A stretch of DNA of 64,000 nucleotides from SAR324 cluster bacterium (GTDB lineage: Bacteria > SAR324 > XYD2-FULL-50-16), in the NCBI GenBank assembly GCA_028282885.1, contig JANQGX010000008.1:1-64000 (forward strand). Direction: 5' to 3'. A program made the translations under genes and the position numbers. How positions within the stretch are numbered: position 1 is the first letter of the stretch; each line of letters starts with the position of its first letter. Positions 1 to 64,000 of the stretch are shown in pieces. Below the pieces are notes generated by a model. That model was not told the DNA's origin, made no database searches, and saw only the letters and a program-made list of their open reading frames with translations.

Positions 1-4
1 TTGG

Positions 5-96
5 GTGGTAAGAGACTTCCGGTTTCAGTGGTAAGACAAAACCGGTTTTGCTGGTCAGTGTGTACCGGTTTTGGTGGTAATTACCAGCCGGTATAT
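5..96. repeat. Four tandem 23-bp repeats, probable IS21-family element end
   Basis: Four units recur with an exact 23-bp period. GTGGTAA-like heptamers start at 5, 28, 51 (variant CTGGTCA) and 74, and CCGGTTT-like heptamers start at 19, 42, 65 and 88 (the last variant CCGGTAT). Multiple 20-odd-bp terminal repeats containing GTGGTMA are typical of IS21-family ends, and the sequence reaches a CA dinucleotide at 98-99, as such ends do. No istA/istB transposase lies inside the window, so the element would have to extend to the left. The repeat is certain; the IS21 assignment is inference. Confidence 0.6.
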
Positions 97-99
97 GCA

Positions 100-736
100 T
101 ATTAAACTAAGACTAAGATTGGCAAATGAAATCGGGCTCAAAGCGGGCAGACTTTTATGCATCAAAGCTATTCTGGCTCAGTTCCCCATGAACGTAGTCT
201 ACAGCCAGAGACAAGAGTATGTTTGCCCGGTGTTCCTTATGGAGTGTTCCAGGTTTTTTAAGGAATGGATTCAATCAATATCACTTTGCTCGACTATTGG
301 CTTCTGCGAGTCTCGCATCTCACTTTCGAAAGAAGACTATCTTAATACCCTCAATATGCTGCGAAGAATAACTCTTCGCCATTTAAAGCGAATCTGCCCC
401 GGATCTTCTCCGGACGGTTATCTCCGGTCAAAAAAGTGCCGAATCAGGTCCGTTCGGATTTGAGTAACCGATTGAAAAACCTGGAATTAACTACGATCCT
501 GACGATTTTCAGTCGTAATAGGATTAATACGGTGCCTTTTGTGCATTTTTTTAGGCAGGTATAACTAGAAGTTTGAATTGCAGATTTCATAATTTTATAA
601 AATCAACCAACTACCGGAACAAAAAATCAAGAAATCATTGCCTGGAGTGAGGCTCAACGATCAAAAATGTCGAAGTGTATTACCTGAAGACAGGCAAATA
701 AAATCACATCCGGACAGAATCTGTTAAACTAAAGCA
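100..736. other. Non-coding stretch beside the putative IS end
   Basis: No convincing gene is visible here. A 130-codon open frame begins inside the 23-bp repeats with a TTG, has no ribosome binding site and resembles no family I know, so I treat it as chance or a remnant. The right part holds a candidate promoter (573-601) for the outer-membrane protein gene at 737. Confidence 0.5.
573..601 (+). promoter_or_regulatory. Candidate sigma70-type promoter for the outer-membrane protein pair
   Basis: TTGAAT (573-578) and TATAAA (596-601) are separated by 17 bp. This would start transcription about 130 nt before the first β-barrel gene. It is the best match in the intergenic region; no operator was recognised. 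Confidence 0.4.
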
Positions 737-1519
737 TTGAAACTAAGCTTATCTTGGGTATTAATACTATTTGGCGGGCTGCTTGTATTCCCAACCGATC
801 TTTTAATAGCACAGGATTGGGGAAACACTCATATCTCCTATGTGCGCGAGGTTGGTAATCAATTGTATCTGTCTGATTTTCAGTTGGGAAGTGAAGAGAC
901 AATCAATGACAATGAGGGACACGGCATTTCCTTTGGCCGCTTAATCGACAACCAGGGGCATGCCTTCTTTCAATTGAGCGCGGGGGTAACAAAAACCAAT
1001 TACCAGGGGACAGTTGAAGACGGTGTCGAGTTCAGCTTTGTCCCCACCGAAGGAACCGGATACGGAACCTTGTCGCAAAGTAATAACATTTTCTATGAGG
1101 TGGATCTCCAGTTTACCAATCCTTATATCAGTCTCAATTATACCAATTGGAATTTTACCAGGTATGGATTTGAGTTTTACAATTTTCCCCTACCCTCGAC
1201 ATTCGGAATCGGATTGGTCTTTCAAAAAGCGGAGGGCGAGGTTGATATCACCGGAATTGATAACGTCCTGATTGCAAGTGCTTCGTATGAATCAGGAACA
1301 CAACGTTTTTACTACATGGGGTGGAGTGTCAATTACGAGTTTTTGTTTATCTCGCTCCTGATCAGAAATGTCACCTCACCGATCCTTAATATCGATTATT
1401 GTAATATTGATGCTGTAGGACAAGAAGCCTGCAATCGTATCGAAGCGGCTACAGGAAATAGAAATCAGTCTACACAGCTTTTTTCCGGTGGAGTATTTGA
1501 AGTTGGAATGCTTTTTTAA
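737..1519 (+). CDS. Outer-membrane β-barrel protein, paralogue 1
   Basis: A 260-residue secreted protein of unknown function. It starts with a positive, hydrophobic signal peptide (about residues 1-25, cleavage likely after LLIAQ) and continues with alternating hydrophobic/aromatic strands, ending in Phe as β-barrel proteins often do. The start codon is TTG, accepted because it gives a complete signal peptide; there is no strong Shine-Dalgarno. The next gene is clearly a paralogue: both share VGNQ, a LGSEETI motif, VEDGV, a Cys pair about ten residues apart near the C-terminus and ATGNRN just before the last strand. Function could be porin-like or structural; the sequence does not say. Confidence 0.7.
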   Translation: MKLSLSWVLILFGGLLVFPTDLLIAQDWGNTHISYVREVGNQLYLSDFQLGSEETINDNEGHGISFGRLIDNQGHAFFQLSAGVTKTNYQGTVEDGVEFSFVPTEGTGYGTLSQSNNIFYEVDLQFTNPYISLNYTNWNFTRYGFEFYNFPLPSTFGIGLVFQKAEGEVDITGIDNVLIASASYESGTQRFYYMGWSVNYEFLFISLLIRNVTSPILNIDYCNIDAVGQEACNRIEAATGNRNQSTQLFSGGVFEVGMLF

Positions 1520-1565
1520 TCTGCAAATAAAGGCGGAATCTCGAAGATCAATAACAGGAGGCGCT

Positions 1566-2315
1566 ATGAACTTGGTGAAGACGGGAAGTCTGAAAGTCGG
1601 TTTGGTACTGGTGTTGAGCATATTGATGTCAATAAACCTATTTGCCGAACTTCCCGATTATGAAAAGCGGGTTTACTATTTCTATGAAGTCGGGAACCAG
1701 ATCCCATTATCCGATTTTAACCTGGGCAGTGAGGAGACCATCCGGGACCAGGATGGAAACGGACTGGGATTCAGTTATGTCTTCAAAAAAGGGACAAATC
1801 TCCTGGCGGAGTTTGACCTGGGTTACAGCAGAACAGTTTACAAAGGACAGGTGGAAGATGGGGTTGATGTGGATTTCGAGCCCCAGGAAGGATCCGGAAT
1901 TATTTTTACCTCGGAAAGCACCAATGTTACCTATGACTTCGATCTTGAGTTTCAGAATCCCTACATAGGGATTAATTTCCTTTTTAATTTCGGTCTCAAA
2001 ATCGGGGGAGGCAGGATTATTCAGTCCTCTTCAGGCGATGTTCATCTCTACGCGGAGGATATCCTGATTGCAAAGGCCGAATATGAAACCAAGAATCAGC
2101 TTTATGGTCTGGCCGGTTTTGAATTCAACCTGGATTGGCTTTACGTAGGCGGATATATTCGAGCGTATGAGGCACCTTCTCTTAAAATAACCTATTGTAA
2201 CGAACCGGCCCTGGGGGCGCTTGCCTGCAGCAGAATCAGAGGAGCGACGGGAAACAGAAATCTAAGGTCCAATGCCTTTGGTGAAGGAATTCTCCAACTT
2301 GGAATCCTGTTCTAA
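1566..2315 (+). CDS. Outer-membrane β-barrel protein, paralogue 2
   Basis: A 249-residue paralogue of the preceding gene. The frame opens further upstream at 1488, but the ATG at 1566 follows AACAGGAGG at a good distance and begins a classical signal peptide (about residues 1-27, ending NLFA), so I choose it. The mature part repeats the layout of paralogue 1: LGSEETI near its N-terminus, VEDGVDVDFEP, paired cysteines near the end, ATGNRN and a terminal Phe. The 46-bp gap suggests one transcript with paralogue 1. Its end faces the Sir2 gene, only 12 bp away. Probable outer-membrane barrel of unknown role arising by tandem duplication. Confidence 0.75.
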   Translation: MNLVKTGSLKVGLVLVLSILMSINLFAELPDYEKRVYYFYEVGNQIPLSDFNLGSEETIRDQDGNGLGFSYVFKKGTNLLAEFDLGYSRTVYKGQVEDGVDVDFEPQEGSGIIFTSESTNVTYDFDLEFQNPYIGINFLFNFGLKIGGGRIIQSSSGDVHLYAEDILIAKAEYETKNQLYGLAGFEFNLDWLYVGGYIRAYEAPSLKITYCNEPALGALACSRIRGATGNRNLRSNAFGEGILQLGILF

Positions 2316-2327
2316 TAGGATTTAGTA

Positions 2328-3095
2328 TCAGCTGTTGGATTCAATCAAACGTACCAATTCCGGCAGAGCTGTTCCGGCTTTTTCCCTGATCAGCACATCG
2401 CAGACATCGTCATAAGGTGTTTCCGAGAGATTGATGATTCCCAGAAAGGCGCCATTCTGCTTGGCGTATCCGGGTAAAAGACTGGCTGGCTGAACCAGAA
2501 GTGTTGAGCCGATAACCAACAGAAATCGACAATTAATACAGAGTTCCACAGCTCGATTGATCTCCTCTTCGGGCATAGCCTGTCCAAAAGAGATGGTGTC
2601 CGGTTTCAAATAACCACCACAATGACATTCCGGAGCCGAGTCTCCAGCCACAATTCTATCCTGAACTTCATGAATCGATTCTATTTGTCCGCAACTCATG
2701 CATTTGATGCGGAGGGTGTTGCCATGAAGCTCGATAACACTGTCTTCAGGAACACCCGCTGCCTGATGCAAGCCATCGATATTCTGTGTCACCACCGTTT
2801 TAATCAAGCCCATATCGTATAACCCGGCTACTGCCAGATGCGCCTGATTGGGTTCAGCATTTACCAAATCATCATATAGTTCTGATTTCCGTTTCCAATA
2901 CTCGATTCGGGCATCCCTTGAGCTCATGAACTCATCGAAATAAACCGGTTGGAATTTCTCCCACAGACCACCCTTGCTCCTGTAATCAGGTATACCACTT
3001 TCGGTGGAGATGCCGGCACCGGTAAAGATAATACCTTCTTTCACGTTCTTCAGACTTTTAGCCAGTTTTTCTAAACCAGGGTTTTTGAGTGTCAT
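2328..3095 (-). CDS. Sir2-family NAD-dependent protein deacylase (sirtuin)
   Basis: Removes acyl groups from lysines in cytoplasmic proteins, using NAD+ and releasing O-acyl-ADP-ribose and nicotinamide. The 255-residue protein is full length. It shows the NAD-binding GAGIS (26-30), QNIDGLH (104-110), the catalytic His in ELHG (H124) and four zinc cysteines (C132, C135, C157, C159). The second cysteine pair has CxC spacing rather than CxxC, followed by GGYLKPDTISFG, which replaces the usual RPDVVxFGE. It is monocistronic and convergent with the outer-membrane pair. In a genome rich in acyl-CoA metabolism it may reset enzyme acylation, which is inference. Confidence 0.93.
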   Translation of the reverse strand: MTLKNPGLEKLAKSLKNVKEGIIFTGAGISTESGIPDYRSKGGLWEKFQPVYFDEFMSSRDARIEYWKRKSELYDDLVNAEPNQAHLAVAGLYDMGLIKTVVTQNIDGLHQAAGVPEDSVIELHGNTLRIKCMSCGQIESIHEVQDRIVAGDSAPECHCGGYLKPDTISFGQAMPEEEINRAVELCINCRFLLVIGSTLLVQPASLLPGYAKQNGAFLGIINLSETPYDDVCDVLIREKAGTALPELVRLIESNS

Positions 3096-3340
3096 TGAAA
3101 AGTCTCCAACGTTGTTGGTTTTAAATATGCTAGCAGAGTCGAATTATGTTTCCGGTTGAATGGAGTTTATCAGAAAATACGACTCAAAAAAAGCCAATTG
3201 GCAAATATCCGGGTGCCCGATGATTGTCTGAATAGGATTATCAGTGTAAAGGTAGAGATGACCAAACCTTGGCTCCAATCAGGTAGTTTTGAACCAATTA
3301 CTGAAGCATGTTCGGCTGATTAAACCTGAATCGATTAAAA

Positions 3341-4318
3341 ATGATTTCCATCGCTCTTGCTACCTACAATGGCGCTCAATACCTTGAAGAACAATTAAAC
3401 AGCTATATTGATCAAACCCGGAAGCCAGACGAAATCGTTGTTTGTGACGATTGCTCAACTGACGGGACCCTGTCTGTGCTAAAAAACTTCAGAAAAAAAG
3501 CTCCATTCCCTGTTAAAATCAATCAGAACCTGACGAACAAAGGTACCGTTGCCAGTTTTGCCAATGCCGTTAATGGATGTAGTGGAGACTTTATCTTCTT
3601 TTCCGATCATGATGATGTCTGGTTAGAAAACAAGATCGAGGTCATGATGCGGGCATTTGAAGGGGATCCGAGTGTTGGGCTGGTATTCTGTGATGCAGAG
3701 GTGGTTGATGAAAATCTCAATTCCCTTGACTGTAAGTTCTGGGAGTCTGTCTGGTTTGATAAGTCCAGTCAGGATAAAGTCAGAAACGGTGAGGCTTTTT
3801 CCGTTTTTCTTAATCATATCGTTGTAGCCGGAATGTCCGCCGCTTTTCGTGCTGAGTATCGCCCTCTTGTATTACCCATGCCGGATTTATCGGATGGATA
3901 TGATGGGTGGGTAGCTCTCCTGATTGCTGCGGTTGCAAATATAGCGCTGGTTGATCGATGCCTTGTGCATTACAGGGTTCACGGGGGAAATCAGGTTGGG
4001 GTGCGGACACTGAGTTTTTGGGAACAGCTCAGGATCGGCGTTCAACAACTTCAAAACGATACCTTTCCTAATCTGCTAAATTTCAGAAAAGAGATTTTAA
4101 AAAGGCTTGATGATCCAAAAATCAGAAACACCTACAAAATTAATGAGTCATTGGTCGAGACCGTCAGGGAAAGCATCGGACATCTGGAAACCCGAATGAA
4201 ACTCCACGGGAATAAACTGATGAGACTTGTTCCTGTGATTTCTGAAACCTTTAAGGGGAATTACTTTAAGTATTCTTATGGCATCAAGAGTGTGGCGCAG
4301 GATCTGTTTCTGAAATGA
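3341..4318 (+). CDS. Family 2 glycosyltransferase
   Basis: A 325-residue GT-A fold transferase, probably adding a sugar to a surface glycan from an NDP-sugar at the inner face of the membrane. The N-terminus has the family-2 pattern: SIALATYNGAQYL, then CDDCSTDGT around residues 35-43 and the metal-binding SDHDD at 88-92. The C-terminal 100 residues are charged and helical. It resembles rhamnosyltransferase-type family-2 enzymes in O-antigen clusters, but the donor cannot be read from sequence. It is the only plus-strand transferase at this edge of the cluster, and its last 35 bp overlap the 3' end of the convergent next gene. Confidence 0.85.
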   Translation: MISIALATYNGAQYLEEQLNSYIDQTRKPDEIVVCDDCSTDGTLSVLKNFRKKAPFPVKINQNLTNKGTVASFANAVNGCSGDFIFFSDHDDVWLENKIEVMMRAFEGDPSVGLVFCDAEVVDENLNSLDCKFWESVWFDKSSQDKVRNGEAFSVFLNHIVVAGMSAAFRAEYRPLVLPMPDLSDGYDGWVALLIAAVANIALVDRCLVHYRVHGGNQVGVRTLSFWEQLRIGVQQLQNDTFPNLLNFRKEILKRLDDPKIRNTYKINESLVETVRESIGHLETRMKLHGNKLMRLVPVISETFKGNYFKYSYGIKSVAQDLFLK

Positions 4319-5651
4319 CGCTTTCGTATTCCAACTCCTTGGTTGCCAATAGCTTCATGGCAGATTTGGGCAGATGTTTGATGATTCGTTGAGAAATATG
4401 TGACAACCTGTTTCGCCAAATGCTGAATTCTATCACATTTTCAGCATTCTTCGGGCCGATCCATCCTCCAATTCCGGAAACTTGATATCCCAATTTCCGA
4501 AGTTCCTCGGTGGTCCATTCACATTTTTGTTCCTGAAAGGGGTTTTTGTTGATATTTTTGGTTCCCAGGTTGCCATTAGGGGTTACAATTATCACTTTTT
4601 TTCTAGCCCAGTTCTCCATTTTGGCCATAAGCTTTCTACCTTCACCTTTTGACAGCTTTTCCAGCACTTCCACAGCAACCACGGCATCGACGGATTTGGA
4701 TTTAATGGCAAGTGTTCTTACATCACCTAGAATGCTGATATGATGCGTTCCGATTCGCTTGCTTTCCTCAAGTGAGGGAGAATAGCAGTCGACACCAATC
4801 AGACAGGGAATGTCAAAATCAGAAAGCGGAGAATAATGCCCACACCCAAGGTCAAGAACGGCATGACAATCTTTTAGCTTGTCATTCAGGGTTTTGGTGA
4901 ATATCGGGAACAGTTTTAAATAGAGCGGCCAGAGATGTTTTAAAACCTCTGTTAGAACGAGGTTTTTTCGGTTAATGTCCAGTAGATACGTATAGATTAC
5001 CGGATACTTGTCTCTATGCTTTCTAAAAAGCCTTTTCTGATATGTCAAAAGACCGGGAAACTCCCAGACAAAGCGATTCCCTCTCTTACAGCAGTGAATA
5101 CAGGTCAGGGGTACCACATAAGCCTTATAACCATGGTTTGCCACTGATAAGCAATAATCCGCACCATAGCAATCCCATCCATCAAACCTCTGTTCATCGA
5201 ATTTAATCTCTGAAAACACTTTCCTGGGTATGATGAGCAGGCATTCATCCAGTGTTTGAACCGGCACAGGTTTGTCAACTTGTCCTATACGGTCCCAAAA
5301 GGGTTTATCAAAAACCTCCAGTGAGCTTTTAAGACGTTCCCCTCGATCATTTCCTTGATCGCTGATACCAGCGACACCGGCAACGCCAAGCTGGGGGATG
5401 GAAGGAAGCATTTGCCCAGCCTCTTCCATCCAATATGGATCGGAAAACCACATATCCTGGTGGGCAAAAACAAGAAAGTCTCCTTTTGCCTGTTTGCCTC
5501 CAAAGTTAAGAGCTGCTGCCGCTGACGGGAAACTTGCGTTACGATTGTCAACCAGAATCAGTTCTACCTCAATTGACTGCCTGTTCACACTCTTCAGAAG
5601 AACTCGATTCAATACGTCTTCATTGTTATAAACGCAAACTACCGATAGCAT
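4284..5651 (-). CDS. Two-domain glycosyltransferase–SAM methyltransferase fusion
   Basis: A 455-residue protein with two enzymes in tandem. Residues 1-230 are a family-2-like glycosyltransferase (VDNRN at 35-39, AHQDMWF at 63-69). Residues about 260-410 are a class I SAM methyltransferase with the glycine-rich VLDLGCGHYS at 265-274, an acidic GVDCYSP loop and VVAVEVLEKL. The likely job is to add a sugar and O-methylate it or the chain end, as in length-terminating modification of polysaccharides; that is inference. The start ATG follows the upstream gene's stop by one base, so translation is probably coupled. Its 3' end overlaps the convergent 3341-4318 gene by 35 bp. Confidence 0.8.
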   Translation of the reverse strand: MLSVVCVYNNEDVLNRVLLKSVNRQSIEVELILVDNRNASFPSAAAALNFGGKQAKGDFLVFAHQDMWFSDPYWMEEAGQMLPSIPQLGVAGVAGISDQGNDRGERLKSSLEVFDKPFWDRIGQVDKPVPVQTLDECLLIIPRKVFSEIKFDEQRFDGWDCYGADYCLSVANHGYKAYVVPLTCIHCCKRGNRFVWEFPGLLTYQKRLFRKHRDKYPVIYTYLLDINRKNLVLTEVLKHLWPLYLKLFPIFTKTLNDKLKDCHAVLDLGCGHYSPLSDFDIPCLIGVDCYSPSLEESKRIGTHHISILGDVRTLAIKSKSVDAVVAVEVLEKLSKGEGRKLMAKMENWARKKVIIVTPNGNLGTKNINKNPFQEQKCEWTTEELRKLGYQVSGIGGWIGPKNAENVIEFSIWRNRLSHISQRIIKHLPKSAMKLLATKELEYESVISETDPAPHS

Positions 5652-5652
5652 T

Positions 5653-6507
5653 TTAAAATTGTTGATGTTTTAGTTTCTTTCCTAAACGCAATAGAGAGAA
5701 TTTCTGCAAAGCCAAAAACAAACGGATGATAAATCCCTGGGGAAAAAGACAAAGCAAGCTTTCGCAAAAAATAATCAGAAGTGCGCGCGGATTCAGGTGA
5801 GTAAGATAGTGAAATTTCAACCTGAGGGTATCTTTCAAAGTCTCTTTTGCAAACTTCGATTTGATGCTGTCGGACGTAATTCGATAATCAAACAGGAATT
5901 CATCGATATTGGCAAAAGAACCTAGGGGCATCAATCTCATCCACAGGTAATAGTCTTCAGCCCTGCCAAATCGTTTGGAGTACAAAACACCATTCTGTAG
6001 CAAAGTCTCTTTTTTGATTACAACTGATGGATGGGCGAATGGACTTTTGAGGAGGATGTTTTTTCGAATCAGTTCGTCTTTTGTGTCATAAGCACGCAAA
6101 CCGATTCTCTTTCCATCCTCATCGATGAGGCCGATATAAGTCCCGCATACTACACATTTCGGGTGGTTAGCCATGTGTGTGACCTGTTTCGCCAGTCTAT
6201 AGGGATGTGAGATGTCATCAGCATCCATACGTGCTATATAAGTTCCCCTCGCCTTTTCAATGCCACGATTTAGCGAATCCACCACACCACAGTTTCTATT
6301 GTTGTAAATATAAATAATTCGTGGGTCTTTGGGGATGTATCGTTTAACAATACTTGCAGAGGCATCGCTGGACCCGTCATCAACAATAATGAGCTCAAAA
6401 TCGCTAAATGTCTGATTCAATATGCTTTCGATTGCAGCTTCCACATATTTCTCAGCGTTGAAGCAAGGCATTATGACTGACACCAAGGGAGCTTTGGACC
6501 TTGTCAT
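5653..6507 (-). CDS. Family 2 glycosyltransferase
   Basis: A 284-residue GT-A transferase for glycan assembly. It has the canonical start VSVIMPCFNAEKYVEAAI, VDDGSSD at 43-49 and the metal/NDP-binding DADD at 95-98, followed by FGRAEDYYLWMRL, typical of the acceptor-side ED motif of these enzymes. The C-terminus contains a hydrophobic stretch (about residues 245-270) that could anchor it at the membrane. It is translationally coupled to the downstream fusion gene and separated from the upstream sulfotransferase by 169 bp of AT-rich sequence, which may hold a promoter. Donor and acceptor are unknown. Confidence 0.88.
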   Translation of the reverse strand: MTRSKAPLVSVIMPCFNAEKYVEAAIESILNQTFSDFELIIVDDGSSDASASIVKRYIPKDPRIIYIYNNRNCGVVDSLNRGIEKARGTYIARMDADDISHPYRLAKQVTHMANHPKCVVCGTYIGLIDEDGKRIGLRAYDTKDELIRKNILLKSPFAHPSVVIKKETLLQNGVLYSKRFGRAEDYYLWMRLMPLGSFANIDEFLFDYRITSDSIKSKFAKETLKDTLRLKFHYLTHLNPRALLIIFCESLLCLFPQGFIIRLFLALQKFSLLRLGKKLKHQQF

Positions 6508-6676
6508 ATTGAATTAATTGGATGAGGATATCATACTATTGACACCGTCGCTCAGCATCAATTGTTTTCTCGTCTTGAGCATTGTTAATAAATTAGAATA
6601 TAAGAATTATCGTTTTTTGGTATTTTCGTATTCTAACTAATGAATGTAACACGGTTGAGATAACAATCCGTATCAA

Positions 6677-7648
6677 CTAATTTCTAGTCAGTGTCCTCAC
6701 CGTTTTCATTCGTATTCTTTTTATTATTCCTGCCAGTGATTTTTCCTGGCTTTTCCGATATTCTTTTTTGGTTTCAAAAAGAGCTCTGTTGGTCTCAAAC
6801 ATGGACTTAGCCCAGGGAAAGCTCTTTGATGGATCTTCATATACCCGGATTCGGGTTTCATCCAGGTAAGGTCGTATCTGGTCTGGGTTGTGAGCCGTAA
6901 TCATTTCATACAAAGCAAATGCTGACTCAACCAACTCTAAGATATCTTCAGGTTTTTCAGGATTCTGGTGATGGCGCAGACTTGTATCCAGATCGGAATC
7001 GATTGTTTTTCTCACCTTGTCCGGATTGATCGGCCAGTCTATTTTGAGCTCGGCCGTTAGTTGGTCCACAATACTATTACTGTCGTTAAGTGTCGTCTCG
7101 TATTTAACTACAGTCCTTGGCAATCCTCTGGAATAATACTCCGACTCCAGGGTATAAACCATCCACAGGTATAATGATGTGACAACGCTGAATTGGTCTC
7201 GACTTCCGACTGATTTGGCGACTTCAAGCGGATTACGCATGACAATGACACATTTCGCGGAACCTCCGGACTGTTCCAGAAATCCTAGCCAATAAGGCAG
7301 CAAGCGGCTGATTCTCGGATCCTTTATCAGCATCAAATTGTGGCTTTTGAAATCCTGTTCCAATATTTCCATGGTTTTAGGGAAAAAGGACCGGATATCC
7401 CTTTCCAACCACCATTTGTCCGGATAGGGACGGAAGTCATACCAGGCAGATCCCATGGTATCTAGAATTGCGTCATGGAGATCAATCAAACGAAGGTTTT
7501 CCCAGTAACCTTTCTTATTGAGCTCAGGATCGCTCGCCAGCAAATTACTTCCAGGATCGGCACCCAGAGTTTTCAATAAACGAGTGATGGCGGATGTCCC
7601 GCTCCTGTGCATCCCGAGTACAAATACAATATCACCAATCGTAATCAT
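6677..7648 (-). CDS. Sulfotransferase family protein
   Basis: A 323-residue P-loop sulfotransferase expected to move sulfate from PAPS onto a carbohydrate or lipid hydroxyl. The 5'-phosphosulfate-binding loop GMHRSGTSA lies at residues 12-20, and the 3'-phosphate-binding segment VIVMRNPLEVAKSVGSRD runs from 134 to about 151. No signal peptide is present, so it acts in the cytoplasm. Within this cluster it most likely sulfates the surface glycan or its precursor. No PAPS-synthesis genes are in the window. The C-terminal 50 residues are basic and possibly helical. Family assignment is firm; the acceptor is unknown. Confidence 0.85.
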   Translation of the reverse strand: MITIGDIVFVLGMHRSGTSAITRLLKTLGADPGSNLLASDPELNKKGYWENLRLIDLHDAILDTMGSAWYDFRPYPDKWWLERDIRSFFPKTMEILEQDFKSHNLMLIKDPRISRLLPYWLGFLEQSGGSAKCVIVMRNPLEVAKSVGSRDQFSVVTSLYLWMVYTLESEYYSRGLPRTVVKYETTLNDSNSIVDQLTAELKIDWPINPDKVRKTIDSDLDTSLRHHQNPEKPEDILELVESAFALYEMITAHNPDQIRPYLDETRIRVYEDPSKSFPWAKSMFETNRALFETKKEYRKSQEKSLAGIIKRIRMKTVRTLTRN

Positions 7649-7698
7649 TAAACCTTTTTGGTATTTAGAATTAAAGTGAAATCCAAAATATGGATTGT

Positions 7699-8496
7699 CT
7701 ATGTCTTTTTCAATTTCAGAAAATCCACTGCCCTGTTTAAAATGCTTTTCTCCCGAGTCAGTTCAATAAAACGGGCGTGTCTTTGCAGATCGATCTTTTT
7801 TGCGACGTGAACATAAAAAGCCCGTAGTTTTTCCTTTTCTTCTGCTTTCTTTGAATCAAACATCAGATCGAGCAGTTCACCCTTTGCGACGGACTTGCCT
7901 GGTTTTCTAATCACACCCAGGCCAAAACCATTGGCAAAAGCAAAAGAATCGTATTTATCTGATATTTCTTCCCAAAATTTCCAAACCCCGAAGTTACTGC
8001 TTATACGTGCCACAATATCATGAAGTAAAATGATGCCGCCCGGTTTTACTTTTGGATACCAATTATTAAAATCATCAGTAACCGCTTCATAGGTATGATA
8101 ACCATCGATATGCAGAAGATCTATTGAATCATCGGCAAAAGTTTTCAAAGCTTCGCTGAACAGCATTCTCATCAGGTAGGAAAATCCCCGGTAATGCTGT
8201 TGGTTATGTCGATGTACCATTTGATAGTCACTTTTTGCATAGGCTTCCGTCAGGGTGGCATGATCGTCTCCTTCCCACGTGTCAACCGCATAGCAGGTTG
8301 TGTCAATGTCGTGATCCTTTATGGACTGGCAAAAGGTGAAATAGGAGACCCCTTTATGTGTTCCAAGCTCAACCAGCAATTTGGGACGAATGGCCTCAAT
8401 CAGGTCATATCCGAAAGGAACATGATCAATCCAAGCGCTCATTTTAGACCATTTGGGTTCAAAATGACGTGTGGAAGGTGGAAGGTAGATGCTCAT
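7699..8496 (-). CDS. Class I SAM-dependent methyltransferase (Methyltransf_24-like)
   Basis: A 265-residue Rossmann-fold methyltransferase. Motif I is LVELGTHKGVSY (41-52), followed by the acidic CYAVDTWEGDD, then LLHIDGYHTYEAV and LLHDIV. This pattern is shared by the Methyltransf_24/cephalosporin-hydroxylase-like group found in polysaccharide clusters. It probably O-methylates a sugar. It sits 33 bp downstream of a glycosyltransferase gene and 50 bp upstream of the sulfotransferase, all on the minus strand, so the three probably share a transcript. Substrate unknown. Confidence 0.82.
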   Translation of the reverse strand: MSIYLPPSTRHFEPKWSKMSAWIDHVPFGYDLIEAIRPKLLVELGTHKGVSYFTFCQSIKDHDIDTTCYAVDTWEGDDHATLTEAYAKSDYQMVHRHNQQHYRGFSYLMRMLFSEALKTFADDSIDLLHIDGYHTYEAVTDDFNNWYPKVKPGGIILLHDIVARISSNFGVWKFWEEISDKYDSFAFANGFGLGVIRKPGKSVAKGELLDLMFDSKKAEEKEKLRAFYVHVAKKIDLQRHARFIELTREKSILNRAVDFLKLKKT

Positions 8497-8529
8497 CCTA
8501 GTCTATCTCCGTTATCGATATTGGTTCTT

Positions 8530-9459
8530 TTAACGACGTTTCATTCTCTTGACCGAGAGTTTTAAAAACCCGGTCGCACTATCGGGTATCTTACCCAGGT
8601 ACAGCGGCTTAGTTTGTGGCGGTTCATAACTTTTTCCCCTGATTTGACAGTACTGTTTTCTGAATTGCTTTTGAAGCAGTGCACGTTTTAGTTTATTACC
8701 CGGTCCTGTAGTTGCTCCACCGTGGTACTGATGAAAGGATCCTTCGCCCAGGAGAAAAAAAAGCGTTATTCCGGGAATTTCACAAAATCGTTTATAAAGA
8801 TCGAGGTTAACGTAACCGCCGCCATGCGAATCAAACCGTTCATCACAACCACCAGCATCGGTGAATGCTGTCTTTGGAAGTGATATACAATTGCATTCGG
8901 CAATTGGGTTGAAAAAACCGGGAGCCGATGTGGCGCTGAAAACAGAAATCTCAAACAGCCGATATCCATCGTCCGGCCAGGCTATTTTTTTCAGGAGTTT
9001 TTGCTCAGCCTTTTCGTTGTAACCCGACTTTGAAGTCTCCTGTTGGAGCCCGTGACCCAAATGATATCCGGGAACGGCGACGACGGAGAACGGATTCATT
9101 CTATATGCCGCAAGGGTGTATGAAATTACTCCGGGTGTCAGCATCCTGGCCCCATCAATCATGATGGAGACAAAAGGATATACGGCTTTTTTCACCCCAA
9201 AATTAACAGCTGCTGCCGGGGATCCTGAATCGTCCTGTCGCAGGAAATACCTGAAATTGGGGCCGGCAGACAAAACCTCCTGTTCCTTCAGATTATTACC
9301 GGAATCGTTCTCAACAACAACCACTTCGTAATCTTCATCTTCCACATTCAACTGATAAGAGGAACTGAGCGAAAGGAGTGTTTTCATCGCCTGCTCCGCC
9401 ATGTTGTACACAATTAAAATAACGGATATCTGTATCTTTGTGTTTTCCACTTTTATCAT
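8530..9459 (-). CDS. Family 2-like glycosyltransferase
   Basis: A 309-residue transferase when read from the ATG at 9459. The frame extends nine codons to a GTG at 9486, but neither start has a convincing Shine-Dalgarno. The fold begins at ISVILIVYNMAEQAMKTL, followed by VVVENDSGNN and a PFVSIMIDGARML segment, where a D-G-A sequence stands in place of the usual DxD. Later come AGGCDERFDSHGGGYVNLDLYKRF, typical of the acceptor-side region of family-2 enzymes, and a basic C-terminus. The atypical DxD means the donor chemistry should not be assumed. It belongs to the minus-strand glycan operon. Confidence 0.75.
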   Translation of the reverse strand: MIKVENTKIQISVILIVYNMAEQAMKTLLSLSSSYQLNVEDEDYEVVVVENDSGNNLKEQEVLSAGPNFRYFLRQDDSGSPAAAVNFGVKKAVYPFVSIMIDGARMLTPGVISYTLAAYRMNPFSVVAVPGYHLGHGLQQETSKSGYNEKAEQKLLKKIAWPDDGYRLFEISVFSATSAPGFFNPIAECNCISLPKTAFTDAGGCDERFDSHGGGYVNLDLYKRFCEIPGITLFFLLGEGSFHQYHGGATTGPGNKLKRALLQKQFRKQYCQIRGKSYEPPQTKPLYLGKIPDSATGFLKLSVKRMKRR

Positions 9460-9628
9460 CCGTTTATAGTCGGCATAGCCTCGCACCTAAGAGAAGAAGG
9501 ATAGCAAGACCTTTTTTGTTTATCGTTTTTGATGAATGCAGCACAGTATGGATAAACAATGTATTGGTGTCAATCATTGATTGGATCGGAAACTGTTCAG
9601 GCTCCTCCAAATCAGTATATACAATCCT

Positions 9629-10972
9629 CTATTTATTCCAGATCCCCTTGGCTCTGTTGTTGACCAACAAAAAGGTTTGCAGGGGAGCGAAGAAAGAACC
9701 CAGCATCATACAGATGATAGTCGCTAAGATCACGCCATGAGAACCCAGGTTCATTGAAGTTGCCAGAAACACCGAGAGGGGAATATTAGTCACGCCAACT
9801 ATGATATTCAAACGCAACAACAAAGCGATCTTTCCGACTCCATTAATATACTCGGCAAATATCCTGTTCCAAGCACTCTGCGCGACGTATATCGCCATTA
9901 GAATCGTCAATGAAAATGGAATACTGACCTGATCTCCGATCCAGATCTCATAAAAAACTCCGGAAATTGCCACCATGAAAAGGATCAGCAGCAGGGATAA
10001 ACCCCAGAAACCCAGCAGCCTTCTCAAGGTGGTTTTTATCCAATCGATGTCGTTAAGAACATTGGCCTCTGTAAATGCTGACCAGGCCGGAGCTAATACA
10101 ATATTAAGCAATATGGCACCGATATTCATGTATTTCAGTGCTATATTATAAGGTGTGACTTCATGTGGGCCAAACAGCTTTGTAATAATCACATTATCCG
10201 TAGCGAAGACGATAATGATAATAACTTGAAGAAGAAAAAACTTGATACCCAACTCTGAGACGCTTCTTCCAAGTGTTAAATTGATCGAACCTGGAGAAGG
10301 AGAAAAGGAGGCGAATCGAGTGGCAAAAAATAAAATATTGAAGAAAGCCAGTACAATAATCTGGGGCAGGATCAGGGCAAGACATAAAAACAGAAATGAA
10401 GGGGTGGTGGTTGCCCTGACAAAAACGATTGAACCTAAAACAAGTAGATTGGAAACCAGGGAAATAACCTTAGTCATCCCAATCTGCTGGTTTGCCCGAA
10501 GAATAGCTAATATCAAATTACAGACGAAGCGAACCGAAAAAAACAGGGCACACAGTAGAAAAACCCGATTGAACTCAGACTGTAAGTTCAAGGGCGAATT
10601 GACCATCTCAGCCCAGTTGACGAACTGATCCACTATCAGAATCAATCCGAACAGCAACAAACTGATCACAAAAATCAAAAAATAGGTCGTGCTGACATAT
10701 TGTTTGGACAGTACCACCTCCCCACGGGTCAGGGATTCCGTCAGTTTGTTGCGCAGGCCATTTCCAAGTCCAAGATCCAGATTTTCCAGCCAACTAAAAA
10801 TCGAACTGATAACCAGCCATAGTCCGTAACTGGTGGGGTCCAGGTAACCAAGCGCCAGGGGAACCGTCAGGTAGCTGACAAACAAGGTTCCACCTTGGGA
10901 AAAAACACTGAGGACGATATTCTTCAGGTAGGTCCGATCTCTAAGTTTGGCAGAGAACTTTGTGGATTCCAT
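9629..10972 (-). CDS. Wzx-type oligosaccharide flippase (MATE-like polysaccharide transporter)
   Basis: A 447-residue integral membrane protein with about twelve hydrophobic segments. It belongs to the polysaccharide-biosynthesis (PST) family that moves undecaprenyl-linked oligosaccharides across the inner membrane. The N-terminal region (NIVLSVFSQGGTLFVSYLTVPLAL, split between two helices) and the internal LGLGNGLRNKLTES motif are typical. I start at the ATG at 10972; a TTG nine codons upstream is possible. No Wzy polymerase or Wzz is visible in the window, so polymerisation genes are elsewhere or the glycan is not of the Wzy type. Confidence 0.85.
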   Translation of the reverse strand: MESTKFSAKLRDRTYLKNIVLSVFSQGGTLFVSYLTVPLALGYLDPTSYGLWLVISSIFSWLENLDLGLGNGLRNKLTESLTRGEVVLSKQYVSTTYFLIFVISLLLFGLILIVDQFVNWAEMVNSPLNLQSEFNRVFLLCALFFSVRFVCNLILAILRANQQIGMTKVISLVSNLLVLGSIVFVRATTTPSFLFLCLALILPQIIVLAFFNILFFATRFASFSPSPGSINLTLGRSVSELGIKFFLLQVIIIIVFATDNVIITKLFGPHEVTPYNIALKYMNIGAILLNIVLAPAWSAFTEANVLNDIDWIKTTLRRLLGFWGLSLLLILFMVAISGVFYEIWIGDQVSIPFSLTILMAIYVAQSAWNRIFAEYINGVGKIALLLRLNIIVGVTNIPLSVFLATSMNLGSHGVILATIICMMLGSFFAPLQTFLLVNNRAKGIWNK

Positions 10973-11094
10973 GAGGAATACAAGGGAATTGATGTTCAAC
11001 CTGTTTGTAGTTGACGAGTAAACAATCTTATGCGGGTTGTCTGTTTCTCAACGCTGTCCGGGTTATATAACTCTTGTTGCATTGAAAAAGTCGG

Positions 11095-11970
11095 TTAAAA
11101 GCCACCTGACTCTTTCAATGTTCGTGGGATTTTCGTGATAATCATCCAGCGAGGCAGTAGCCAGAATATTTTTGGTGTTACATAAAAAAACCTGTCAAAC
11201 TCCTTCTGACTGGTTATCCGATTCTGCCACCCCCTCCCCTTTTCTATCTCCGATTTTTTCCATCGCAGTTTGGCCCGGTTAACTGTTTTTTGCCAGCTCA
11301 TCTCATAATCCATTTTATGGAGATGTATAAGCAAAAGTTCCCGACTGCTGAGAATCTCAATACTGGTTTTTTTGTGGAATCCAATTCCCCAGTTGAGGGG
11401 CACCCTGGAGAGATTGGTTTTGCTGAAGAAGTGATTATAGTGCCAATAGTTTCTTTGGGATAAAATACTCCGATTGGGATCAAAGACAGGCTCCTTATTC
11501 TTCATATGGGTAATCTCGAAACCCGTGCAGCGGACATAGTCTTCGTCGAGTTGTTCGATATATGCATCCAGGCCGGAGTACTTTTTCTGGTCGGGTAGTA
11601 TAATCTCATCAATGTCTGTGAAAAGCACGTAATCATAATGCAGAAGCAATCTCCGCTGCATAGTCTTGGCTACAAATTGAAACCAGACATGGTCGAAACT
11701 GTAGGGATAATCCAGTTTGATATGATTGAAGGAAAACTCCTCTGCGCAACGTTCAACACTGCCATCGTCGGTCCGGTGATCAAGTACATAAATATCCTCT
11801 CCATCGTAATATCGGGAGTAATATTTCAGCCAGATCGGTAAGAATATGGGTTCGTTCTGGACCATAGCGAAGATCGCACGATTTCTCCTTTTCCCGCTGA
11901 ACCAGGGGAAATCGATTGATTCAAGTGTCTTTCCGGTTGGAACAAATTCGCTGTTGATGGGTTCGTTCAT
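11095..11970 (-). CDS. Glycosyltransferase, Glyco_tranf_2_4/GT92-like
   Basis: A 291-residue protein of the GT-A group that begins with a conserved NRAIFAMVQNEPIFLPIWLKYYSRYY. It continues with YVLDHRTDDGSVE and the metal-binding DYVLFTDIDEIILPD; the TDIDE replaces DxD. These features match the Glyco_tranf_2_4 domain found in capsule, teichuronic and LPS clusters. It ends with a basic helix that could sit on the membrane. The gene lies between the flippase and rfbD on the same strand. Donor sugar unknown; a role in the same surface glycan is inferred from context. Confidence 0.78.
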   Translation of the reverse strand: MNEPINSEFVPTGKTLESIDFPWFSGKRRNRAIFAMVQNEPIFLPIWLKYYSRYYDGEDIYVLDHRTDDGSVERCAEEFSFNHIKLDYPYSFDHVWFQFVAKTMQRRLLLHYDYVLFTDIDEIILPDQKKYSGLDAYIEQLDEDYVRCTGFEITHMKNKEPVFDPNRSILSQRNYWHYNHFFSKTNLSRVPLNWGIGFHKKTSIEILSSRELLLIHLHKMDYEMSWQKTVNRAKLRWKKSEIEKGRGWQNRITSQKEFDRFFYVTPKIFWLLPRWMIITKIPRTLKESGGF

Positions 11971-12016
11971 GAATCAAAAAAACCTTTTGAGAAGCGTTAT
12001 ACAATTAGAATACAAT

Positions 12017-12871
12017 CTACTTTTTAAGCAGGTAGATTTTCAGTCCTTCTTTCCAGTGGAGCATGTTTTTAAGCCGGTTCTTCTTTAAACCCGCGTTTTC
12101 CAATACCGAGTATTTGGGTCGTGGAACCTTTGTAGGAAATTCGGATGGATCAGCAATCTCAAGTTTGGTGATTATTCCGGCAAGATTGAAAATCTCCCTG
12201 GCAAATTGATTCCAGGTACAGCTACCTTCTGCCGTGAGATGGTAGAGTCCGTATTGTTCCAATGTTGAAAACTGAATCGTTTTTGCTGCAATATCCTCGG
12301 TCGAGGTCGGAGAAACCTCTTCATCATCAACAACCCGGACTTCGTCTCGCTCTTTCCCCAGCTTCAACATCAGTTCAACGAAATTGAGTCCCTTGGCTCG
12401 GCAAGGTGCATGTCCGTAAATGCCTGAAACCCTCAATATATAAAATTTATTGGCTATTGCCGATATGAAATATTCTCCTGACAATTTCGTATTACCGTAT
12501 ACATTTAAAGGTGCCGGCAGATCCTCTTCGAGATACGGGCTTTTTTTGGATCCGCTGAATACGTAATCTGTACTGATGTGGATCAGGGTTGCTTCCAGGT
12601 CATTTGCCGCCAAGGCCAGATTTCGGCTGCCGATGCCATTAATTCTAAATGCCTTTTCGGGATCTGCTTCGCAGTTTTCCACGTGATGCATCGCTGCGGT
12701 GTTGACCAGTATTTGTGGTTTTATTTCGCAAAGGACGGAGCTGACAGAATCCAGGTTTTCAATGGAGATCTTGTCGTGGTTGAGAGAGAATATTTCATCG
12801 CCGTTTTTTTTAAACGCAGTAACCATATCCTGCCCCAACTGCCCGTTAGCACCTATAATTGCCACCTTCAT
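12017..12871 (-). CDS. rfbD: dTDP-4-dehydrorhamnose reductase family protein
   Basis: A 284-residue extended SDR. In the rhamnose pathway this enzyme reduces dTDP-4-keto-L-rhamnose to dTDP-L-rhamnose with NAD(P)H. It has the nucleotide loop GANGQLGQD (8-16), NTAAMHHVENCE, HISTDYVFSG and the catalytic YGNTKLSGE segment. Length and motif order fit RmlD/RfbD. It lies 5 bp after an NDP-sugar epimerase gene and near rfbC, but rfbA and rfbB are not in the window, so the exact dTDP-sugar product is not certain. Related reductases making other 6-deoxy sugars are possible. Confidence 0.82.
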   Translation of the reverse strand: MKVAIIGANGQLGQDMVTAFKKNGDEIFSLNHDKISIENLDSVSSVLCEIKPQILVNTAAMHHVENCEADPEKAFRINGIGSRNLALAANDLEATLIHISTDYVFSGSKKSPYLEEDLPAPLNVYGNTKLSGEYFISAIANKFYILRVSGIYGHAPCRAKGLNFVELMLKLGKERDEVRVVDDEEVSPTSTEDIAAKTIQFSTLEQYGLYHLTAEGSCTWNQFAREIFNLAGIITKLEIADPSEFPTKVPRPKYSVLENAGLKKNRLKNMLHWKEGLKIYLLKK

Positions 12872-12876
12872 CTTGT

Positions 12877-13848
12877 TTACCCGGCTGAAATCTGCTTATC
12901 TAAAGTTTTAAACACTTGAATATTATAGTAATTGGGATTGTCAAAATCTTTAAAGAGTTCTTCGCGATCAACCAGTTCATCTACAATGGATTCAACATCG
13001 TGTCTCGGTTTGTAACTCAGTACTTTTTCCGCTTTTTCGATTGAGACTTTGTAATTCCTGTAGTCCTTAATATGGTGGACATTCAGATCAATATTGACAG
13101 CAAGTCGTTCTTTGATCTTTTGCTGAACAATATCTCCAAGTTCTCCTACTGTATAGTTGCCTGAAGCCACATTGAAGATTCCTGAAATGCTTTCATGTGC
13201 TTCGATAGATCTGATATAGGCGCTTGCTGCATCCTGTACGCTTAAGATCGGGCGCCAGATAGCCGGATTGTTAACCGTAATCTGTTTTTCCATCCGAGCT
13301 GTCTTAAACATGGTATTCACCACCAGATCGAGCCTCATTCTTGGGCTATAACCACATACAGTGCCCTGCCTCAACGAAATAACGGAAAAACTATCATCCA
13401 CCATCTGCAGAACCGCCTGTTCACCTTGTAGCTTTGATATTCCGTATGGGTAGTTGCTAATTGCAGGTGAAGTCTCGTTATAAAGTTCATTTACCGTATA
13501 CCCGTAAACCGAACAGGAACAGGCATAGATGAATCGCTTTACGCCCGCACGTTTGGCGACATAAGCCAGAAATGCTGGAGCCGATGCATTTGATATAAAA
13601 TTTTTGGCGGGTGAGTATTCAGCCATTGGATCATTGGAGAGACCTCCCATAAAGATCACCTGATCGAACTTCTTCAGGTCATCTTCGGTTAGAGCCATGA
13701 TGTCCTGGTTGATGGTGTGAGCACTGTCGGGAAGTTGATTTTTAAACCAGAAGAAATCAACAACGGTAACATCATATCCTCTTCTCAACAGTTTCGGGAC
13801 CAGCACACTACCAATGTATCCAGCGCCTCCGGCAACAAGTATCTTCAT
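12877..13848 (-). CDS. NAD-dependent sugar-nucleotide epimerase/dehydratase
   Basis: An extended SDR of 323 residues. It has KILVAGGAGYIGS at the N-terminus (TGxxGxxG-type NAD loop), the catalytic YPYGISKLQGE (YxxxK) and a substrate-binding LRQGTVCG region. Two ATGs are adjacent (13851, 13848); the second stands at the better distance from GAGG. The family covers UDP-glucose 4-epimerases, dehydratases and reductases, and I cannot assign one substrate. It sits between rfbC and rfbD, so it probably diverts or tailors a dTDP- or UDP-sugar for this glycan. It could replace rfbB functionally, but that is speculation. Confidence 0.82.
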   Translation of the reverse strand: MKILVAGGAGYIGSVLVPKLLRRGYDVTVVDFFWFKNQLPDSAHTINQDIMALTEDDLKKFDQVIFMGGLSNDPMAEYSPAKNFISNASAPAFLAYVAKRAGVKRFIYACSCSVYGYTVNELYNETSPAISNYPYGISKLQGEQAVLQMVDDSFSVISLRQGTVCGYSPRMRLDLVVNTMFKTARMEKQITVNNPAIWRPILSVQDAASAYIRSIEAHESISGIFNVASGNYTVGELGDIVQQKIKERLAVNIDLNVHHIKDYRNYKVSIEKAEKVLSYKPRHDVESIVDELVDREELFKDFDNPNYYNIQVFKTLDKQISAG

Positions 13849-13869
13849 CATATCCTCGCTTTCTGTCTA

Positions 13870-14436
13870 TCAAAACTTGAAGTTGTCTGATTCGGGAGTT
13901 TTAAGCCATTCTGCCAGGCTTTGGGCTGTGTTGTCTTTTTCTGACGTCTGGGGATCGTTTACTGGCCACTTAATATCTATTTGGGGATCATTCCAGGCAA
14001 TGCCTGATTCAGCATGCTGGTTATAGGTACCTGTGCAGAGATATTGAATTTCCGCGTAATCGGAAAGGACACAGAATCCCCTGGCAAATCCGGCAGGAGC
14101 CCAAAGCTGTTTCTTATTTTCAGCAGATATTTCGGTGCCAAACCATTGACCCAGGGTTGGAGATCCTTTTCTGATATCTACGGCCACCAGAAACGCCGTT
14201 CCAAGGCTTACTCTCATCAATTTTCCCATTGGGGGATCCCATTGGAAATGTAATCCTCGTAAGACATTACGGCCAGATCTTGAGTGATTCAGTTGCACAA
14301 ATCTGTCGGGCAATCCGGCTTCTTTAAAGAGATCTTCTCGAAACACTTCCATGAAAAAACCCCGGGAATCTTCGAAAACCTGATGTGAAACGACTAACAC
14401 ATCTTTGATTGGTGTAGTTTCAATATGTACATCCAT
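13870..14436 (-). CDS. rfbC: dTDP-4-dehydrorhamnose 3,5-epimerase
   Basis: A 188-residue cupin-fold epimerase that inverts C3 and C5 of dTDP-4-keto-6-deoxyglucose on the way to dTDP-L-rhamnose. The family pattern is clear: DSRGFFMEVFRE, VQLNHSRSGRNVLRGLHFQ with the catalytic His, VAVDIRKGSPTLGQW, and APAGFARGFCVLSD. It is the first gene of the minus-strand glycan operon and faces the MBOAT gene divergently across 275 bp. Length is normal. Rhamnose or a related 6-deoxysugar in the glycan is thus likely. Confidence 0.92.
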   Translation of the reverse strand: MDVHIETTPIKDVLVVSHQVFEDSRGFFMEVFREDLFKEAGLPDRFVQLNHSRSGRNVLRGLHFQWDPPMGKLMRVSLGTAFLVAVDIRKGSPTLGQWFGTEISAENKKQLWAPAGFARGFCVLSDYAEIQYLCTGTYNQHAESGIAWNDPQIDIKWPVNDPQTSEKDNTAQSLAEWLKTPESDNFKF

Positions 14437-14632
14437 GTCAGATCTTTCTTTATGTGGTGATTATGGGCAGACTTCAATATTTTCAAATATCAAAGGATTC
14501 AATCATGCCAGAAAGAAGGAAAATCAAGCAAGCGCAAAGAACAGAATTGAACAACCTCATCAAGGGTATTTTATTTGAGTGGGCTTGGTATCCGGAATGT
14601 TGAAGTGAACTTTTTAGCAGCCTGTTCTTGTC

Positions 14633-14662
14633 TTGACGTATAGAGCTTTGATCTCATAAGAT
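14633..14662 (+). promoter_or_regulatory. Candidate promoter for the O-acetylation genes
   Basis: TTGACG (14633-14638) and TAAGAT (14657-14662) are 18 bp apart and about 50 bp before the MBOAT start. A perfect inverted repeat, GATCT-CATA-AGATC (14650-14663), overlaps the -10 element and could be an operator. This is the only -35/-10 pair I find in the 275-bp divergent region between rfbC and the MBOAT gene. Confidence 0.35.
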
Positions 14663-14711
14663 CACGAATTGAGCACACATCAGAGAAATTATAAAGCTTG
14701 TTGGCTGCCCA

Positions 14712-16163
14712 ATGGTTTTCAGTTCCCTTGTTTTTCTCTTCCTATTTCTCCCCATTTGCCTCTTTACTTATTTTGTCGTCGGTAAACGTTTTAGAAATCC
14801 GGTTTTGCTTCTGTTTAGCCTGATTTTTTATTCCTGGGGAGAAGGTCGATACGTCCTGTTGATGCTAATCTGCATCATCGTCAATTTTGCTTATGGAAGA
14901 TTGCTGCCTTATTTCAAGCGGAAAAACCAGGCGCTGGCATGCATGATCCTTGCTGTTTCTTTAAATCTGGGATGTCTTGTTTTCTTTAAATACGCAAACT
15001 TTACAGTCAATAATTTTAATTTGCTAATACAAAAGCTCGGACTTAACCCTATCGATCTGAGTCCGGTTCATCTGCCAATTGGAATCTCGTTTTTTACCTT
15101 TCAGGCAGTTTCCTATGTGGTCGACCTCTACCACGAAAAAACACCCGCGCAAAAAAGAGTCACAGGTTTGGGAATATATATCTCACTGTACCCACAACTG
15201 ATTGCAGGACCGATCATCAGGTACAATGATATTGCTAATCAAATAAAGTCGCGTATCATCACAATAGAAGATTTTGCCTATGGCATCAGGCGTTTTATTA
15301 TCGGGCTGGGCAAGAAGGTTCTGATAGCAAACAATCTGGCTGTAACGGCAGATGATGTTTTTCGTATTGCACCTGGAGATCTCACGGCACCTGTCGCCTG
15401 GTTAGGTATTATCTGCTACACTTTCCAGATCTATTTCGATTTTTCCGGGTATTCGGATATGGCCATTGGCATTGGCAGAATGCTGGGATTTCGGTTTCTG
15501 GAAAATTTTAATTACCCTTATATATCACGATCCATTCAGGAGTTTTGGAGACGCTGGCATATTTCCCTATCCAACTGGTTCAGGGATTATCTCTATATAC
15601 CTTTAGGTGGAAACCGCCAGGGAGGTTTACGAACACTGCTGAATCTATACTTGGTGTTTTTTCTCTGTGGTCTTTGGCATGGAGCCAGTTGGAACTTTGT
15701 CATATGGGGACTGATTCACGGAACCTTTCTTGTTATGGAACGAATCGGCCTCAATAAGTTGTTGGTAAAAGCAGGTTCCCTGTTCGGACACATTTATGTA
15801 TTGCTTGTTGTCATCACTGCCTGGGTCTTTTTTCGGGCAAACACACTTCCACTGGCATTGGATTATTTAGCCGCAATGTTTGGATTTTCGAGTGGGAATA
15901 GTGAATTGTACCCTTTGAAGATGTTTCTTTTTGAAGAGAATATCTTCTTTTTTGTTTGTGCCGTTTTTGCTTCCACACCGCTGTTGCCACAGATAAAAAA
16001 GATGTATTCTCAATCGGTTAAACAGTCCAATGGCCTGTTGCCGATAGGAATGGTAGCTGTAATAGAGACAACAATCCTACTTTTTTTGATTGCCATTTTC
16101 CTTTTTTCAACCATTTACCTGGCTGTGGGATCTTATAATCCATTTATTTATTTCAGATTTTGA
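14712..16163 (+). CDS. MBOAT-family O-acyltransferase (AlgI-like)
   Basis: A 483-residue polytopic membrane protein that takes an acyl group, usually acetyl, from a cytoplasmic donor and passes it across the membrane for O-acylation of polysaccharide. It starts like AlgI (MVFSSLVFLFLFLP, then FYSWGEGRYVLL). It carries FQIYFDFSGYSDMAIGIGRM, FWRRWHISLSNWFRDYLYIP and the catalytic-His segment LCGLWHGASWNFVIWG. The next gene, 3 bp downstream, is its AlgJ/AlgX-type periplasmic partner. No alginate synthesis genes are nearby, so the target is probably the glycan made by this cluster. Confidence 0.92.
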   Translation: MVFSSLVFLFLFLPICLFTYFVVGKRFRNPVLLLFSLIFYSWGEGRYVLLMLICIIVNFAYGRLLPYFKRKNQALACMILAVSLNLGCLVFFKYANFTVNNFNLLIQKLGLNPIDLSPVHLPIGISFFTFQAVSYVVDLYHEKTPAQKRVTGLGIYISLYPQLIAGPIIRYNDIANQIKSRIITIEDFAYGIRRFIIGLGKKVLIANNLAVTADDVFRIAPGDLTAPVAWLGIICYTFQIYFDFSGYSDMAIGIGRMLGFRFLENFNYPYISRSIQEFWRRWHISLSNWFRDYLYIPLGGNRQGGLRTLLNLYLVFFLCGLWHGASWNFVIWGLIHGTFLVMERIGLNKLLVKAGSLFGHIYVLLVVITAWVFFRANTLPLALDYLAAMFGFSSGNSELYPLKMFLFEENIFFFVCAVFASTPLLPQIKKMYSQSVKQSNGLLPIGMVAVIETTILLFLIAIFLFSTIYLAVGSYNPFIYFRF

Positions 16164-16166
16164 GGG

Positions 16167-17333
16167 ATGACTGATTTAAAGTTAAAGCGGTATATGTCAT
16201 TTATTCTAATCGCAGTCTTTGCTTTGATGCTGGCGATCCCAGCGGTTAGAATGCTGACAACGCCATTTGAAACCTATTCAACTGCTGAGAAACGTAAACT
16301 TGCTGTCATTCCTGAAATTAGATTCAATTCTAAACTGCTGAACGAATTTCCCAGGAAATTTGAAAACTTTTTCAATGATCACTTCGGTCATCGCAAGGCA
16401 TTTCTCAGGTTTTACAACTACACAAAAGTAGTTTGGTTTAAACAGTCACCCAATAAAACGTTTCTCGTTGGTAAGGACGACTGGCTTTTTCTGGGTATGC
16501 CGGATGTGGTGAAGGATTTTCGTGGTATGACTAAGCTCAGCAATGAACAAAAAAACTCCTGGGCAGACCGATTGATGCAAAAGGAACGGTTCTTTCGCCA
16601 AAAGGGAGTTCAGTATCTTTTTGTTGTTGAACCCGACAAAAAAACTATCTATCCGGAATACTACCCAGACCATATAAATCAGCTTCACTCATTCAGCAAA
16701 CGATACCAACTTACAACTCACCTTCCAAAAGAGACAGCCTCATACTTCCTGGACCTTACTGAGCCTCTTTTGAAAGCCAAAAATTACGAACGGTTGTACT
16801 TCAAAACAGATTCCCATTGGAACGATGTTGGGGCATTCGTCGCCTATCAAAGTATCATTAAGAAGATAAACCAGTGGTATCCTGAGATTTCGATCATTCA
16901 GCGTTCGAATTTGGTGATAAGGGAGGTTGAGTCCATCGGTGGCGGTAATGCAGAAGGATTGATGTTAGATGATTTGATAGGCGAAAATGCATTAGTTACT
17001 GAACTGATCAATCCATGTTCCAGGATACTGGTTTCAAATGGGAATCATAAAAATAGACTTGGTTGGAAGGACGGGATATTCCCAGAATTAACTGAAAAAA
17101 CTGTTCTGGTTAAAGGCTGTCAGAAATCCAAATTGAAGGCATTCGTCTTTCATGACTCCTATATGGTTGCACTTGAACCTTATCTTTCTGAACATTTTGC
17201 TAAAACATATTACCTCTGGAATGTTACACAAATTGATATTATGAAAGTATCCAGTAAGATTTTAGATTTTGATCCCGACTTGGTTATCGAAGCGTGGGTG
17301 GAACGGAACCTATTTAGCAAGAATCTGAGATAG
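16167..17333 (+). CDS. AlgJ/AlgX-like SGNH-fold acetyltransferase, membrane-anchored
   Basis: A 388-residue protein with one N-terminal membrane segment (about 10-29) and a periplasmic SGNH-like domain that transfers acetyl groups to polysaccharide. The family signature DHFGHR (71-76), VGKDDWLFLG and the catalytic D-x-H motif in TDSHWND (D215, H217) are all present, and the FHDSY segment provides the presumed nucleophilic Ser. It is 3 bp from the MBOAT gene, so the pair acts as an acetyl-relay. Substrate unknown; the alginate-specific name should not be transferred. Confidence 0.88.
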   Translation: MTDLKLKRYMSFILIAVFALMLAIPAVRMLTTPFETYSTAEKRKLAVIPEIRFNSKLLNEFPRKFENFFNDHFGHRKAFLRFYNYTKVVWFKQSPNKTFLVGKDDWLFLGMPDVVKDFRGMTKLSNEQKNSWADRLMQKERFFRQKGVQYLFVVEPDKKTIYPEYYPDHINQLHSFSKRYQLTTHLPKETASYFLDLTEPLLKAKNYERLYFKTDSHWNDVGAFVAYQSIIKKINQWYPEISIIQRSNLVIREVESIGGGNAEGLMLDDLIGENALVTELINPCSRILVSNGNHKNRLGWKDGIFPELTEKTVLVKGCQKSKLKAFVFHDSYMVALEPYLSEHFAKTYYLWNVTQIDIMKVSSKILDFDPDLVIEAWVERNLFSKNLR

Positions 17334-17389
17334 GAGAGGATTTGCAGACTTTTACGATGTTAGTTTACGAGTTAACTGATTCGGCTGTA

Positions 17390-17746
17390 TTAGTCCGAGT
17401 TTTCGCTTTTGTTCAGTTTCTCATCTAAAATAGCCAGTCGTTGAGCAAGAACTCGTGTAGATTCTTCAAGTCGGGAAACCGTAATGGTTTGTTGAAAAAG
17501 CAATAGGAGAATGGCAATGATAGCAAGAAAAAACAGGGTGTTTGCCGGTAGTTCAAATCCTATCAGTTCGCTGAAATAGCCGAAGATTTCAGGAAAGATA
17601 GATAATAACAGGATAACAAAACAGATGATGAACCAGAGAATAGCATACTTGATAAGGAGTTGCTTTTTCTTAATGGCTCGATAAAACAGGAGCAACATCC
17701 CAATCGCTATGGCGATTGAAAACAGTTGAAGGTGAAAAGGAATCAT
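17390..17746 (-). CDS. DUF2304 membrane protein
   Basis: A 118-residue protein with three hydrophobic segments (about 5-25, 33-53, 68-90) and a charged helical C-terminus (LEESTRVLAQRLAILDEKL). Size and layout match DUF2304 proteins, which commonly sit beside polyprenyl-phosphate glycosyltransferases. Here it starts 19 bp after the DPM-like transferase gene on the same strand. A likely role is to help the transferase at the membrane or to move its polyprenyl-linked sugar, but this is not established. Confidence 0.78.
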   Translation of the reverse strand: MIPFHLQLFSIAIAIGMLLLFYRAIKKKQLLIKYAILWFIICFVILLLSIFPEIFGYFSELIGFELPANTLFFLAIIAILLLLFQQTITVSRLEESTRVLAQRLAILDEKLNKSENSD

Positions 17747-17765
17747 ATTCTACTGGGAATTCAGA

Positions 17766-18473
17766 TCAGCCGGTAATCAAAGCAAGGGTCATTTTAACAA
17801 AATAGTAAACCGATGCCAGTGTGCCGATGGTGGATTTTCCGTTCTGTCTGGAGCGCATTGTTACCGGTACCTCCATGATCTGGCTTCCAACTTTTTTTAC
17901 CAGCAGAATCGCTTCAGGTTCAGGGTAGTCATGAGGGAAGTAGTCAGAGAAAACTTCAAGCACTCTTCTGTTACATCCGACGAAGCCGGAGGTGGGATCG
18001 CTGATTTTATGTCCGGTTATCAGGAAGATCAGACTACTGATGTAGCGAATACCTTGGCGTCTCACAAACGTTGGGAAGTACCCACCTTCTTTGCTTCCGT
18101 CAAGGTACCTTGAACCTATGGTGTAATCACACTCGCCACTTAACAGCAGATCGACATGTTTTTGAATATCTTCCGGATGATGTTGTCCGTCGCCATCCAG
18201 GCGAATAACATAATCATATCCGTTTTCATATGCCCAGATATATCCGGTCTGCACACATGAACCGATTCCCATGTTGTAGGGTAGTGTCAACAGGTTGACA
18301 TCCTGGAATGTCCTGATCTTTTGATTGGAATCGTCTGTTGATCCGTCATCGACCACAAGAATATCCATATCCTCGCGAGAGCGTTTAATTTCCGACAATA
18401 ACTTGGCAATATAGCCGCTTTCGTTGAAGCAGGGGATGACGATTAGAAATTTGGTTTTATCGTTTTTTCCCAT
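17766..18473 (-). CDS. Polyprenyl-phosphate (DPM/DPG-like) family 2 glycosyltransferase
   Basis: A 235-residue family-2 transferase of the dolichol-phosphate-mannose-synthase-like group, which charges polyprenyl phosphate with a hexose for use on the periplasmic side. It shows VIPCFNESGYIAKLL, VVDDGSTDDSN, RLDGDGQHHPEDI and PTSGFVGCNRRVLEVF. It lacks the C-terminal double membrane span of GtrB-type enzymes, and the downstream DUF2304 protein may supply the membrane part. The pair is convergent to the O-acetylation genes and probably belongs to the same glycan system. Confidence 0.88.
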   Translation of the reverse strand: MGKNDKTKFLIVIPCFNESGYIAKLLSEIKRSREDMDILVVDDGSTDDSNQKIRTFQDVNLLTLPYNMGIGSCVQTGYIWAYENGYDYVIRLDGDGQHHPEDIQKHVDLLLSGECDYTIGSRYLDGSKEGGYFPTFVRRQGIRYISSLIFLITGHKISDPTSGFVGCNRRVLEVFSDYFPHDYPEPEAILLVKKVGSQIMEVPVTMRSRQNGKSTIGTLASVYYFVKMTLALITG

Positions 18474-18659
18474 TAAATTCCAATTTGCAGATGAACCATC
18501 GTTCGTTAAATTTCCGGTAGTATTGATACAATAATCAGGTGGTTATCTGCAACAGAATTATGATGATTTTCTCAGTAATTCTCATAAAAATAGAATGATA
18601 ATCACTTCACAGGGCTTTTCATAATAGCTGATTTGACGGTTTTTCAGAAATGTGAACAC

Positions 18660-19529
18660 TCAATCCAGCTTAAGAACCTTGAGTGCGTTGCGATACAGGA
18701 TTTTTTCGCGGAATTCGGATGAGATGTCTACTTCGTTCAGGGCATCCAGTGTCTGCTTGAAACTGATCAGGGGGTAATCGGTGGCAAAGAGTAGTTTCTC
18801 TTCGGCATTGAATTTGGAATAGGCGTCCCAGGGGAAATGATTGTAAAGTTCCGGGTAGGCGGAGATGTCGGCATAGACATTTCTATGCCGGACCACCATC
18901 GACCACGTTTCCCAAGGCCAGGGAAAACCGCAGTGTCCGAGGATGATGGTAAGGCCGGGGAAACGGTGTGCAACGGGATCTGCTAGCATGGGCCGACCCA
19001 AACTGGCGTCAGAATCAGGATTGGACATCTGGTGTGCCGCATGCGTCCAGACAGGGATATTTAAATCCTGGGCTTTCTGCCAAAGCGGATCGAACTTAGG
19101 ATCAGATATGTCTACATGTTGAAGGGGAGGCACCAGTTTAAGACCTTTGCAGCCCAATGAATTCACCGCATAGTCCAACTGATCAACAGCAGCTCTCCCC
19201 ATGGCTGGATCAACACTGGCAAAGGGTATGAAACGCTCAGGATATCGATCAGCCAGCCTGCTCACATCCTCATTGGTAACGATTTCAATACCATATCGGG
19301 TAGTCAGATTCATGGCGACAATACAAGCTTTTGAAATTCCGCTCTGATCCATATCCTGTATCATCTGCTCAATGCTTCGAGTTTTAAAGAGATCGGAAAA
19401 AACGGTTTGCATGACTGATGCGTCATCTCTGTCATGAACGTATTGAAAACATCTGATGAACGCTTCTTCAGCATCCGGTTTTGTACTCGCTTCTTTGCAG
19501 AATGGATGGGTATGCAGGTCTATGATCAT
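18660..19529 (-). CDS. Amidohydrolase family protein (PF04909-like)
   Basis: A 289-residue TIM-barrel metal-dependent hydrolase or decarboxylase. The metal-binding HxH lies at the N-terminus (DLHTHPF), followed by VWTHAAHQM, ILGHCGFPWPWE and the catalytic-Asp strand FATDYPL. These match the Amidohydro_2 group, which includes decarboxylases, lactonases and hydrolases. It lies downstream of a SsuABC-type ABC importer and small lipoprotein on the same strand (228 bp gap). It may act on the imported compound, which is inference from position only. Confidence 0.85.
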   Translation of the reverse strand: MIIDLHTHPFCKEASTKPDAEEAFIRCFQYVHDRDDASVMQTVFSDLFKTRSIEQMIQDMDQSGISKACIVAMNLTTRYGIEIVTNEDVSRLADRYPERFIPFASVDPAMGRAAVDQLDYAVNSLGCKGLKLVPPLQHVDISDPKFDPLWQKAQDLNIPVWTHAAHQMSNPDSDASLGRPMLADPVAHRFPGLTIILGHCGFPWPWETWSMVVRHRNVYADISAYPELYNHFPWDAYSKFNAEEKLLFATDYPLISFKQTLDALNEVDISSEFREKILYRNALKVLKLD

Positions 19530-19757
19530 TTGATTCCTGTTGGTTGTATCAGATAAGCTGTAACGTTCGAATCAACTTATTGGTTGAATTAAAGATTATT
19601 ATCTCAAAGACTCGAGGATCACAATACCGAATGTCCGAAGGTTTTGCGGCACTTCACAACCGTTCTTTCTTTCATTAGGTTTTGCAGCCTGACAATAAGT
19701 ACAAATCTCCATCAAAAAAGTGTTCGGCAGCTTTCCGTATTGTAATTGGATTGTTTT

Positions 19758-19985
19758 TTATGCTTGCCTTTTCGATTCGGGATTTGGAGGCAAAATCCAG
19801 CTCGTTTGCAAGGGAGATATATCCCGGGGAATGTGAGTTTGAGGGTTGCAGTAAGGGCATTGCCTTGGATCTCTGATTCGTTCTCTCTGCTTTCGGTTGC
19901 CGAAGATAAAACAGCTCTGGAGAATCAGGATGACGATAATACATACAATAAACCTGAGTCCTGCTTTCTGAAGTGAAGATAACAT
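19758..19985 (-). CDS. Small putative lipoprotein with a CxxC motif
   Basis: A 75-residue open frame with an ATG at 19985 preceded by AGGTCGCGT. It has a typical lipoprotein signal: a positively charged start, a hydrophobic core at about 12-22, and a lipobox LQSC with the lipidated Cys at 25. The short mature part is basic and contains CPYC (C43, C46). It starts 28 bp after the ABC permease gene and could be co-transcribed with it. No homologue is known to me. The overlapping plus-strand frames lack comparable features. It may be a real but fast-evolving accessory lipoprotein. Confidence 0.5.
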   Translation of the reverse strand: MLSSLQKAGLRFIVCIIVILILQSCFIFGNRKQRERIRDPRQCPYCNPQTHIPRDISPLQTSWILPPNPESKRQA

Positions 19986-20013
19986 ACGCGACCTGTTTTA
20001 GATGATTGACGAT

Positions 20014-20775
20014 CTACTTTCGCTGCTGCAAAAACCAGGGACAGACTATTTTCTCTAGAATGTTGGCGCTTTCATTTAAAACCACACCCAGAAGGCTCAT
20101 CCCAAGTATACCGACGAACATCTGGTCGAAATCCATTCGACCCCAGGCGTCCATAATCAGGTAGCCAAGCCCCGTGAGGGTGGCAAAGGATTCCACAAAG
20201 AACAGAACAGCTATACTCACCCCTGAATTGAGTCTAAGTGCCGTGAATCCATGGGGCAGGGCAGCGGGAATATATCCCTCCAAAAATAACTGAAATCGAT
20301 TTGCTCCCAGGGAACGGATGGAATTCAGGTACTGGGGATGAACCCCTCTCACACCATCTCTCACAGCCACCAGTACCTGGTAACCCAGTATTAAACTGAT
20401 GATTAGAATTTTGGAAAGATCGCCCAGTCCGAATATCATGAGTATTACCGGTAGCAGAACCACCTTGGGGACGGGATAGGTCATGAACACGAAAGGAGAA
20501 ATCAGTGCATCCACACGACGCGACGCGCCCATGGCAATACCCAGCGGAAAGGCCAGAACCCAGGCAATTACCATTGCCATCAAAGCCCTGAATCCGCTTG
20601 CCACAAAATGACCCCAGAAATCCATGGTAGCCAGGGAGAGAATAAAAGCGCCTACCGCATCTTCCGGGTGGGGAAGTACTTCTCTCGTAAGTGCCAGGGC
20701 AAGCGCCTTCCAAAGGAAATAGAATATACAGATGGTCAAACTGTAGGGAATCAGGATTTTTTTAATTTGTTTCAC
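20014..20775 (-). CDS. ABC transporter permease, SsuC/TauC/ThiX type
   Basis: A 253-residue inner-membrane permease with about six hydrophobic segments. The cytoplasmic EAA loop reads YLNSIRSLGANRFQLFLEGYIP (in two parts), as expected for nitrate/sulfonate/taurine and pyrimidine-precursor importers. Its first four bases overlap the end of the ATPase gene, so translation is coupled. It forms the channel of the importer whose binding protein and ATPase lie upstream. The solute could be an aliphatic sulfonate, taurine or a thiamine-pyrimidine precursor; no sulfonatase gene is adjacent. Confidence 0.9.
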   Translation of the reverse strand: MKQIKKILIPYSLTICIFYFLWKALALALTREVLPHPEDAVGAFILSLATMDFWGHFVASGFRALMAMVIAWVLAFPLGIAMGASRRVDALISPFVFMTYPVPKVVLLPVILMIFGLGDLSKILIISLILGYQVLVAVRDGVRGVHPQYLNSIRSLGANRFQLFLEGYIPAALPHGFTALRLNSGVSIAVLFFVESFATLTGLGYLIMDAWGRMDFDQMFVGILGMSLLGVVLNESANILEKIVCPWFLQQRK

Positions 20776-21506
20776 CAGGATTCTCCCATCTGTTTGCGAA
20801 TTGTCCGGATCAGCCTGAAATAGGCGTCTGTTTGTCGAAAATCAGGTCTGCCGAAATCTTCATTCAAAAAAACACCGGTGATTCGGGAAGGTGATCCTGA
20901 AAGCAGTAAAATTCGCTTTCCCAGAAAAACTGCCTCTTCAACACTGTGGGTTACTAGCAGGTAAGGAACCGAAGTTGTTTTCCAGGTGCTTAACAGGGTG
21001 TCCTGCAGATTTTCTCTTGTAATGGCATCCAAAGAAGAGAACGGTTCATCCATCAACAGAAGTTTGGGATCGGATGCATAAGCTCTGGCGATGGCGACAC
21101 GTTGCTTCTCACCTCCACTCAGGACAGGAGGGTAGTCCTTTTCTCTCCCCTGCAGTCCCAGATCCTTCAATTGACGTCTTGCAATTTCAGTTCTCTCCTT
21201 TTTGGCTACCCCTTTTATTTTCAAACCCAGCGCGACATTGTTCAGAACGGTTTTCCAGGGGAGTAAACCGAAATCCTGCAGGATAAAAGCTATCTGTGTG
21301 GATGGAGAATCTACTGTCAGTTCGTTAAACTCAATGTGGCCGGCGTCGGGTTTTTCCATTCCGCTGATCATGTTCAGCAGCGTGGTTTTACCACAACCTG
21401 AGGGTCCAAGTATTACAATGGTCTCATCGGGTTCGAGCTCTAAGGAAAGATCCTCTAACACCAACTTACCATTGAATCCCTTACTTACGTTGGATATCTT
21501 CAGCAT
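20772..21506 (-). CDS. ABC transporter ATPase, SsuB/TauB/ThiZ type
   Basis: A 244-residue ATPase that powers the adjacent importer. It has Walker A GPSGCGKTT, a Q-loop in FILQDFGLLPW, signature LSGGEKQR, Walker B LLLMDEP, the D-loop SSLD and the switch His in VTHSVEEA. Length and the GLLPWKTV sequence are typical of the nitrate/sulfonate/taurine group. It follows the binding-protein gene by 63 bp and overlaps the permease gene by 4 bp. Confidence 0.92.
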   Translation of the reverse strand: MLKISNVSKGFNGKLVLEDLSLELEPDETIVILGPSGCGKTTLLNMISGMEKPDAGHIEFNELTVDSPSTQIAFILQDFGLLPWKTVLNNVALGLKIKGVAKKERTEIARRQLKDLGLQGREKDYPPVLSGGEKQRVAIARAYASDPKLLLMDEPFSSLDAITRENLQDTLLSTWKTTSVPYLLVTHSVEEAVFLGKRILLLSGSPSRITGVFLNEDFGRPDFRQTDAYFRLIRTIRKQMGESW

Positions 21507-21569
21507 TTCTCAAGTTATGGTTATATATATCCGCCCGTTTGATACTGCTGGTTTTTGCAAGATAACAGT

Positions 21570-22466
21570 TCAAGGGACAATACGTGAGTACAATATACTC
21601 TTTTTCAACAGACTCTTTTGCATCATCCAGGTCTGCACCTGCATTGTTTCCTTTTCTGTTGGGATCCTGGGCAAGGGGTATTTATAAACCGGAAAGCTCT
21701 TGACCAGTGGTTTTGGAATTCTGCAGGTTCTTGCCATCAATTCACGATACTTTTTGGGATTACGATTTAACTCGTTAACAGCTTTGGTATATGCCTTGAG
21801 AAAGGCGGCAGTCTGGGGAAGATGGCTTTCCGCAATGTTGAGATTGGTCAGCGGCATGTTCAAAGACTGATCTGTTGCCAGCAGTTTAGCCCCCTTGATC
21901 ATAGCAAGGGAAACAAGCGGCTCAGGGAGGAGGGCGCTGTCGATTTTTCCGGCCAGCAGCATTTGTAGTCGGATCGGCATCTGTTTGATCTCTACCGTCT
22001 CATAATCATAGGTGTCGGCACCCGGCAATTCCTGGATATAACTCAGCAGGTACTCAATTATGGTAGCTCTGGAGATGGCAATGGTCAGCATCTGCCCCGG
22101 TACCGGCGATGATAATTTGGGTGATGTCACAATACCGAACATTCTCTGTCCCGGATCGGTGGAATAGGTGATTGTCATTATTCTGACCGGTGTTTCCTTG
22201 TCGATCAGCAGCAGGCTCGCAATCATGTCTCCAAAAAAACCTTCCAACTGTCCGGTGTGTATTGCCGTATTTCTTTCCATTGCGCTGGTAAAGGGTACCA
22301 GGATGACATCCAGGCGCTCCTCTTTAAAAAATCCCTCCTGAACAGCTACCTGCAAAGGCAAGGTATCAATAACCGGTAAAACCCCAAACCTCAGGCTTTC
22401 GGCTTTTAACGGCAGAGAGATAACGATTAAACAAACGATGGCGAGGGCTATTCGATTATTTAACAT
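21570..22466 (-). CDS. Periplasmic substrate-binding protein, NMT1/THI5-like
   Basis: A 298-residue secreted binding protein that starts the ABC operon. A signal peptide covers about residues 1-22 (cleavage near LKAES), followed by LRFGVLPVIDTLPLQVAV and EGFFKEERLDVILVPF, the conserved opening of the NMT1/SsuA family. The mature protein is the usual length of this family. Ligand is unknown: relatives bind sulfonates, nitrate, taurine or thiamine-pyrimidine precursors. No TPP riboswitch motif is visible upstream on the minus strand, so thiamine control is not supported. Confidence 0.85.
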   Translation of the reverse strand: MLNNRIALAIVCLIVISLPLKAESLRFGVLPVIDTLPLQVAVQEGFFKEERLDVILVPFTSAMERNTAIHTGQLEGFFGDMIASLLLIDKETPVRIMTITYSTDPGQRMFGIVTSPKLSSPVPGQMLTIAISRATIIEYLLSYIQELPGADTYDYETVEIKQMPIRLQMLLAGKIDSALLPEPLVSLAMIKGAKLLATDQSLNMPLTNLNIAESHLPQTAAFLKAYTKAVNELNRNPKKYRELMARTCRIPKPLVKSFPVYKYPLPRIPTEKETMQVQTWMMQKSLLKKSILYSRIVP

Positions 22467-22883
22467 TTTTTACTCCCGAATTCCGGGTATCCCCGGATTG
22501 TTAGTGCAGCGAATGCAGAAACCTTAGATAAAATGTTTTGTCGATTTTGGGAGTCTGTCAACTACATATTGTCCGGGACTCAAAGCTGATTTGAGAGCCC
22601 GAAACTCCCGAAAGCTGCCAATGATGACGCTATCAAACCAGCTTTCCGCATTGAAACTGACATCAATATCTCCCGAAATCCTCTATTCTTGCAAATTCTG
22701 TCTTGATTTGCCTAAGATACTATCAAGCTGAAGCATATGGCAATCTATTCGCAAAGAATTTGAAAGGCAACCAGCCTCCAAAAATTGGCTAATGGTACCC
22801 AACTCCCCGTTGGAGGCTTGCAATGATGCTAATGTACTGCACCCCGGACGTGATATATTAAAAACAAATCGGAGATTACCGGA
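22467..22883. other. Divergent intergenic region
   Basis: These 417 bp separate the ABC operon (minus) from the unknown 438-residue protein (plus) and should carry promoters for both. I see no strong -35/-10 pair. A hairpin can form at 22574-22601 (CGGG..CTCAAA paired with TTTGAG..CCCG) without a T-tract, so it is not a classic terminator. No small gene or riboswitch was recognised. Confidence 0.4.
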
Positions 22884-24200
22884 ATGGCTAAAGGAATTAG
22901 CGAAACTCTTGATAATTTGAAATTTCCCCTTTCCAAGACAGCGGAAAAAAAAGTGGAAAAACCGGTTGCAAAAAGAGAGGAGATATCCGCACCTTCCGAG
23001 CCTGGCAGATCCGATAAGTTTAAAGAAGCAATGGCCATTCCTATCCCGGGGAGAGATGATTTCTGGTATATTGAGGATATTACGGAAGCTGCAAAAAACG
23101 CGGGCGTTATTTCAAAACTCCTGAAGAAAAAGGACCTGACCCCGGAAGTGATTAACAATTTAAAAAAAGAAGCCGTTCAGTCACCGGGAAATACCAGGAC
23201 GAAAATCAAAAGGCTAATGAAGAATCACCCTCATAACTCTGAATTGTATATTTTATCTGCCATTTGCACCAATGGTATGCTGCTGAATTCGAGTAACAGG
23301 GATGAAGTTTTGAGAGGGTTAAAATTTGCGGTGAAAGAGGCAGCGACTGCCCTGTTGGGCAACGGTATCAGTCTTTATAATTGCGAAAGTTTCTATAAGA
23401 TCTATTTCGTGATGCTGGATAGACTTAAACGACATCAGTCAAAAATCCTGGCAACGATTAGCGATGATCCCAAATATGCGGGAGCAAGGGTACAATTGAA
23501 TGGTGCCATCAAGGCAACCGAGTTTCTATACAATGAAAAGTCCAAAGTGATAAATGTTATCAATCACTTGAAAAAGAAGCTCAAGTCTTCTAATTATGTG
23601 GCGCTTTTCAATCCATCGGATATCAGAGATGCGGCGTTTAAAATAGAGCAAGGAAATCCGAAAGAGCCAGGAAAATTCGGCACCGCCTCGGAAACGATGT
23701 CCTATGTATACGCGCTGGCGTTGACCTTCAGTCGTACACCGATTTTGAGTCGTCTGGTGGATAAAATCCTGAAGCTGCTTCCGGATAAAGACATTTCACT
23801 ACTGGTGCGCAAGATTTCGATCAATTCCATCAGGAGATTCGGCGCATTTCGGCTGGCTTCCGCCGATGGAGATCGGGATGAAATGATGAAAACAGCCCAG
23901 GCCATAATAAAAGAAAACTCGCTGGGTCTCTCCAAAATAGCAGGGCAGGCGATCTATCACTCCTACGAGGCGGACATCTTTTTTAATTTGGCTTATATAG
24001 CTGAGTTAACGCCGTCCCTGTTTCAGGGGAAAGAATACGTCGGGGTTGTTGATAAGGCCATCAAGGCAATGGAAGCCTTGGTCGACAAGGATATGTCAAA
24101 GGGACATCTGTTTACGGAAAATGCAAGTTCCCACCTGAGACGCCTGACCCAGTTTAAGGATGACAAACTGGCAGAATCAAACAAGGAGTCGTCTAAGTGA
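22884..24200 (+). CDS. Conserved-looking protein of unknown function
   Basis: A 438-residue soluble protein that I do not recognise. It has no signal peptide or membrane segment. The first 50 residues are rich in Lys, Glu, Pro and Ser and look disordered. A compact GRDDFWYIED segment follows, and then a long, mostly helical body with repeated Leu/Ala/Lys patterns (including NHPHNSELYILSA, TPR-like in feel). The C-terminus is charged. Codon use is ordinary and the frame is intact, so it is a real gene. Its stop codon directly abuts that of the convergent TSUP gene. Helical-repeat scaffold is the best structural guess. Confidence 0.7.
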   Translation: MAKGISETLDNLKFPLSKTAEKKVEKPVAKREEISAPSEPGRSDKFKEAMAIPIPGRDDFWYIEDITEAAKNAGVISKLLKKKDLTPEVINNLKKEAVQSPGNTRTKIKRLMKNHPHNSELYILSAICTNGMLLNSSNRDEVLRGLKFAVKEAATALLGNGISLYNCESFYKIYFVMLDRLKRHQSKILATISDDPKYAGARVQLNGAIKATEFLYNEKSKVINVINHLKKKLKSSNYVALFNPSDIRDAAFKIEQGNPKEPGKFGTASETMSYVYALALTFSRTPILSRLVDKILKLLPDKDISLLVRKISINSIRRFGAFRLASADGDRDEMMKTAQAIIKENSLGLSKIAGQAIYHSYEADIFFNLAYIAELTPSLFQGKEYVGVVDKAIKAMEALVDKDMSKGHLFTENASSHLRRLTQFKDDKLAESNKESSK

Positions 24201-24956
24201 TTAGCTGAAATAGTTTACGTAAAACAGACGCAGAATCGTGCAGAAGACAACAAGCATAAAAAGCGGTCGAATTATGGTTACACCTTTTTTGATCGCCAAT
24301 CCCGATCCCAGACGGGAACCGATAACCTGACCAATTGCCATCACCACACCCGCCAGGTAATTGACACTGTCTCCGGCCACAAACACGCCCAAAGCGACAA
24401 CATTGCTGGTAGAGTTCATCACCTTTGTTATCCCGATAGCGCGGGTCATGTTGAGACCAAGCAGGATTATCAGCGCTGCTGTCCAGAAAGAACCGGTACC
24501 GGGACCGAAAAACCCGTCATAAAAGCCAAGAGCCAGACCGAAGAGAAGAAAAAACAAATGGCGCGGCATTCGAGGGGTGCTTTCGGTGACACCCAGGTTT
24601 TTGGTGAAAAAGGTGTATATCAATACCATTAGCAATAAAAAAGGAATAATGCGCGCGATGATTTCGGGATTGAGAAACTGAATTAATAAAGCACCGGTCA
24701 TGGCACCGACAAAGGTGCTGATCACACCCGGAATACACTCTTTGAGATCGACCTTGCCCTTACGAATGAAGTTAAACGCCGCGGTCAATACACCAAATGT
24801 TCCCTGTAACTTGTTGGTGCCCAATGCTATCTGCGGCGGTAACCCCACTGCAAACAGGGCCGGTAGAGAAATCAATCCTCCTCCACCGGCAATCGAATCG
24901 ATAAATCCAGCCAGAAATCCGGCAATCCCCAGAATGATCAAAATGTCCAAATCCAT
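24201..24956 (-). CDS. TSUP-family sulfite/organosulfur exporter (TauE/SafE-like)
   Basis: A 251-residue membrane protein with about seven or eight hydrophobic segments. It has the two family repeats: the N-terminal AGFIDSIAGGGGLISLPALFAVGL (in parts), with LGTNKLQGTFG, and the second half GFYDGFFGPGTGSF with KVMNSTSNVVAL. TSUP proteins export sulfite, sulfoacetate or related anions, or import sulfate-like compounds. It is not in an operon with the nearby ABC importer, but a link to sulfonate use is possible. It ends exactly where the convergent 438-residue protein ends. Confidence 0.9.
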   Translation of the reverse strand: MDLDILIILGIAGFLAGFIDSIAGGGGLISLPALFAVGLPPQIALGTNKLQGTFGVLTAAFNFIRKGKVDLKECIPGVISTFVGAMTGALLIQFLNPEIIARIIPFLLLMVLIYTFFTKNLGVTESTPRMPRHLFFLLFGLALGFYDGFFGPGTGSFWTAALIILLGLNMTRAIGITKVMNSTSNVVALGVFVAGDSVNYLAGVVMAIGQVIGSRLGSGLAIKKGVTIIRPLFMLVVFCTILRLFYVNYFS

Positions 24957-25100
24957 TTTGTCTTTATCGTTATATTCTTTTCACTTCTCTTCATACGGAA
25001 CCCAGCACCTCTTATTTCCACAGATCAATAAATTATCTGTCAAACCCGATTGCAGATAAATCTAATCTGTATCATCTGTTATCCGGACGCAATTTTGAGC

Positions 25101-25142
25101 TTGACTCCTGAATGTTGTCTTTTATAATGAACACTGTTCATT
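25101..25142 (+). promoter_or_regulatory. Promoter with overlapping palindromic operator
   Basis: TTGACT (25101-25106) and TATAAT (25123-25128) are 16 bp apart, a near-consensus sigma70 promoter. The perfect inverted repeat AATGAACA-C-TGTTCATT (25126-25142) overlaps the -10 element and the start point. The acyl-CoA dehydrogenase gene begins 61 bp later and is followed by a TetR-type regulator gene. The layout fits autorepression by that regulator, released by an acyl-CoA ligand; the regulator-site pairing is inferred. Confidence 0.75.
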
Positions 25143-25203
25143 TTTAAAAATACTGTTTACATCCAACATCGATTGACAATGTGACAGCAAAAGGGAGGAA
25201 AAG

Positions 25204-26484
25204 ATGTATGATTTCATGTTTACACAGGAAGTGCGGGAGCTGAGAGACGAGGTCAGACAGTTTGTCAGGGAAGAGATCAGCAGTGAATTTCTGAGGCGGA
25301 TGGATAACAATGAGGTGGTTTATCCCCATGAATTTGTCAAAAAACTGTCCAGGCAAAACTTGCGGGGAATTCGTTTCCCGAAAAAGTACGGTGGAAGGGA
25401 GATGAACTGGGTGGCAGAAGTGGCGGCGGCAGAAGAGATTGGTTGCCTGGGGATCGCGTTGGGTTGCGCATTTGCCATGCCTTCAATTGTAGGAGAAGCG
25501 CTGTATCATTTTGGGACCGAAGAGCAGAAGGAAAAGTATCTGAAACCTTATCTTGAAGGTGAGCTGGTATCGGCAGAGGCACTGACAGAACCCAGGGGCG
25601 GTTCCGACTTCTTTGGCGCTACCACCAAGGCGGAACTGGACGGTGACCATTTCATTGTCAACGGACAAAAACGGTTTGTTGTGGGAGCCGAGGGGGCAGA
25701 TTTCTTTGTGGTCTATTGCAAAACCAATTTCGATCCCAATGCTCATAAATATAACAAGATCAGCCTCTTGATTATCGACAAAGGTCCTGGTGTGGAGACA
25801 GAGTATCTTTATGATCTGATGGGTTGCCGTGGTGGTGGAACCGGGCGAATGGTTTTCAGGGATGTAAAAGTGCCAAAAGAGAATCTCGTTGGTGAACTCC
25901 ATGGCGGGGCATTGGTTTTTAACCAAATGATGATTCCCGAAAGATTAACATCTGCCGCGGGTTGTCTCGGTTTATGGGGAGCATTGGATCTGGCGGTTCG
26001 CTATACGGATAAAAGGGTGGCGTTTGGCAAAAAAATCAGGAAATTTCAAGCCGTCAACTTCAATGTGGCCGAATCCATTACCCAGTTGGATGCTGCCAGA
26101 GCGCTGACCTATATGGCTGCGCAAGCGGTGGATAATAATGCGCCCAATTCGCGCAGGCTGGTCAGCGAAGCAAAGCGGTTTGCAACTGAAAGCGCCTGGA
26201 AAGTGGTCAACAATGCCATGCAGATGATGGGAGGTATAGGTTATACGCAGGTTTATCCCATCGAAAGAGCGCTGCGGGATACCCGACTATGCCTGATCTG
26301 GACGGGAACCAGTGAAATAATGAACATGATGATCCAGCATGAGTACTACCAGGAGGTTTTGAACGAAGCTTATGATCGCAGGAAGATGGAGCAAGATGCC
26401 ATGAAACCGGATGAAACCGAACGGTGCTTTACCGATGATGATATGTGGCAGATTCATGAAACCGGTCCCGCAGATGCTAATTAG
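25204..26484 (+). CDS. Acyl-CoA dehydrogenase
   Basis: A 426-residue FAD enzyme that introduces a 2,3-double bond into an acyl-CoA and passes electrons to ETF. It begins after a strong AGGGAGG site. Motifs include EALTEPRGGSDFFG (flavin region) and GKKIRKFQAVNF. At the medium-chain catalytic position the sequence reads IWTGTSEI, so Thr replaces Glu, but Glu246 in PERL aligns with the isovaleryl-CoA-dehydrogenase base in LERL. It is therefore probably active, with an IVD-type mechanism. A C-terminal extension of about 40 residues is rich in charged residues. It forms an operon with the downstream regulator gene. Confidence 0.92.
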   Translation: MYDFMFTQEVRELRDEVRQFVREEISSEFLRRMDNNEVVYPHEFVKKLSRQNLRGIRFPKKYGGREMNWVAEVAAAEEIGCLGIALGCAFAMPSIVGEALYHFGTEEQKEKYLKPYLEGELVSAEALTEPRGGSDFFGATTKAELDGDHFIVNGQKRFVVGAEGADFFVVYCKTNFDPNAHKYNKISLLIIDKGPGVETEYLYDLMGCRGGGTGRMVFRDVKVPKENLVGELHGGALVFNQMMIPERLTSAAGCLGLWGALDLAVRYTDKRVAFGKKIRKFQAVNFNVAESITQLDAARALTYMAAQAVDNNAPNSRRLVSEAKRFATESAWKVVNNAMQMMGGIGYTQVYPIERALRDTRLCLIWTGTSEIMNMMIQHEYYQEVLNEAYDRRKMEQDAMKPDETERCFTDDDMWQIHETGPADAN

Positions 26485-26501
26485 ATACTCCATGAACTGA
26501 T

Positions 26502-27095
26502 ATGACAGCGCTCAAACTGCTGAGGGAAAAAGAGAGAGAGGTGAGGCGGGAGTTGATCATCACTGCCGCCCAAAAGCTCTTCGCCGAATCAGACTTCAGA
26601 AAAGTCACAGCCCGCGAAATAGCCAGAACGGCAGGGGTCAGTCCCGGTACCATCTATCGATACTATAAAAACATGGACGAACTCTTTCTCGATGTATTTC
26701 TGATACACGCGAACGAGATCAGTCGCCTGATCGATCTGGAATACGAGAGAGAGGGACAGTGCTCCATTCACCGTTATTGCGAAATTCAGGTTGAATATCT
26801 CAACGAGAACATGAGCTTTTACCAGATGATGTCGCATTTCATGCTGAGCGGGGCTTTACCTTCGGAAACTTCCAAGAAAATGGACCCGATTATGCGTCGT
26901 CTGCTGGATCTGCTGGAGCGGGTGTTTAAGGAATCGGGAGTTGAAAAAGATACCCGTTTGCGTGCACATGCTCTCTTCTCTTCCCTGAACGGTACGATGA
27001 TTAGCTATGCACGTTATCCGGGTCGCGATCTGGAAGAGATCAAAAAACACACCCTAAGACTGGCTGCTATTATTGCGGATCAATTTTCTGCTTAA
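26502..27095 (+). CDS. TetR/AcrR-family transcriptional regulator
   Basis: A 197-residue repressor. The N-terminal helix-turn-helix (about residues 20-60) reads TAREIARTAGVSPGTIYRYY followed by KNMDELFLDVF, a clean TetR signature; the C-terminal two thirds form the helical ligand domain. It lies 17 bp after the acyl-CoA dehydrogenase gene and probably controls that promoter through the palindrome at 25126-25142. By analogy with FadR/PsrA-type TetR regulators the inducer may be an acyl-CoA. Two other palindromes (27104, 28383) are alternative sites. Confidence 0.9.
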   Translation: MTALKLLREKEREVRRELIITAAQKLFAESDFRKVTAREIARTAGVSPGTIYRYYKNMDELFLDVFLIHANEISRLIDLEYEREGQCSIHRYCEIQVEYLNENMSFYQMMSHFMLSGALPSETSKKMDPIMRRLLDLLERVFKESGVEKDTRLRAHALFSSLNGTMISYARYPGRDLEEIKKHTLRLAAIIADQFSA

Positions 27096-27103
27096 ACAGC
27101 AAG

Positions 27104-27119
27104 AGTCAATATATTGACT
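27104..27119. promoter_or_regulatory. 16-bp perfect palindrome, possible operator
   Basis: AGTCAATATATTGACT is a perfect palindrome between the stop codons of the TetR and MBL genes. Fifteen of its sixteen bases recur at 28383-28398, upstream of the flavoprotein gene. It lacks the GC-rich stem of a terminator. Shared sequence over two loci argues for a DNA-binding-protein site; which protein is unknown. Confidence 0.5.
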
Positions 27120-27126
27120 ATACTGT

Positions 27127-28017
27127 CTAGAGTCTCAGGTAACGATTCCCCTCCGTCCTGATTAATCCACGTTTTAGCAATCGATCGGCATGTTTCTTCA
27201 TGCTGATCTGCTCGATGTATTCATATTCGACGACGGGTTCTTTTGGTTTTCCATATACAATCCACGCTTTACCAATCTCCTGCAGAGTTCTGGGTTCATT
27301 TAGGAATTCAAGCAGTTTTTCTTCCCGGTTTTCAATCACGGCCAGGTAAGCATCCCACTTATCTCCGGGATTTTCTTCGAAGTAACCATGTTCGTGACCG
27401 GTCAGCCAGATTTTTGCTGGAATCCGCTTCAGCCTTAAGGTTGATGCGATAATCTGATCAATATCAGAGTAGCGATCGCCGTACCAGGGACCGAAAGGAG
27501 TGAGGTCGTAGTCTCCCAGAAACAGGATCCGGGGTTCATGAAAATAGAATGCAAGGGTTCCGGGACTATGCCCTGGTACATGTAAGACTTCGATTGTCAG
27601 ACCATCCATCCTGATCAGTTCACCCTCTTTAAGATGCCTGTGGGCGCGCCGGGGAGTATAATTAAACTGCCCAGCAAGCAATTGCTTCCAACCCTCAACC
27701 AGTTCTTTTTCATTTCTCTCATCGATACCGTACCAGCGAATAAAAGTATCGATGTCACTTATTGGCGGTTCGTCCAATTTATGCATCAGCAAAGGACAGT
27801 GCTCAAAGAGATTGAGATACATGATATGATCTTCATGCCAGTGGCTTAACCAGACTTGATTTACCTTGTCTTTCAGTTTTTTCAACACCTCTCCATTACT
27901 GGCCGGATCGATCAGGATTCCAGCTTCCTCGATAAACAGCGAGTTGCAGAATGGATAACGCCCTCCTTTGTCTCCCTGGATAAAAGAGACCGGACCAAAT
28001 TTTTTCAATTCATTCAT
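27127..28017 (-). CDS. Metallo-β-lactamase-fold hydrolase
   Basis: A 296-residue metal-dependent hydrolase. It carries the zinc/iron ligands HWHEDH (about 79-84), the second His in HVPGHSPGTL, the bridging Asp in FLGDYDL and the last His in TGHEHG. A winged-helix-like C-terminal region follows (RLLKRGLIRTEGN), as in glyoxalase-II/LACTB2-like enzymes. In this catabolic setting it may hydrolyse an acyl-CoA thioester or lactone; no substrate can be assigned. It is divergent from the flavoprotein gene across about 720 bp and convergent with the TetR gene. Confidence 0.85.
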   Translation of the reverse strand: MNELKKFGPVSFIQGDKGGRYPFCNSLFIEEAGILIDPASNGEVLKKLKDKVNQVWLSHWHEDHIMYLNLFEHCPLLMHKLDEPPISDIDTFIRWYGIDERNEKELVEGWKQLLAGQFNYTPRRAHRHLKEGELIRMDGLTIEVLHVPGHSPGTLAFYFHEPRILFLGDYDLTPFGPWYGDRYSDIDQIIASTLRLKRIPAKIWLTGHEHGYFEENPGDKWDAYLAVIENREEKLLEFLNEPRTLQEIGKAWIVYGKPKEPVVEYEYIEQISMKKHADRLLKRGLIRTEGNRYLRL

Positions 28018-28736
28018 AGCAGTAGGTTAGAGTTATTCAACAACCATCACGGTAAACCTGCGACAGGAAGAATAGGATTCAGGTTATACTATCATCATCG
28101 ACGCCTGCGCGAATCTGTCGACGGGGATTTGCTTAGTAAAGATGAAACCGTTCAGTTTGTGCTGCAAGAATTGTATCATTACCGACCATTGATTTGATCC
28201 GGCTTCGCCATTTGTTTTTGAGATGTTTGAACCATCCGATCCAAAACAGCTATTGACGGATATTAATGAAACCTTTCCGCTTCTATAGATATTAGTTGGT
28301 GCTCGCTGAATTCAATAGCCGGGCATTTCTGTTGACTTGATGGGATAATTCTAACCAGTTTGCATCAGTATCCTGACTTAACAATCAATATATTGACTAC
28401 GGATTAGCTTAAACTGAGTACGTTGTTATCTAAATCGCTGTAATATAAAATGAAGCAATAGTGGTATCCCATTTGCAGATTCAGATCGCATCCGGATTCT
28501 GGATTTACAGATTTCGGGTAATCCCAATTTAGGGAGATTTGGGATTCTCAAACGGAATCTGATTTCAAAATGGTTCCACAGGATAGTCAATCCGAAAAAG
28601 CAAGCGCAGACCAACTCGCGTTGATTTCTGTTTCATTTCGAGGTTTCACCTTACTCGACCAGATGTTCAGTGTCCCAATTTCATTATGGGTTTTCAAGGT
28701 GTTATTATCCCTTAACTATTGAATAAGAGATTGCTC
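28018..28736. other. Large divergent intergenic region
   Basis: About 720 bp without a convincing gene between the MBL hydrolase (minus) and the FAD oxidoreductase (plus). It holds the palindrome at 28383-28398 and, further right, an inverted arrangement (AATCCCAA paired with TTGGGATT, flanked by CAGATTC and GAATCTG, about 28467-28565) that could fold in RNA or reflect a remnant. Short plus-strand frames near 28040-28197 may be decayed coding sequence. Regulatory use is likely. Confidence 0.45.
28383..28398. promoter_or_regulatory. Second copy of the AT-rich palindrome
   Basis: AATCAATATATTGACT differs from the perfect palindrome at 27104-27119 at one base. It lies roughly midway between the divergent MBL and flavoprotein genes, so a bound regulator could affect either one. 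Confidence 0.5.
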
Positions 28737-30350
28737 ATGAATACCGAAAAAGTTGATGTGATCGTGATTGGTTCCGGGGTTTCCGGAATGACCGCAGCCG
28801 GTATGTTGACCAAGGATTGCGGAAAAAAAGTTGTGGTTTTTGAAAGAGCCCCGTTCCTGGGAGGCAGATGTCTCTCATATTACGGCAAAGGAGACAAAGT
28901 CATCGCCGATGGCGTTGAAATGGATGCAGAGGCTTTTAAAAAGTCCCTGGGTCATTCCCTCTGTTATCTCGGTAAGTGCACACCGGACATTGAGACCATC
29001 TTCGAAAAAGGACTTCTGGACGGACGGACATTCGAAGCCGGCGGACATGGTCTGTTCTGGGGAAACAACAATCGGGCGGATATTGTCCTCAACCATTTTG
29101 GAAAACATGTGGAGATGCCTCTTAATCGAGGGCTTGGCTTCATTGAATGGCAGGGATTGAACGAAGACGGAACCGTTAAGAAAACCGTCTCTCACCAGGT
29201 TCAGAAAGGTAAGCCATACCCCTGGATGAGTGAAGAGGGCTTTGCCAAAACCATGGAGCAGTTGACAGACATGGCTAAACTCACTTTTGAAGACCTGGGT
29301 AAGCTTACCCGCAAATCTCTGCAGGAGTGGCTTGAAGAGCGGGGAATGCATCCGGAAGCCTATAACTATATCAAAGTTCTGGCCGCTTGTCAGACAGGGC
29401 AAGCTGAACCCAGGATGACTTCCGCTGCAGATTTCCTTGGTTACATGGCGATGGCGAAGTATATTCGCATGAATCTGATCACCGGCTCGGTTGCAACGGC
29501 GGATAAACCGGGCACTATCGCCATACCGCTGGCCCTGGAACAGCCGATTAAAGACAACGGAGGTGAAATCTGGCGGAATACACCGGTGACTGAAGTTGTC
29601 ATCGAAAACGGTGTTGCAAAAGGCGTGAAATATCAAAAGGATGGTCAGGAGCACACCCTGATGGCGGACAATGTGATTTGCACCATTCCTCCCAAGTATG
29701 CATTCCAGGTTCTGCCTGAAACAGCCTTTCCGCCGGAATGGGTCTCCTTTCTCAAGGAAGATCATTGGGGAATCGGGCTCTTGACAGGTTGGGCAGGCAC
29801 CAAACGCTCCATCATTGAGGACATTGGCATTGATAAACGTTCCTTTATCTGGATGCCGGGTATCACAACCGAGGAAGAAGGATTCATCGGTGTCGTGGAT
29901 ATGGTGATGTGTGAGTTTGACGCCTGGAAAGATGGAGAGGCAGATCGTGCACCTGACGGTAAAACCGAATATCTTTTCTCAACTGCTTTGACGGACGAGG
30001 AAATGCGTAATCCCGAAAGGGTTAACCTGGTAATCGAACGCTGTGAAGCCTGGGCCAGGGCGAATTTCCCAACGTGGGATGAAGATGTTGAATTCATTCT
30101 CTGGACACCATCCCCGGATGCCCTCGGTACAACACGCCCGGTAGGTACGGACCGTCCGAAGCACAAAAATCCTTATGTAGCAGGCTTGTGGTTCGCGGGT
30201 GATCAGTACGGTGAAAGGAGCTGGGGTTGCGGAGTGGATCTGGCGGCCCTATCAGCGGTTGTTTGTGTGGACCAGATGATGGGAACGAACTTTGAGGAAG
30301 AGCTCTTTCCCGAGCATCATCGGGGTATTGATATCGAACCGGCCGAATAA
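28737..30350 (+). CDS. Phytoene-desaturase-like FAD-dependent oxidoreductase
   Basis: A 537-residue flavoprotein. The ATG at 28737 is chosen over a TTG six codons upstream because it places the dinucleotide-binding fold at the usual distance. FAD binding is shown by VIVIGSGVSGMTAAG (GSGVSG 12-17) and the following VVFERAPFLGGRC. The C-terminal FAD motif is GLWFAGDQYGERSWGCGVDLAA. This layout matches the amine-oxidase/phytoene-desaturase group, which oxidises or isomerises C-C bonds in isoprenoid-like lipids. It leads the acyl-CoA region on this strand, so a terpenoid or steroid-like substrate is possible. No signal peptide is present. Confidence 0.82.
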   Translation: MNTEKVDVIVIGSGVSGMTAAGMLTKDCGKKVVVFERAPFLGGRCLSYYGKGDKVIADGVEMDAEAFKKSLGHSLCYLGKCTPDIETIFEKGLLDGRTFEAGGHGLFWGNNNRADIVLNHFGKHVEMPLNRGLGFIEWQGLNEDGTVKKTVSHQVQKGKPYPWMSEEGFAKTMEQLTDMAKLTFEDLGKLTRKSLQEWLEERGMHPEAYNYIKVLAACQTGQAEPRMTSAADFLGYMAMAKYIRMNLITGSVATADKPGTIAIPLALEQPIKDNGGEIWRNTPVTEVVIENGVAKGVKYQKDGQEHTLMADNVICTIPPKYAFQVLPETAFPPEWVSFLKEDHWGIGLLTGWAGTKRSIIEDIGIDKRSFIWMPGITTEEEGFIGVVDMVMCEFDAWKDGEADRAPDGKTEYLFSTALTDEEMRNPERVNLVIERCEAWARANFPTWDEDVEFILWTPSPDALGTTRPVGTDRPKHKNPYVAGLWFAGDQYGERSWGCGVDLAALSAVVCVDQMMGTNFEEELFPEHHRGIDIEPAE

Positions 30351-30597
30351 AACCCTTATTCATTTTAGCTGCGTTTAACGCGGAGAGGTCACCTGTCACT
30401 CCAGGAATACCCAGGGGTGGCAGGAATCAGGATTGGATAACGATCAAAGAATCCTTTGATCCAATAATAGAACTGACAATTGCCGATATCTATTTGTGTG
30501 ACGATTCAGCACACCACAATCCCCTTTGGGGTCAAATGATGAATGGTCACCTTTTCGAAATATTCAGGGATGAAACACTCCCGTAAGGAGAAAAACA

Positions 30598-32037
30598 ATG
30601 GGATTAATAACACCGGAACAATTCAGAGAGAGTTTGAACGACGGCCGTGTCGTCTACTACAAAGGTGAAAGAGTTGAGAATGTATCCACCCATCCCAATT
30701 TAAGTGTCTGCGTGGATCTGGCAGCGATCGACTATGAAATGTGTGAAGATCCTAAACACAGGGAACTGGCGGTCATGGAAGATCCGGAAACCGGAAATGA
30801 AATCAGCCGATATTACTACAAGCCCCAGAATGCCGATGATCTTCTGAAGGCGCATAAACTGATCGTTACGGCAACAGAACTGGGTGATGGTTATATTCCA
30901 TTGGCCCATGATATCGGTGCGGATGCTTTGAATGCGATCGAGATCACCGCAAACATGATGGGGAATAAGGAATATATGACCCGCATTGCAAATTATCGGA
31001 AAGTGTTGCAGGAGCAAGATCTCTCTACCTGTGCCGCAGTTACTGACGTAAAAGGAGACAGGATGTTGCGCCCGTCGCACCCCGAGCAGGCCCATCCCGA
31101 TTTCAATCTGCGCATCGTTGATAAAAACGATGACGGTATCATTGTTCGCGGCTGCAAAATCCATATCACCGGTGCTGCTTATTGCAATGACATCATTGCG
31201 ATTCCCTGTCGGGCCATGACTGAAAACGATGGTGACTATGCCGTTGCGTTCGCCATTCCTGCCAATACCAAGGGAATCAAACAGATTTGTCGTCCCTTTA
31301 CTTCCCATATCAGTTCACTCGAATTCCCGAATTCAAGGCCCTTGAGGGTTCATACCGATTCCATGATCATATTTGAAGACGTTCTGGTGCCCTGGGAAAG
31401 GGTTTTTCTCTGCGGTGAATGGAAGTTTGCGGCAACCATGGTTTACAACTTTGCCTTGATGCATAGGAGAACCGGCTGTTCATACAGAATTCCGCTTTCC
31501 GAGCAATTTGTCGGGGTTGCCGCGGCAATTGCGGAATACAACGGTATCTCCTCGGCTCCACATGTCAAGGAGAAGCTGATCGATCTGATCATCTACCTGG
31601 AAACCCTGAAATCGCTTTCCAAGACAGCCTGCTACGATTTTGTCATGAGAGGCGGTCTCGCAGTTCCCAACCCTATAGCTACCAATATGGCAAAGTATCA
31701 TTTTGCCCACAATTATCATGATGTGGTGAAGATTGTTGAAGACCTGGCGGGTGGATTGCTTGTGACAGCGCCAACCTACAAGGATTATCAATTGCCGGAG
31801 CTGCAGGCCGATATTGATAAATACCTGCAGGCTGCCAAGCATATATCCACTGAAAACCGATTGCGGATGCTGGATCTGATCCGTCGCATCACAACGGCTG
31901 ATCTGGAAACCATCTGTCTGCACGGTGAAGGCTCGCCAATGGCTGAGAGAATGACCATCTTCATGGAGGCCGGAGGTGTGTTGAAGGAATGTCAAAAACT
32001 CGTTGAGGAGATGGCACAGGTGGATCGCAACAAATAA
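30598..32037 (+). CDS. 4-hydroxyphenylacetate 3-hydroxylase / 4-hydroxybutyryl-CoA dehydratase superfamily flavoprotein
   Basis: A 479-residue protein of the HpaB/AbfD fold, whose members use FAD(H2) to hydroxylate phenols or to dehydrate 4-hydroxybutyryl-CoA. It starts after TAAGGAG. The family core CAAVTDVKGDRMLRP (about 145-159) and the acyl-dehydrogenase-like middle are clear. The dehydratase branch needs a [4Fe-4S] cluster held by C99, C103, H292 and C299; here the matching region (GYIPLAHDIGADALN, 98-112) has no cysteine, and H289/C294 are spaced differently. It should therefore not be called a 4-hydroxybutyryl-CoA dehydratase. Reaction unknown. Next comes an SDR gene 44 bp downstream. 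Confidence 0.82.
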   Translation: MGLITPEQFRESLNDGRVVYYKGERVENVSTHPNLSVCVDLAAIDYEMCEDPKHRELAVMEDPETGNEISRYYYKPQNADDLLKAHKLIVTATELGDGYIPLAHDIGADALNAIEITANMMGNKEYMTRIANYRKVLQEQDLSTCAAVTDVKGDRMLRPSHPEQAHPDFNLRIVDKNDDGIIVRGCKIHITGAAYCNDIIAIPCRAMTENDGDYAVAFAIPANTKGIKQICRPFTSHISSLEFPNSRPLRVHTDSMIIFEDVLVPWERVFLCGEWKFAATMVYNFALMHRRTGCSYRIPLSEQFVGVAAAIAEYNGISSAPHVKEKLIDLIIYLETLKSLSKTACYDFVMRGGLAVPNPIATNMAKYHFAHNYHDVVKIVEDLAGGLLVTAPTYKDYQLPELQADIDKYLQAAKHISTENRLRMLDLIRRITTADLETICLHGEGSPMAERMTIFMEAGGVLKECQKLVEEMAQVDRNK

Positions 32038-32081
32038 CCCGGTTATCGGAACCGAATCACAGATTAAACCAAGGAGGAAAA

Positions 32082-32846
32082 ATGGATTGTTCTTATCTCT
32101 CATTTGACAAAAAAGTGGTTATGGTAACCGGCGGTAGTCGCGGTATCGGCAAATCCATCGCCCTGGCTTTTGCCGATGCGGGTGCGGATATCATTCTCGC
32201 CAGCCGGAAGCTTGAGGACCTGGAAAAGGTTGCGGTTGAGATTCGCGATATGGGCCGAAAAGCTCTCTGTGTCCCGACCCATGCCAAGAAACCCGAAGAC
32301 CTGCAGAACCTTGTGGATAAATCCATGGCGGAATATGGCAAGATCGATGTCCTGGTCAATAACGCCGCTACGAATCCTGCCATGGGAGATATCGTCGATA
32401 CGGATGAGAAAGTCTTCAACCATATTATCGATACCAATCTCAAAGGCTATTTTCTGCTCAGCAAGCTGGTCGGTAAAATAATGCAGACCCGGAAATCAGG
32501 AAACATCATCAATATCTCTTCTGCCGGTGGCGTAAGCCCTGCTGCCGGTCTGGGACCCTATTGTATCAGTAAGGCCGGGATCAATATGTTGACGAAACAG
32601 ATGGCCATGGAGTTGGGACCATACAATGTCAGGGTCAATGCTATCGCACCAAGAATTGTCAAAACCAGTTTCAGTGAAGCGCTCTGGAGCAATGACAAGC
32701 TGATGGCGCAGGAATATAAGCTGACACCGCTGAAAGTAGTCGCAACGCCGGAAGAGATGGCACAAGGGGCTTTGTACCTGGCCTCTTCCGCCACCAACTA
32801 CATGACAGGCCATATACTGGTCATCAACGGTGGCGCTTTCTTCTAA
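32082..32846 (+). CDS. Short-chain dehydrogenase/reductase (FabG-like)
   Basis: A 254-residue NAD(P)-dependent oxidoreductase preceded by AAGGAGG. It has TGGSRGIGKS (nucleotide loop), VLVNNAATNP, the catalytic Ser in NISSAGG and Tyr/Lys in PYCISKAG, and the C-terminal TGHILVINGGAFF. It probably oxidises a 3-hydroxyacyl-CoA or reduces a keto intermediate in this pathway. Its 3' end overlaps the ferredoxin gene by 17 bp, so the two are translationally linked. Confidence 0.92.
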   Translation: MDCSYLSFDKKVVMVTGGSRGIGKSIALAFADAGADIILASRKLEDLEKVAVEIRDMGRKALCVPTHAKKPEDLQNLVDKSMAEYGKIDVLVNNAATNPAMGDIVDTDEKVFNHIIDTNLKGYFLLSKLVGKIMQTRKSGNIINISSAGGVSPAAGLGPYCISKAGINMLTKQMAMELGPYNVRVNAIAPRIVKTSFSEALWSNDKLMAQEYKLTPLKVVATPEEMAQGALYLASSATNYMTGHILVINGGAFF

Positions 32847-33090
32847 ACTGGAAGTCAACCAGGAAGTCTGCGCCGGATGCGGAACCTGCGAATTGAATTG
32901 CCCGGAGCAGGCTATTACCTGCTCCGACAGGATTCGGATCGATTCTGACCGTTGCAGGAAATGCCTGGAATGTCTCAATCGTTGCCCCACGAGAGCCATC
33001 ATCGATTCGGATTCAAAATCGAATCCCGGAAAAGCCAACACCATCATCGGGTCGAATGGGGAAATCCCAGGAGATAAAGGAACCAACTGA
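32830..33090 (+). CDS. 2x[4Fe-4S] ferredoxin-like protein
   Basis: An 86-residue electron carrier starting with GTG inside the end of the SDR gene. Two clusters are indicated by CAGCGTCELNCP and CRKCLECLNRCP, each CxxCxxCxxxCP. The last 25 residues are a flexible, polar tail not typical of short ferredoxins. It ends 2 bp before the next gene. It may shuttle electrons to or from the neighbouring flavoproteins. Confidence 0.9.
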   Translation: MALSSKLEVNQEVCAGCGTCELNCPEQAITCSDRIRIDSDRCRKCLECLNRCPTRAIIDSDSKSNPGKANTIIGSNGEIPGDKGTN

Positions 33091-33092
33091 AC

Positions 33093-33989
33093 ATGGCTTC
33101 AATTCACACTGATCTGACAAGATTGCTGGGAATCAAGTACCCGATTATCGGTGCTCCCATGTTTCTTGTATCTTATGAAGCATTGACCATTGCTGTTTCA
33201 GAAGCTGGTGGCCTGGGAATGTTTCCGTTGCCCAACTACCGCTCCCTGGTTGATCTGGAAGAGGCACTCAAAACAATCCGTCAGGCAACTCAAAAACCGA
33301 TCGGGGTTAACATCCACCTCTCCGGAAAATTCCCCTGGGAAGAGCAACTGGCTATCTGTCTTGATATGGGGGTGTCGTTTTTTATTACTTCTCTCGGAGA
33401 TCCGGGTTTGATTATCGACAGGGTTCATCAGAAAGGTGGTGCCGTTTTTGCGGATGTCGTGTCTCTAAACCAGGGAATACGAGCCAGGGAAAGAGGTGTT
33501 GACGGACTTGTTGCTGTAGCTGCAGGCGCAGGTGGGCATGGTGGCAGGATCCCTACAATTGTTCTGGTTCCGTATCTTAAAGAGCAAACAGGGCTTCCCA
33601 TTGTAGCAGCCGGTGGTGTCAGCACAGGTCCACAACTCGCCTCTGCGCTTTGCATGGGAGCATGCGGAGCGATTACCGGAACGAGACTGATTGCCTCGGA
33701 TGAAGCCAGGGTTGGTGAAGATTATAAGAAGGCTGTAATCGAAGCCGGGCCGGACGGCATTGTTGTAACGGACCGGCTGACCGGCAATAATGCCAGTTGG
33801 ATTGCTAAAAGTATCGAAGGAGTGGAAAACGGGCCGGATCTCAGGTCAAAAAAATGGAAGACTCTCTGGAGTGCCGGACAAAGCGTTGCCCAGGTCGAAG
33901 GGATCAGGCCTGCGGGGGAGATTATCAAGGAGATGGCTGAAGAGTGCGTCCTGGCTATCAAAAAAATCAATCAGGTCTGCATTGCCTGA
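33093..33989 (+). CDS. Nitronate monooxygenase-like flavin enzyme
   Basis: A 298-residue FMN TIM-barrel protein of the nitronate-monooxygenase/FabK family. It begins LLGIKYPIIGAPMFLVS. It has the phosphate-binding AAGGVSTGPQLASAL and GACGAITGTRL segments and the AAGAGGHGGR loop, which carries the His found in active nitronate monooxygenases. Genes of this type often sit in fatty-acid and polyketide-like catabolic loci, where they may act as enoyl reductases rather than on nitronates. It follows the ferredoxin gene by 2 bp. Confidence 0.85.
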   Translation: MASIHTDLTRLLGIKYPIIGAPMFLVSYEALTIAVSEAGGLGMFPLPNYRSLVDLEEALKTIRQATQKPIGVNIHLSGKFPWEEQLAICLDMGVSFFITSLGDPGLIIDRVHQKGGAVFADVVSLNQGIRARERGVDGLVAVAAGAGGHGGRIPTIVLVPYLKEQTGLPIVAAGGVSTGPQLASALCMGACGAITGTRLIASDEARVGEDYKKAVIEAGPDGIVVTDRLTGNNASWIAKSIEGVENGPDLRSKKWKTLWSAGQSVAQVEGIRPAGEIIKEMAEECVLAIKKINQVCIA

Positions 33990-34024
33990 TACCGGAAGGA
34001 CCATGAAATTTTGGAGACGATATA

Positions 34025-35170
34025 ATGGATTATAGTTTCACAAAAAAGCAGGAGGAGTTAAGGGAAAAAACTGCTGCTTTTGTCGCCAGGGAGATTCCCA
34101 GGGAGGTTGCCCGAAAGGTTGATGAAACCGGGGAGTTTCCTCATGAACTGATGCGAAAGCTGGCGGACGAGGGATTCTGGAAAATCAATGTACCCACCAA
34201 GTACGGTGGTGATGGCGGCAATGTTATCGACCTGATGATTTTTTTTCAGGAGATATCCCGGGCACTGCCTGTTCTCTCTTGGACGGCGGGAGACGTGCTC
34301 CTGTATGGCAATAATATCCTCAAAGTCAACGGTAATGAAGAGCAGCGTGAGAAGTACCTGCCGGGGCTGATGAAGGGCGATCTGCTGTTCTGTTTTGCCC
34401 TGACGGAACCCGATGCGGGCTCGGATGCTGCCAATATTGCCATGAGCGCTAAACAGCGAGGAGGTGAATACCTGCTCAATGGTAACAAAATGTTCATCTC
34501 CGGCGCCAGTGTTGCCAATATCGCCGTAACCAATACCCGAACAGGACCGGATCGCTACAACGGCATCACCTCTTTTCTGGTGGATACGAGTTCGGAAGGA
34601 TACAGTGCAACCCCGATTAAAAAACTCGGTTATAAAGGTTCGGATACCTGCGAAGTGGTTTATAAAGATGTCCGGGTGGAAGAACAGGATATCCTTGGCG
34701 GAACCGAATGTCTGAACAAGGGTTGGCAGCAGATGATGCGACTTTTGAATGGAGAGAGACTGGTCTTGTCAGCGTGTGCCAACGGCATCTCGGAAGCTGT
34801 TCTGGCCGAAACCATTTCATATGTCAAAAAAAGGAAAAAGAGTGGCAGCCCCGGCATTAAATTCCAGGCGATTGAACACAAAATAGCAGAGATGGCGGCC
34901 CAACTGGAAGCGGCCAGACAGCTCTCCTTCTATTCAGCCTGGTTGATGGCGGAAGGAAAAGAGTGTGTCAGGGAGACCTCTATGTGCAAGGTCTTCTGTG
35001 CGGAAACCGGGAAACAGATTGCTCATGGTGGAATGGAGATTACCGGCGCTTACGGATACGATATGGAATCCGATATCCAGCGGTTTTTTCGGGATATCCC
35101 GATTCTGGCTATTGGTGGGGGAACATCCCAGATCCAGAAAAATGTTATCGCCAAAACGCTTGGGCTGTAA
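34025..35170 (+). CDS. Acyl-CoA dehydrogenase, catalytic-type subunit
   Basis: A 381-residue FAD acyl-CoA dehydrogenase. It shows CFALTEPDAGSDAAN, YLLNGNKMFISGA and RDIPILAIGGGTSQIQ at the C-terminus. The medium-chain catalytic position is Gly (IGGGTS), but Glu244 in NGERL aligns with the isovaleryl-type base, so this subunit should be catalytically competent. It is followed 83 bp later by a related protein that lacks the base, which suggests a heteromeric α/β enzyme as in bacterial steroid side-chain oxidation. Confidence 0.92.
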   Translation: MDYSFTKKQEELREKTAAFVAREIPREVARKVDETGEFPHELMRKLADEGFWKINVPTKYGGDGGNVIDLMIFFQEISRALPVLSWTAGDVLLYGNNILKVNGNEEQREKYLPGLMKGDLLFCFALTEPDAGSDAANIAMSAKQRGGEYLLNGNKMFISGASVANIAVTNTRTGPDRYNGITSFLVDTSSEGYSATPIKKLGYKGSDTCEVVYKDVRVEEQDILGGTECLNKGWQQMMRLLNGERLVLSACANGISEAVLAETISYVKKRKKSGSPGIKFQAIEHKIAEMAAQLEAARQLSFYSAWLMAEGKECVRETSMCKVFCAETGKQIAHGGMEITGAYGYDMESDIQRFFRDIPILAIGGGTSQIQKNVIAKTLGL

Positions 35171-35253
35171 TCACCCATTCCGGTACTGCAGTCTTTAGAT
35201 CGTAAGGAAGTTTTTAGTAAGATAGAAACTCGAACCCTTCCATGGAGTAGTCA

Positions 35254-36390
35254 ATGGATTTTGAATTAACACGTGAAAACCTGATGATCCGCGATGCCAT
35301 CCGCAATTGGGTCTCCAAGGAGTGCAACAGGGATGTTGTGGGTGAACTGGATGCCGACTGGGCATTTCCCGGAAAGCTGTCGAAGAAACTGGCCAAGCTG
35401 GGATTCAGCGGAATAACCGTTCCCGAGGAGTTTGACGGTGAGGGAAAAAATATCCTCGGGTCATGCCTGGTAGTGGAGGAGATTGCCTATGCCTATCCTG
35501 CATTGGCTGCTATTTTTGCAGCTTCAGCTTTTAACGGCGGAGCTGTCATCGCTGAATTGGGGAGCCAGCAACAAAAGGAGAACCACCTTCCTGGCATATC
35601 AAGGGGAACCTTTCTGGTGGCCCTGGCGATCGTTGATGAGGACAGCAGAGCGGATATTCCCGCAGTAAAGGCATTAAAGAGTGATGATGATTTCGTTTTA
35701 TCCGGGAAAGCAAGTAATGTGCATCTGGCAGATCAATCAAAACTGATGATTATCTCTGCTCAAACCGGTACTGAAGTTGGAGAAACCACCCTTTTCTGTC
35801 TGGATATAGCGCAGGATGGAATCTCTATTGAACCGAGAAAAAACCTGGGATATCGCGGAGCAGGTTTTTGCGATGTCAATCTGACAAATGTCCATGTTCA
35901 TCAGGATCAGATCCTTGGTGGGAAAGCCGGATTGAACCGGGGAGTGGAGCAGGAAAAACAGATTGTGTCTTACCAACTCCTGGCTAATGCAGCGGCCGCT
36001 GTCGGGATTGCCAGAGGTGCCCTGGATTACGCAATAGACCATGCCCGGCAGCGGGTTCAGTTTAGTCAGAAAATAGGCAGTTTTCCGGCTATCGGTCACA
36101 AAATGGCGGAGATTGCGTATCGATGTGAAGCAGCCCAGTTTATGGTCTATAAGGCAGCCTGGCAGGCTGACCAGGGACAGGATTTCAGCAGGGCGGCTGC
36201 CGGGGCAAAATGCCTTGCTGCCGAATCTGCCGTGAATTCCGCAAAAGAAGGACTCCAGATCCTGGGTGGATACGGATACACAATGGAATATGATATCCAG
36301 CGCTATCTCAGGGATTCAATGGCATCTCTATTTGTTGGAAAAACCCTGGATGCTCTGAAAGATCAAATCAGTGTTTCTCTGGGATTATAG
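35254..36390 (+). CDS. Acyl-CoA dehydrogenase-like protein lacking the catalytic base
   Basis: A 378-residue protein with the complete acyl-CoA dehydrogenase fold, but neither known catalytic position holds Glu. At the medium-chain position the sequence is SLFVGKTLD (V360), and at the isovaleryl position it is Q241. The flavin-region TEP motif is also degenerate (ALAIVDEDSRADIP). It directly follows a catalytically intact paralogue. In actinobacterial steroid catabolism, α2β2 dehydrogenases pair one active and one base-less subunit; the same arrangement is inferred here. An alternative is a non-dehydrogenase member of the fold. Confidence 0.88.
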   Translation: MDFELTRENLMIRDAIRNWVSKECNRDVVGELDADWAFPGKLSKKLAKLGFSGITVPEEFDGEGKNILGSCLVVEEIAYAYPALAAIFAASAFNGGAVIAELGSQQQKENHLPGISRGTFLVALAIVDEDSRADIPAVKALKSDDDFVLSGKASNVHLADQSKLMIISAQTGTEVGETTLFCLDIAQDGISIEPRKNLGYRGAGFCDVNLTNVHVHQDQILGGKAGLNRGVEQEKQIVSYQLLANAAAAVGIARGALDYAIDHARQRVQFSQKIGSFPAIGHKMAEIAYRCEAAQFMVYKAAWQADQGQDFSRAAAGAKCLAAESAVNSAKEGLQILGGYGYTMEYDIQRYLRDSMASLFVGKTLDALKDQISVSLGL

Positions 36391-36591
36391 AAGTGAGTTG
36401 ATTTTCGTAACTGTTCAACCATTGCAATTCAAATAAACGGAGGCATTCACTTGTTTATTCATCCTTGCCCGGAATATCCAAATCATCATCAGGGGATGGA
36501 ATTAAATAAGATAGATGCAATCCCGGTTTGAGCAGTTACTGTGGTTTTTACAAATATGAAGGTTCACCTCAAATTAAAAAGGGAATGAGAT

Positions 36592-38229
36592 ATGGAAAAA
36601 CCATGGTTAAACGCATACGTGGAAGGAGTAAGCAGTCAGCTCGAATACGAAGAAGCAACAATGTCCGATTCCCTGACGGTTTCAGCAGGGAAACATCCGG
36701 ATGTAACCGCACTAATTTACTTTAAGAACAAGTTCACCTTCAGGCAGTTCAATGACCTGGTCAATCGTATGGCGAATGCCCTGGTAGGCCTCGGTGTTAA
36801 TAAGGGAGACAAGGTTTCATTGCTGCTGCCCAATGTTCCGCAGGTTGCCATCGCCACCTACGCTGTCTGGCGGATCGGTGGAATCGTTGTCATGAACAAT
36901 CCCCTCTATACCGACAAAGAACTGGAACACCAGTTTATAGATTCAGAGTCCAAATTCCTGGTTACCCTCGATTTGCTGGCTCCCAGGATGCTGGCTTTGA
37001 AGTCGAAAACAGGGATTGAAAAAATCATTGTTGCTCATATCAGGGACTATCTTACATTCCCATTAAAACAACTGTTCCCGATTCTGGCAAAAGATAAACA
37101 CAAGGATATACCACCTCAGCAGGATGTATATGAATGGCTCGACCTTATCAAGAAATATCCTGCCACCGATCCGGGAATCAAGGTCGATTTCAATGAGGTG
37201 GCCGCTCTGCAATACACCGGGGGGACCACCGGTGTCAGCAAGGGGGTGGTGCTTAGTCATTCCAATTTTTCCAAGAACTGTCAGCAAGGACTGGCCTGGA
37301 TATATAAGTTGAAACCGGGTGAATCCACAGTGCTGGGAAGCCTGCCGATCTTTCACGCTTTTGGTCTTTTTGCCCTGAACATGTGTGTTAGAGGCGTCTG
37401 GTCCATGGTCCTGATCCCGAGGCCTGAACCCGAGTTCATTATGGAAGCGGTTCACAAAAACAAAGTTAATCTCTTCCCCGGCGTTCCCACCATGTTCATC
37501 GGTATTCTCAATCACCCAAAACGGGATAAGTTTGATCTGTCCTCACTCGATATTTGTGTTTCAGGAGCGGCTCCCTGTCCAGTTGATGTGATCAGACGGT
37601 TTGAAGACCTGACCAAGGCCCAGATTGTGGAAGGATTTGGTATTTCGGAAGCGAGTCCAGCGACCTGCATCAATCCGGTTGGTGGCATCAATAAACCGGG
37701 ATCCATCGGTCTTCCTTTGCCCGATACCTTGGTGAAGATAGTGGATCTTTACGATAAATCAAAAGAACTGGGGCCAAATCAGCCCGGCGAGCTGGTGGTC
37801 TTCGGCCCCCAGGTTTCCGATGGGGGCTATCTCAATATGCCCGAAGAAACAGCGGAAACCTTTCAGGATGGTTGGCTGTATACCGGCGATATCGCCCAGA
37901 TGGATGAAGATGGCTATACCTACATCGTCGATCGTAAGAAAGACATGATTATTGCGGGAGGCTACAACATCTACCCCAGGGAAATCGATGAAGTCCTCTT
38001 TACACACCCCAAAATCGCCGAGGCCTGTGCCAAAGGTGTGGCGGACGACTATCGTGGAGAAACGGTAAAAGCTTTTGTGGCGCTGAAGCAGGGAGAGTCA
38101 ATAACCGCCGATGAGGTTATAGAACACTGCAAGAAAAGTCTGGCTGCCTACAAGGTGCCGAAAATCGTTGAATTCAGGGAAGAACTTCCCAAAAGTGCGG
38201 TTGGTAAAATTTTGAGAAAAGAACTCTAA
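36592..38229 (+). CDS. Long-chain/aryl acyl-CoA ligase (AMP-forming)
   Basis: A 545-residue adenylate-forming ligase that makes acyl-CoA from a carboxylic acid, ATP and CoA. The P-loop-like YTGGTTGVSKGVVLSH is in the middle, followed by GFGISEASP, YTGDIAQMDEDGY, DRKKDMIIAGGYNIYPREID (hinge) and the C-terminal catalytic Lys in AVGKILRKEL. It resembles FadD-type enzymes. It has its own 201-bp upstream gap but lies on the same strand as the dehydrogenases and thiolase-like gene and probably supplies the CoA ester that they process. Confidence 0.92.
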   Translation: MEKPWLNAYVEGVSSQLEYEEATMSDSLTVSAGKHPDVTALIYFKNKFTFRQFNDLVNRMANALVGLGVNKGDKVSLLLPNVPQVAIATYAVWRIGGIVVMNNPLYTDKELEHQFIDSESKFLVTLDLLAPRMLALKSKTGIEKIIVAHIRDYLTFPLKQLFPILAKDKHKDIPPQQDVYEWLDLIKKYPATDPGIKVDFNEVAALQYTGGTTGVSKGVVLSHSNFSKNCQQGLAWIYKLKPGESTVLGSLPIFHAFGLFALNMCVRGVWSMVLIPRPEPEFIMEAVHKNKVNLFPGVPTMFIGILNHPKRDKFDLSSLDICVSGAAPCPVDVIRRFEDLTKAQIVEGFGISEASPATCINPVGGINKPGSIGLPLPDTLVKIVDLYDKSKELGPNQPGELVVFGPQVSDGGYLNMPEETAETFQDGWLYTGDIAQMDEDGYTYIVDRKKDMIIAGGYNIYPREIDEVLFTHPKIAEACAKGVADDYRGETVKAFVALKQGESITADEVIEHCKKSLAAYKVPKIVEFREELPKSAVGKILRKEL

Positions 38230-38330
38230 TGGACAAATTCCTTCCGAGTAACTTTTGTTGGAAAGCTAAATCGCCTTCCTGAAACGTTATTCCGGCTTGT
38301 GGAATCAGATAACTTTTATAAAGGGTCAAG

Positions 38331-39515
38331 ATGAGTAATTTAAAAGGTAAGGTTGCTTTTGTGGGAATTGGAGAAGTCCCTACAGGAAGACACGCCGACA
38401 AGGCTGCAATCTATCATGCAATCAAATCTGCCAAAATGGCGATTCGGGATGCGGGAATCAATAAGGATGAAATCGATTATGTTTTGCCTACGGCATCTCT
38501 ATACAGCCCCGCGTTTAACACTGAGATGGTCACCTGTAGGGTGGTTGAAGAGTTGGGATTGAAAAACTGCAAGAAAAACGTGCAGATTTTTTCCGGAGGA
38601 TCCAGCAGCAGTAACGCACTATTAATCGCCAGTACACTGATCAACCAGGGAATGGCACGCTATGTTCTGTTTGTCCATACTGACAGATTGGGAACGGGAG
38701 TGAACCTGCAACAAGGCATCGATCTTTTCTCAACTGCGGGAATATCGGCAGAATGGGAAGTCCCCTTCGGTCAACACTACTCTTCAATTGCCGCTCTCGC
38801 CACAACCCGATACCAGTATGAAACCGGCTGTACGGATGAGGAGATGTCGGCAGTTTGTGTATCCAACCGGAAATGGGCCGAACTGAATCCAAACGCTTTC
38901 TTCAGAAAGCCTCTTACCATTGAAGAGGTAATGAGTTCAAAAATGCTCTCAACACCCCTGCGGGCCAAACAGTCCAATATGCTGTTTGACGGCGGAGCCG
39001 CCTTTGTCCTGACCTCCGCGGAACGAGCCCGGGACGTGGCAGATAGGCCGGTATACCTGCTGGGTGAGGGCGGGGTTGTCACCCATTTTGTTTATTCCCA
39101 GGAGAAGGACATCACCCGGTATGGTTGGGCTGAAGCCGGAAAAACAGCATTTGAACAGGCTGGATTGACGCCGAAGGATATTGATGTGGCTGAAATCTAC
39201 GATTCCTATCCTGTCTACCAGATCATCGGATTGGAAGAGCTCGGATTCTGCGAACGCGGTGAGGCCGGAAAGCTGTTTCTCAATGGTGATACCTGGCCGG
39301 GAGGTAAACTACCGTGTACCACAAATGGGGGAATGCTGTCCCAGGGGCACACAGGGGCCGGTGGAGCTGTTGCCTTAATGGTTGAAGCAGTCCGACAACT
39401 GATGGGCAAAGCGGGTGAGCGACAGGTCAAAGATGCCAGGTTTGCAGTGGAAACTGCGACCGGGGGAACTTATATGGATTCACAGGTGACAATTCTGGGA
39501 ACCGAGATACCGTAA
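38331..39515 (+). CDS. Thiolase-fold protein without catalytic cysteines (probable acyl-CoA retro-aldolase)
   Basis: A 394-residue SCP-x/Ltp-type thiolase-fold protein. In real thiolases the nucleophilic Cys lies in a short CxSG loop; here residues 84-95 read VQIFSGGSSSSN, with no Cys. The second Cys near the C-terminus is replaced in VETATGGTYM (376-377), while the oxyanion His is kept in SQGHTGAGG (H340). Tyrosines stand in AEIYDSYPVY (290-296), as in the steroid aldolase Ltp2. The next gene encodes a DUF35 partner, as in Ltp2 systems. Retro-aldol cleavage of a side-chain acyl-CoA is more likely than thiolysis. Confidence 0.85.
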   Translation: MSNLKGKVAFVGIGEVPTGRHADKAAIYHAIKSAKMAIRDAGINKDEIDYVLPTASLYSPAFNTEMVTCRVVEELGLKNCKKNVQIFSGGSSSSNALLIASTLINQGMARYVLFVHTDRLGTGVNLQQGIDLFSTAGISAEWEVPFGQHYSSIAALATTRYQYETGCTDEEMSAVCVSNRKWAELNPNAFFRKPLTIEEVMSSKMLSTPLRAKQSNMLFDGGAAFVLTSAERARDVADRPVYLLGEGGVVTHFVYSQEKDITRYGWAEAGKTAFEQAGLTPKDIDVAEIYDSYPVYQIIGLEELGFCERGEAGKLFLNGDTWPGGKLPCTTNGGMLSQGHTGAGGAVALMVEAVRQLMGKAGERQVKDARFAVETATGGTYMDSQVTILGTEIP

Positions 39516-39621
39516 GTTAAAATCAAAATTGAATCAATTTAATGAGTTAAGGACTTAAGAAGAAATTATAGAATTGAAATCTGAAGATGGTGAGAAGCAA
39601 CTAACAATGAAAGGAGAAAAA

Positions 39622-40029
39622 ATGACACAACGACCAAAGCCGGTACCGGTAGTTAATCCCTGGGCCAGACCTTTCTGGGATGCTGCCATGGAGGATCGTC
39701 TGACCTTCCAGAAATGCAAGGATTGCGGGGCGAACATATTCTACCCGAGGATCGCCTGCACCGAATGCTTTTCAGACAACCTGGATTGGGTGAACGCATC
39801 CGGGAAAGGAACGATTTACTCTTATACGGTTGTGGAAAATAACTCGCCGACGGCTTTTCTGGGCGACTGCCCCTATGTCGTCGCTATTGTCAGACTTGAT
39901 GAGGGACCTCAGATGCTGACCAATATTATCAATTGCGATCCCTATTCAATTCAGTGCGATATGCCGGTAAAAGTGGTGTTTGAACAATTAAACGAAGAGT
40001 TCAAGTTGCCGAAGTTTCAGCCCATCTGA
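39622..40029 (+). CDS. DUF35 zinc-ribbon/OB-fold protein, partner of the thiolase-like protein
   Basis: A 135-residue protein. The ATG at 39622 is preceded by AAAGGAG; the frame opens 16 codons earlier without a ribosome site. The rubredoxin-like zinc ribbon uses C32, C35, C46 and C49 (CKDCG and CTECF), followed by an OB-fold domain with GKGTIYSYTVV. DUF35 proteins bind thiolase-fold partners and are required for activity of the Ltp2-type aldolases and archaeal HMG-CoA synthase. Its position 106 bp after the thiolase-like gene fits this. Confidence 0.9.
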   Translation: MTQRPKPVPVVNPWARPFWDAAMEDRLTFQKCKDCGANIFYPRIACTECFSDNLDWVNASGKGTIYSYTVVENNSPTAFLGDCPYVVAIVRLDEGPQMLTNIINCDPYSIQCDMPVKVVFEQLNEEFKLPKFQPI

Positions 40030-40226
40030 GACGAAAATGAAGTTAAATCTGACGAAGGGAGACCGATCCCGGCATCAAAGCCTGGTATGAGTTAGCGACT
40101 CCCAATATGTTCAATAACATATTAAGCCTGGCGATGATGGTGCTCATGGATCGTCAGGCTCTTATTAGAGCTTAGTAGACAAGACAATTCTTCTCCTTTG
40201 TATTAACCCCCATCTAAAGAGGAAAC

Positions 40227-40676
40227 ATGGCTCCCAGTAAGTTTGGTGACGATTTCAATGTGGGTGATATTTATCATACCCAGGCGATCACTTTGACGGA
40301 AACGCACATTGTGAATTGGGCGGGTTTGACAATGGATTTTTACCCGCTACACATGGACAAGGAATATGCAGCCAAAAGCCAGTTTGGGGAAAGGCTGGTT
40401 CATGGTCCTTTGATATTTGCCCTGGCTGTTGGCCTGGTCGGTACGGCCGGATTTGCAGGGGATTCGGCTATAGCCTGGCTGGGTGTCAACAATATGAAAA
40501 TGCTGGGCCCGGTTAGGATCGGGGATACGATCAGGGTTGAAGTTGAAGTCAAAGAAAAACGTCCTACCAAAAACCCGGCCCAAGGCGTGCAAACCTGGAG
40601 ATACACCGTTAAAAACCAAAAAGATGAATCGGTAATGGAACTGGACTACATCCTCATGTTCCATATGCGCGTTTAA
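40227..40676 (+). CDS. MaoC-family (hot-dog) enoyl-CoA hydratase
   Basis: A 149-residue single hot-dog domain. The hydratase motif is present: MDFYPLHMDKEYAAKSQFG, then LVHGPLIFALA, giving the catalytic Asp37 and His42. It should hydrate a trans-2-enoyl-CoA produced by a dehydrogenase, in the same way that ChsH1-type MaoC proteins feed steroid side-chain aldolases. Length is at the compact end of the family. It is 23 bp before the second ligase gene and follows a 197-bp gap after the DUF35 gene. Confidence 0.9.
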   Translation: MAPSKFGDDFNVGDIYHTQAITLTETHIVNWAGLTMDFYPLHMDKEYAAKSQFGERLVHGPLIFALAVGLVGTAGFAGDSAIAWLGVNNMKMLGPVRIGDTIRVEVEVKEKRPTKNPAQGVQTWRYTVKNQKDESVMELDYILMFHMRV

Positions 40677-40699
40677 ATCCATACCATCCGGGAGGAAAC

Positions 40700-42274
40700 A
40701 TGATTACTCTGACCATTGGCGATCTGTATGACCGATGTGTGCAGTTTTTCGGCGACAGCACAGCCATCACCTTCAAAGATCGTTCTTATACCTATCGGGA
40801 TATGGGACATCATGCGGATTGCCTTGTTACCGCCCTGGATAGAGTAGGGCTGAAAAAAGGTGACAAGGTCGGTTTTCTGATGGCCAATTGCCCTGAATAT
40901 ATCTTTTGCGAAATTGCGGTTGCCAAGCTGGGATGCACCCGAGTGCCCTTGGCGGTCCTGCTTAATCCGGATGATCATGTTTACATGCTCAATCTGGTTG
41001 AATGTACGACACTGATCTATCACGAGAAACTGGCAGATCGTATCAAGGAGATGATGCCCAAACTGGAAACCGTTACCAATTATATTTGTGTTGCTGAAGA
41101 CGCTTCCAGCGTGATGGATGGCCACCTGCATATGCAAACCCTGATGAAGGAAAATCAACCTTCGAACCTGAAAGTCGAAATTGATCCAGAAGATCTGGTG
41201 GGGATTTACTTTACCGGCGGAACAACCGGCAAGCCTAAAGGGGTCATGCTTTCACACAGGGCCTGGGTTTACACAGTGCTGATGGAAACCCTGGATTTTG
41301 ATTTTGGCCGTGAAGAGGTTTTTGCTTACATGACGCCCCTGACACACGCCGGTGGGTGTTTGATGTTGCCGGTGTTCCTGCGGAAAGGCAGGTGTGTAAT
41401 TCTCGACCATTTTGATCCCGGGGAGTTTCTAGAGTGTGTACAGAAAGAGAATGTCACTATGACTTTTCTGGTCCCCACCATGATCTACGTTCTCCTCGAT
41501 CATCCGGATTTGAACAACTATGATCTGAGCAGCCTGAGAAACGTCATTTATGGAGCCTCTGCCATCGCACCGGAGCGGCTGAAACAAGCTGTAACGACTT
41601 TTGGTCCAATTTTTACCCAGCTTTTCGGCCAGACGGAAGCGCCGATGGTGTTTAGCTCCCTGCCCAGGGAGGATCACGTAATTGAAGATCCTGAACGGGA
41701 AAGGCAGATTTTCGCATCTGCTGGTCGTCCTACCTTTCATGCGGAAGTCAAACTCATCGGGGATGATGGCAAGGAGGTCGAACAGGGAGAGAAAGGTGAG
41801 ATAGTGGTTCGCTGTGCTAACATGATGAGTGGTTATTATAAAAATCCCGAAGCCACCGCAGATACCATCAAAAACGGTTGGCTCCACACCGGGGATATTG
41901 CCAGACAGGATGAGGAAGGATTTATCTATATTGTCGATCGGAAGAAGGATATGATTATCAGCGGCGGATTCAACATATTCCCCCGCGAGATCGAGGATGT
42001 TCTATTTGAACATCCGGCTGTAAAGGATGCAGCGGTTATCGGGTCGCCTCATGACAAATGGGGAGAAGAGGTCAGGGCCGTGGTTGTTTTGAGGGAGAAG
42101 GATGCAGCAACGACAGAAGACCTGATCGCATTTGTAAAAGAGAAGAAAGGCAGCCTGGTATCACCCAAGAAGGTTGACTTCTGGGACAGCATTCCACTGA
42201 CCAACCTGGGAAAGGTCGATAAAAAGGCCATCCGTGCCAAGTATTGGGAAGGTAAAGACAGGATGATTTCTTAA
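40700..42274 (+). CDS. Acyl-CoA ligase (AMP-forming)
   Basis: A 524-residue adenylate-forming ligase, preceded by GGGAGG. Signature elements are YFTGGTTGKPKGVMLSH, the FGQTEAPM substrate region, HTGDIARQDEEGF, DRKKDMIISGGFNIFPREIE and the C-terminal Lys in NLGKVDKKAIR. It is not close to the other ligase at 36592 beyond family motifs, so it likely accepts a different acid. It ends the acyl-CoA operon and is followed by a strong terminator. Confidence 0.92.
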   Translation: MITLTIGDLYDRCVQFFGDSTAITFKDRSYTYRDMGHHADCLVTALDRVGLKKGDKVGFLMANCPEYIFCEIAVAKLGCTRVPLAVLLNPDDHVYMLNLVECTTLIYHEKLADRIKEMMPKLETVTNYICVAEDASSVMDGHLHMQTLMKENQPSNLKVEIDPEDLVGIYFTGGTTGKPKGVMLSHRAWVYTVLMETLDFDFGREEVFAYMTPLTHAGGCLMLPVFLRKGRCVILDHFDPGEFLECVQKENVTMTFLVPTMIYVLLDHPDLNNYDLSSLRNVIYGASAIAPERLKQAVTTFGPIFTQLFGQTEAPMVFSSLPREDHVIEDPERERQIFASAGRPTFHAEVKLIGDDGKEVEQGEKGEIVVRCANMMSGYYKNPEATADTIKNGWLHTGDIARQDEEGFIYIVDRKKDMIISGGFNIFPREIEDVLFEHPAVKDAAVIGSPHDKWGEEVRAVVVLREKDAATTEDLIAFVKEKKGSLVSPKKVDFWDSIPLTNLGKVDKKAIRAKYWEGKDRMIS

Positions 42275-42320
42275 CAGGCTTTATCAGATGTGTCTTTGGA
42301 CTCTCTGGAAAGGAGAGGAT

Positions 42321-42364
42321 GAGGATCATTGCCTGTAAATTAAGGCATTGATCCTCTTTTTTTT
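42321..42364 (+). terminator. Rho-independent terminator of the acyl-CoA operon
   Basis: A 13-bp stem (42321-42333 with 42344-42356, GAGGATCATTGCC against GGCATTGATCCTC, one mismatch) and a 10-nt loop are followed by eight T residues (42357-42364). It serves the plus strand only; on the minus strand the hairpin is not followed by T's. Confidence 0.92.
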
Positions 42365-42366
42365 GC

Positions 42367-43554
42367 CTAGTCGGCGGTCATCCAGTCGGTGAGAATTTTG
42401 GTTTCACCCTCGGCGAGGCATTGAATGAGAAAGACGCTATTCTGCCCCTGCCTGGTTGTTGGATCATTAGGATTGTAGGGTTTGTAGTTGATCTTCCCGA
42501 AAATTCCCTGGAAATCGTTGATACCTTCAAGTTCCTTCACCAGGGTTTCACGGGTCAGGTTTCGACCTGCCCGTTTCATCGCTTCAACAATCGGCTCCAT
42601 GAAGCCGATTCCGGCATACCAGAAGATTCCCCAACGCTCACCCGGAGCAAACTTTTCATAGGCGTCTTTCTTATATTTCAGAAGCAACGGATTCTGTGAA
42701 TCGGCTGTCAAACCGAAACTGCCCGTAATCAGGCCTTCCAGGGCACCCCGGCTGATATTAAAAAGGAGAGGAAAGTCCGAACAGGTACTGGTACTCATCC
42801 ACTGCGTTTCGAGACGCATGGCCTTTCCTGTTAATATGGTTCGGATTACCGAGGAGGGGGTTACCCAGAGAAGCACGGCATCAGCTTTGGCATTACGAAG
42901 CTTCATGATGATGGGTTTCATGTCCTTGTCCGCGACATTGAGTGGCACCGTAGCCGCCAGTTCCATTCCCAGTTCTTTGGCAGCTTTTTCTGCACCCCTC
43001 AGGCCATCCTTACCATACTCATCGTTCTGGTATACAATGGCAACCTTCTTCTTTTTCAGGGAGTTCACCGCATATTTAACCAGAATTTGTGCCTCATCAT
43101 AATAGTAGGGATAGGTTGCAAAGAGGTACTTGCTGGGAGGGTTGGTCCAGACTCGTGACCCGGTAGCTGGTCCCACCCATGGAATTTTCTGATTTATGAT
43201 GTAGTCTTTAACAGCCATTCCGGGCGCAGTTCCCACACCAACTACCCAGGCGAAAATTCCGTGGCTGCTCTCCTGCAGTTCCTTTACTCCATGAATGGTC
43301 TTGGCTGGATTATATGCATCATCAAAATGGTGATAAATGATTTTCCTGCCGTGAATTCCACCCTCAGCGTTGATCATTTTGAAAAGAGCTTCGGTTGCCC
43401 GCGGAACCGATCCCCAAGCTGCTGCTGGCCCTGTTTGCGGTCCCCAGCTTCCAATGTGTATTTCTGTATCCGTTATTCCGTCAGCCGCTGTCAGGCTGAG
43501 TGGTAGCCATAAACTTATAAAAAGCAGTCCAAACCATCGCAACATTTGTTTCAT
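42367..43554 (-). CDS. Branched-chain amino acid-type (LivJ-like) ABC substrate-binding protein
   Basis: A 394-residue periplasmic binding protein. The start at 43554 is clear: GGAGGGCAATT stands just before ATG and a signal peptide follows (ending near LSLTAADG). The mature N-terminus reads TDTEIHIGSWGPQTGPAAAWG, and KVAIVYQNDEYGKDG is typical of the Peripla_BP_6 family. No permease or ATPase genes adjoin it, so it is an orphan that must use transport genes elsewhere. Relatives near acyl-CoA genes often bind aromatic or carboxylic acids, so it could import the substrate of the preceding operon. Confidence 0.9.
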   Translation of the reverse strand: MKQMLRWFGLLFISLWLPLSLTAADGITDTEIHIGSWGPQTGPAAAWGSVPRATEALFKMINAEGGIHGRKIIYHHFDDAYNPAKTIHGVKELQESSHGIFAWVVGVGTAPGMAVKDYIINQKIPWVGPATGSRVWTNPPSKYLFATYPYYYDEAQILVKYAVNSLKKKKVAIVYQNDEYGKDGLRGAEKAAKELGMELAATVPLNVADKDMKPIIMKLRNAKADAVLLWVTPSSVIRTILTGKAMRLETQWMSTSTCSDFPLLFNISRGALEGLITGSFGLTADSQNPLLLKYKKDAYEKFAPGERWGIFWYAGIGFMEPIVEAMKRAGRNLTRETLVKELEGINDFQGIFGKINYKPYNPNDPTTRQGQNSVFLIQCLAEGETKILTDWMTAD

Positions 43555-43854
43555 AATTGCCCTCCTTTTTTTTAAACTTTTGCCACCCCGACGACCCTGA
43601 TATTGTCCTTCAATTTCAAAAAGATAAATCAGGTTCGGGGCGAATGGCTGAAAATGGTACCTCACTATTCCAGAAAGCTTTTACTATTGCAACAGAAAAA
43701 CCGGTTGATAAGCTCCCGCCTGCTTTGAGAGCAAACACCGATAAAAGGCATTCTCTCGGATCCATCAACCTGGCTAGCTTTGATGGATGGTTCTAATGTG
43801 TTGTTATCTTTGAGTTCAGGATATCACCTGAAGACTAACGCGAGGTGAATTCAT

Positions 43855-43883
43855 TTGACTGGTTTTTGGGAAATGGCTAGAAT
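43855..43883 (+). promoter_or_regulatory. Promoter of the tRNA-Ser gene
   Basis: TTGACT (43855-43860) and TAGAAT (43878-43883) are separated by exactly 17 bp, and the tRNA begins about 70 nt downstream of the expected start point. The rest of the 407-bp gap back to the binding-protein gene (minus strand) shows no gene. Confidence 0.65.
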
Positions 43884-43961
43884 CGACCTTATCGAGACAA
43901 GGCAGACTGCGTTGTGCACGCAGCAATCGGACGTTATCCGAAGTACAAAAAAAGCGTCTGC

Positions 43962-44051
43962 GGAGAGATGGCCGAGTGGACGAAGGCGGTTGATTCGAAA
44001 TCAACTGTACGCGCGAGCGTACCCAGGGTTCGAATCCCTGTCTCTCCGCCA
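43962..44051 (+). tRNA. tRNA-Ser (anticodon CGA)
   Basis: A class II tRNA of 90 nt with encoded CCA. The acceptor stem pairs GGAGAGA (43962-43968) with TCTCTCC (44041-44047), followed by discriminator G and CCA. The anticodon stem-loop has stem GTTGA/TCAAC and loop TTCGAAA, placing anticodon CGA at 43996-43998 (reads UCG). A long variable arm and the T-loop GGTTCGAATCC complete it. It is isolated; no integrase or other tRNA gene lies next to it. Confidence 0.97.
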
Positions 44052-44071
44052 GTTAAAAACGGGGACATATA

Positions 44072-44512
44072 TTATTGAAACTGTTGACTGAGGGCTTTGA
44101 AGGCCATCTGCCAGGCTTTATCCTGCCATAGTCGTGCTTCTTCCCACTCTTTCGACCTGCGCCAACCGGAGTGTACCAGATGGACTGTGGATCCGCTTTC
44201 ATTCGGATAGAAGGAAATTACAACATGGGTTAGCGGATCGGCACTGTTGGCAAAGTGCTTGAATTGCTTGGGGCTCCGCCATTCGAATGAGAGTAACTGT
44301 CCGGGTTCGATGGCGGTGATCCTGCAGCCAATTGTACTGTTGTTCTCACGATCATCCGGCTCCCAGAACAGTTCGTATCTACCTCCGACAATCGGTTCCA
44401 CCTCAGCAACACCGGTCAACCAGGACTCAAGCAGTTCATTTTTGCTAAACATTTCAAATGCTTGTTTGGTAGAACAAGAAAGACTTACGGATTGATAAAT
44501 GATCTGATCCAC
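44072..44512 (-). CDS. SRPBCC/AHSA1-domain protein
   Basis: A 146-residue START-like fold protein of the activator-of-Hsp90-ATPase-1 type. The frame begins at 44542 with ATG, but AAAGGAGGT eight bases before the GTG at 44512 marks the true start. The pattern is standard: SVSLSCSTKQAFEMFSKNE, ESWLTGVAEVEPIVGGRYEL, LLSFEWRSP, and HSGWRRSKEWEEA. Such proteins bind small hydrophobic ligands, but a ligand cannot be inferred. The gene is on its own and convergent with tRNA-Ser. Confidence 0.85.
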   Translation of the reverse strand: MDQIIYQSVSLSCSTKQAFEMFSKNELLESWLTGVAEVEPIVGGRYELFWEPDDRENNSTIGCRITAIEPGQLLSFEWRSPKQFKHFANSADPLTHVVISFYPNESGSTVHLVHSGWRRSKEWEEARLWQDKAWQMAFKALSQQFQ

Positions 44513-44647
44513 GGCGAGTACCTCCTTTGATTGATCAATCATGTTTTATAAACAACAGGGGAATTTATCAGCCTCCCATAGATCTGCGTCCCAAGAGAAC
44601 GAGATTCCTTTTATTGATGCCCTAACCATACCTGGTATTATACGCTA

Positions 44648-45310
44648 CTAGATTTTAGATACAAGCAGATCGATTGAGGCTTGATAGGGGAACTCCTTTC
44701 CGGCCGGTTCCCGTCTTATGTGCCTGGTTTCTGCGCAGTAAATAATTTTCCAATCACAGAAATAGCTCAATAGTTCTTCGGTGGTGAAATAATGTACATG
44801 AATATTGCGGTCGGCGAGAAAAAAGGTTCTCTTTTCTGTTTCCGGCAGAGTTTTGCTTCGCACATGATAACCAGAATCGGCTGTGGAGAGAACGCTGACA
44901 TAAAGGTAGCCACCGGGTTGAACACCTAGTATCATGCTGGAAATGATCTTTTCGTATTCTTCTTTTTTGAAAGCTTGTAAAACCAGTGCGGCAATAATCA
45001 GGCTGTAGTCGCCGGTCCCAATTACAAAATCCTGAATCCACGTCTTTTCGAATTTGAGTGATATACTCCGAAGGGATGCCTCCTCTTTGCATTTTTCTAT
45101 TGCTGCTTGCGAACAATCCACCAGGGAGACATCATATCCTTTTTCCGCGAACAAAATCGCATTTCTACCATTTCCACCACCCAGGTCCAATACCCTGCCT
45201 TTGGGGACCAACGGACAACAGCGCATCAATCCAAAGTCGGGAAACGCTTCTTCTCCCAGGTTTCCGTACAGGTACTCTCTATTCCATTTTTCTGTTGTTT
45301 TGGATTTCAC
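44648..45310 (-). CDS. Class I SAM-dependent methyltransferase (TehB-like)
   Basis: A 220-residue methyltransferase starting with GTG behind GGGGAGAAC. Motif I is RVLDLGGGNGRNAIL (about 39-53), with VSLVDCSQAAIEKCKEEA for the ribose-binding acidic loop and IIAALVLQAF for the third motif. It resembles TehB/UbiE-like small-molecule methyltransferases that work on tellurite, thiols or small acids. No neighbour suggests a pathway. Confidence 0.82.
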   Translation of the reverse strand: MKSKTTEKWNREYLYGNLGEEAFPDFGLMRCCPLVPKGRVLDLGGGNGRNAILFAEKGYDVSLVDCSQAAIEKCKEEASLRSISLKFEKTWIQDFVIGTGDYSLIIAALVLQAFKKEEYEKIISSMILGVQPGGYLYVSVLSTADSGYHVRSKTLPETEKRTFFLADRNIHVHYFTTEELLSYFCDWKIIYCAETRHIRREPAGKEFPYQASIDLLVSKI

Positions 45311-45676
45311 CGTTCTCCCCGCCGGGGTTTAAGAATAACAGAAATTATATCGTATCACGGGGGACCTTCCGATAATGAGCGGTCGTTTTTCTGTGAACAG
45401 TCTAGCAGGTGGCTACAATAGTAAATGGCTGGGATTCAATCCCGGAATCCGATCACACCTGATTCTTGAGGATCAGTTGAGATTTGTCAACAATAGATGT
45501 CCGAGTGTCACACTCCGTTTTGTTGGGTGCCTTTCGGATGTTAAAAGCCCTATACGAACTCACCTCACTTCATTATGATAGCAAACACCCGGTTAACCGA
45601 CCGGCAGGTTTCGGTCGAATGGTTTCCTTACGATCCGGACATAGACGTTAATTAACAATATCAGGGATGAACAGCT
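45311..45676. other. Intergenic region, no gene recognised
   Basis: 366 bp between divergent genes. Short open frames are present on the plus strand but lack start signals. A small palindrome GGGATT-C-AATCCC (45431-45443) is visible. Promoters for both flanking genes must lie here, but none stands out. Confidence 0.4.
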
Positions 45677-46777
45677 ATGAACAATAACGACATGTGGAAT
45701 CAAACCGCGCAGACAGTGGTTAATGCCGGTTTGATTCCGATTCCGATCAGCGAGACACTGATCGGGTTGTTGCAGGTGATGATGAGCCAGGAACAGGCAG
45801 ATTTTGTCAGGCATTTTGACAAACCGTCGTTGAATATTGACCAGTTAAAAGAACGATCCGATCTGGCTGAGCATGAACTCATGAAAATGCTGGACAGCCT
45901 GATGTTTGACGGTATTGTCGTGGGCATCCCCAGTCGCAGCACGGGGATCATGGTCTACAGGTTACTTGGCCCTTTTCCCGGGATGTTCGAATACACTAAT
46001 CTGAGAGGTGAGACAGGCGAGAAGCAGAAGAAGCTGGCGCGCTTGTTTGAAAAACTGTTTGATGAAATGAGAAATTTTACCCAGGAAAATTATGATCTTT
46101 ATGTCAAGCATGCCAGGGAATTTCCACCAATTGTCCGGGTGGTGCCTATTGAAGAGGAGATTGCAGGTCCAGCAACTGACAAAATCATGCCGATTGAAGA
46201 AGTCTCGGGAATCATTGATAAGTTTGATGAGATAGCAGTTGCGCACTGTTATTGTCGTCACTCAAAAGATCTGGTGGACGAATCCTGCAGTATCACTGAT
46301 GAACGGCTCAACTGCCTGCTGTTGGGAAAGAGTGCACAGTTTGCCAGTGAATACAAGTTTGCCCGGATGATCTCAAAAGAAGAAGCCAAGGCAATACTGA
46401 TCAAATCCTCTGATGAAGGCTTGGTACACAAGGCATTCCACATCCATCTGGATACGGGACGTGATGAAGAGGCCATCTGCAATTGCTGCAAATGCTGTTG
46501 TGGACCGTTTCAATTATACTACCGTGGCGTGTCGGCATATCATTGTCACACCAATTATCTCGCAGAAATCGATGATGATCGTTGTACGCTTTGTGAAGAA
46601 TGTATCGAGGCCTGTCCGATGGAGACGATTGAGCTGTCGGATGATCGCGTTATCGTTGGCGAATCAAAATGCATCGGCTGTGGCGTTTGCGCCCACCAGT
46701 GTTCGGAAGACGCCATAGTCATGAAAAGGACAGAATCGCGCCAGGTTTTTGTTCCACCTCCAAGGGTCGAAGCCTGA
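45677..46777 (+). CDS. Cysteine-rich iron-sulfur protein with two C-terminal [4Fe-4S] ferredoxin motifs
   Basis: A 366-residue cytoplasmic redox protein. Its N-terminal 120 residues are helical and carry a winged-helix-like segment (NIDQLKERSDLAEHELMKML, with FDGIVVG). A middle region contains HCYCRHSKDLVDESC, RLNCLL and an unusual dense cluster CNCCKCCCGPF. Two ferredoxin-type motifs follow: CTLCEECIEACP and CIGCGVCAHQC. I do not recognise a named family; 4Fe-4S proteins of this layout occur in anaerobic and delta-like bacteria. The central cysteines could hold a third cluster or another metal. It is a single gene, so its partner is unknown. Confidence 0.8.
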   Translation: MNNNDMWNQTAQTVVNAGLIPIPISETLIGLLQVMMSQEQADFVRHFDKPSLNIDQLKERSDLAEHELMKMLDSLMFDGIVVGIPSRSTGIMVYRLLGPFPGMFEYTNLRGETGEKQKKLARLFEKLFDEMRNFTQENYDLYVKHAREFPPIVRVVPIEEEIAGPATDKIMPIEEVSGIIDKFDEIAVAHCYCRHSKDLVDESCSITDERLNCLLLGKSAQFASEYKFARMISKEEAKAILIKSSDEGLVHKAFHIHLDTGRDEEAICNCCKCCCGPFQLYYRGVSAYHCHTNYLAEIDDDRCTLCEECIEACPMETIELSDDRVIVGESKCIGCGVCAHQCSEDAIVMKRTESRQVFVPPPRVEA

Positions 46778-47104
46778 ATCTTGTGCTACTCGAGATCAAA
46801 AATCGATGATGATCCCCGGGACATATTCGGTGTTCTCTAAATCGTTATCGTATAACTAATGGATTCACTGCATTTGGCTTGTGCAATTGAATGGAAAGCC
46901 GATTTGTTTGTCACATCGGACAAATAACAATTTGACACTGCTGTCAAGTCAGGACTTCAATCAGAGTACCTCGGCTAAAAAGTAGGTTAGCGCGGTCGTA
47001 CTTAACTTTTTTTTTCACCAGGATACACAAACCAATAACCATACTCGGACCTGATCACCGGTTGTTGTTACTCAAATAAGTTACATCAAAAAGCAAAAAA
47101 CAGA
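46778..47104. other. Intergenic region with a perfect palindrome
   Basis: These 327 bp contain TTGACA-CTGC-TGTCAA (46932-46947), an exact 6-4-6 inverted repeat that may be an operator, and a run of nine T's (about 47007) without a stable stem. No gene is visible. The region should hold the promoter of the β-barrel gene at 47105. Confidence 0.45.
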
Positions 47105-47872
47105 ATGGAGAAATGCTATTCATTTGTTATTGTTTTTGTTTTATTTGCCTCCAATCTCGTGGCACTTGATTTCACTGACATATCCCTAAACATCGGTGCT
47201 CTTTATATCAATGCAACTTTCGATGCGGATGTGGATTTTCAAAGTGAAAATTCTATCGATGCCCACATCGGGTTTGTAACGGAAACAATTGCCCCCGACT
47301 TTTCCGCTTCGTTTTCATTAGCCCGATTTAAATCGTCGTCTCTGCTGATTAGAGCGTTTTTGACTAAATTTCAGAGTACAAATCAGTTACTTGGATCATC
47401 TTATCTTAATAGCTCCGATGCATCTGATACTGTGTTAGATGTTGACTCACAAGTTGAAGTCGTACAGCTTTATGTTCAACCGATCTGGCTGTTCAGGATG
47501 AAAAAACCACATCAGGAGCCGATACTATTTGAGTTTGGAGTCGGAGGGCTCACCTATTGGACAGTAACCGGAAATGGCTATATTACTGAAGAGACGAGTA
47601 ACGAAAGGTGTGCCCAAACGGTTTCGGAGATTAAAGAAGCCGGAGAAGCAAGCAGAGAGCAGCTCAGCAGGATTGAAACATATTGCGAAAAAGTAAATAT
47701 CCAGGATTCCAAATCCAATCCTTCTCAGTTTGCACCTTTCGGTAAGATTTCGATTTACGATTTCTATCTTTCTGCAACTCTGGAAACAATTGCCATGATT
47801 CCTTTCTTGAATTCAGAAGCCAGTCCAATCTCTTCATACAGATTAGCAATGGGATACGAAACCACGTTTTAA
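47105..47872 (+). CDS. Putative outer-membrane protein of unknown function
   Basis: A 255-residue protein with a signal peptide (about 1-20, cleavage near NLVA) and alternating β-rich segments; it ends in ETTF with a terminal aromatic residue, typical of β-barrels. A central region (about 155-205) contains two Cys around a charged helix, a likely extracellular loop. It is similar in style, though not clearly in sequence, to the β-barrel pair at the left of the window. Function is unknown. The ATG follows only a weak ribosome site. Confidence 0.65.
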   Translation: MEKCYSFVIVFVLFASNLVALDFTDISLNIGALYINATFDADVDFQSENSIDAHIGFVTETIAPDFSASFSLARFKSSSLLIRAFLTKFQSTNQLLGSSYLNSSDASDTVLDVDSQVEVVQLYVQPIWLFRMKKPHQEPILFEFGVGGLTYWTVTGNGYITEETSNERCAQTVSEIKEAGEASREQLSRIETYCEKVNIQDSKSNPSQFAPFGKISIYDFYLSATLETIAMIPFLNSEASPISSYRLAMGYETTF

Positions 47873-47997
47873 ACGTTAGTCTCACAATAAGGCCAGTAGC
47901 AGGTGCAGCTAGGACTGGAGCTATGGACCAGTAAAACTGCCAGCTGAAATTCAAAACAACAATCAAACCTGATCCTGATTCAATAATGGAGAATTAA

Positions 47998-48615
47998 ATG
48001 ACGATTGAAACTGCATTTGCTTTGATGGTTGCCATGATTGTTTCTGCTGCCGTACCCGGGCCCGGTGTTTTTGCCTGTATTGCCAAAGCGCTCGGTTCGG
48101 GCTTTAAGGCTTCTTTGTATGTTATTTCCGGGATTGTGATAGGCAATGTTATTTTTCTTATGTTTGCGATTTTGGGGCTAGCTGCCGTTGCACAAATGCT
48201 GGGTGAAATGTTTATTTTGATCAAATGGGCCGGGGGAGCATATCTTTTTTGGCTTGGATGGAAAATGTGGAAGTCGGAACCCCAAATTTCTGATACCCGG
48301 AAACCACAGGATGAAAAAAAGAGTTCAGGCTTGGTTGGAGGGTTATTCATACCCTTCAGCAATCCGAAAGTCATCCTGTTTTATGTGAGTCTCCTGCCAA
48401 CTTTCATGGACCTTTCCGCCCTGGTTTATTATGAAATTATCGTGGCAGCCTTCCTGATAGCCATTGCCCTGGTTATTGTGTTGACGATCTACTCATTCAT
48501 CGCTTCACGTACAAGAAGCTTTTTTTCGAATCGCAAGGCGATGAAGAATGTTAATCGAGGTGCAGGCATAACCATGATGGGGACCGGAGTGATTATCGCT
48601 ACACAATCCCAATAA
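47998..48615 (+). CDS. LysE/RhtB-family amino-acid exporter
   Basis: A 205-residue inner-membrane protein with about six hydrophobic segments. It begins with the family pattern AFALMVAMIVSAAVPGPGVFACIAKALGSGFKA (in parts), then GGAYLFWLGWKMW and the second-half FSNPKVILFYVSLLP. LysE/RhtB members export amino acids such as lysine, homoserine or threonine. It is preceded by GGAG and stands alone on the strand. Specificity cannot be predicted. Confidence 0.9.
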   Translation: MTIETAFALMVAMIVSAAVPGPGVFACIAKALGSGFKASLYVISGIVIGNVIFLMFAILGLAAVAQMLGEMFILIKWAGGAYLFWLGWKMWKSEPQISDTRKPQDEKKSSGLVGGLFIPFSNPKVILFYVSLLPTFMDLSALVYYEIIVAAFLIAIALVIVLTIYSFIASRTRSFFSNRKAMKNVNRGAGITMMGTGVIIATQSQ

Positions 48616-48774
48616 CCGGAACCTTGACTAAAGGGCAACTTTACCGTTCAAGTCAGTCTGTCTGCATCTAATCGGGGTAAACTCTATTGACGCCCCGATC
48701 CCAATCTCCCATTGATAAATCCCAGTGGTTTTTTTATTGACATTTCCATTTGAGGTTGTAGACTACCGCATAAG

Positions 48775-48808
48775 TTGTATATAACAAATTTAATTGTATG
48801 TAACAAAT
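48775..48808 (+). promoter_or_regulatory. Direct-repeat GntR-type operator candidates
   Basis: Two copies of TTGTATRTAACAAAT start at 48775 and 48794, 19 bp apart. Each contains the inverted half-sites TTGT-N5-ACAA, as GntR/HutC operators often do. They lie about 200 bp before the GntR gene. A TTGACA at 48737 followed after 16 bp by a weak TAGACT could be the promoter that they control. The rest of the 387-bp gap (48616-49002) shows no gene. Confidence 0.5.
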
Positions 48809-49002
48809 ATATGCACTACAATTAGATAGCCAAGCCTTGCCAGCGTGAATGCCGAGGCCCGGACAGGTATAAGGGTGAATGAGTCGGATCGATTGGATTT
48901 GAGAATAGAGAAAGCACAGGCTGATTCGCCGGATCTATTGCGATTCGGGAAGCAATATTTTTTAATAGTATCGTGATATCAAACCGTTGGAAAACAGATA
49001 CA

Positions 49003-49791
49003 ATGAGTGAAGAGCAAACTCCAAAATACATTCATGTTTACAGGAAACTGCGCCAACTTATTGAAGAGGGTTATGCGCCTATCGGATCCAAACTACCACC
49101 GGAAAGCAACCTTGTTGAAACCTATCAAGCAAGCCGGATAACAATCAGAAAAGCCCTGGGCTTGCTGGTGCATGAAGGTTTTGTACAAAGCAAACGGGGC
49201 AGCGGTCACCGGGTGGTTTCTAATCGGGTGATATCATCAAGTTGTTTTACATCTTTTACCGAAATGGTATTGGCTGCCGGAATGCAGCCATCCACCCAAA
49301 TCATTCAGATCAAAACGGTCCTTGCACGGAGTTTTATCAATCAGACCTTACCCACCGGCATCAAAGATAACGAAAAATTGGTCCTGGTTGAGAGACTGCG
49401 TCTGGTTGATCGGATTCCTAAAATCGTGATGCGTGCCTGGATTCCCAAACGATTGGTACCGGGATTAAAAGAAGAGGATTTTGCCTGCAACGGGCGGGAG
49501 CAATCTATCCTGAGTTTACTGCAGAGAAAATACGGTTTGTCCATCGATTATGGCTCAGAGGAGATCAGGCCGGTGTTACCGAATGAAAGAATCGCCGATT
49601 TGTTACAGATCCCCCCCGACAGACCCATAATCCGACATTTTTGTGCGGTATTTTCCCGTACGGAAACACTGATTATGTACGAAGAGTCGTTTCGTGTTGA
49701 TGTCCTGTTTTTTGAATTGAACGGTGCCGAACGGAAGTTACAGATGAAACTTAACCAGTCTTTGGAGAGTATTGTTTATGAATCGTCTTGA
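49003..49791 (+). CDS. GntR-family regulator with UTRA domain (HutC subfamily)
   Basis: A 262-residue transcription factor, start chosen at the ATG at 49003 (a GTG 10 codons upstream is alternative). The winged helix is clear: IHVYRKLRQLIEEGYAPIGSKLPPESNLVETYQASRITIRKAL (read in parts), then GFVQSKRGSGHRV. The rest is a UTRA ligand domain, which usually binds sugars or sugar phosphates. It heads the sugar operon (epimerase, DhaL, DhaK, aldolase) and probably represses it through the TTGT-N5-ACAA repeats. Confidence 0.88.
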   Translation: MSEEQTPKYIHVYRKLRQLIEEGYAPIGSKLPPESNLVETYQASRITIRKALGLLVHEGFVQSKRGSGHRVVSNRVISSSCFTSFTEMVLAAGMQPSTQIIQIKTVLARSFINQTLPTGIKDNEKLVLVERLRLVDRIPKIVMRAWIPKRLVPGLKEEDFACNGREQSILSLLQRKYGLSIDYGSEEIRPVLPNERIADLLQIPPDRPIIRHFCAVFSRTETLIMYEESFRVDVLFFELNGAERKLQMKLNQSLESIVYESS

Positions 49792-49865
49792 TCAGCGAGA
49801 AAATATGTTGGCAATTCTGCCAGATATCCAATACGGCTTTTACTTGTAAACAAACGAGGAAAACA

Positions 49866-50705
49866 ATGAAGATAGGCATTCACCTGGCATTATGGATGAA
49901 CACCTGGAATGATGACATTCTGCCCTATGCCTCCAAGGCAAGCGAGATTGGCTATGATGGGGTTGAACTGTCCTTGTTGGGAGACGTTAATACAAACGCA
50001 CAGAAAGTCGGAAATGAGATCAGGTCCATGGGGCTGGAAATAACCTGTGCTACCGGATTGGCTCCGGAAACCGATATTGCTGCTTTGGATGAAACCCCAC
50101 GTAAAGCCGGGATAAGAACCATGAAAGAGGCCATCGCAACGACCAGCCAACTGGGGGCCGATCAGCTAGCAGGCGTGATTTACGCAGCTTGGGGAGTTAC
50201 GGATTGGGAAAACCGGAAAGAGCGGTTGAAATGGTCTGCTGACAGTTTGTTTGAGATTTCGAAAACCGCTGAGCAATATGAAGTTCATTTGGGACTTGAA
50301 GCCATCAACCGATATGAGTCCGATCTGCTGAATACCGCAGAACAGGCATTGGAGTTGACCCGGCAAATTGATTCGCCATGGTTTGGAGTGCATCTGGACA
50401 GCTATCATATGAATATCGAAGAAAAGGATCCGGCATCAGCCATCCTGGCATGTGGATCTCTCTTGAAACATTATCATGTTGTTGACAATGATCGGGGTGT
50501 TCCGGGGACGGGTAAGATTGATTTCCCAAGTCAGGCTGAAGCGTTAAGAAAAATTGACTATGAGGGATGGATTACCTGTGAGATGTTTGTCCAGGCTTGT
50601 TTGCCGGTCAGTCCGGATCTTAATATATGGCGACCGATCGAATCAGATCCGGATACTGCTGCTGTTTCCGCGTTAAACAATATCAAAAGGTTATTCAATG
50701 GATAA
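49866..50705 (+). CDS. Sugar phosphate isomerase/epimerase-like, D-tagatose/D-psicose 3-epimerase type
   Basis: A 279-residue TIM-barrel enzyme of the xylose-isomerase-like family. The ATG at 49866 after GAGGAAAAC is the start. The metal ligands of ketose 3-epimerases align: Glu145 in GLEAINRY, Asp178 in HLDSYHMNIEE, His204 in HYHVVD and Glu239 in ITCEMF, and the RGVPGTGKIDF segment holds the substrate-binding Arg210. It would interconvert ketoses at C3. Its end overlaps the DhaL gene by 8 bp, so it is part of one operon. Confidence 0.85.
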   Translation: MKIGIHLALWMNTWNDDILPYASKASEIGYDGVELSLLGDVNTNAQKVGNEIRSMGLEITCATGLAPETDIAALDETPRKAGIRTMKEAIATTSQLGADQLAGVIYAAWGVTDWENRKERLKWSADSLFEISKTAEQYEVHLGLEAINRYESDLLNTAEQALELTRQIDSPWFGVHLDSYHMNIEEKDPASAILACGSLLKHYHVVDNDRGVPGTGKIDFPSQAEALRKIDYEGWITCEMFVQACLPVSPDLNIWRPIESDPDTAAVSALNNIKRLFNG

Positions 50706-51333
50706 GCAAGCCGCCAAATTGTATTTTCAACAACTCAATGAGTTTTTTCAGTCTAACAAGGATGAACTGAATCGATTGGATGCCGCCGTTGGAGATGGAG
50801 ATCATGGGTCGACTCTGTCCAGGGGAATGAAGGCTGGTTATGAAGCCACTAAGGGCTCCGATTCCCAATGCGCGGAACTGTTTGTTGAAGCGGCGAAGGC
50901 CTTCCAGGACGCTACCGGTGGAGCCAGTGGAATTTTGTTTTCAGGTATTTTTCAGGGGATCGGAAACAGCGGTAAAGGATGTGAAACACTAACCCTGAAC
51001 CATGTTTATGAGGGATTACAATTTGCTGTCGGTCAGATCAAGATTATTGGAGAAGCATCCGTTGGGGATAAGACAATGCTGGATGCCCTTGCCCCGGCAG
51101 TCGAAGAATTGAATCGGGTAAAAGCCTCGAAAGAGGATACCGCCCTGGAACAGGTGGTACAGGCAGCTCAAAAAGGAGCATCAGCAACCATTGGCATGGC
51201 TGCCAGGATGGGTCGTTCAAGATATGTTGCTGACGGCGGGAAGGGACATATCGATCCGGGAGCGCAATCTGTTGTGTATCTATTGACCATTCTTCATCAA
51301 TGCTGGAGCAATCCCTTTAGATCAGAGATATAA
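50698..51333 (+). CDS. Dihydroxyacetone-kinase DhaL-like (ADP-binding) subunit
   Basis: A 211-residue all-helical nucleotide-binding subunit. It shows the Mg-ADP motif LDAAVGDGDHG (D28, D33, D35, H36), then TGGASGILFSG, SVGDKTMLDALAP and the C-terminal RMGRSRYVADGGKGHIDPGAQS, all conserved in DhaL. It starts 8 bp inside the epimerase gene and ends just before DhaK, so gene order is L then K. No DhaM phosphotransferase is in the window, so the phosphate donor (ATP directly, or PEP via DhaM elsewhere) is open. Confidence 0.9.
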   Translation: MDKQAAKLYFQQLNEFFQSNKDELNRLDAAVGDGDHGSTLSRGMKAGYEATKGSDSQCAELFVEAAKAFQDATGGASGILFSGIFQGIGNSGKGCETLTLNHVYEGLQFAVGQIKIIGEASVGDKTMLDALAPAVEELNRVKASKEDTALEQVVQAAQKGASATIGMAARMGRSRYVADGGKGHIDPGAQSVVYLLTILHQCWSNPFRSEI

Positions 51334-51334
51334 T

Positions 51335-52336
51335 ATGAAAAAGATAATCAACAACCCCGATCACATCGTCGATGAAATGATTGAAGGATATGTGTCTGCC
51401 TATCCCGATATTGTAAAGTGTCACGAAAAAAATTCGCGAATTGTCATGAGAGCCAATCCAAAACCGACCGACAAAGTGAGGATAATCATTGGCAACGGTT
51501 CAGGGCATGAGCCAATAGCCATGGGTTGGGTTGGTGAAGGAATGCTTGATGCCAATGCGGTTGGTGAGTTGTTTGCAGCACCATCTCCTTCCCTAATACA
51601 AGAGACCATCGAGGCCGTAGATACCGGCGCAGGTGTATTAGTACTGATTTCCAACCATTCCGGCGACCTTATCAACTCAAAAAGTGCACTAGTCAACGCA
51701 AAAGCCGCCGGGTGTAATGTTGACATGCTGGTAATGTACGACGACATCTCTTCAGCTCCCAGGGAAGACAGCAGGAACCGACGTGGGGCGGCCGGCACAA
51801 CTTTTATTTATAAAATTCTGGGTGCCTTTGCAGAACAGGGTGCGTCCTTGATCGAATTGAAGCATTTGGGAGAAACGATTCGCGATCACACTTGCACCCT
51901 GGGTGTTTCAGTGAATCCGGGGATTTCACCGCTTACCGGGCAAGAGATGTTTTCCCTGCCTGATGACAAAATTTATGTCGGCATGGGAGTGCACGGTGAA
52001 CCCGGAATAGCCGAGCTCGAAATGACATCCTGCGATGAAATTGTCGAATTCGTGATGAGCAAAATTCTGTCGGATCTCCCTTTTCAGTCCGGTGATCGCG
52101 TTTTGGTCATGGTAAATAACATGGGAGGTTCAACATTAATGGAACAGCTCATTATCTATCGTAAAATCGATAGTATTTTAAAGAGAGGGAACATCGAGGC
52201 GCTTTCACCGTTAATCGGCGCACTGGTCACTACCCAGGAAACCGCAGGGTTTTCGATATCACTTTGCAAAGTGACGCCGCAAATGGAAGCACTATGGAAT
52301 GCTCCCTTTAAAGTACCGTTCTTCTACAAAGTATAA
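51335..52336 (+). CDS. Dihydroxyacetone-kinase DhaK-like (substrate-binding) subunit
   Basis: A 333-residue subunit that binds the keto substrate. Key residues are present: GNGSGHEP (His58), NHSGD (Asp111, catalytic base) and the covalent-binding His220 in GMGVHGEPG, corresponding to E. coli H218. The overall order is that of DhaK. In this operon the true substrate is probably a longer ketose rather than dihydroxyacetone, phosphorylated at the C1 hydroxyl; related kinases act on erythrulose. It is 1 bp after the DhaL stop and 30 bp before the aldolase. Confidence 0.9.
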   Translation: MKKIINNPDHIVDEMIEGYVSAYPDIVKCHEKNSRIVMRANPKPTDKVRIIIGNGSGHEPIAMGWVGEGMLDANAVGELFAAPSPSLIQETIEAVDTGAGVLVLISNHSGDLINSKSALVNAKAAGCNVDMLVMYDDISSAPREDSRNRRGAAGTTFIYKILGAFAEQGASLIELKHLGETIRDHTCTLGVSVNPGISPLTGQEMFSLPDDKIYVGMGVHGEPGIAELEMTSCDEIVEFVMSKILSDLPFQSGDRVLVMVNNMGGSTLMEQLIIYRKIDSILKRGNIEALSPLIGALVTTQETAGFSISLCKVTPQMEALWNAPFKVPFFYKV

Positions 52337-52366
52337 TCAATACTTTTTAAAAATAAAGTTGGGTAA

Positions 52367-53374
52367 ATGAATCACGAGATATGTTCGGGTAAAAGGAATC
52401 GGTTAAAATCATGTCTTACGCCTGACGACGGGTTTATGGCGGCAGTTGCAATTGATCAGGGATCAAGTCTGCAGGATCTGCTCTTGCAATCGCAGAAAAC
52501 GAAAGGCAGTCCCGATAAGCCGGATTTAGAAACATTTAAAACTACATTAACAGAGCACTTCAGCCGTCATACCTCGGCGATGCTTTTTGATTTTCGATAT
52601 GGAGATGCCTGCCAGAAGATTGCAGATCCGGAATCGGGAGTGATCCGGGCTTATGAAACAGACGTATATGCAACAGGTTCCCTGGATCGTTTGACAGCAA
52701 TTCCTCACAATCAAAGCGTCATTCGGTTAAAGGAGAAAAGGGCCAATGCGATTAAACTGTACCTCTATTATGACCCGGATGACTCGTCCGATGTTAACGA
52801 TCAAAAGCATGCCTTGGTGGAAAAGGTTGGTGCCGAATGTTACGCCCATCAGATGCCCTTTTTGTTTGAACCGCTTACTTACCGTCGGGACACTGATCCG
52901 GCTGGAGAGTCGTATGTAAAAATAAAACCCGACCTGGTCGCAAGAGCGATGAAAGAGTTCTCCAAGAAACGCTACCTTGTCGACATACTCAAGGTGGAAC
53001 TTCCGGTGAATATTAAAACGGTTGAAGGATTTGCTTCCGACGGGAGTTCAGCATTATTTACACATGAGGATGCCCTAAACCATTTTCGAACTTGTGCCGA
53101 TTCAACTCACCTTCCGTTTATCTACCTCAGCGGAGGCGTTACTTTTGATGAGTTTAAGGGATCATTGAAACTGGCAAACCAGGCGGAAGTGAGTTATGCC
53201 GGATTTTTGTGCGGCAGGGCCATTTGGCATGACGCAATCGAACAATATGCCAATTTCGGGAGCGTGGGATTGGAGCAGTGGGCTTTGGAAACCGGCGTTC
53301 CGAGATTAAATGAACTCAAAGCCATAGCAGAGGGGCATGCGAAGATCGACTTAGATGCCATAAGTTCCGCATAA
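52367..53374 (+). CDS. Tagatose-bisphosphate-aldolase-like class I aldolase (LacD/YihT family)
   Basis: A 335-residue class I aldolase. The Schiff-base Lys is K209 in DILKVELPVN, and Glu168 in PFLFEPLTY matches the acidic catalytic residue of LacD. The enzyme should cleave a ketose 1-phosphate (or 1,6-bisphosphate) to DHAP and an aldehyde; family relatives use tagatose-1,6-bisphosphate or sulfofructose-1-phosphate. It is the last gene of the epimerase–DhaLK operon, which ends in a terminator 40 bp downstream. Confidence 0.88.
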   Translation: MNHEICSGKRNRLKSCLTPDDGFMAAVAIDQGSSLQDLLLQSQKTKGSPDKPDLETFKTTLTEHFSRHTSAMLFDFRYGDACQKIADPESGVIRAYETDVYATGSLDRLTAIPHNQSVIRLKEKRANAIKLYLYYDPDDSSDVNDQKHALVEKVGAECYAHQMPFLFEPLTYRRDTDPAGESYVKIKPDLVARAMKEFSKKRYLVDILKVELPVNIKTVEGFASDGSSALFTHEDALNHFRTCADSTHLPFIYLSGGVTFDEFKGSLKLANQAEVSYAGFLCGRAIWHDAIEQYANFGSVGLEQWALETGVPRLNELKAIAEGHAKIDLDAISSA

Positions 53375-53413
53375 TCGCTGACGCTCTTCAGTCCAAAGCA
53401 ATTGTGCGAACTG

Positions 53414-53439
53414 TGGCATGGTTGAGATGCCATTTTTTT
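53414..53439 (+). terminator. Rho-independent terminator after the aldolase gene
   Basis: TGGCAT (53414-53419), a 7-nt loop and ATGCCA (53427-53432) form a perfect 6-bp stem followed by seven T's. It separates the catabolic operon from the transporter operon. Just beyond it, TTCTGA and TCAGAA (53460-53482) form an 11-nt-spaced inverted repeat that may be an operator. Confidence 0.8.
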
Positions 53440-53608
53440 CAAATCAGGGTTGGGTATATTTCTGAAATGATCGATATCAGAAGTAACCCCCCTTCCAATT
53501 AAATTAATCCAGATAAGGAGGAAATCGAAGCGATTTTTTTAGCCCGTGAGACATCAGAATTTGATAACAAGTTTAACCAACTCAACAAAATTTGGAGGAG
53601 AAAGAATT

Positions 53609-54856
53609 ATGAAAAAGCATTTATTCTCTGTTTTGGTTCTGATACTTACTATCACAACCTTGTCGGTATGGAGTGCCAGCCAGGCGGAAGCTGGTGATAA
53701 ATTTGAAGACCGTTTTCAAAAAATGTCCTGGAATGGGATAGTCGCCGAGGCAAAAGGCCAGGACGTTTATTTTTATATGTGGGGTGGCTCCGATGTGATA
53801 AATAACTGGGTGAATGGGTTTTATGCCAGCAGGCTTAAATCCAAATACGGGGTAACAATTGAGATGGTGCCGATTACCGGCGCTCAGGTTTATGTTAACA
53901 AGGTACTCAGTGAAAAACAGGCTGGAAAAAACACGCGGGGTGCAGTCGACCTGATGTGGATTAACGGTGAAAACTTCAAAACGATGCGGCAGGGGAACCT
54001 GCTATTTGGTCCTTATGCTCACAGGTTGCCGAATATGAAGTATCTTGATGCTTCCGATCCCGCATTTCAATATGACTTCGGATATCCTGTCGAGGGATAT
54101 GAGTCTCCCTATGGGGCCGCTCAAATGGTCATGATTTATGATCAGGCAAGGATTGAAAATCCGCCGACCTCCATTAAGGCGCTAATTCAATGGATTAAAA
54201 CAAATCCCGGCAAATTCACCTACCCGGCACCCCCGGATTTTACCGGCTCGGCATTTGTTCGTCATTTTTTCTACTATGTAGCCGGAGGGCCGAGTTCGCT
54301 GATGGGAGCCTTTGACCAGGCCAAATTCGATGAAGTATCGGCCAAGTTTTATAAGTTGATGAACGAGCTTGAACCCTATCTATGGAGGAAAGGAACGACG
54401 TATCCCGAGGATATTACAAAACTGAATGAGCTGTTTGCCAATGGGGAAGTGCTGTTGAACTTTAACTACAGTCCCGGTGATGCAGCATCTAAAGTGGCTG
54501 CAGGCAAGTATCCCGATTCTGTCCGGACCTTCGTTTTTGACGGAGGAACCATCGGCAATATCAATTATCTGGCGATTCCCTTCAATTCAAGCGCCAAAGC
54601 GGCTGCCATGGTTGCCTGTAACGAAATGCTCTCTCCTGAAGTTCAATATTCAATGGCGGCCGTACGTAACAACTGGCCCCTGGTGGTGAATGTTGAGAAA
54701 CTTCCAACCGAGTGGAAAAATAAAGTGAACAATATAAAAAGACACCCGTCGGTTCTGTCCGGTGAAGTTCTCTCCACACACCAGCTTCCGGAATTGATGG
54801 CAGACTGGTTGGTAGCCATAGAAAAAGGGTGGCAGAAAAACGTACTGGAGAAGTAA
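53609..54856 (+). CDS. ABC transporter substrate-binding protein, YnjB-like
   Basis: A 415-residue extracytoplasmic solute-binding protein. The ATG at 53609 follows TTGGAGG, and a signal peptide covers about residues 1-27 (ending near ASQAEAGD). The mature part has YFYMWGGSDVINNWVNGFYAS and a NGENFKTMRQGNLLFGPYA segment, typical of the YnjB/type-1 extracellular solute-binding family. Its natural ligand here is unknown. It is followed by a nucleoside hydrolase, two permeases and an ATPase, so a nucleoside or glycoside is a candidate. Confidence 0.88.
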   Translation: MKKHLFSVLVLILTITTLSVWSASQAEAGDKFEDRFQKMSWNGIVAEAKGQDVYFYMWGGSDVINNWVNGFYASRLKSKYGVTIEMVPITGAQVYVNKVLSEKQAGKNTRGAVDLMWINGENFKTMRQGNLLFGPYAHRLPNMKYLDASDPAFQYDFGYPVEGYESPYGAAQMVMIYDQARIENPPTSIKALIQWIKTNPGKFTYPAPPDFTGSAFVRHFFYYVAGGPSSLMGAFDQAKFDEVSAKFYKLMNELEPYLWRKGTTYPEDITKLNELFANGEVLLNFNYSPGDAASKVAAGKYPDSVRTFVFDGGTIGNINYLAIPFNSSAKAAAMVACNEMLSPEVQYSMAAVRNNWPLVVNVEKLPTEWKNKVNNIKRHPSVLSGEVLSTHQLPELMADWLVAIEKGWQKNVLEK

Positions 54857-54958
54857 AGCCCGATTTGAATAAGCTTGTTTGCAGGTATAGCGGGATACCG
54901 TTGTGCCTGCCTGGATACCGCTCAATCACTTGGATTCAGCGAAATATCAGGAGCATAA

Positions 54959-55909
54959 ATGAAAACAAAAGTTATATTTGATTGCGATAACACAATGGGC
55001 AGACCCACAAGGGACGTGGATGATGGATTGGTCCTGCTGTATCTCCTGGGCCGGGAGGAAGTGGATTTGCTGGGTATCACGAATACGTTTGGAAACAGCA
55101 CCCTGAAAGAGGTTGAATTTTACACAAAGAAATTGTTGAAGGAGGTTGGACGGGAAGATATCCCCCGATTCAGCGGGGAGCCGTTTGCCAACCAGAACGC
55201 TTATGTTGCCAGTACCTCCGCCGGTTTGTCGCGATATGAAGATGAGTTTACCGATTATCAGGCTGAAAACAACAAGGCTGCTGAATTTTTGGTTGAGGAG
55301 GTTAACAAGTACCCCGGTAAAGTAGTCATACTTGCTGCGGGCCCCATGGGAAACCTCTACGAAGCCTCCAGGAGAGATCCTGGGTTTTTCTCCAAGGTCA
55401 AGGAAATTGTGGCCATGGGGGGATATGTTCATGATCTTGTGGTGGGCTGGAAACAGTGCAAGGAACTTAACATGGCCAGCAATCCGAAGGCTGCCGAAGC
55501 CATGTTGTATGCTTCCTGCCCGGTAACCGTAATGAACGGTCATGTGTGCCTTCAAGCACCGTTTACTTATGAAGACCTGGAAAAAGCGGATTTCTGGTCG
55601 GAAGACCGTCGTCGCATCGTTTCCGATTGGCTTGATTATATCCATCAAACCTTTGGCGTGGAGTGTTTTTTTCTCTGGGATCTCGTTCCGGCCGTCTATA
55701 TCACCAATCCGGAAATTTTTGACCGAAACGAAATCATGATCTATGCCAATGAGGAAAGTTTGAAAACCGGAATGCTAAAACCGCATGTCGGACCCGGAAA
55801 AGGCACCAACATTAACATGCCTGAAAAAATTCTGGATCCCAAAGCTTTTATGGATATCCTTTTTGCTGCATGGAGGAGGGAGTCCATGATCAATGGCGAG
55901 AAAAGGTAA
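54959..55909 (+). CDS. Nucleoside hydrolase family protein
   Basis: A 316-residue N-ribohydrolase-fold protein. The usual calcium motif DxDPGxDDA is expanded here to FDCDNTMGRPTRDVDDGL (D8, D10, D19, D21, D22), and other core features remain: TNTFGNSTL, VILAAGPMGNLYEA and GGYVHDLVVGWKQCKELNMASNPKAAE (in parts). No signal peptide, so it acts inside the cell on an imported nucleoside or related N-/O-glycoside, releasing a base and a sugar. It lies 12 bp before the first permease gene. Confidence 0.83.
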   Translation: MKTKVIFDCDNTMGRPTRDVDDGLVLLYLLGREEVDLLGITNTFGNSTLKEVEFYTKKLLKEVGREDIPRFSGEPFANQNAYVASTSAGLSRYEDEFTDYQAENNKAAEFLVEEVNKYPGKVVILAAGPMGNLYEASRRDPGFFSKVKEIVAMGGYVHDLVVGWKQCKELNMASNPKAAEAMLYASCPVTVMNGHVCLQAPFTYEDLEKADFWSEDRRRIVSDWLDYIHQTFGVECFFLWDLVPAVYITNPEIFDRNEIMIYANEESLKTGMLKPHVGPGKGTNINMPEKILDPKAFMDILFAAWRRESMINGEKR

Positions 55910-55921
55910 TTTGGAGTTCTC

Positions 55922-56782
55922 ATGTCAAAGCGACTAACCATCACTCTGCTGCTCAGTCCGGCAATACTAATCATCGTTACACTTTTTATCGGTGGCTTTT
56001 TGTTCGGTCTGTTCCAAAGTTTCGGATATATGCCGATTATCGGGCAACACGATATGAGCCTGGACGCTTACAGGAACATGTTTACGGATACAAAGTTCTT
56101 TGGATCACTTTTTCTGACGCTGTGGATATCGCTGGCTGCCACGATATTGACCATCATATTTGCCATTATTACGGCATTGGCAATGCGGCAGACGTTTAAA
56201 GGAAGGCGGATTATCAATTTTCTTTACCAATTTCCCATCACGATACCGCACTTGGTTATCGCGGTCGGGGCCATGCTGTTGTTCTCACAGAGTGGTATGT
56301 TTGCCCGAATTTTTTATGCCCTGGGAATCATCTCTGACCAAAGCCAGTTCCCGATCCTTGTTTATGACAATTTGGGAATCGGGATTATTTATGTCTATCT
56401 CTGGAAGCAGATTCCCTTTATGGGGCTGATCGTCATATCGATATTGCAATCCGTCGGTAACGATTATGAAGAGTTGGCCCGATCACTGGGGGCCAACAGG
56501 TGGCAAACCTTCAGATATGTTCTTTTACCGTTGATCGTCCCCGGAATCCTGCCGATTTCGATTATCTGTTTTGCCTACACCTTCGGATCATTTGAGGTTC
56601 CTTATCTGTTGGGCAAACCCTTCCCTGCGGTCCTCTCGGTTCTGGCGTACAGACTTTTTGAGGATGTTGATTTGAATGCGCGTCCGGAAGCGATGGCAAT
56701 GGCTGTGTTTATCGCCGTTTTTATCAGTATTCTGGTCATTTTCTATAAAAAACTCATTAAACGGATAACGGGGAGAACATAG
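55922..56782 (+). CDS. ABC transporter permease 1
   Basis: A 286-residue permease with six or so membrane segments. The EAA loop is DYEELARSLGANRWQTFRYV followed by LLPLIVPGI. It is preceded by TTGGAG and is followed 3 bp later by the second permease gene. Together they form the heterodimeric channel for the YnjB-like binding protein. Confidence 0.92.
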   Translation: MSKRLTITLLLSPAILIIVTLFIGGFLFGLFQSFGYMPIIGQHDMSLDAYRNMFTDTKFFGSLFLTLWISLAATILTIIFAIITALAMRQTFKGRRIINFLYQFPITIPHLVIAVGAMLLFSQSGMFARIFYALGIISDQSQFPILVYDNLGIGIIYVYLWKQIPFMGLIVISILQSVGNDYEELARSLGANRWQTFRYVLLPLIVPGILPISIICFAYTFGSFEVPYLLGKPFPAVLSVLAYRLFEDVDLNARPEAMAMAVFIAVFISILVIFYKKLIKRITGRT

Positions 56783-56785
56783 AAC

Positions 56786-57652
56786 ATGAGTCAAAGCGCT
56801 GGTTTATCCAAAACTGGGGTAATTAAAAAACAATCCCATAAGCAGCGGCAAAGCAATGTGATGAGAAACATAGTCCTATTGGGAATTATAGTGGGGGTGA
56901 TTCTTCCGATGATTCCCCAGTTACTCTGGTCTTTCAGTTTTCGTTGGTATTTCCCGTCACTGTTACCGACGGAACTCAGCTCGAGGGCCTGGGTGTATGT
57001 TGCAAATCCGAATTCGAAGATACTTGAATCATTCATTGTTAGCCTCATCATTGCCCTGAGTGTAACAGCAATCGGAATAGTGGTGGGCGTGCCTGCCGGC
57101 AAGGCTCTTGGGATGTACAAATTCAGGGGAAAGGAGTTAATCGAGCTGATTATTCTGGCACCTACCATAGTTCCCGGTTTGGCAGTGATTATGGGAATTC
57201 AGATACTGTTTATCAGATTCGGTCTGTCGGACAATATAGTCGGGGTGATCATTGTCCATCTTCTTCCCTCGTTGCCCTATATGATTATCAGCATGGCAGG
57301 AGTATTTGCCAATTATGATCCTCAGTTCGAAGAACAAGCTCGTTCATTGGGTGCAAATGCAATTAAGACTTTTTACTATATTACGCTTCCCGTAATATTT
57401 CCGGGGATTGTTGTCGGTGCCATGTTCACCTTTCTGATTTCCTGGAGCCAGTACATCTTAACAATTATGGTGGGGGGCGGCCGTGTTATCACTCTTCCGG
57501 TTTTGCTCTTCTCTTTTGCCGGCTCGGGCGACAACGCCATTGCATCGGCATTGAGTATCATTTTTGTTCTTCCCGCAATTGTAATATTGATCGTTACTTC
57601 AAAATACTTATCCGGTAAATCAGGCGGAATGGGAGGCTTTGGAAGCATATGA
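56786..57652 (+). CDS. ABC transporter permease 2
   Basis: A 288-residue permease. Its EAA loop reads QFEEQARSLGANAIKTFYYI, then TLPVIFPGI. It has a basic, polar N-terminal tail before the first membrane segment (about 28-50). Its last four bases overlap the ATPase gene (ATGA), so their translation is coupled. Confidence 0.92.
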   Translation: MSQSAGLSKTGVIKKQSHKQRQSNVMRNIVLLGIIVGVILPMIPQLLWSFSFRWYFPSLLPTELSSRAWVYVANPNSKILESFIVSLIIALSVTAIGIVVGVPAGKALGMYKFRGKELIELIILAPTIVPGLAVIMGIQILFIRFGLSDNIVGVIIVHLLPSLPYMIISMAGVFANYDPQFEEQARSLGANAIKTFYYITLPVIFPGIVVGAMFTFLISWSQYILTIMVGGGRVITLPVLLFSFAGSGDNAIASALSIIFVLPAIVILIVTSKYLSGKSGGMGGFGSI

Positions 57653-58689
57653 CAGATGTAAAACTAAGAAACCTGGAAAAAGTATACGATGGTGCCAGCG
57701 AACCATCAGTCAAAAATCTAAGTCTGGATATCAATGCGGGTGAACTGGTAGCTCTTTTAGGTCCCTCAGGTTGTGGTAAGACGACCACATTAAAAATGGT
57801 AGGAGGGCTCCACGATGTCACCAGCGGTGAAGTTCTTTTCAATGGCGTAAGGGTCAACGACATTAGACCCGAGAAGCGGGAAGCTGTGATGGTCTATCAG
57901 AACTACCTGCTCTTTCCCTATATGACGATTGAGGATAATATAGGTTTCGGTCTGAAGATGCGTCATGTGGATAAGAAAGAGATTAAAAAAAGAGTGGGTG
58001 AAATGTTAAGCCTGGTCCGATTGGAAGGTTTTGAAACCCGCAAACCGGCACAGCTTTCCGGAGGACAGAAACAGCGGATTGCCCTGGCCCGAGCGCTGAT
58101 TATCAGGCCGAAAATCCTTCTGCTGGACGAACCTCTTTCCAATCTGGATGCCCACTTAAGGGACGAAATGAGAGAGATGATACTGAAGATTCACAAGAGT
58201 TTCGGCGTAACCACAATCTTTGTAACCCATGACCAGGAAGAAGCGGTATTATTGGCTGACCGAATCGCACTGATGTTTAACGGAGAATTGCATCAATACG
58301 GCAGTCCGCAGGAATTCTACGAAAAACCTGTCTCCAAGAAAGTCGCGGCGTTTTTCGGGAATGAGAATTTTCTTGCGGGTGTAAAAACGGGTGCAACAGT
58401 AAAAACTGAAATTGGTGATTTTGATGTGGAGAAATCAGATGTTCCGGATGGCAAGGTGACGATCGTCATACGTCCGGAATCCATTGTCCTGGGTGATACC
58501 GGCCACAACAGCTTTCAGGCGCCCATAAACCGCAGAATCTATATGGGAACATATACCAGGTATGATGTCCGGGTGGGGGGAAATGCCTGGAACGTTATCG
58601 GTGATCCCAATTATACAGAAGAATATGATGAAGGTCGGAACGCGTCATTTTCTTTACCAAAAGAAAAGATATGGATACTGGAAGAGTAA
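57649..58689 (+). CDS. ABC transporter ATPase (MalK/PotA-like)
   Basis: A 346-residue ATPase with Walker A GPSGCGKTT, signature LSGGQKQR, Walker B ILLLDEPLSNLD and switch VTHDQEEA. A C-terminal β-rich regulatory (TOBE-like) domain of about 100 residues follows, as in MalK and other sugar or polyamine importers. It completes the importer. The next gene, a FucI-type isomerase, starts just 5 bp after its stop. Confidence 0.93.
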   Translation: MTDVKLRNLEKVYDGASEPSVKNLSLDINAGELVALLGPSGCGKTTTLKMVGGLHDVTSGEVLFNGVRVNDIRPEKREAVMVYQNYLLFPYMTIEDNIGFGLKMRHVDKKEIKKRVGEMLSLVRLEGFETRKPAQLSGGQKQRIALARALIIRPKILLLDEPLSNLDAHLRDEMREMILKIHKSFGVTTIFVTHDQEEAVLLADRIALMFNGELHQYGSPQEFYEKPVSKKVAAFFGNENFLAGVKTGATVKTEIGDFDVEKSDVPDGKVTIVIRPESIVLGDTGHNSFQAPINRRIYMGTYTRYDVRVGGNAWNVIGDPNYTEEYDEGRNASFSLPKEKIWILEE

Positions 58690-58694
58690 TCACT

Positions 58695-60092
58695 ATGCGA
58701 CAATCCGGATTAAAGGTAGGTCTTGCCGGGCTCTATTTCGCCAATTTTGAGGCGCTTAAATATGATATTTACGGTCAGGCTGTAACTTCCGTCAAAGAAA
58801 TCTGCTCATCCCTGGGTTTGGAGAGCGTTTGTTTGGATAAGCCAGTTGGAACCGTTGATGAGGCTGAGCAGGGAATTAAAGAATTGAATGAAGCCGGTAT
58901 AGATTTTTTAATTCTACAGGCAAGCTCACTCTGTCTTGGCGATGTTATAAAGCCTTTTGTGGAAGGAAGCTTTCCAATTGGATTTTGGGCTGTTGAAGAA
59001 CCAACCTTGAAAGGAGAACTGCAGCTCAATTCCTTTACCGGTTTTAATATGGCGGTTTCCATAGCTCGTCACTGCAGTAAAAAAACCGATTATACCTGGT
59101 TCTTCGGAAACGGAGATAAACTATTCCGACAGAGATTAGCGAGAACGCTTCGTGCTTTGGATTCTATAAAGAGGTTGCGCGCCAGTCGTGTGGGGGTAAT
59201 CGGCGGGACTGTTCCCACCTTTGATAACCTTAGCTATGATTCAGGCGAGATTGCTAAGCGCCTGGGTGTTGAAATTGTTGAATATGGCATTGATGAGTTC
59301 CTGAATGCCGTCGGAAATACCAAACCTGAAGATGCATCGGAGGAAATTCAGGATCTAAAAGAGGCTGCATCTCAAATAAAAACCGAGCCGATATGGATTG
59401 ACAAAACAGGCACCCTGTTGAAAAATCTCAAGCATTTCGCCCAGTCTGAAAAACTGGATGCTATGGCCCTACGATGCTGGCCTGAATTTCAATCTGTGTT
59501 AAATATGGCGCCTTGCGCTGCAGTTGCCCGAATGAATGATTATAAGATTCCGGTTTCCTGTGAAGGAGATGTTCCTGGTGCGGTCAGTATGTTGATAGGT
59601 CGACTGATCAGCGGGAATGCCGTGACCATGAATGACCTGGTTGCCGTTGACCCGGAAAACGATCTCATTCAAATGTGGCATTGCGGTCCCGGTCCGAAAT
59701 CCTGGGCTGATGAGAAGGGTTGGATTCTCGATTATCATCATACTCTGAACAGAAGAGTTGCGGAAGGGGATCCCAAAACAGGGCTGTCTGCCGATATTTC
59801 CTTTAAGAAAATGCCTGTGACAACCTTAAGGCTATCCTCGGCCGGAGACAGTATGTTTGTTATGGAAGGTGAGGTCGTAGAAGGCCGCCATGCACCGTAC
59901 CCGGGCAGCGGAGGATGGATGGGAAACCTGACCATTAACGGTGAATCCCTCTCACTGGAAGAATTTATTGAAACCCTTGCTGTATACGGCCTGGAACACC
60001 ACTATCCGATGATGATGGGACATCATGAAACCATCTGTCGAGAGATGGCGAATTGGGCCGGATTAACCGTGAAGAAAAAGCAAGGTTGTTAA
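58695..60092 (+). CDS. L-fucose/L-arabinose isomerase family protein (FucI-like)
   Basis: A 465-residue aldose–ketose isomerase-like protein. The ATG at 58695 is chosen over one eight codons upstream, because GGAAGAG precedes it. The C-terminal active-site pattern is kept: ALRCWPEF (Glu264), CEGDVPGA (Asp292, metal), and a histidine-rich end (GLEHHYPMMMGHH). FucI is about 590 residues, so this is a compact member of the larger fold family. Context predicts that it converts the sugar released by the nucleoside hydrolase, or an imported aldose, into a ketose for the epimerase and DhaKL. Confidence 0.85.
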   Translation: MRQSGLKVGLAGLYFANFEALKYDIYGQAVTSVKEICSSLGLESVCLDKPVGTVDEAEQGIKELNEAGIDFLILQASSLCLGDVIKPFVEGSFPIGFWAVEEPTLKGELQLNSFTGFNMAVSIARHCSKKTDYTWFFGNGDKLFRQRLARTLRALDSIKRLRASRVGVIGGTVPTFDNLSYDSGEIAKRLGVEIVEYGIDEFLNAVGNTKPEDASEEIQDLKEAASQIKTEPIWIDKTGTLLKNLKHFAQSEKLDAMALRCWPEFQSVLNMAPCAAVARMNDYKIPVSCEGDVPGAVSMLIGRLISGNAVTMNDLVAVDPENDLIQMWHCGPGPKSWADEKGWILDYHHTLNRRVAEGDPKTGLSADISFKKMPVTTLRLSSAGDSMFVMEGEVVEGRHAPYPGSGGWMGNLTINGESLSLEEFIETLAVYGLEHHYPMMMGHHETICREMANWAGLTVKKKQGC

Positions 60093-60211
60093 CCGCTCCC
60101 AAGCGAACAGGATTCGCTCTGCATTGCAAAGTTAGATATACGGTGTTACGGTGGAGTTTTGAATCAAGCCTGGCGATCAGCAGACAAATAAACATCAAGA
60201 TAGGCTACCGT

Positions 60212-61168
60212 ATGGCCAAACTCACTCAAGTAGCAGGATCACCTCCCACGACTTTTCTGGATTTCCCTTCAATGGATAGTATTGAAAATTTGAATGCCGA
60301 TATCGCCGTTCTTGGAATTCCATTCGGGATGCCCTATCAACCATCCGAAATGGCGAATGATCAAAGCCTGGCACCGGACGCAATCCGTCAATTCAGCACT
60401 TATGCCCATGAAACCAGGGAGCATTTTGATTTTGACCTTGGAGGCCCGTTGCTTGACGAACGAGACATCAGGGTGATTGATTGCGGTAATGTTACAGCGG
60501 ATTTGTCCGATCCCGCCGAACATTATAGAAGGGCGGAAGCTGTGGCAGGAATGATTCTGGGTGCGGGAACAACCCTGATTGCATTGGGCGGTGACCATGG
60601 AGTTACAATTCCGGTATTGCAGGCGTTGAAAAACACTGGCAAATCTATCACCCTGGTTCATATAGATGCGCATCTGGATTGGCGGAATGAAGTCAATGGC
60701 GAAACCCGGGGATATTCCAGCCCGATACGACGCGCATCAGAAATGCCATGGATTTCCGGCATAGTCCAAATTGGGATGCGGGGTGTGGGAAGTGCCCGGA
60801 TTAAGGAAGTCAATGATGCGAAGACCTTTGGCGCGAAAATCATAACCGCATACGAGCTGCATCAAAGAGGCGTTGAGTCCGTGATTGATGAAATCCCTGA
60901 CAATACTGATTACTATTTGACCATAGATGCCGACGGACTGGACCCTTCAATCATGCCTGCGGTGATGTCGCAGACTCCCGGTGGATTGACCTGGATTCAA
61001 ATCAGGGCTCTTATTCATGGTTTGGTCAACAAAGGACGGGTCCTCGGTATGGATCTGGTCGAGATTGCGCCCGGTTATGATATCAACAATACCTCCCTTA
61101 TCCATGCTGAAAGACTGATTTGCAACTTCATCGGTACCTCCGTTCGGGCCGGCTATTATGATCAATAA
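60212..61168 (+). CDS. Ureohydrolase (agmatinase/arginase family)
   Basis: A 318-residue binuclear manganese enzyme that cleaves a guanidino group to urea and an amine. The start is the ATG at 60212; the frame opens 53 codons earlier within the isomerase gene. Metal ligands are His129 in LGGDHG, Asp152/His154/Asp156 in HIDAHLDW and the Asp pair in IDADGLDPS. The substrate could be agmatine, guanidinobutyrate or another guanidino acid. It lies 119 bp after the isomerase and is followed by a GNAT gene, which suggests a side branch handling a nitrogenous product of the imported compound. Confidence 0.87.
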   Translation: MAKLTQVAGSPPTTFLDFPSMDSIENLNADIAVLGIPFGMPYQPSEMANDQSLAPDAIRQFSTYAHETREHFDFDLGGPLLDERDIRVIDCGNVTADLSDPAEHYRRAEAVAGMILGAGTTLIALGGDHGVTIPVLQALKNTGKSITLVHIDAHLDWRNEVNGETRGYSSPIRRASEMPWISGIVQIGMRGVGSARIKEVNDAKTFGAKIITAYELHQRGVESVIDEIPDNTDYYLTIDADGLDPSIMPAVMSQTPGGLTWIQIRALIHGLVNKGRVLGMDLVEIAPGYDINNTSLIHAERLICNFIGTSVRAGYYDQ

Positions 61169-61183
61169 TCAAAGAATACTCTT

Positions 61184-61843
61184 ATGTCCGCCATGCCCGG
61201 TTCCTCGGAATTGAATTTTAACAGAAAACAGATCCACTACCTTGATAGCTTGCCAGATGAGTATTTGAAACAAGCAGCGGAGCTCTATTTCAGTTCCCTT
61301 CATGAGAAGCTTGTACCTATTCTTGGAAATGATGAAAGGGCGACAAGAGTCGTGGCAGACAGCATTGTCAGTCAAAAAGGCACGGTTGCCATCTGTGATA
61401 ATAATCTGGTAGGGATCATAGGTTTCCAGACCAAGGATGGCGGGTTTCTGAATCCAAGTCTGAAATCCATGATCAGAGCTTATGGCCTGTTTAACGGCCT
61501 ATTGCGCCTGGCCGGTTTGGCAGTATTGCATCATCCGACAAATGCTGATGAGATATATATTGATGGTATTGCTGTGCATCCCGGGATAAGGGGAAACGGA
61601 ATCGGGACTCATTTGCTTGGATTATTGGAGTCGACGGCATCAAAAAAGGGAATCAAAAGAATCTCGCTTGATGTCATCGATACCAATCCCAAGGCGCAGG
61701 CGCTTTATGAACGACTGGGTTTTGTCGCAATGAAAACACAGAGTATCCGGCCTCTGAATCTGCTGATCAAGTTCCCCTTCAGGTCAGTTACCTTTATGGT
61801 CAAGGATGTTGGTTCGCAACAAACAAAAATGGAAAGAAAATGA
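61184..61843 (+). CDS. GNAT-family N-acetyltransferase
   Basis: A 219-residue acyltransferase. The acetyl-CoA pocket is seen in IYIDGIAVHPGIRGNGIGTHLL (motif A, QxxGxG/A-like RGNGIG), then ISLDVIDTNPKAQALYERLGFV, the usual motif B. The acceptor is unknown. It begins 15 bp after the ureohydrolase and overlaps the DUF4386 gene by 4 bp, so all three are likely one transcript. Confidence 0.88.
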   Translation: MSAMPGSSELNFNRKQIHYLDSLPDEYLKQAAELYFSSLHEKLVPILGNDERATRVVADSIVSQKGTVAICDNNLVGIIGFQTKDGGFLNPSLKSMIRAYGLFNGLLRLAGLAVLHHPTNADEIYIDGIAVHPGIRGNGIGTHLLGLLESTASKKGIKRISLDVIDTNPKAQALYERLGFVAMKTQSIRPLNLLIKFPFRSVTFMVKDVGSQQTKMERK

Positions 61844-62541
61844 CGGATGAAAATGTAAATTACAGGGCCTATGCGATCTTTATTGTGATTGAAGTGATTT
61901 TGATAGTTATCCCGTTGATTGTGCTGGGGGCTGCCATTGGTTGGCCGGGCAGTTTGGACGAACCGGCAAGTGCGAACCTGGTGGCAATACACCAAAATGC
62001 CGGGGCTGTTCAATTCGGGTATTTCGTTTATCTCGTCTATTCGATCCTTATTCTGCCGCTGAGCGTTGTTTTCTATCGTCTGTTGATCATTGACAATGAT
62101 CCTTTTGATCCACTTCTACTGACAGCCCTGGGCTTTGGAATAGCTTCGGCAATATCAAGAACCTTTGGTATCATCCGCTGGTTTACCGTAATGCCGTACC
62201 TGTTTACCGAGCTGCATCATCGTCCGCACAGTGTTTCGATGGTTTATGAGAGTTTCAACCGCTATGCAGGTTCCGTCGGGGAAATCCTGGGTGTTCAGAT
62301 GTTTATGGTGAGTTTTATTCTGTTGGTTAGTTTTACAATTATGGTCCGCAAAACCGTCTTTCCCAAATGGGTTGCCTATAGCGGTGTGATCGCTGCTGCA
62401 TTTCTGGCGATGGGGATTTTGGAGCTGTTCGGAATTGAAGTCAGCGGGATGCTGCTCACCCTGAGTGGCACGATTCTCCATCTCTGGTTATTTGCCATTG
62501 CTGTATTTCTGTTTTTTCGAAAATCCCAATCGGCCAAGTGA
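61840..62541 (+). CDS. DUF4386 membrane protein
   Basis: A 233-residue protein with about six or seven hydrophobic segments and motifs typical of DUF4386 (AISRTFGIIRWFTVMPYLF). Function is unknown in the family. It starts inside the GNAT stop codon (ATGA). It may be a permease or membrane partner of the operon, but nothing in the sequence proves this. Stop at 62541. Confidence 0.75.
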   Translation: MTDENVNYRAYAIFIVIEVILIVIPLIVLGAAIGWPGSLDEPASANLVAIHQNAGAVQFGYFVYLVYSILILPLSVVFYRLLIIDNDPFDPLLLTALGFGIASAISRTFGIIRWFTVMPYLFTELHHRPHSVSMVYESFNRYAGSVGEILGVQMFMVSFILLVSFTIMVRKTVFPKWVAYSGVIAAAFLAMGILELFGIEVSGMLLTLSGTILHLWLFAIAVFLFFRKSQSAK

Positions 62542-62840
62542 ATCGTGGCTGAACCAATCTACACATCATTAATACGACATACCGGTTCTCTCAAATAAAA
62601 GCAGCGGATGATGGATTATCGAACTCGCCGCTGTCTTCCTCGTTTTTATCAAATCCCTGGGCAGGTCTGTCTTGTGGTCCGGTTCGACTGGAAAATCAAA
62701 GCCATCTTATTCATGATTAAGGATTCCGGGCTTGACGAGATGAAGGAATTGAACGTGTAATAAAGCTCGGGCGGTCAAAAATCACATTATATTTACAGAT
62801 TATTACATTTCCTGCAGGTATCCGTTTTGATACATAATAG

Positions 62841-62872
62841 AAAAACAGCGGTCTTGCTCGGCCCCTGTTTTT
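62841..62872. terminator. Terminator-like inverted repeat
   Basis: AAAAACAG (62841-62848) pairs with CTGTTTTT (62865-62872), with a GG/CC extension inside after one C·C mismatch. The A-run and T-run make it a plausible bidirectional terminator between the DUF4386 operon and the aminotransferase. The remainder of the 360-bp gap (62542-62901) shows only a weak CAGCGG/CCGCTG hairpin at 62602-62633 and no gene. Confidence 0.5.
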
Positions 62873-62901
62873 AACAACACACTGATATGAGAGAGATAAC
62901 A

Positions 62902-64000
62902 ATGGTTCAAACACCCATCGATAGCAGCATTGTAAGCAAAGCGATAGCAAACAGCGGTATTGAAAATATTGGTTTGGCATCCATCAGGGCCTTGCTCGGA
63001 TTGGTGGCGGAAATTGAAAAAGAGTCCGGAGAAAAGTTTATTCGTATGGAAATGGGAATCCCGGGTTTGTCTCCTCCTTCCGTCGCTATCGAAGCTGAGA
63101 TTGCCGCGTTGAAAAAAGGAGTCGGGGCACTTTATCCTCCTTTTGCGGGAATCCCCGAGCTGAAAGAGGCCATTTCCCGTTTTGTAAAACTATTCATCAA
63201 CGCGGATATCGAATCCAATTGTTGTTTGCCAACAGTAGGCGGGATGCAGGGCTGTTTTATGGGGATGATGGTTTCCGGCAGAAGAATCACGGGAAAAGAC
63301 AGGGTTGTCTTTATCGATCCCGGGTTTCCTGTAAACAAACTACAAGCCCAGGTCCTTGGATTAAAGAGCGACAGTTTTGATGTTTACAGCTATCGGGGGG
63401 AGAAGCTGGGGGAGAAGCTGGAGTCTTATCTGAAGAAGGGAGATGTCGCTGCCATCCTCTATTCAAATCCCAATAATCCCTCCTGGATCTGCTTCACTGA
63501 TGATGAACTGAAAACCATCGGTGAACTCTGCACCCGGTACGACGTGATTGCCCTGGAGGATCTGGCCTATTTTGGTATGGATTTCAGGCAGGATTTCGGC
63601 AGGCCCGGAGAACCCTATATTCCTTCAGTATCGCAGTATACCGATAACTATATCCTCATTATCTCAGCATCCAAGTCTTTTTCAATGGCGGGTCAACGCA
63701 TTGGCATGTCAGCTATTTCAAACAAGCTGTATTACTCAAAAGGAGACGGACTGGAGACCTGGTTCGGAAGCGACCAGTTTGGCCACTCCTTCACTTACGG
63801 AGCGATGTACACTATCTGCTCAGGTGTTTGTCACAGTACCCAGGTAGCGTTGACAGAGACGCTGAATGCAGTTTGCGATGGTAAGTTTGATTATGTATCT
63901 GAAATCAAAGAGTATGGAGAGCGTGCCAATATCATGAAGAAACATTTCATGGATAATGGGTTCTATATCGTCTATGACAAGGATGATGACCAGCCCATCG
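62902..64000 (+). CDS. Class I/II aminotransferase, 3'-truncated by window edge
   Basis: A PLP enzyme of fold type I that continues past position 64000; 366 codons are visible from the ATG at 62902, which is preceded by GAGAGA. Signature segments include YSNPNNPSW (substrate carboxylate/PLP), ALEDLAYFGMDFR and the Schiff-base Lys (codon 258) in SASKSFSMAGQRIG. The N-terminal MEMGIPGLSPP and LYPPFAGIPELKEA match aspartate-aminotransferase-like members. It may take up an amine made by the nearby ureohydrolase, which is speculation. No stop codon is in the window. Confidence 0.9.
   Translation, partial: MVQTPIDSSIVSKAIANSGIENIGLASIRALLGLVAEIEKESGEKFIRMEMGIPGLSPPSVAIEAEIAALKKGVGALYPPFAGIPELKEAISRFVKLFINADIESNCCLPTVGGMQGCFMGMMVSGRRITGKDRVVFIDPGFPVNKLQAQVLGLKSDSFDVYSYRGEKLGEKLESYLKKGDVAAILYSNPNNPSWICFTDDELKTIGELCTRYDVIALEDLAYFGMDFRQDFGRPGEPYIPSVSQYTDNYILIISASKSFSMAGQRIGMSAISNKLYYSKGDGLETWFGSDQFGHSFTYGAMYTICSGVCHSTQVALTETLNAVCDGKFDYVSEIKEYGERANIMKKHFMDNGFYIVYDKDDDQPI

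Follow-up and report, generated by a model that had tools for sequence, protein, structure and literature searches.

A conserved operon from a SAR324 cluster bacterium encoding a Cys-less thiolase-fold protein with DUF35 and MaoC partners, a predicted retro-aldol route for branched, alicyclic or aryl acids

Introduction

Two DUF35-dependent aldolases with a Cys-less thiolase fold have been solved, i.e., Ltp2-ChsH2(DUF35), a C3-side-chain steroid aldolase of Actinobacteria (PDB 6ok1), and Sal-Shy(DUF35), a C5-side-chain bile-acid aldolase of Comamonas (PDB 9myr), and in both of these a Tyr is the catalytic base (PMC12329534). Thiolysis is impossible with Gly at the nucleophile site, and replacement of Cys304 of Sal by Ser abolished activity (PMC12329534). 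In Sphingomonadaceae, ibuprofen use depends on the thiolase-like gene of the IpfD-IpfE system; the step in question, which has been described as cleavage of an acyl-CoA by a retro-aldolase, comes after a ring dioxygenase and not after a MaoC hydratase (PMC9195938). The DUF35-dependent retro-aldolases that we found described in the literature act on steroids or on ibuprofen. The benzoylsuccinyl-CoA thiolase BbsAB (PDB 7pxp) also combines a thiolase fold with DUF35, in anaerobic acyl-CoA catabolism.

Here, we analyzed a window of 64,000 nucleotides, i.e., the whole stretch of DNA under study, from a SAR324 cluster bacterium (contig JANQGX010000008.1). A sequence-only reading of this DNA had likened its acyl-CoA genes to the actinobacterial steroid side-chain module and saw the Gram-negative host as a point of difference; this is not novel, as proteobacterial Sal-Shy (PMC12329534, PMC11321319) and ibuprofen IpfDE (PMC9195938) had already been described. 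In the open-access literature that we searched, we did not find a gene cluster of the present kind described.

Results

Our analysis of the window identified the following genes:

28719..30350, + strand, CrtI/phytoene-desaturase-like FAD oxidoreductase of the Amino_oxidase family (Pfam PF01593)
30598..32037, + strand, HpaB-fold flavoprotein, closest to the branch of 4-hydroxybutyryl-CoA dehydratase, whose [4Fe-4S] cysteines it lacks (homologs in 10/29 loci)
32082..32846, + strand, SDR-family oxidoreductase (Pfam PF13561; 61-75% homologs in 6 loci)
32830..33090, + strand, ferredoxin-like protein with two 4Fe-4S motifs (Pfam Fer4)
33093..33989, + strand, FabK/nitronate-monooxygenase-like flavoprotein that may be an enoyl-CoA reductase (Pfam PF03060; TIGR03151 matched in part; homologs in 9 loci)
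34025..35170, + strand, ACAD1, with the isovaleryl-type base E244 (nt 34754-34756) and the EGT Glu changed to Gly
35254..36390, + strand, ACAD2, an acyl-CoA dehydrogenase homolog without either base position
36592..38229, + strand, acyl-CoA ligase 1, FadD-like (Pfam PF00501; best NCBIfam match PRK06710, below cut-off)
38331..39515, + strand, Cys-less thiolase-fold protein, probable retro-aldolase
39622..40029, + strand, DUF35 (ChsH2-type) zinc-ribbon/OB-fold protein with four Cys (Pfam PF01796, PF12172)
40227..40676, + strand, MaoC/R-specific enoyl-CoA hydratase (Pfam PF01575; PDB matches)
40700..42274, + strand, acyl-CoA ligase 2 (Pfam PF00501; 55-82% orthologs in 18 loci)
42367..43665, - strand, Liv-type periplasmic substrate-binding protein, convergent with the operon (Pfam PF13458)

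The genes named in the sequence-only reading are all long + strand open frames with Pfam matches far over the cut-off, and the ACAD pair, the two acyl-CoA ligases, the Cys-less thiolase-fold protein, the DUF35 protein and MaoC are present on one strand, as it had described. The additional HpaB-like, ferredoxin and phytoene-desaturase-like genes do exist, but lie upstream of the position given for them, at 28719-33090. For the DUF35 gene, the frame spans 39574-40029, and the likely start at 39622 was picked by comparison with orthologs. The Liv-type substrate-binding protein has a 74% homolog in the same position in two of the ortholog loci (L038/L046).

Alignment of the thiolase-fold protein demonstrated that its nucleophile site reads SGGSSS, with Gly replacing Cys (G89-G90, nt 38595-38600), that the HDCF position reads YDSY, with Y290 (nt 39198-39200) replacing His and with S292 at nt 39204-39206, and that the C-terminal CxG site reads TGG, the second Cys being gone. 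The three Cys/His sites thus bear out the earlier description of this fold as Cys-less. Only the GH of the GHPxGAT motif is retained, unlike in Ltp2 and Sal. All orthologs have [SA]GG[SA] at the nucleophile site, the residues of the YDSY motif and His340 (nt 39348-39350) are invariant in about 29 orthologs that are 65-89% identical, and both Y290 and H340 are invariant in a 24-sequence alignment (A1) reaching down to 37% identity. The AlphaFold model shows a thiolase fold (pTM 0.88), with the loop carrying H340 at a pLDDT <50. Foldseek listed 4u4e and 6ok1 among the nearest structures; the thiolase fold is certain from this search, which does not tell aldolases and thiolases apart.

In an unrooted tree, the thiolase-fold protein falls in a Cys-less clade with Ltp2 (6ok1) and Sal (9myr), with support of 100/99, and this clade stands apart from the Cys-bearing SCP2-type thiolases and BbsB; because the tree is unrooted, it does not prove that the Cys was lost only once. 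The orthologs, distributed among sediment- and groundwater-type MAGs, belong to Thermodesulfobacteriota, Pseudomonadota, Actinomycetota and Bacillota, and no relative was found in viral contigs.

The neighbourhood of the thiolase-fold gene is strongly conserved. A DUF35 gene follows it in 28/29 ortholog loci and a MaoC gene in 26/29, with the exceptions at contig edges, and so this association is more than chance; the three genes are adjacent in all 26 of the 26 loci uncut by a contig end, from four named phyla. MaoC retains an intact D-x4-H motif (DFYPLH), as do the orthologs inspected. The constant partner is the MaoC hydratase, with no constant 3-hydroxyacyl-CoA dehydrogenase beside the thiolase-fold gene, and FadB/FadA occur in several, but not all, of the loci. 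Long ORFs in proteobacterial loci had hinted at a DUF35-MaoC fusion, which we rejected, since the extra residues are out-of-frame shadow sequence. The DUF35 protein, with its cysteines arranged as CxxC and CxxC, matches ChsH2-DUF35 (6ok1_B) and Shy-DUF35 (9myr_B) in the PDB, and is thus most similar to those of the two solved aldolases.

The sequence-only reading had also proposed that one of the two ACADs is base-less, and this is ACAD2, which has neither the EGT-type nor the isovaleryl-type Glu. In ACAD1 the EGT Glu is gone (GGGT), while the isovaleryl-CoA-dehydrogenase-type E244 in LLNGERLVL is retained, as it is in every ortholog examined. ACAD2 is a probable partner subunit of ACAD1, although the pairing is not universal, several proteobacterial loci having one ACAD only. 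Two adjacent ACADs, one of them base-less, are also found in the alpha2beta2 ChsE1-ChsE2 heterotetramer; however, ACAD1 and ACAD2 come nearest to ordinary short-chain ACADs and CarC, and the ChsE1-E2-like chains of 6wy8 score much lower than 5lnx, CarC and 2dvl.

Comparison with the described systems shows that the thiolase-fold protein is neither an Ltp2 nor a Sal. It shares with Ltp2-ChsH2 the Cys-less fold with a Gly-Gly nucleophile site, the catalytic-base Tyr in YDxx, the DUF35 partner and a preceding MaoC hydratase, but has YDSY where Ltp2 has YDHF and His340 in place of Tyr344, and in this locus MaoC and DUF35 are separate, the ACADs are not close to ChsE1-E2, and no steroid-ring gene was found by HsaA and Rieske-domain searches. 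The features in common with Sal-Shy are a Cys-less nucleophile site, YDxY, DUF35, a MaoC hydratase and a Gram-negative host, whereas Ser292 of YDSY occupies the position of the essential Cys304 in YDCY of Sal, His340 replaces Gln352, and the DUF35 protein has four Cys rather than Cys3His1 and is not fused to MaoC. As the Cys304Ser form of Sal is inactive and the equivalent residue is naturally Ser292, this site must work differently. The best match by both sequence and fold is the uncharacterised Sphaerobacter "thiolase" 4u4e, which is Cys-less, with YDSF and a His at the same place, but belongs to a different subclade. The likeness to IpfD-IpfE, drawn from the published description, lies in a thiolase-like protein in a retro-aldolase step. 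We also considered BbsAB as a Cys-less precedent and rejected it, since BbsB, which has the Cys (SACSAG) as well as HDAF and GHPIGAS, clusters among the thiolases, unlike the protein studied here.

Discussion

The Cys-less clade, the invariant residues and the constant DUF35 and MaoC partners make the retro-aldol logic well supported by sequence, and the logic of ligase, acyl-CoA dehydrogenase, MaoC hydratase and aldolase holds up, with the protein grouping with Ltp2 and Sal and keeping the base Tyr. We consider it probable that the operon serves catabolism of a bulky, branched, alicyclic or aryl acid, in which a round of beta-oxidation would be ended by retro-aldol cleavage and not by thiolysis. 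The most likely substrate, as a predicted class, is a branched, alicyclic or aryl carboxylic acid. An acyl-CoA ligase would activate the acid, ACAD1, with ACAD2 as its base-less partner, would carry out the 2,3-dehydrogenation, MaoC would hydrate the product to a 3-hydroxyacyl-CoA, and the thiolase-fold/DUF35 complex would cleave this, releasing a short acyl-CoA together with a ketone or an aldehyde. By analogy with Ltp2 and Sal, Y290 would deprotonate the 3-hydroxyl, and we infer that the enolate is most likely protonated by H340, at the position of the Ltp2 acid Tyr344. The HpaB-like, CrtI-like, SDR and FabK-like enzymes may act in substrate preparation or in use of the carbonyl product.

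A bolder reading, which we put forward tentatively as possible rather than probable, is that of a third retro-aldolase design (Tyr290 as base, Ser292, and His340 as general acid). It would serve a widespread route, anaerobic for the most part, for non-steroid acids of the branched, alicyclic or aryl type, and would spare the cell a biotin carboxylase and an HMG-CoA-lyase type step in the cleavage of a tertiary 3-hydroxyacyl-CoA.

PhlABC and BbsAB are DUF35 complexes with acyl-transfer or thiolysis chemistry, and together with the retained GH motif and the slow malonyl-CoA decarboxylase activity of TbSLP (PMC12329534) they speak for Claisen-type chemistry, either thiolysis or acyl transfer, that would do without a Cys nucleophile and use H340 and CoA directly. 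We consider this unlikely, as the Cys nucleophile is present in BbsB, SCP2 thiolase and 7yvy, and the constant partner is a hydratase instead of a 3-hydroxyacyl-CoA dehydrogenase.

A steroid-like acid, one of the substrates suggested by the sequence-only reading, fares worse, and neither it nor the loss of a propionyl side chain is supported. A strict steroid or bile acid module, one that removes a propionyl or acetyl side chain like Ltp2-ChsH2 or Sal-Shy, would share the gene logic, the Cys-less clade and the nearest DUF35 proteins; some orthologs are adjoined by DUF1302/DUF1329/YCF48/MMPL genes, which we take to be associated with hydrophobic substrates, and one ortholog (L074) comes from a Steroidobacteraceae MAG. 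However, the second catalytic residues of Ltp2 and of Sal are both missing, the ACADs are nearer to ordinary short-chain ACADs and CarC, and a smaller acid is suggested by the Liv-type uptake genes that lie near this window and near five other loci. Our search for steroid-ring genes elsewhere in the genome (93.6% complete) gave a best HsaA profile score of 30 bits against a curated cut-off of 450, and the sole large Rieske-domain hit, a 375-residue protein, was rejected as a steroid-ring gene because it sits in a homoprotocatechuate-type meta-cleavage cluster. A steroid module in this strict sense is thus quite improbable.

We give hardly any weight to a biosynthetic role, in which an aldol or condensing enzyme would supply a branched 3-hydroxyacyl-CoA to a natural-product pathway and the CrtI-like and HpaB-like enzymes would act in tailoring, for while aldol reactions are reversible and the operon has tailoring-type flavoenzymes, PKS/NRPS genes were not seen among the window ORFs, acyl-CoA ligases, ACADs and uptake genes such as these typify catabolism, several orthologous loci have FadA/FadB, and relatives occur in sediment- and groundwater-type MAGs.

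A clade with its own invariant active-site residues is tied to MaoC in sulfate-reducer-type, proteobacterial and actinobacterial genomes, and if the retro-aldol reading is correct, retro-aldol cleavage would be a general route for acids that ordinary beta-oxidation cannot complete. Many genes that carry the annotation "thiolase" or "lipid-transfer protein" would then be aldolases, and such enzymes could be useful in C-C bond-forming biocatalysis.

We rejected the HpaB-like gene as a 4-hydroxybutyryl-CoA dehydratase, as the cluster cysteines are gone, with the CFQRC region reading P-LAHD, and the [4Fe-4S] cysteines are gone in its 10 relatives too. The CrtI-like gene was likewise rejected as a delta24-steroid desaturase or limonene dehydrogenase CtmAB, since the covalent-FMN consensus of these enzymes, G-F-L/R-X-N/S-T/L-H-A (PMC11061730), is unmatched both here and in relatives. 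Homologs of this CrtI-like gene (61-63%) immediately precede the thiolase-fold gene in at least six proteobacterial loci.

Gene run containing the thiolase-fold protein

Using the ORFs of the window together with profile matches, we observe that the thiolase-fold gene lies in a same-strand run, in which 12 genes are listed:

28719 to 42274, + strand: the whole run, in the order CrtI-like (phytoene-desaturase-like) FAD enzyme, HpaB-like flavoprotein, SDR, ferredoxin, FabK/NMO-like flavoprotein, ACAD1, ACAD2, acyl-CoA ligase, thiolase-fold protein, DUF35 protein, MaoC hydratase, second ligase
34025 to 35170, + strand: first acyl-CoA dehydrogenase (ACAD1)
35254 to 36390, + strand: second acyl-CoA dehydrogenase (ACAD2)
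38331 to 39515, + strand: thiolase-fold protein

The run ends at a convergent gene encoding a Liv-type substrate-binding protein. The sequence-only reading had identified the genes correctly, and the interval it described (34025 to 42274) is the second half of the run. The HpaB-fold protein (30598-32037) is nearest to 4-hydroxybutyryl-CoA dehydratase and vinylacetyl-CoA isomerase, and [4Fe-4S] cysteines were found neither in this protein nor in 10 relatives, several of which come from sulfate-reducer MAGs.

Active sites

The thiolase-fold protein carries SGGSSS at the nucleophilic-Cys site of thiolases, TGG at the second-Cys site and Y290-D-S-Y at the position of the HDCF motif of SCP2 thiolases, and retains the GH of GHPxGAT, with H340 as the His. 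Of the two solved steroid/bile-acid retro-aldolases, Ltp2 (6ok1) has the motif YDHF and aligns its Tyr344 with H340, and Sal (9myr, partner Shy) has YDCY and aligns its Gln352 there, whereas the window protein has YDSY and His340. The benzoylsuccinyl-CoA thiolase BbsB (7pxp) retains the Cys, HDAF and GHPIGAS, unlike the Cys-less window protein. In both Ltp2 and Sal the catalytic base is the Tyr of YDxx, and the inability of Sal to catalyze thiolysis is attributed to the Gly that occupies its nucleophile site (PMC12329534). Replacement of Cys304 by Ser abolishes Sal activity (PMC12329534), and Ser292 of the window protein is therefore no simple substitute for Cys304.

Among the partner proteins, the Asp-His motif of the MaoC hydratase and the four Cys of the DUF35 protein are intact. 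ACAD1 has the isovaleryl-type Glu (E244), present in all orthologs, with the EGT Glu replaced by Gly, and ACAD2 has neither Glu; we take the E244 position to be the isovaleryl-type catalytic position.

Phylogeny and fold

In an unrooted maximum-likelihood tree of 35 proteins, a branch with 100/99 support parts a Cys-less set, comprising the window protein, its orthologs, plasmid homologs, the Sphaerobacter "thiolase" 4u4e, Ltp2 and Sal, from SCP2 thiolase, BbsB, archaeal thiolases and five further thiolase-fold proteins of the host genome. The window subclade has its own support of 100/100 and is well separated from Ltp2 and Sal. The top Foldseek matches to the AlphaFold model (pTM 0.88) are 4u4e, 7yvy and 6ok1, so that the fold is sure, with the reaction left undecided by the fold.

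Orthologs and their neighborhoods

One scan of the genome collection identified 29 orthologs with 65-89% identity; a 30th locus, L075, was left out as a short, chance-like match. The orthologs occur in Thermodesulfobacteriota and in alpha-, beta- and gammaproteobacterial, actinomycete and syntrophomonad MAGs, where bin contamination is possible. A DUF35 gene lies downstream of the ortholog in 28 of the 29 loci and a MaoC gene in 26, the remaining loci stopping at contig edges. Other neighbors are less frequent (acyl-CoA ligase 2 in 18 loci, ACAD1 in 14, CrtI-like in 11, HpaB-like in 10 and FabK-like in 9), and FadA/FadB are found near some orthologs. The window operon is mostly repeated in the Desulfobacteraceae locus L068, where (at 13839-21184), as in L060, L061 and L062, some or all of the DUF1302, DUF1329, YCF48 and MMPL genes flank the module; this set likely serves transport of hydrophobic compounds. 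Cys-less homologs that are more distant, and likewise come with DUF35, are frequent on plasmids from Rhizobium, Rhodococcus, Achromobacter and roseobacters.

Proposed reaction and substrate

By homology, an acyl-CoA ligase, then a dehydrogenase, then the hydratase would act in turn, and the resulting 3-hydroxyacyl-CoA would undergo C-C cleavage, with H340, from its position, as the putative acid. We favor cleavage because MaoC is a constant partner and the thiolase cysteines are absent. The host genome encodes a COX1-type oxidase, so the pathway is not necessarily anaerobic in this host.

The steroid-like substrate entertained by the sequence-only reading now appears doubtful, since HsaA has no match at the cut-off in the host genome (93.6% complete) and the Rieske oxygenase gene of this genome lies, as read from translations, within a homoprotocatechuate-type meta-cleavage gene set (L092, G000:C91:264000-280999). 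The base of ACAD1, being of the isovaleryl type, may point to branched substrates; Liv-type uptake genes by several loci would fit a soluble acid, and MMPL/DUF1302 genes by other loci a hydrophobic one. Our best guess is a branched, alicyclic or aryl acid.

That reading had also set a Gram-negative module against the actinobacterial ChsE1/E2–ChsH–Ltp2 system; the Gram-negative setting is not new, as Sal-Shy and IpfDE (PMC9195938) are precedents. What is new is the YDSY/His340 set, invariant across a broad clade, together with the wide genomic context of this clade without steroid genes.

Other thiolase-fold and DUF35 loci

In the ortholog loci L048, L050, L051 and L057, a KASIII/HMG-CoA-synthase-like protein with a fused C-terminal DUF35 domain is encoded, mostly beside a Cys-bearing SCP2-type thiolase, which suggests a second thiolase/DUF35 module. 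The same fusion is present in the host genome at L044, unlinked to the operon. Another host locus, L041 (G000:C63:31057-33957), contains two tandem thiolase-fold genes, both with degenerate active sites, followed by two DUF35 genes. Elsewhere in the window, 48973-61168 reads in translation as a GntR-regulated catabolic operon of sugar type, which includes DhaK/DhaL-like kinase parts, an aldolase-like protein, an ABC transporter, and nucleoside-hydrolase-like and isomerase-like proteins.

Follow-up and report, generated by a model that had tools for sequence, protein, structure and literature searches.

A conserved gene module built around a DhaKL-type kinase, probably for the catabolism of C5-modified pentofuranosides

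In the DHAP shunt (MtnK or MtnP, MtnA, DrdA/Ald2), a 5-modified pentulose 1-phosphate is cleaved to DHAP and a substituted acetaldehyde, and the substrates may be imported nucleosides. Sulfo-EMP and hybrid sulfo-EMP1/2 pathways (SqvD or YihS, YihV, YihT) convert an aldose to a ketose, phosphorylate it at C1 and use a class I enzyme to cleave the product to DHAP plus an aldehyde; the SqvD-type isomerases act on hexoses. LacD enzymes are tagatose 1,6-bisphosphate aldolases, and DhaKL proteins are known as dihydroxyacetone and erythrulose kinases. We know of no case in which the DhaKL family serves the task in a sugar pathway that is considered here.

An earlier note on the window, i.e., the whole analyzed stretch of 64,000 nucleotides, pointed to this locus and proposed a route of import, hydrolysis, isomerization, epimerization, C1 phosphorylation by DhaKL and retro-aldol cleavage to DHAP plus an aldehyde. 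Our sequence comparisons support this route as a prediction; what they document directly is the gene content, the conservation of the module, the operator motif, the catalytic residues and the isomerase fold. According to open reading frames and family searches, all eleven genes are present, intact and contiguous. They form two transcription units, an enzyme unit and a transporter unit, separated by a terminator-like hairpin with its core at 53413-53433:

48737..48764, + strand: promoter-like site TTGACA-16-TAGACT (10/12, consensus match only)
48775..48808, + strand: two tandem operator-like repeats TTGTATRTAACAAAT (48775-48789, 48794-48808), probable GntR sites
49003..49791, + strand: GntR-UTRA (HutC-type) transcriptional regulator; open frame from GTG 48973
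49866..50705, + strand: ketose 3-epimerase of the D-tagatose/D-psicose 3-epimerase family; metal and substrate ligands all intact
50698..51333, + strand: DhaL subunit, ATP/Mg side of the kinase; TIGR02365 147 bits, above cut-off
51335..52336, + strand: DhaK subunit, ketose-binding; catalytic His and Asp intact
52367..53374, + strand: predicted LacD-family class I ketose-1-phosphate aldolase; Lys and Glu kept, DQR Arg replaced by Gly
53413..53440, + strand: terminator-like hairpin and T run, end of the enzyme unit
53546..54856, + strand: ABC solute-binding protein, YnjB/PRK11622 type; RBS-preceded ATG near 53609
54959..55909, + strand: nucleoside hydrolase (PF01156), not an ortholog of the alphaproteobacterial cluster hydrolase
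55922..56782, + strand: ABC permease 1
56786..57652, + strand: ABC permease 2
57649..58689, + strand: ABC ATPase with TOBE domain
58671..60092, + strand: predicted aldose-ketose isomerase, SqvD/SftI-like, AraA/FucI fold

The probable starts of the regulator and the epimerase are ATG 49003 and ATG 49866, respectively.

All eleven genes occur together in 29 loci, nearly all from marine Alphaproteobacteria. Three further genomes carry the set as two unlinked loci with both halves present, and two of these split clusters include a GH51-like arabinofuranosidase. The co-occurrence of transporter and enzyme operons, on which the earlier proposal turned, is thereby borne out. From the phylum of the window to the Alpha- and Gammaproteobacteria, the gene order epimerase-DhaL-DhaK-aldolase is fixed. 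Because the same eleven genes recur clustered in other genomes, the comparison identifies the set as a conserved module and not a chance neighborhood. Both of the other species sequenced from the window's genus lack it and reveal only distant matches to the isomerase and the aldolase; therefore, the window's set was probably acquired horizontally. A search of viral contigs for the hydrolase found none. The open-access literature yielded no described pathway that combines these genes, in agreement with the note.

Most family assignments of the note hold as well. The regulator matches the GntR-UTRA family, and the epimerase (AP_endonuc_2) has the four claimed metal ligands E, D, H, and E, which, together with the substrate contacts E, H, and R, are invariant in the window and 31 clusters. 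Its score against NF051856 (214 bits) lies below the cut-off of 300, and it shares 47-48% identity with the cluster epimerases. The separate kinase subunits, Dak2 for DhaL and Dak1 for DhaK, retain the Mg-binding Asp triad and the covalent-binding His plus Asp, respectively, again invariant across the clusters. In all 11 other genomes tested, the top match of the window DhaK is the DhaK of the cluster (50-55% identity versus at most 39% for other DhaKs). Compared with dihydroxyacetone and erythrulose kinases, the module thus shares a full DhaK and DhaL with their catalytic residues; it differs in that its DhaK constitutes a group of its own, DhaM is missing from the window locus, and the partner enzymes imply a longer ketose.

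The aldolase is of the claimed LacD class I type and keeps its Schiff-base Lys and acid Glu in the window and the clusters alike; it has approximately 40% identity to LacD tagatose 1,6-bisphosphate aldolases and a TIGR01232 (LacD) score of 244 bits against a cut-off of 432. Unlike LacD, it carries Gly for the Arg of the DQR motif (DQG in 31/31 copies), has no LacAB/LacC partners and is in every case linked to genes for isomerase, epimerase and DhaKL. With this exchange and the fixed isomerase and epimerase partners, tagatose 1,6-bisphosphate is unlikely as its specific substrate.

The nucleoside hydrolase and the ABC importer are likewise as described, the latter comprising an ATPase, two permeases and a binding protein of the YnjB type, whose score of 485 bits clears the cut-off of 203. 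The hydrolase is a PF01156 protein with the N-terminal Asp cluster and the C-terminal Asp. We take the 5'-OH ligands of nucleoside hydrolases to be Asn and Glu (CfIUNH 160, 166). At these positions, P and S are found in 31/31 alphaproteobacterial hydrolases, G and E in the window enzyme, in which one of the two presumed ligands is thus kept and one lost; the Ca/ribose ligands are retained despite these changes. The roles given here to aldolase and hydrolase positions are presumptive, being taken from known structures. With the DQR Arg gone from the aldolase in 31/31 copies and presumed 5'-OH ligands missing from the hydrolase, the residues would suit a ketose that lacks a charged distal group and that is phosphorylated at C1 and then cleaved.

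For the isomerase, the FucI-type assignment holds at the level of the predicted fold. Its AlphaFold model (pLDDT 89.8) has as best PDB fold matches L-arabinose isomerase AraA (TM 0.80) and L-fucose isomerase FucI (TM 0.75), which places the predicted structure in the AraA/FucI fold. Its best sequence family is the sulfoquinovose isomerase SftI, at 168 bits against a cut-off of 700, and neither a Pfam match nor a PDB sequence match was obtained. In the tree, the cluster isomerases stand apart as a split of their own (100/97).

From the DHAP shunt, the module differs in that isomerization would precede phosphorylation, DhaKL (Dak1+Dak2) takes the place of MtnK, the isomerase has the AraA/FucI fold instead of being an MtnA, the aldolase is class I LacD rather than class II, and a 3-epimerase is added. 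An MtnK-type kinase or MTA phosphorylase, MtnA, and a class II DrdA were not found in the window locus. With sulfo-EMP, the module shares homologous isomerase and aldolase families; it differs by DhaKL instead of a PfkB-type kinase, the extra 3-epimerase, the YnjB-type importer, the aldolase without the DQR Arg, and the nucleoside-hydrolase-like enzyme rather than a sulfoquinovosidase. Neither the window locus nor the 29 clusters include a PfkB- or PfkA-type sulfofructose kinase, and the window locus is devoid of sulfoquinovosidase and sulfonate-specific genes.

Within the window, TTGTATRTAACAAAT has no exact copy apart from the two repeats, and none was found before the transporter unit. Upstream of alphaproteobacterial cluster genes the window motif is enriched (MFS 3/6, epimerase 13/19, ATPase 9/21, regulator 7/20; up to 4 mismatches); random stretches give 2-3%, and positions ahead of internal genes 0-4%. 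The window regulator shares 32-36% identity with the cluster regulators and would repress both units until a pathway intermediate appears.

The alphaproteobacterial clusters additionally carry an aldehyde dehydrogenase (ALDH), a CoA ligase, a retro-aldolase-like thiolase-fold enzyme and an ArsK-like MFS exporter. Acetate-CoA ligases are the nearest group for the ligase, and phenylacetaldehyde/betaine-aldehyde dehydrogenases for the ALDH; these affinities match the predicted route, because a substituted acetaldehyde would need such enzymes. The thiolase-like lyase has lost the nucleophile Cys and the GHP His, with motifs of the GGGASG and GAPVGATG type in every copy that covers these sites. It resembles the Ltp2/Sal steroid side-chain aldolases in its thiolase fold, Gly for Cys, a YDxY/F motif and an adjoining gene for a DUF35-type zinc-ribbon partner. 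It differs from them by YDSY/YDSF/YDAY rather than YDCY or YDHF, by a partner that is a zinc ribbon only (Pfam), and by clustering with sugar enzymes instead of steroid genes. A survey of 348 genomes from a single family found the cluster aldolase in 6 and the lyase in 7, with an overlap of 6 (Fisher p 3e-12), and the seventh lyase-bearing genome has the rest of the cluster. In genome L090, a short-chain dehydrogenase occupies the expected aldolase position. The MFS protein scores 52-107 bits against NF033733 (ArsK; cut-off 400) and is the genome's best ArsK-family match in 11/14; by its profile score it is ArsK-like, not ArsK.

The window locus has no ALDH, and neither the lyase (best 31%) nor the ArsK-like exporter (at most 35 bits) has an ortholog in the genome of the window. 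Thiolase, DUF35, MaoC and CoA-ligase genes farther upstream in the window (36592-42274) were considered as the alphaproteobacterial lyase module and rejected, as they show 27-29% identity, a different order and resemblance to acyl-chain degradation genes.

We favor, with a probability of roughly 60%, a regulon that serves to break down an imported furanoside, the sugar of which cannot take a C5 phosphate, such that a C5-modified pentofuranoside yields DHAP and a substituted acetaldehyde. The order of reactions, a pentose rather than a hexose, the identity of the substituent X and all enzyme activities are what we infer. The importer would take up the glycoside, and the nucleoside-hydrolase-like enzyme would free the C5-modified pentose from a nucleoside or an O-furanoside. 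The SqvD-like isomerase would convert it to a 2-ketose, and the D-tagatose-3-epimerase-type enzyme would invert C3. DhaK would then bind the ketone covalently while DhaL provides ATP for phosphorylation of C1, and the LacD-type aldolase would split C3-C4 to DHAP and X-CH2-CHO. In the Alphaproteobacteria, the ALDH probably oxidizes the aldehyde and the CoA ligase would activate the acid, whereupon the thiolase-fold enzyme with its zinc-ribbon partner would release acetyl-CoA and X, the latter being exported by the ArsK-like MFS protein.

The presence of ALDH, CoA ligase, retro-aldolase-like enzyme and ArsK-like exporter in the Alphaproteobacteria suggests arsenosugars, i.e., algal 5-deoxy-5-dimethylarsinoyl ribofuranosides. 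We tentatively consider that the module might be the missing bacterial route for these compounds, with the window holding its sugar half or the route of a close analogue. Hydrolysis, isomerization, C3 epimerization, C1 phosphorylation by DhaKL and aldol cleavage would give DHAP and dimethylarsinoylacetaldehyde, which would proceed via dimethylarsinoylacetate to its CoA thioester. The Cys-less thiolase-fold enzyme would cleave the C-As bond, the hydrated As-OH replacing the beta-hydroxyl, and the products would be acetyl-CoA and dimethylarsinate, which would leave via the ArsK-like protein. Arsenosugars yield dimethylarsinate and two-carbon products of the DMAE and DMAA type (PMC6656958). No gene clusters for arsenosugar catabolism were found in the open-access literature. 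Adjacency of ArsJ was set aside as weak evidence, being real in a single locus (L043; 1/27), whereas 11 further genomes have ArsJ at a different place.

Use of an ordinary pentose or nucleoside appears unlikely. In this reading, ribose or arabinose would be released, isomerized and epimerized, C1 phosphorylation would follow, and cleavage would give DHAP and glycolaldehyde, from which the ALDH would form glycolate. Plain nucleosides and ketopentoses are used by the hydrolase and epimerase families, and both the L-arabinose isomerase fold and the GH51-like arabinofuranosidase would suit it. However, plain pentoses usually enter via C5 phosphorylation, the alphaproteobacterial hydrolases have all lost the presumed 5'-OH ligands, and CoA ligase, Cys-less thiolase-like enzyme and ArsK-like exporter would be left without a role.

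We likewise regard as improbable a DHAP shunt for 5'-deoxyadenosine or methylthioadenosine (MTA) in which isomerase and DhaKL replace MtnK/MtnA, with acetaldehyde or methylthioacetaldehyde formed beside DHAP. Such a route would make the products of the known shunt by breaking the same bond (PMC6079011, PMC12632272). A CoA ligase of the acetate type would fit acetate as its substrate, and in the window, whose hydrolase is unrelated and which has no lyase module, H or SCH3 may stand for X. Yet this reading has no use for the retro-aldolase-like enzyme and its zinc-ribbon partner, and both nucleosides are usually intracellular products handled by MtnK/MtnA.

Sulfoquinovose or another sulfosugar, degraded by a sulfo-EMP variant with DhaKL in place of the PfkB kinase, was considered for the SftI/SqvD likeness of the isomerase; the aldolase family also includes the SFP aldolase YihT, and sulfo-EMP-like loci pair the same two families with PfkB. 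A PfkB-type Deinococcus locus contains a TIM-barrel glycosidase. We set this very improbable reading aside, as genome G053 has an isomerase-LacD-PfkB locus (L066) besides the module, aldolases of PfkB-type loci keep the Arg lost in all 31 cluster aldolases, the clusters lack a sulfoquinovosidase, and their isomerases form a separate split. That DhaKL acts only on dihydroxyacetone or a tetrulose, as its generally known activities would allow, and the aldolase on an unrelated substrate, the genes being neighbors and not one route, is hard to believe given the fixed four-gene order across three lineages, the common operator and the cluster-specific DhaK and aldolase subfamilies.

The favored C5-modified furanoside route would represent a third way to open sugars with a blocked far end, beside the DHAP shunt and sulfoglycolysis, by a conserved, regulated pathway of 11 to 16 genes that cultured marine bacteria possess, among them Marinovum, Paracoccus and Monaibacterium. 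Should the substrate be an arsenosugar, the module would provide enzymes for an observed yet unexplained step of the marine arsenic cycle, with predicted products that agree with the known ones, and also a new kind of enzymatic C-As bond cleavage.

The genes of the sugar locus all lie on the plus strand, with short intergenic gaps or overlaps, and every regulator, enzyme and importer gene listed in the earlier note was found. The first unit is composed of a GntR-UTRA regulator, a ketose 3-epimerase, DhaL, DhaK, and a LacD-family aldolase; the second comprises a solute-binding protein, a nucleoside hydrolase, two permeases, an ATPase, and an isomerase. The control elements are:

48737-48764, plus strand: promoter-like site, directly upstream of tandem repeats
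48775-48789 and 48794-48808, plus strand: two exact copies of TTGTATRTAACAAAT (operator motif), immediately 3' of the promoter-like site
53413-53440, plus strand: hairpin with T run, between the two units

Elsewhere in the window, 36592-42274 encodes a CoA ligase, a thiolase-like protein with a YDSY motif and without the canonical nucleophile Cys, a ChsH2-type DUF35 protein, a MaoC hydratase, and a FadD8-like CoA ligase. This is a Sal/Shy-like set for the degradation of acyl side chains and apparently has no relation to the sugar locus.

The gene set is absent from the two other species of the window's genus, and distant homologs of the isomerase and aldolase are all that the class (52 genomes) shows, several of them adjoining a PfkB kinase. 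The same set was identified by tblastn against plasmids in three marine alphaproteobacteria, and scanning genome contigs once with an alignment of the isomerase revealed 34 loci. Mapping by tblastn located all eleven genes in 29 loci, i.e., three plasmids and 26 contigs, including two loci from one species, Marinovum algicola, and one from the gammaproteobacterium Granulosicoccus; the presumed co-occurrence of enzyme and transporter genes thus holds in other genomes. Two further loci, L061 and L042, are either cut short by a contig end or missing the aldolase. The usual order is epimerase-DhaL-DhaK-aldolase-(ALDH)-GntR-isomerase-ATPase-binding protein-permeases-hydrolase. Genes for a thiolase-like protein, a zinc ribbon, and an AMP-forming CoA ligase adjoin the set in all 29 complete loci, and an ALDH lies between aldolase and regulator in 16. 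Directly 3' of the cluster hydrolase, a RhaD-type class II aldolase fused to a short-chain dehydrogenase is found at L037 17683-19716, and a TauE/SafE-family exporter at L035 16971-17717. The ureohydrolase (agmatinase-type), GNAT acetyltransferase, and DUF4386 membrane protein genes downstream of the window locus on the same strand (60215-62538) were not seen in the alphaproteobacterial clusters.

Identities between window and cluster proteins range from 27-29% (isomerase) to 50-51% (DhaK), with the epimerase at 47-48%, the aldolase at 38-39%, and importer parts at 34-42%. In 11/11 other genomes tested, the window DhaK matches the cluster DhaK best; competing DhaKs, one to three where present, reach at most 39%. 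The window operator motif (within 4 mismatches of 15, in the 130 bases upstream of a gene) is enriched precisely upstream of the transcription units of the alphaproteobacterial clusters, namely at the genes for the epimerase (13/19), ATPase (9/21), regulator (7/20), and MFS (3/6); the corresponding rates are 2-3% for random stretches and 0-4% upstream of the internal genes for DhaL, DhaK, isomerase, and hydrolase. This links the unit of MFS, thiolase-like, and CoA ligase genes to the same regulator.

The window isomerase gave no match in Pfam or in a PDB sequence search; SftI is its best-scoring family, far below cut-off. Its AlphaFold model (pLDDT 89.8) resembles L-arabinose isomerase (Foldseek TM 0.80) and L-fucose/D-arabinose isomerase (TM 0.75). 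In the isomerase tree, window and clusters split from PfkB-linked and other forms (100/97), the window branch being long. The window's own genome encodes a second SqvD-like isomerase with a GntR-type match nearby (L080 7926-9038). A contig of Candidatus Atribacteria may represent another variant: at L028 5612-9168, a cluster-like isomerase is accompanied by an importer of RbsA type, a DeoC/LacD-family aldolase of 235 aa, and a C_GCAxxG_C_C redox protein.

Catalytic residues were compared in 31 cluster sequences (30 for the aldolase) and the window. All seven catalytic positions of the epimerase, both His and the Asp of DhaK, the three Asp of DhaL, and, in the aldolase, the Schiff-base Lys, the Glu, and the GRA-motif Arg are retained. 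The DQR-motif Arg of the aldolase, present in 5/5 aligned PDB LacD sequences and in PfkB-linked homologs, is replaced by Gly in all cluster copies as well as in the window; this substitution may indicate an aldolase that recognises no charged group at the sugar's far end. Window and cluster hydrolases both belong to PF01156, yet, as an exception among the locus genes, are not orthologs. That two different members of one furanoside-cleaving superfamily were recruited speaks for a need to cleave a ribofuranoside-like bond. They retain the Asp cluster, Asn168, and the C-terminal Asp; Asn160 and Glu166 of the Crithidia enzyme, which we take to hold the 5'-OH, correspond to Pro and Ser in 31/31 clusters and to Gly and Glu in the window. 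A C1 kinase and these altered positions together are what would be needed for a sugar that lacks a usable 5-OH. Retro-aldol cleavage of a C5-modified pentulose 1-phosphate would then yield DHAP and X-CH2-CHO, where X is the C5 substituent.

For the cluster ALDH, the top-scoring families are phenylacetaldehyde and betaine-aldehyde dehydrogenases; for the CoA ligase, they are acetate-CoA ligases. Substrates of the forms X-CH2-CHO and X-CH2-COOH would call for such enzymes. The sequence of the thiolase-like protein is incompatible with a normal thiolase: Gly (GGGASG) replaces the nucleophile Cys, Ala replaces the His of GHP, and YDSY, YDSF or YDAY stands in place of the HDCF motif. Sal/Ltp2 retro-aldolases, which cleave beta-hydroxyacyl-CoA, are marked by Gly for Cys, a YDxY/F motif, and a DUF35-type partner (PMC12329534), and the cluster protein shares all three. 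Hence X-CH2-CO-SCoA probably loses acetyl-CoA, with X bearing a hydroxyl-like oxygen; the thiolase-like enzyme would release acetyl-CoA and X.

In three genomes the set is split: thiolase-like, zinc-ribbon, CoA ligase, and isomerase genes share one site (L033, L034, L038), while binding protein or permeases, ATPase, epimerase, DhaL, DhaK, and aldolase share another (L075-L077), and a related GntR gene and a hydrolase gene each lie in one of the two halves. The importers of split clusters are nearer to that of the window (45-59% identity). Among 348 genomes of one family, 6 have the aldolase and 7 the thiolase-like gene, all 6 of the former also carrying the latter (Fisher p 3e-12); the seventh (L090) keeps kinase, epimerase, isomerase, hydrolase, and importer genes. 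Two insertions or replacements were located:

L076 1551-3509: GH51-like arabinofuranosidase, 653 aa, between permease and ATPase genes
L090 14407-15237: short-chain dehydrogenase in the aldolase's place, cluster otherwise complete

The arabinofuranosidase lies inside the importer genes of two split clusters, the second by position only (a same-size gap at the same place in L077). A gene similar to the L090 dehydrogenase follows the aldolase in L075.

Arsenosugars, 5-deoxy-5-dimethylarsinoyl ribofuranosides, are the dominant organoarsenicals in marine algae (PMC7345539), and their metabolism yields dimethylarsinate and two-carbon arsenicals of DMAE and DMAA type (PMC6656958), the same arsenic species as in the predicted route. 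In the lyase step, a hydrated arsinoyl group could stand in for the beta-hydroxyl. In NCBIfam, the cluster MFS matches a single family, the arsenical exporter ArsK, with scores far below cut-off; an ArsK-family search listed it in 14/14 genomes searched first, and as the best ArsK-family protein of the genome in 11. Ruegeria-type clusters and L090 carry a different MFS in its place. One cluster adjoins further arsenic genes:

L043 17599-20318: ArsJ and ArsJ-associated GAPDH, directly downstream of the cluster hydrolase, both over NCBIfam cut-off

ArsJ lies away from the cluster in 11 further genomes, and this adjacency alone is therefore weak evidence. An arsenosugar as the substrate would account for more of the genes than any other reading, with no sequence feature as proof, and we consider it a tentative reading, at little more than one chance in four.

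The predicted route follows the logic of the DHAP shunt and of sulfo-EMP, the sulfofructose route, as the earlier note proposed, with DhaKL as the kinase. It is distinct from both in that the isomerase would act first, DhaKL would be the kinase, and a C3 epimerase is included. Searches confined to the open-access literature gave no description of such a pathway. The window genome encodes no lyase (best 31%), alphaproteobacterial hydrolase or ArsK-like MFS; thus, only the sugar half is shown there, and a simpler X, such as H or SCH3, is possible in this organism.
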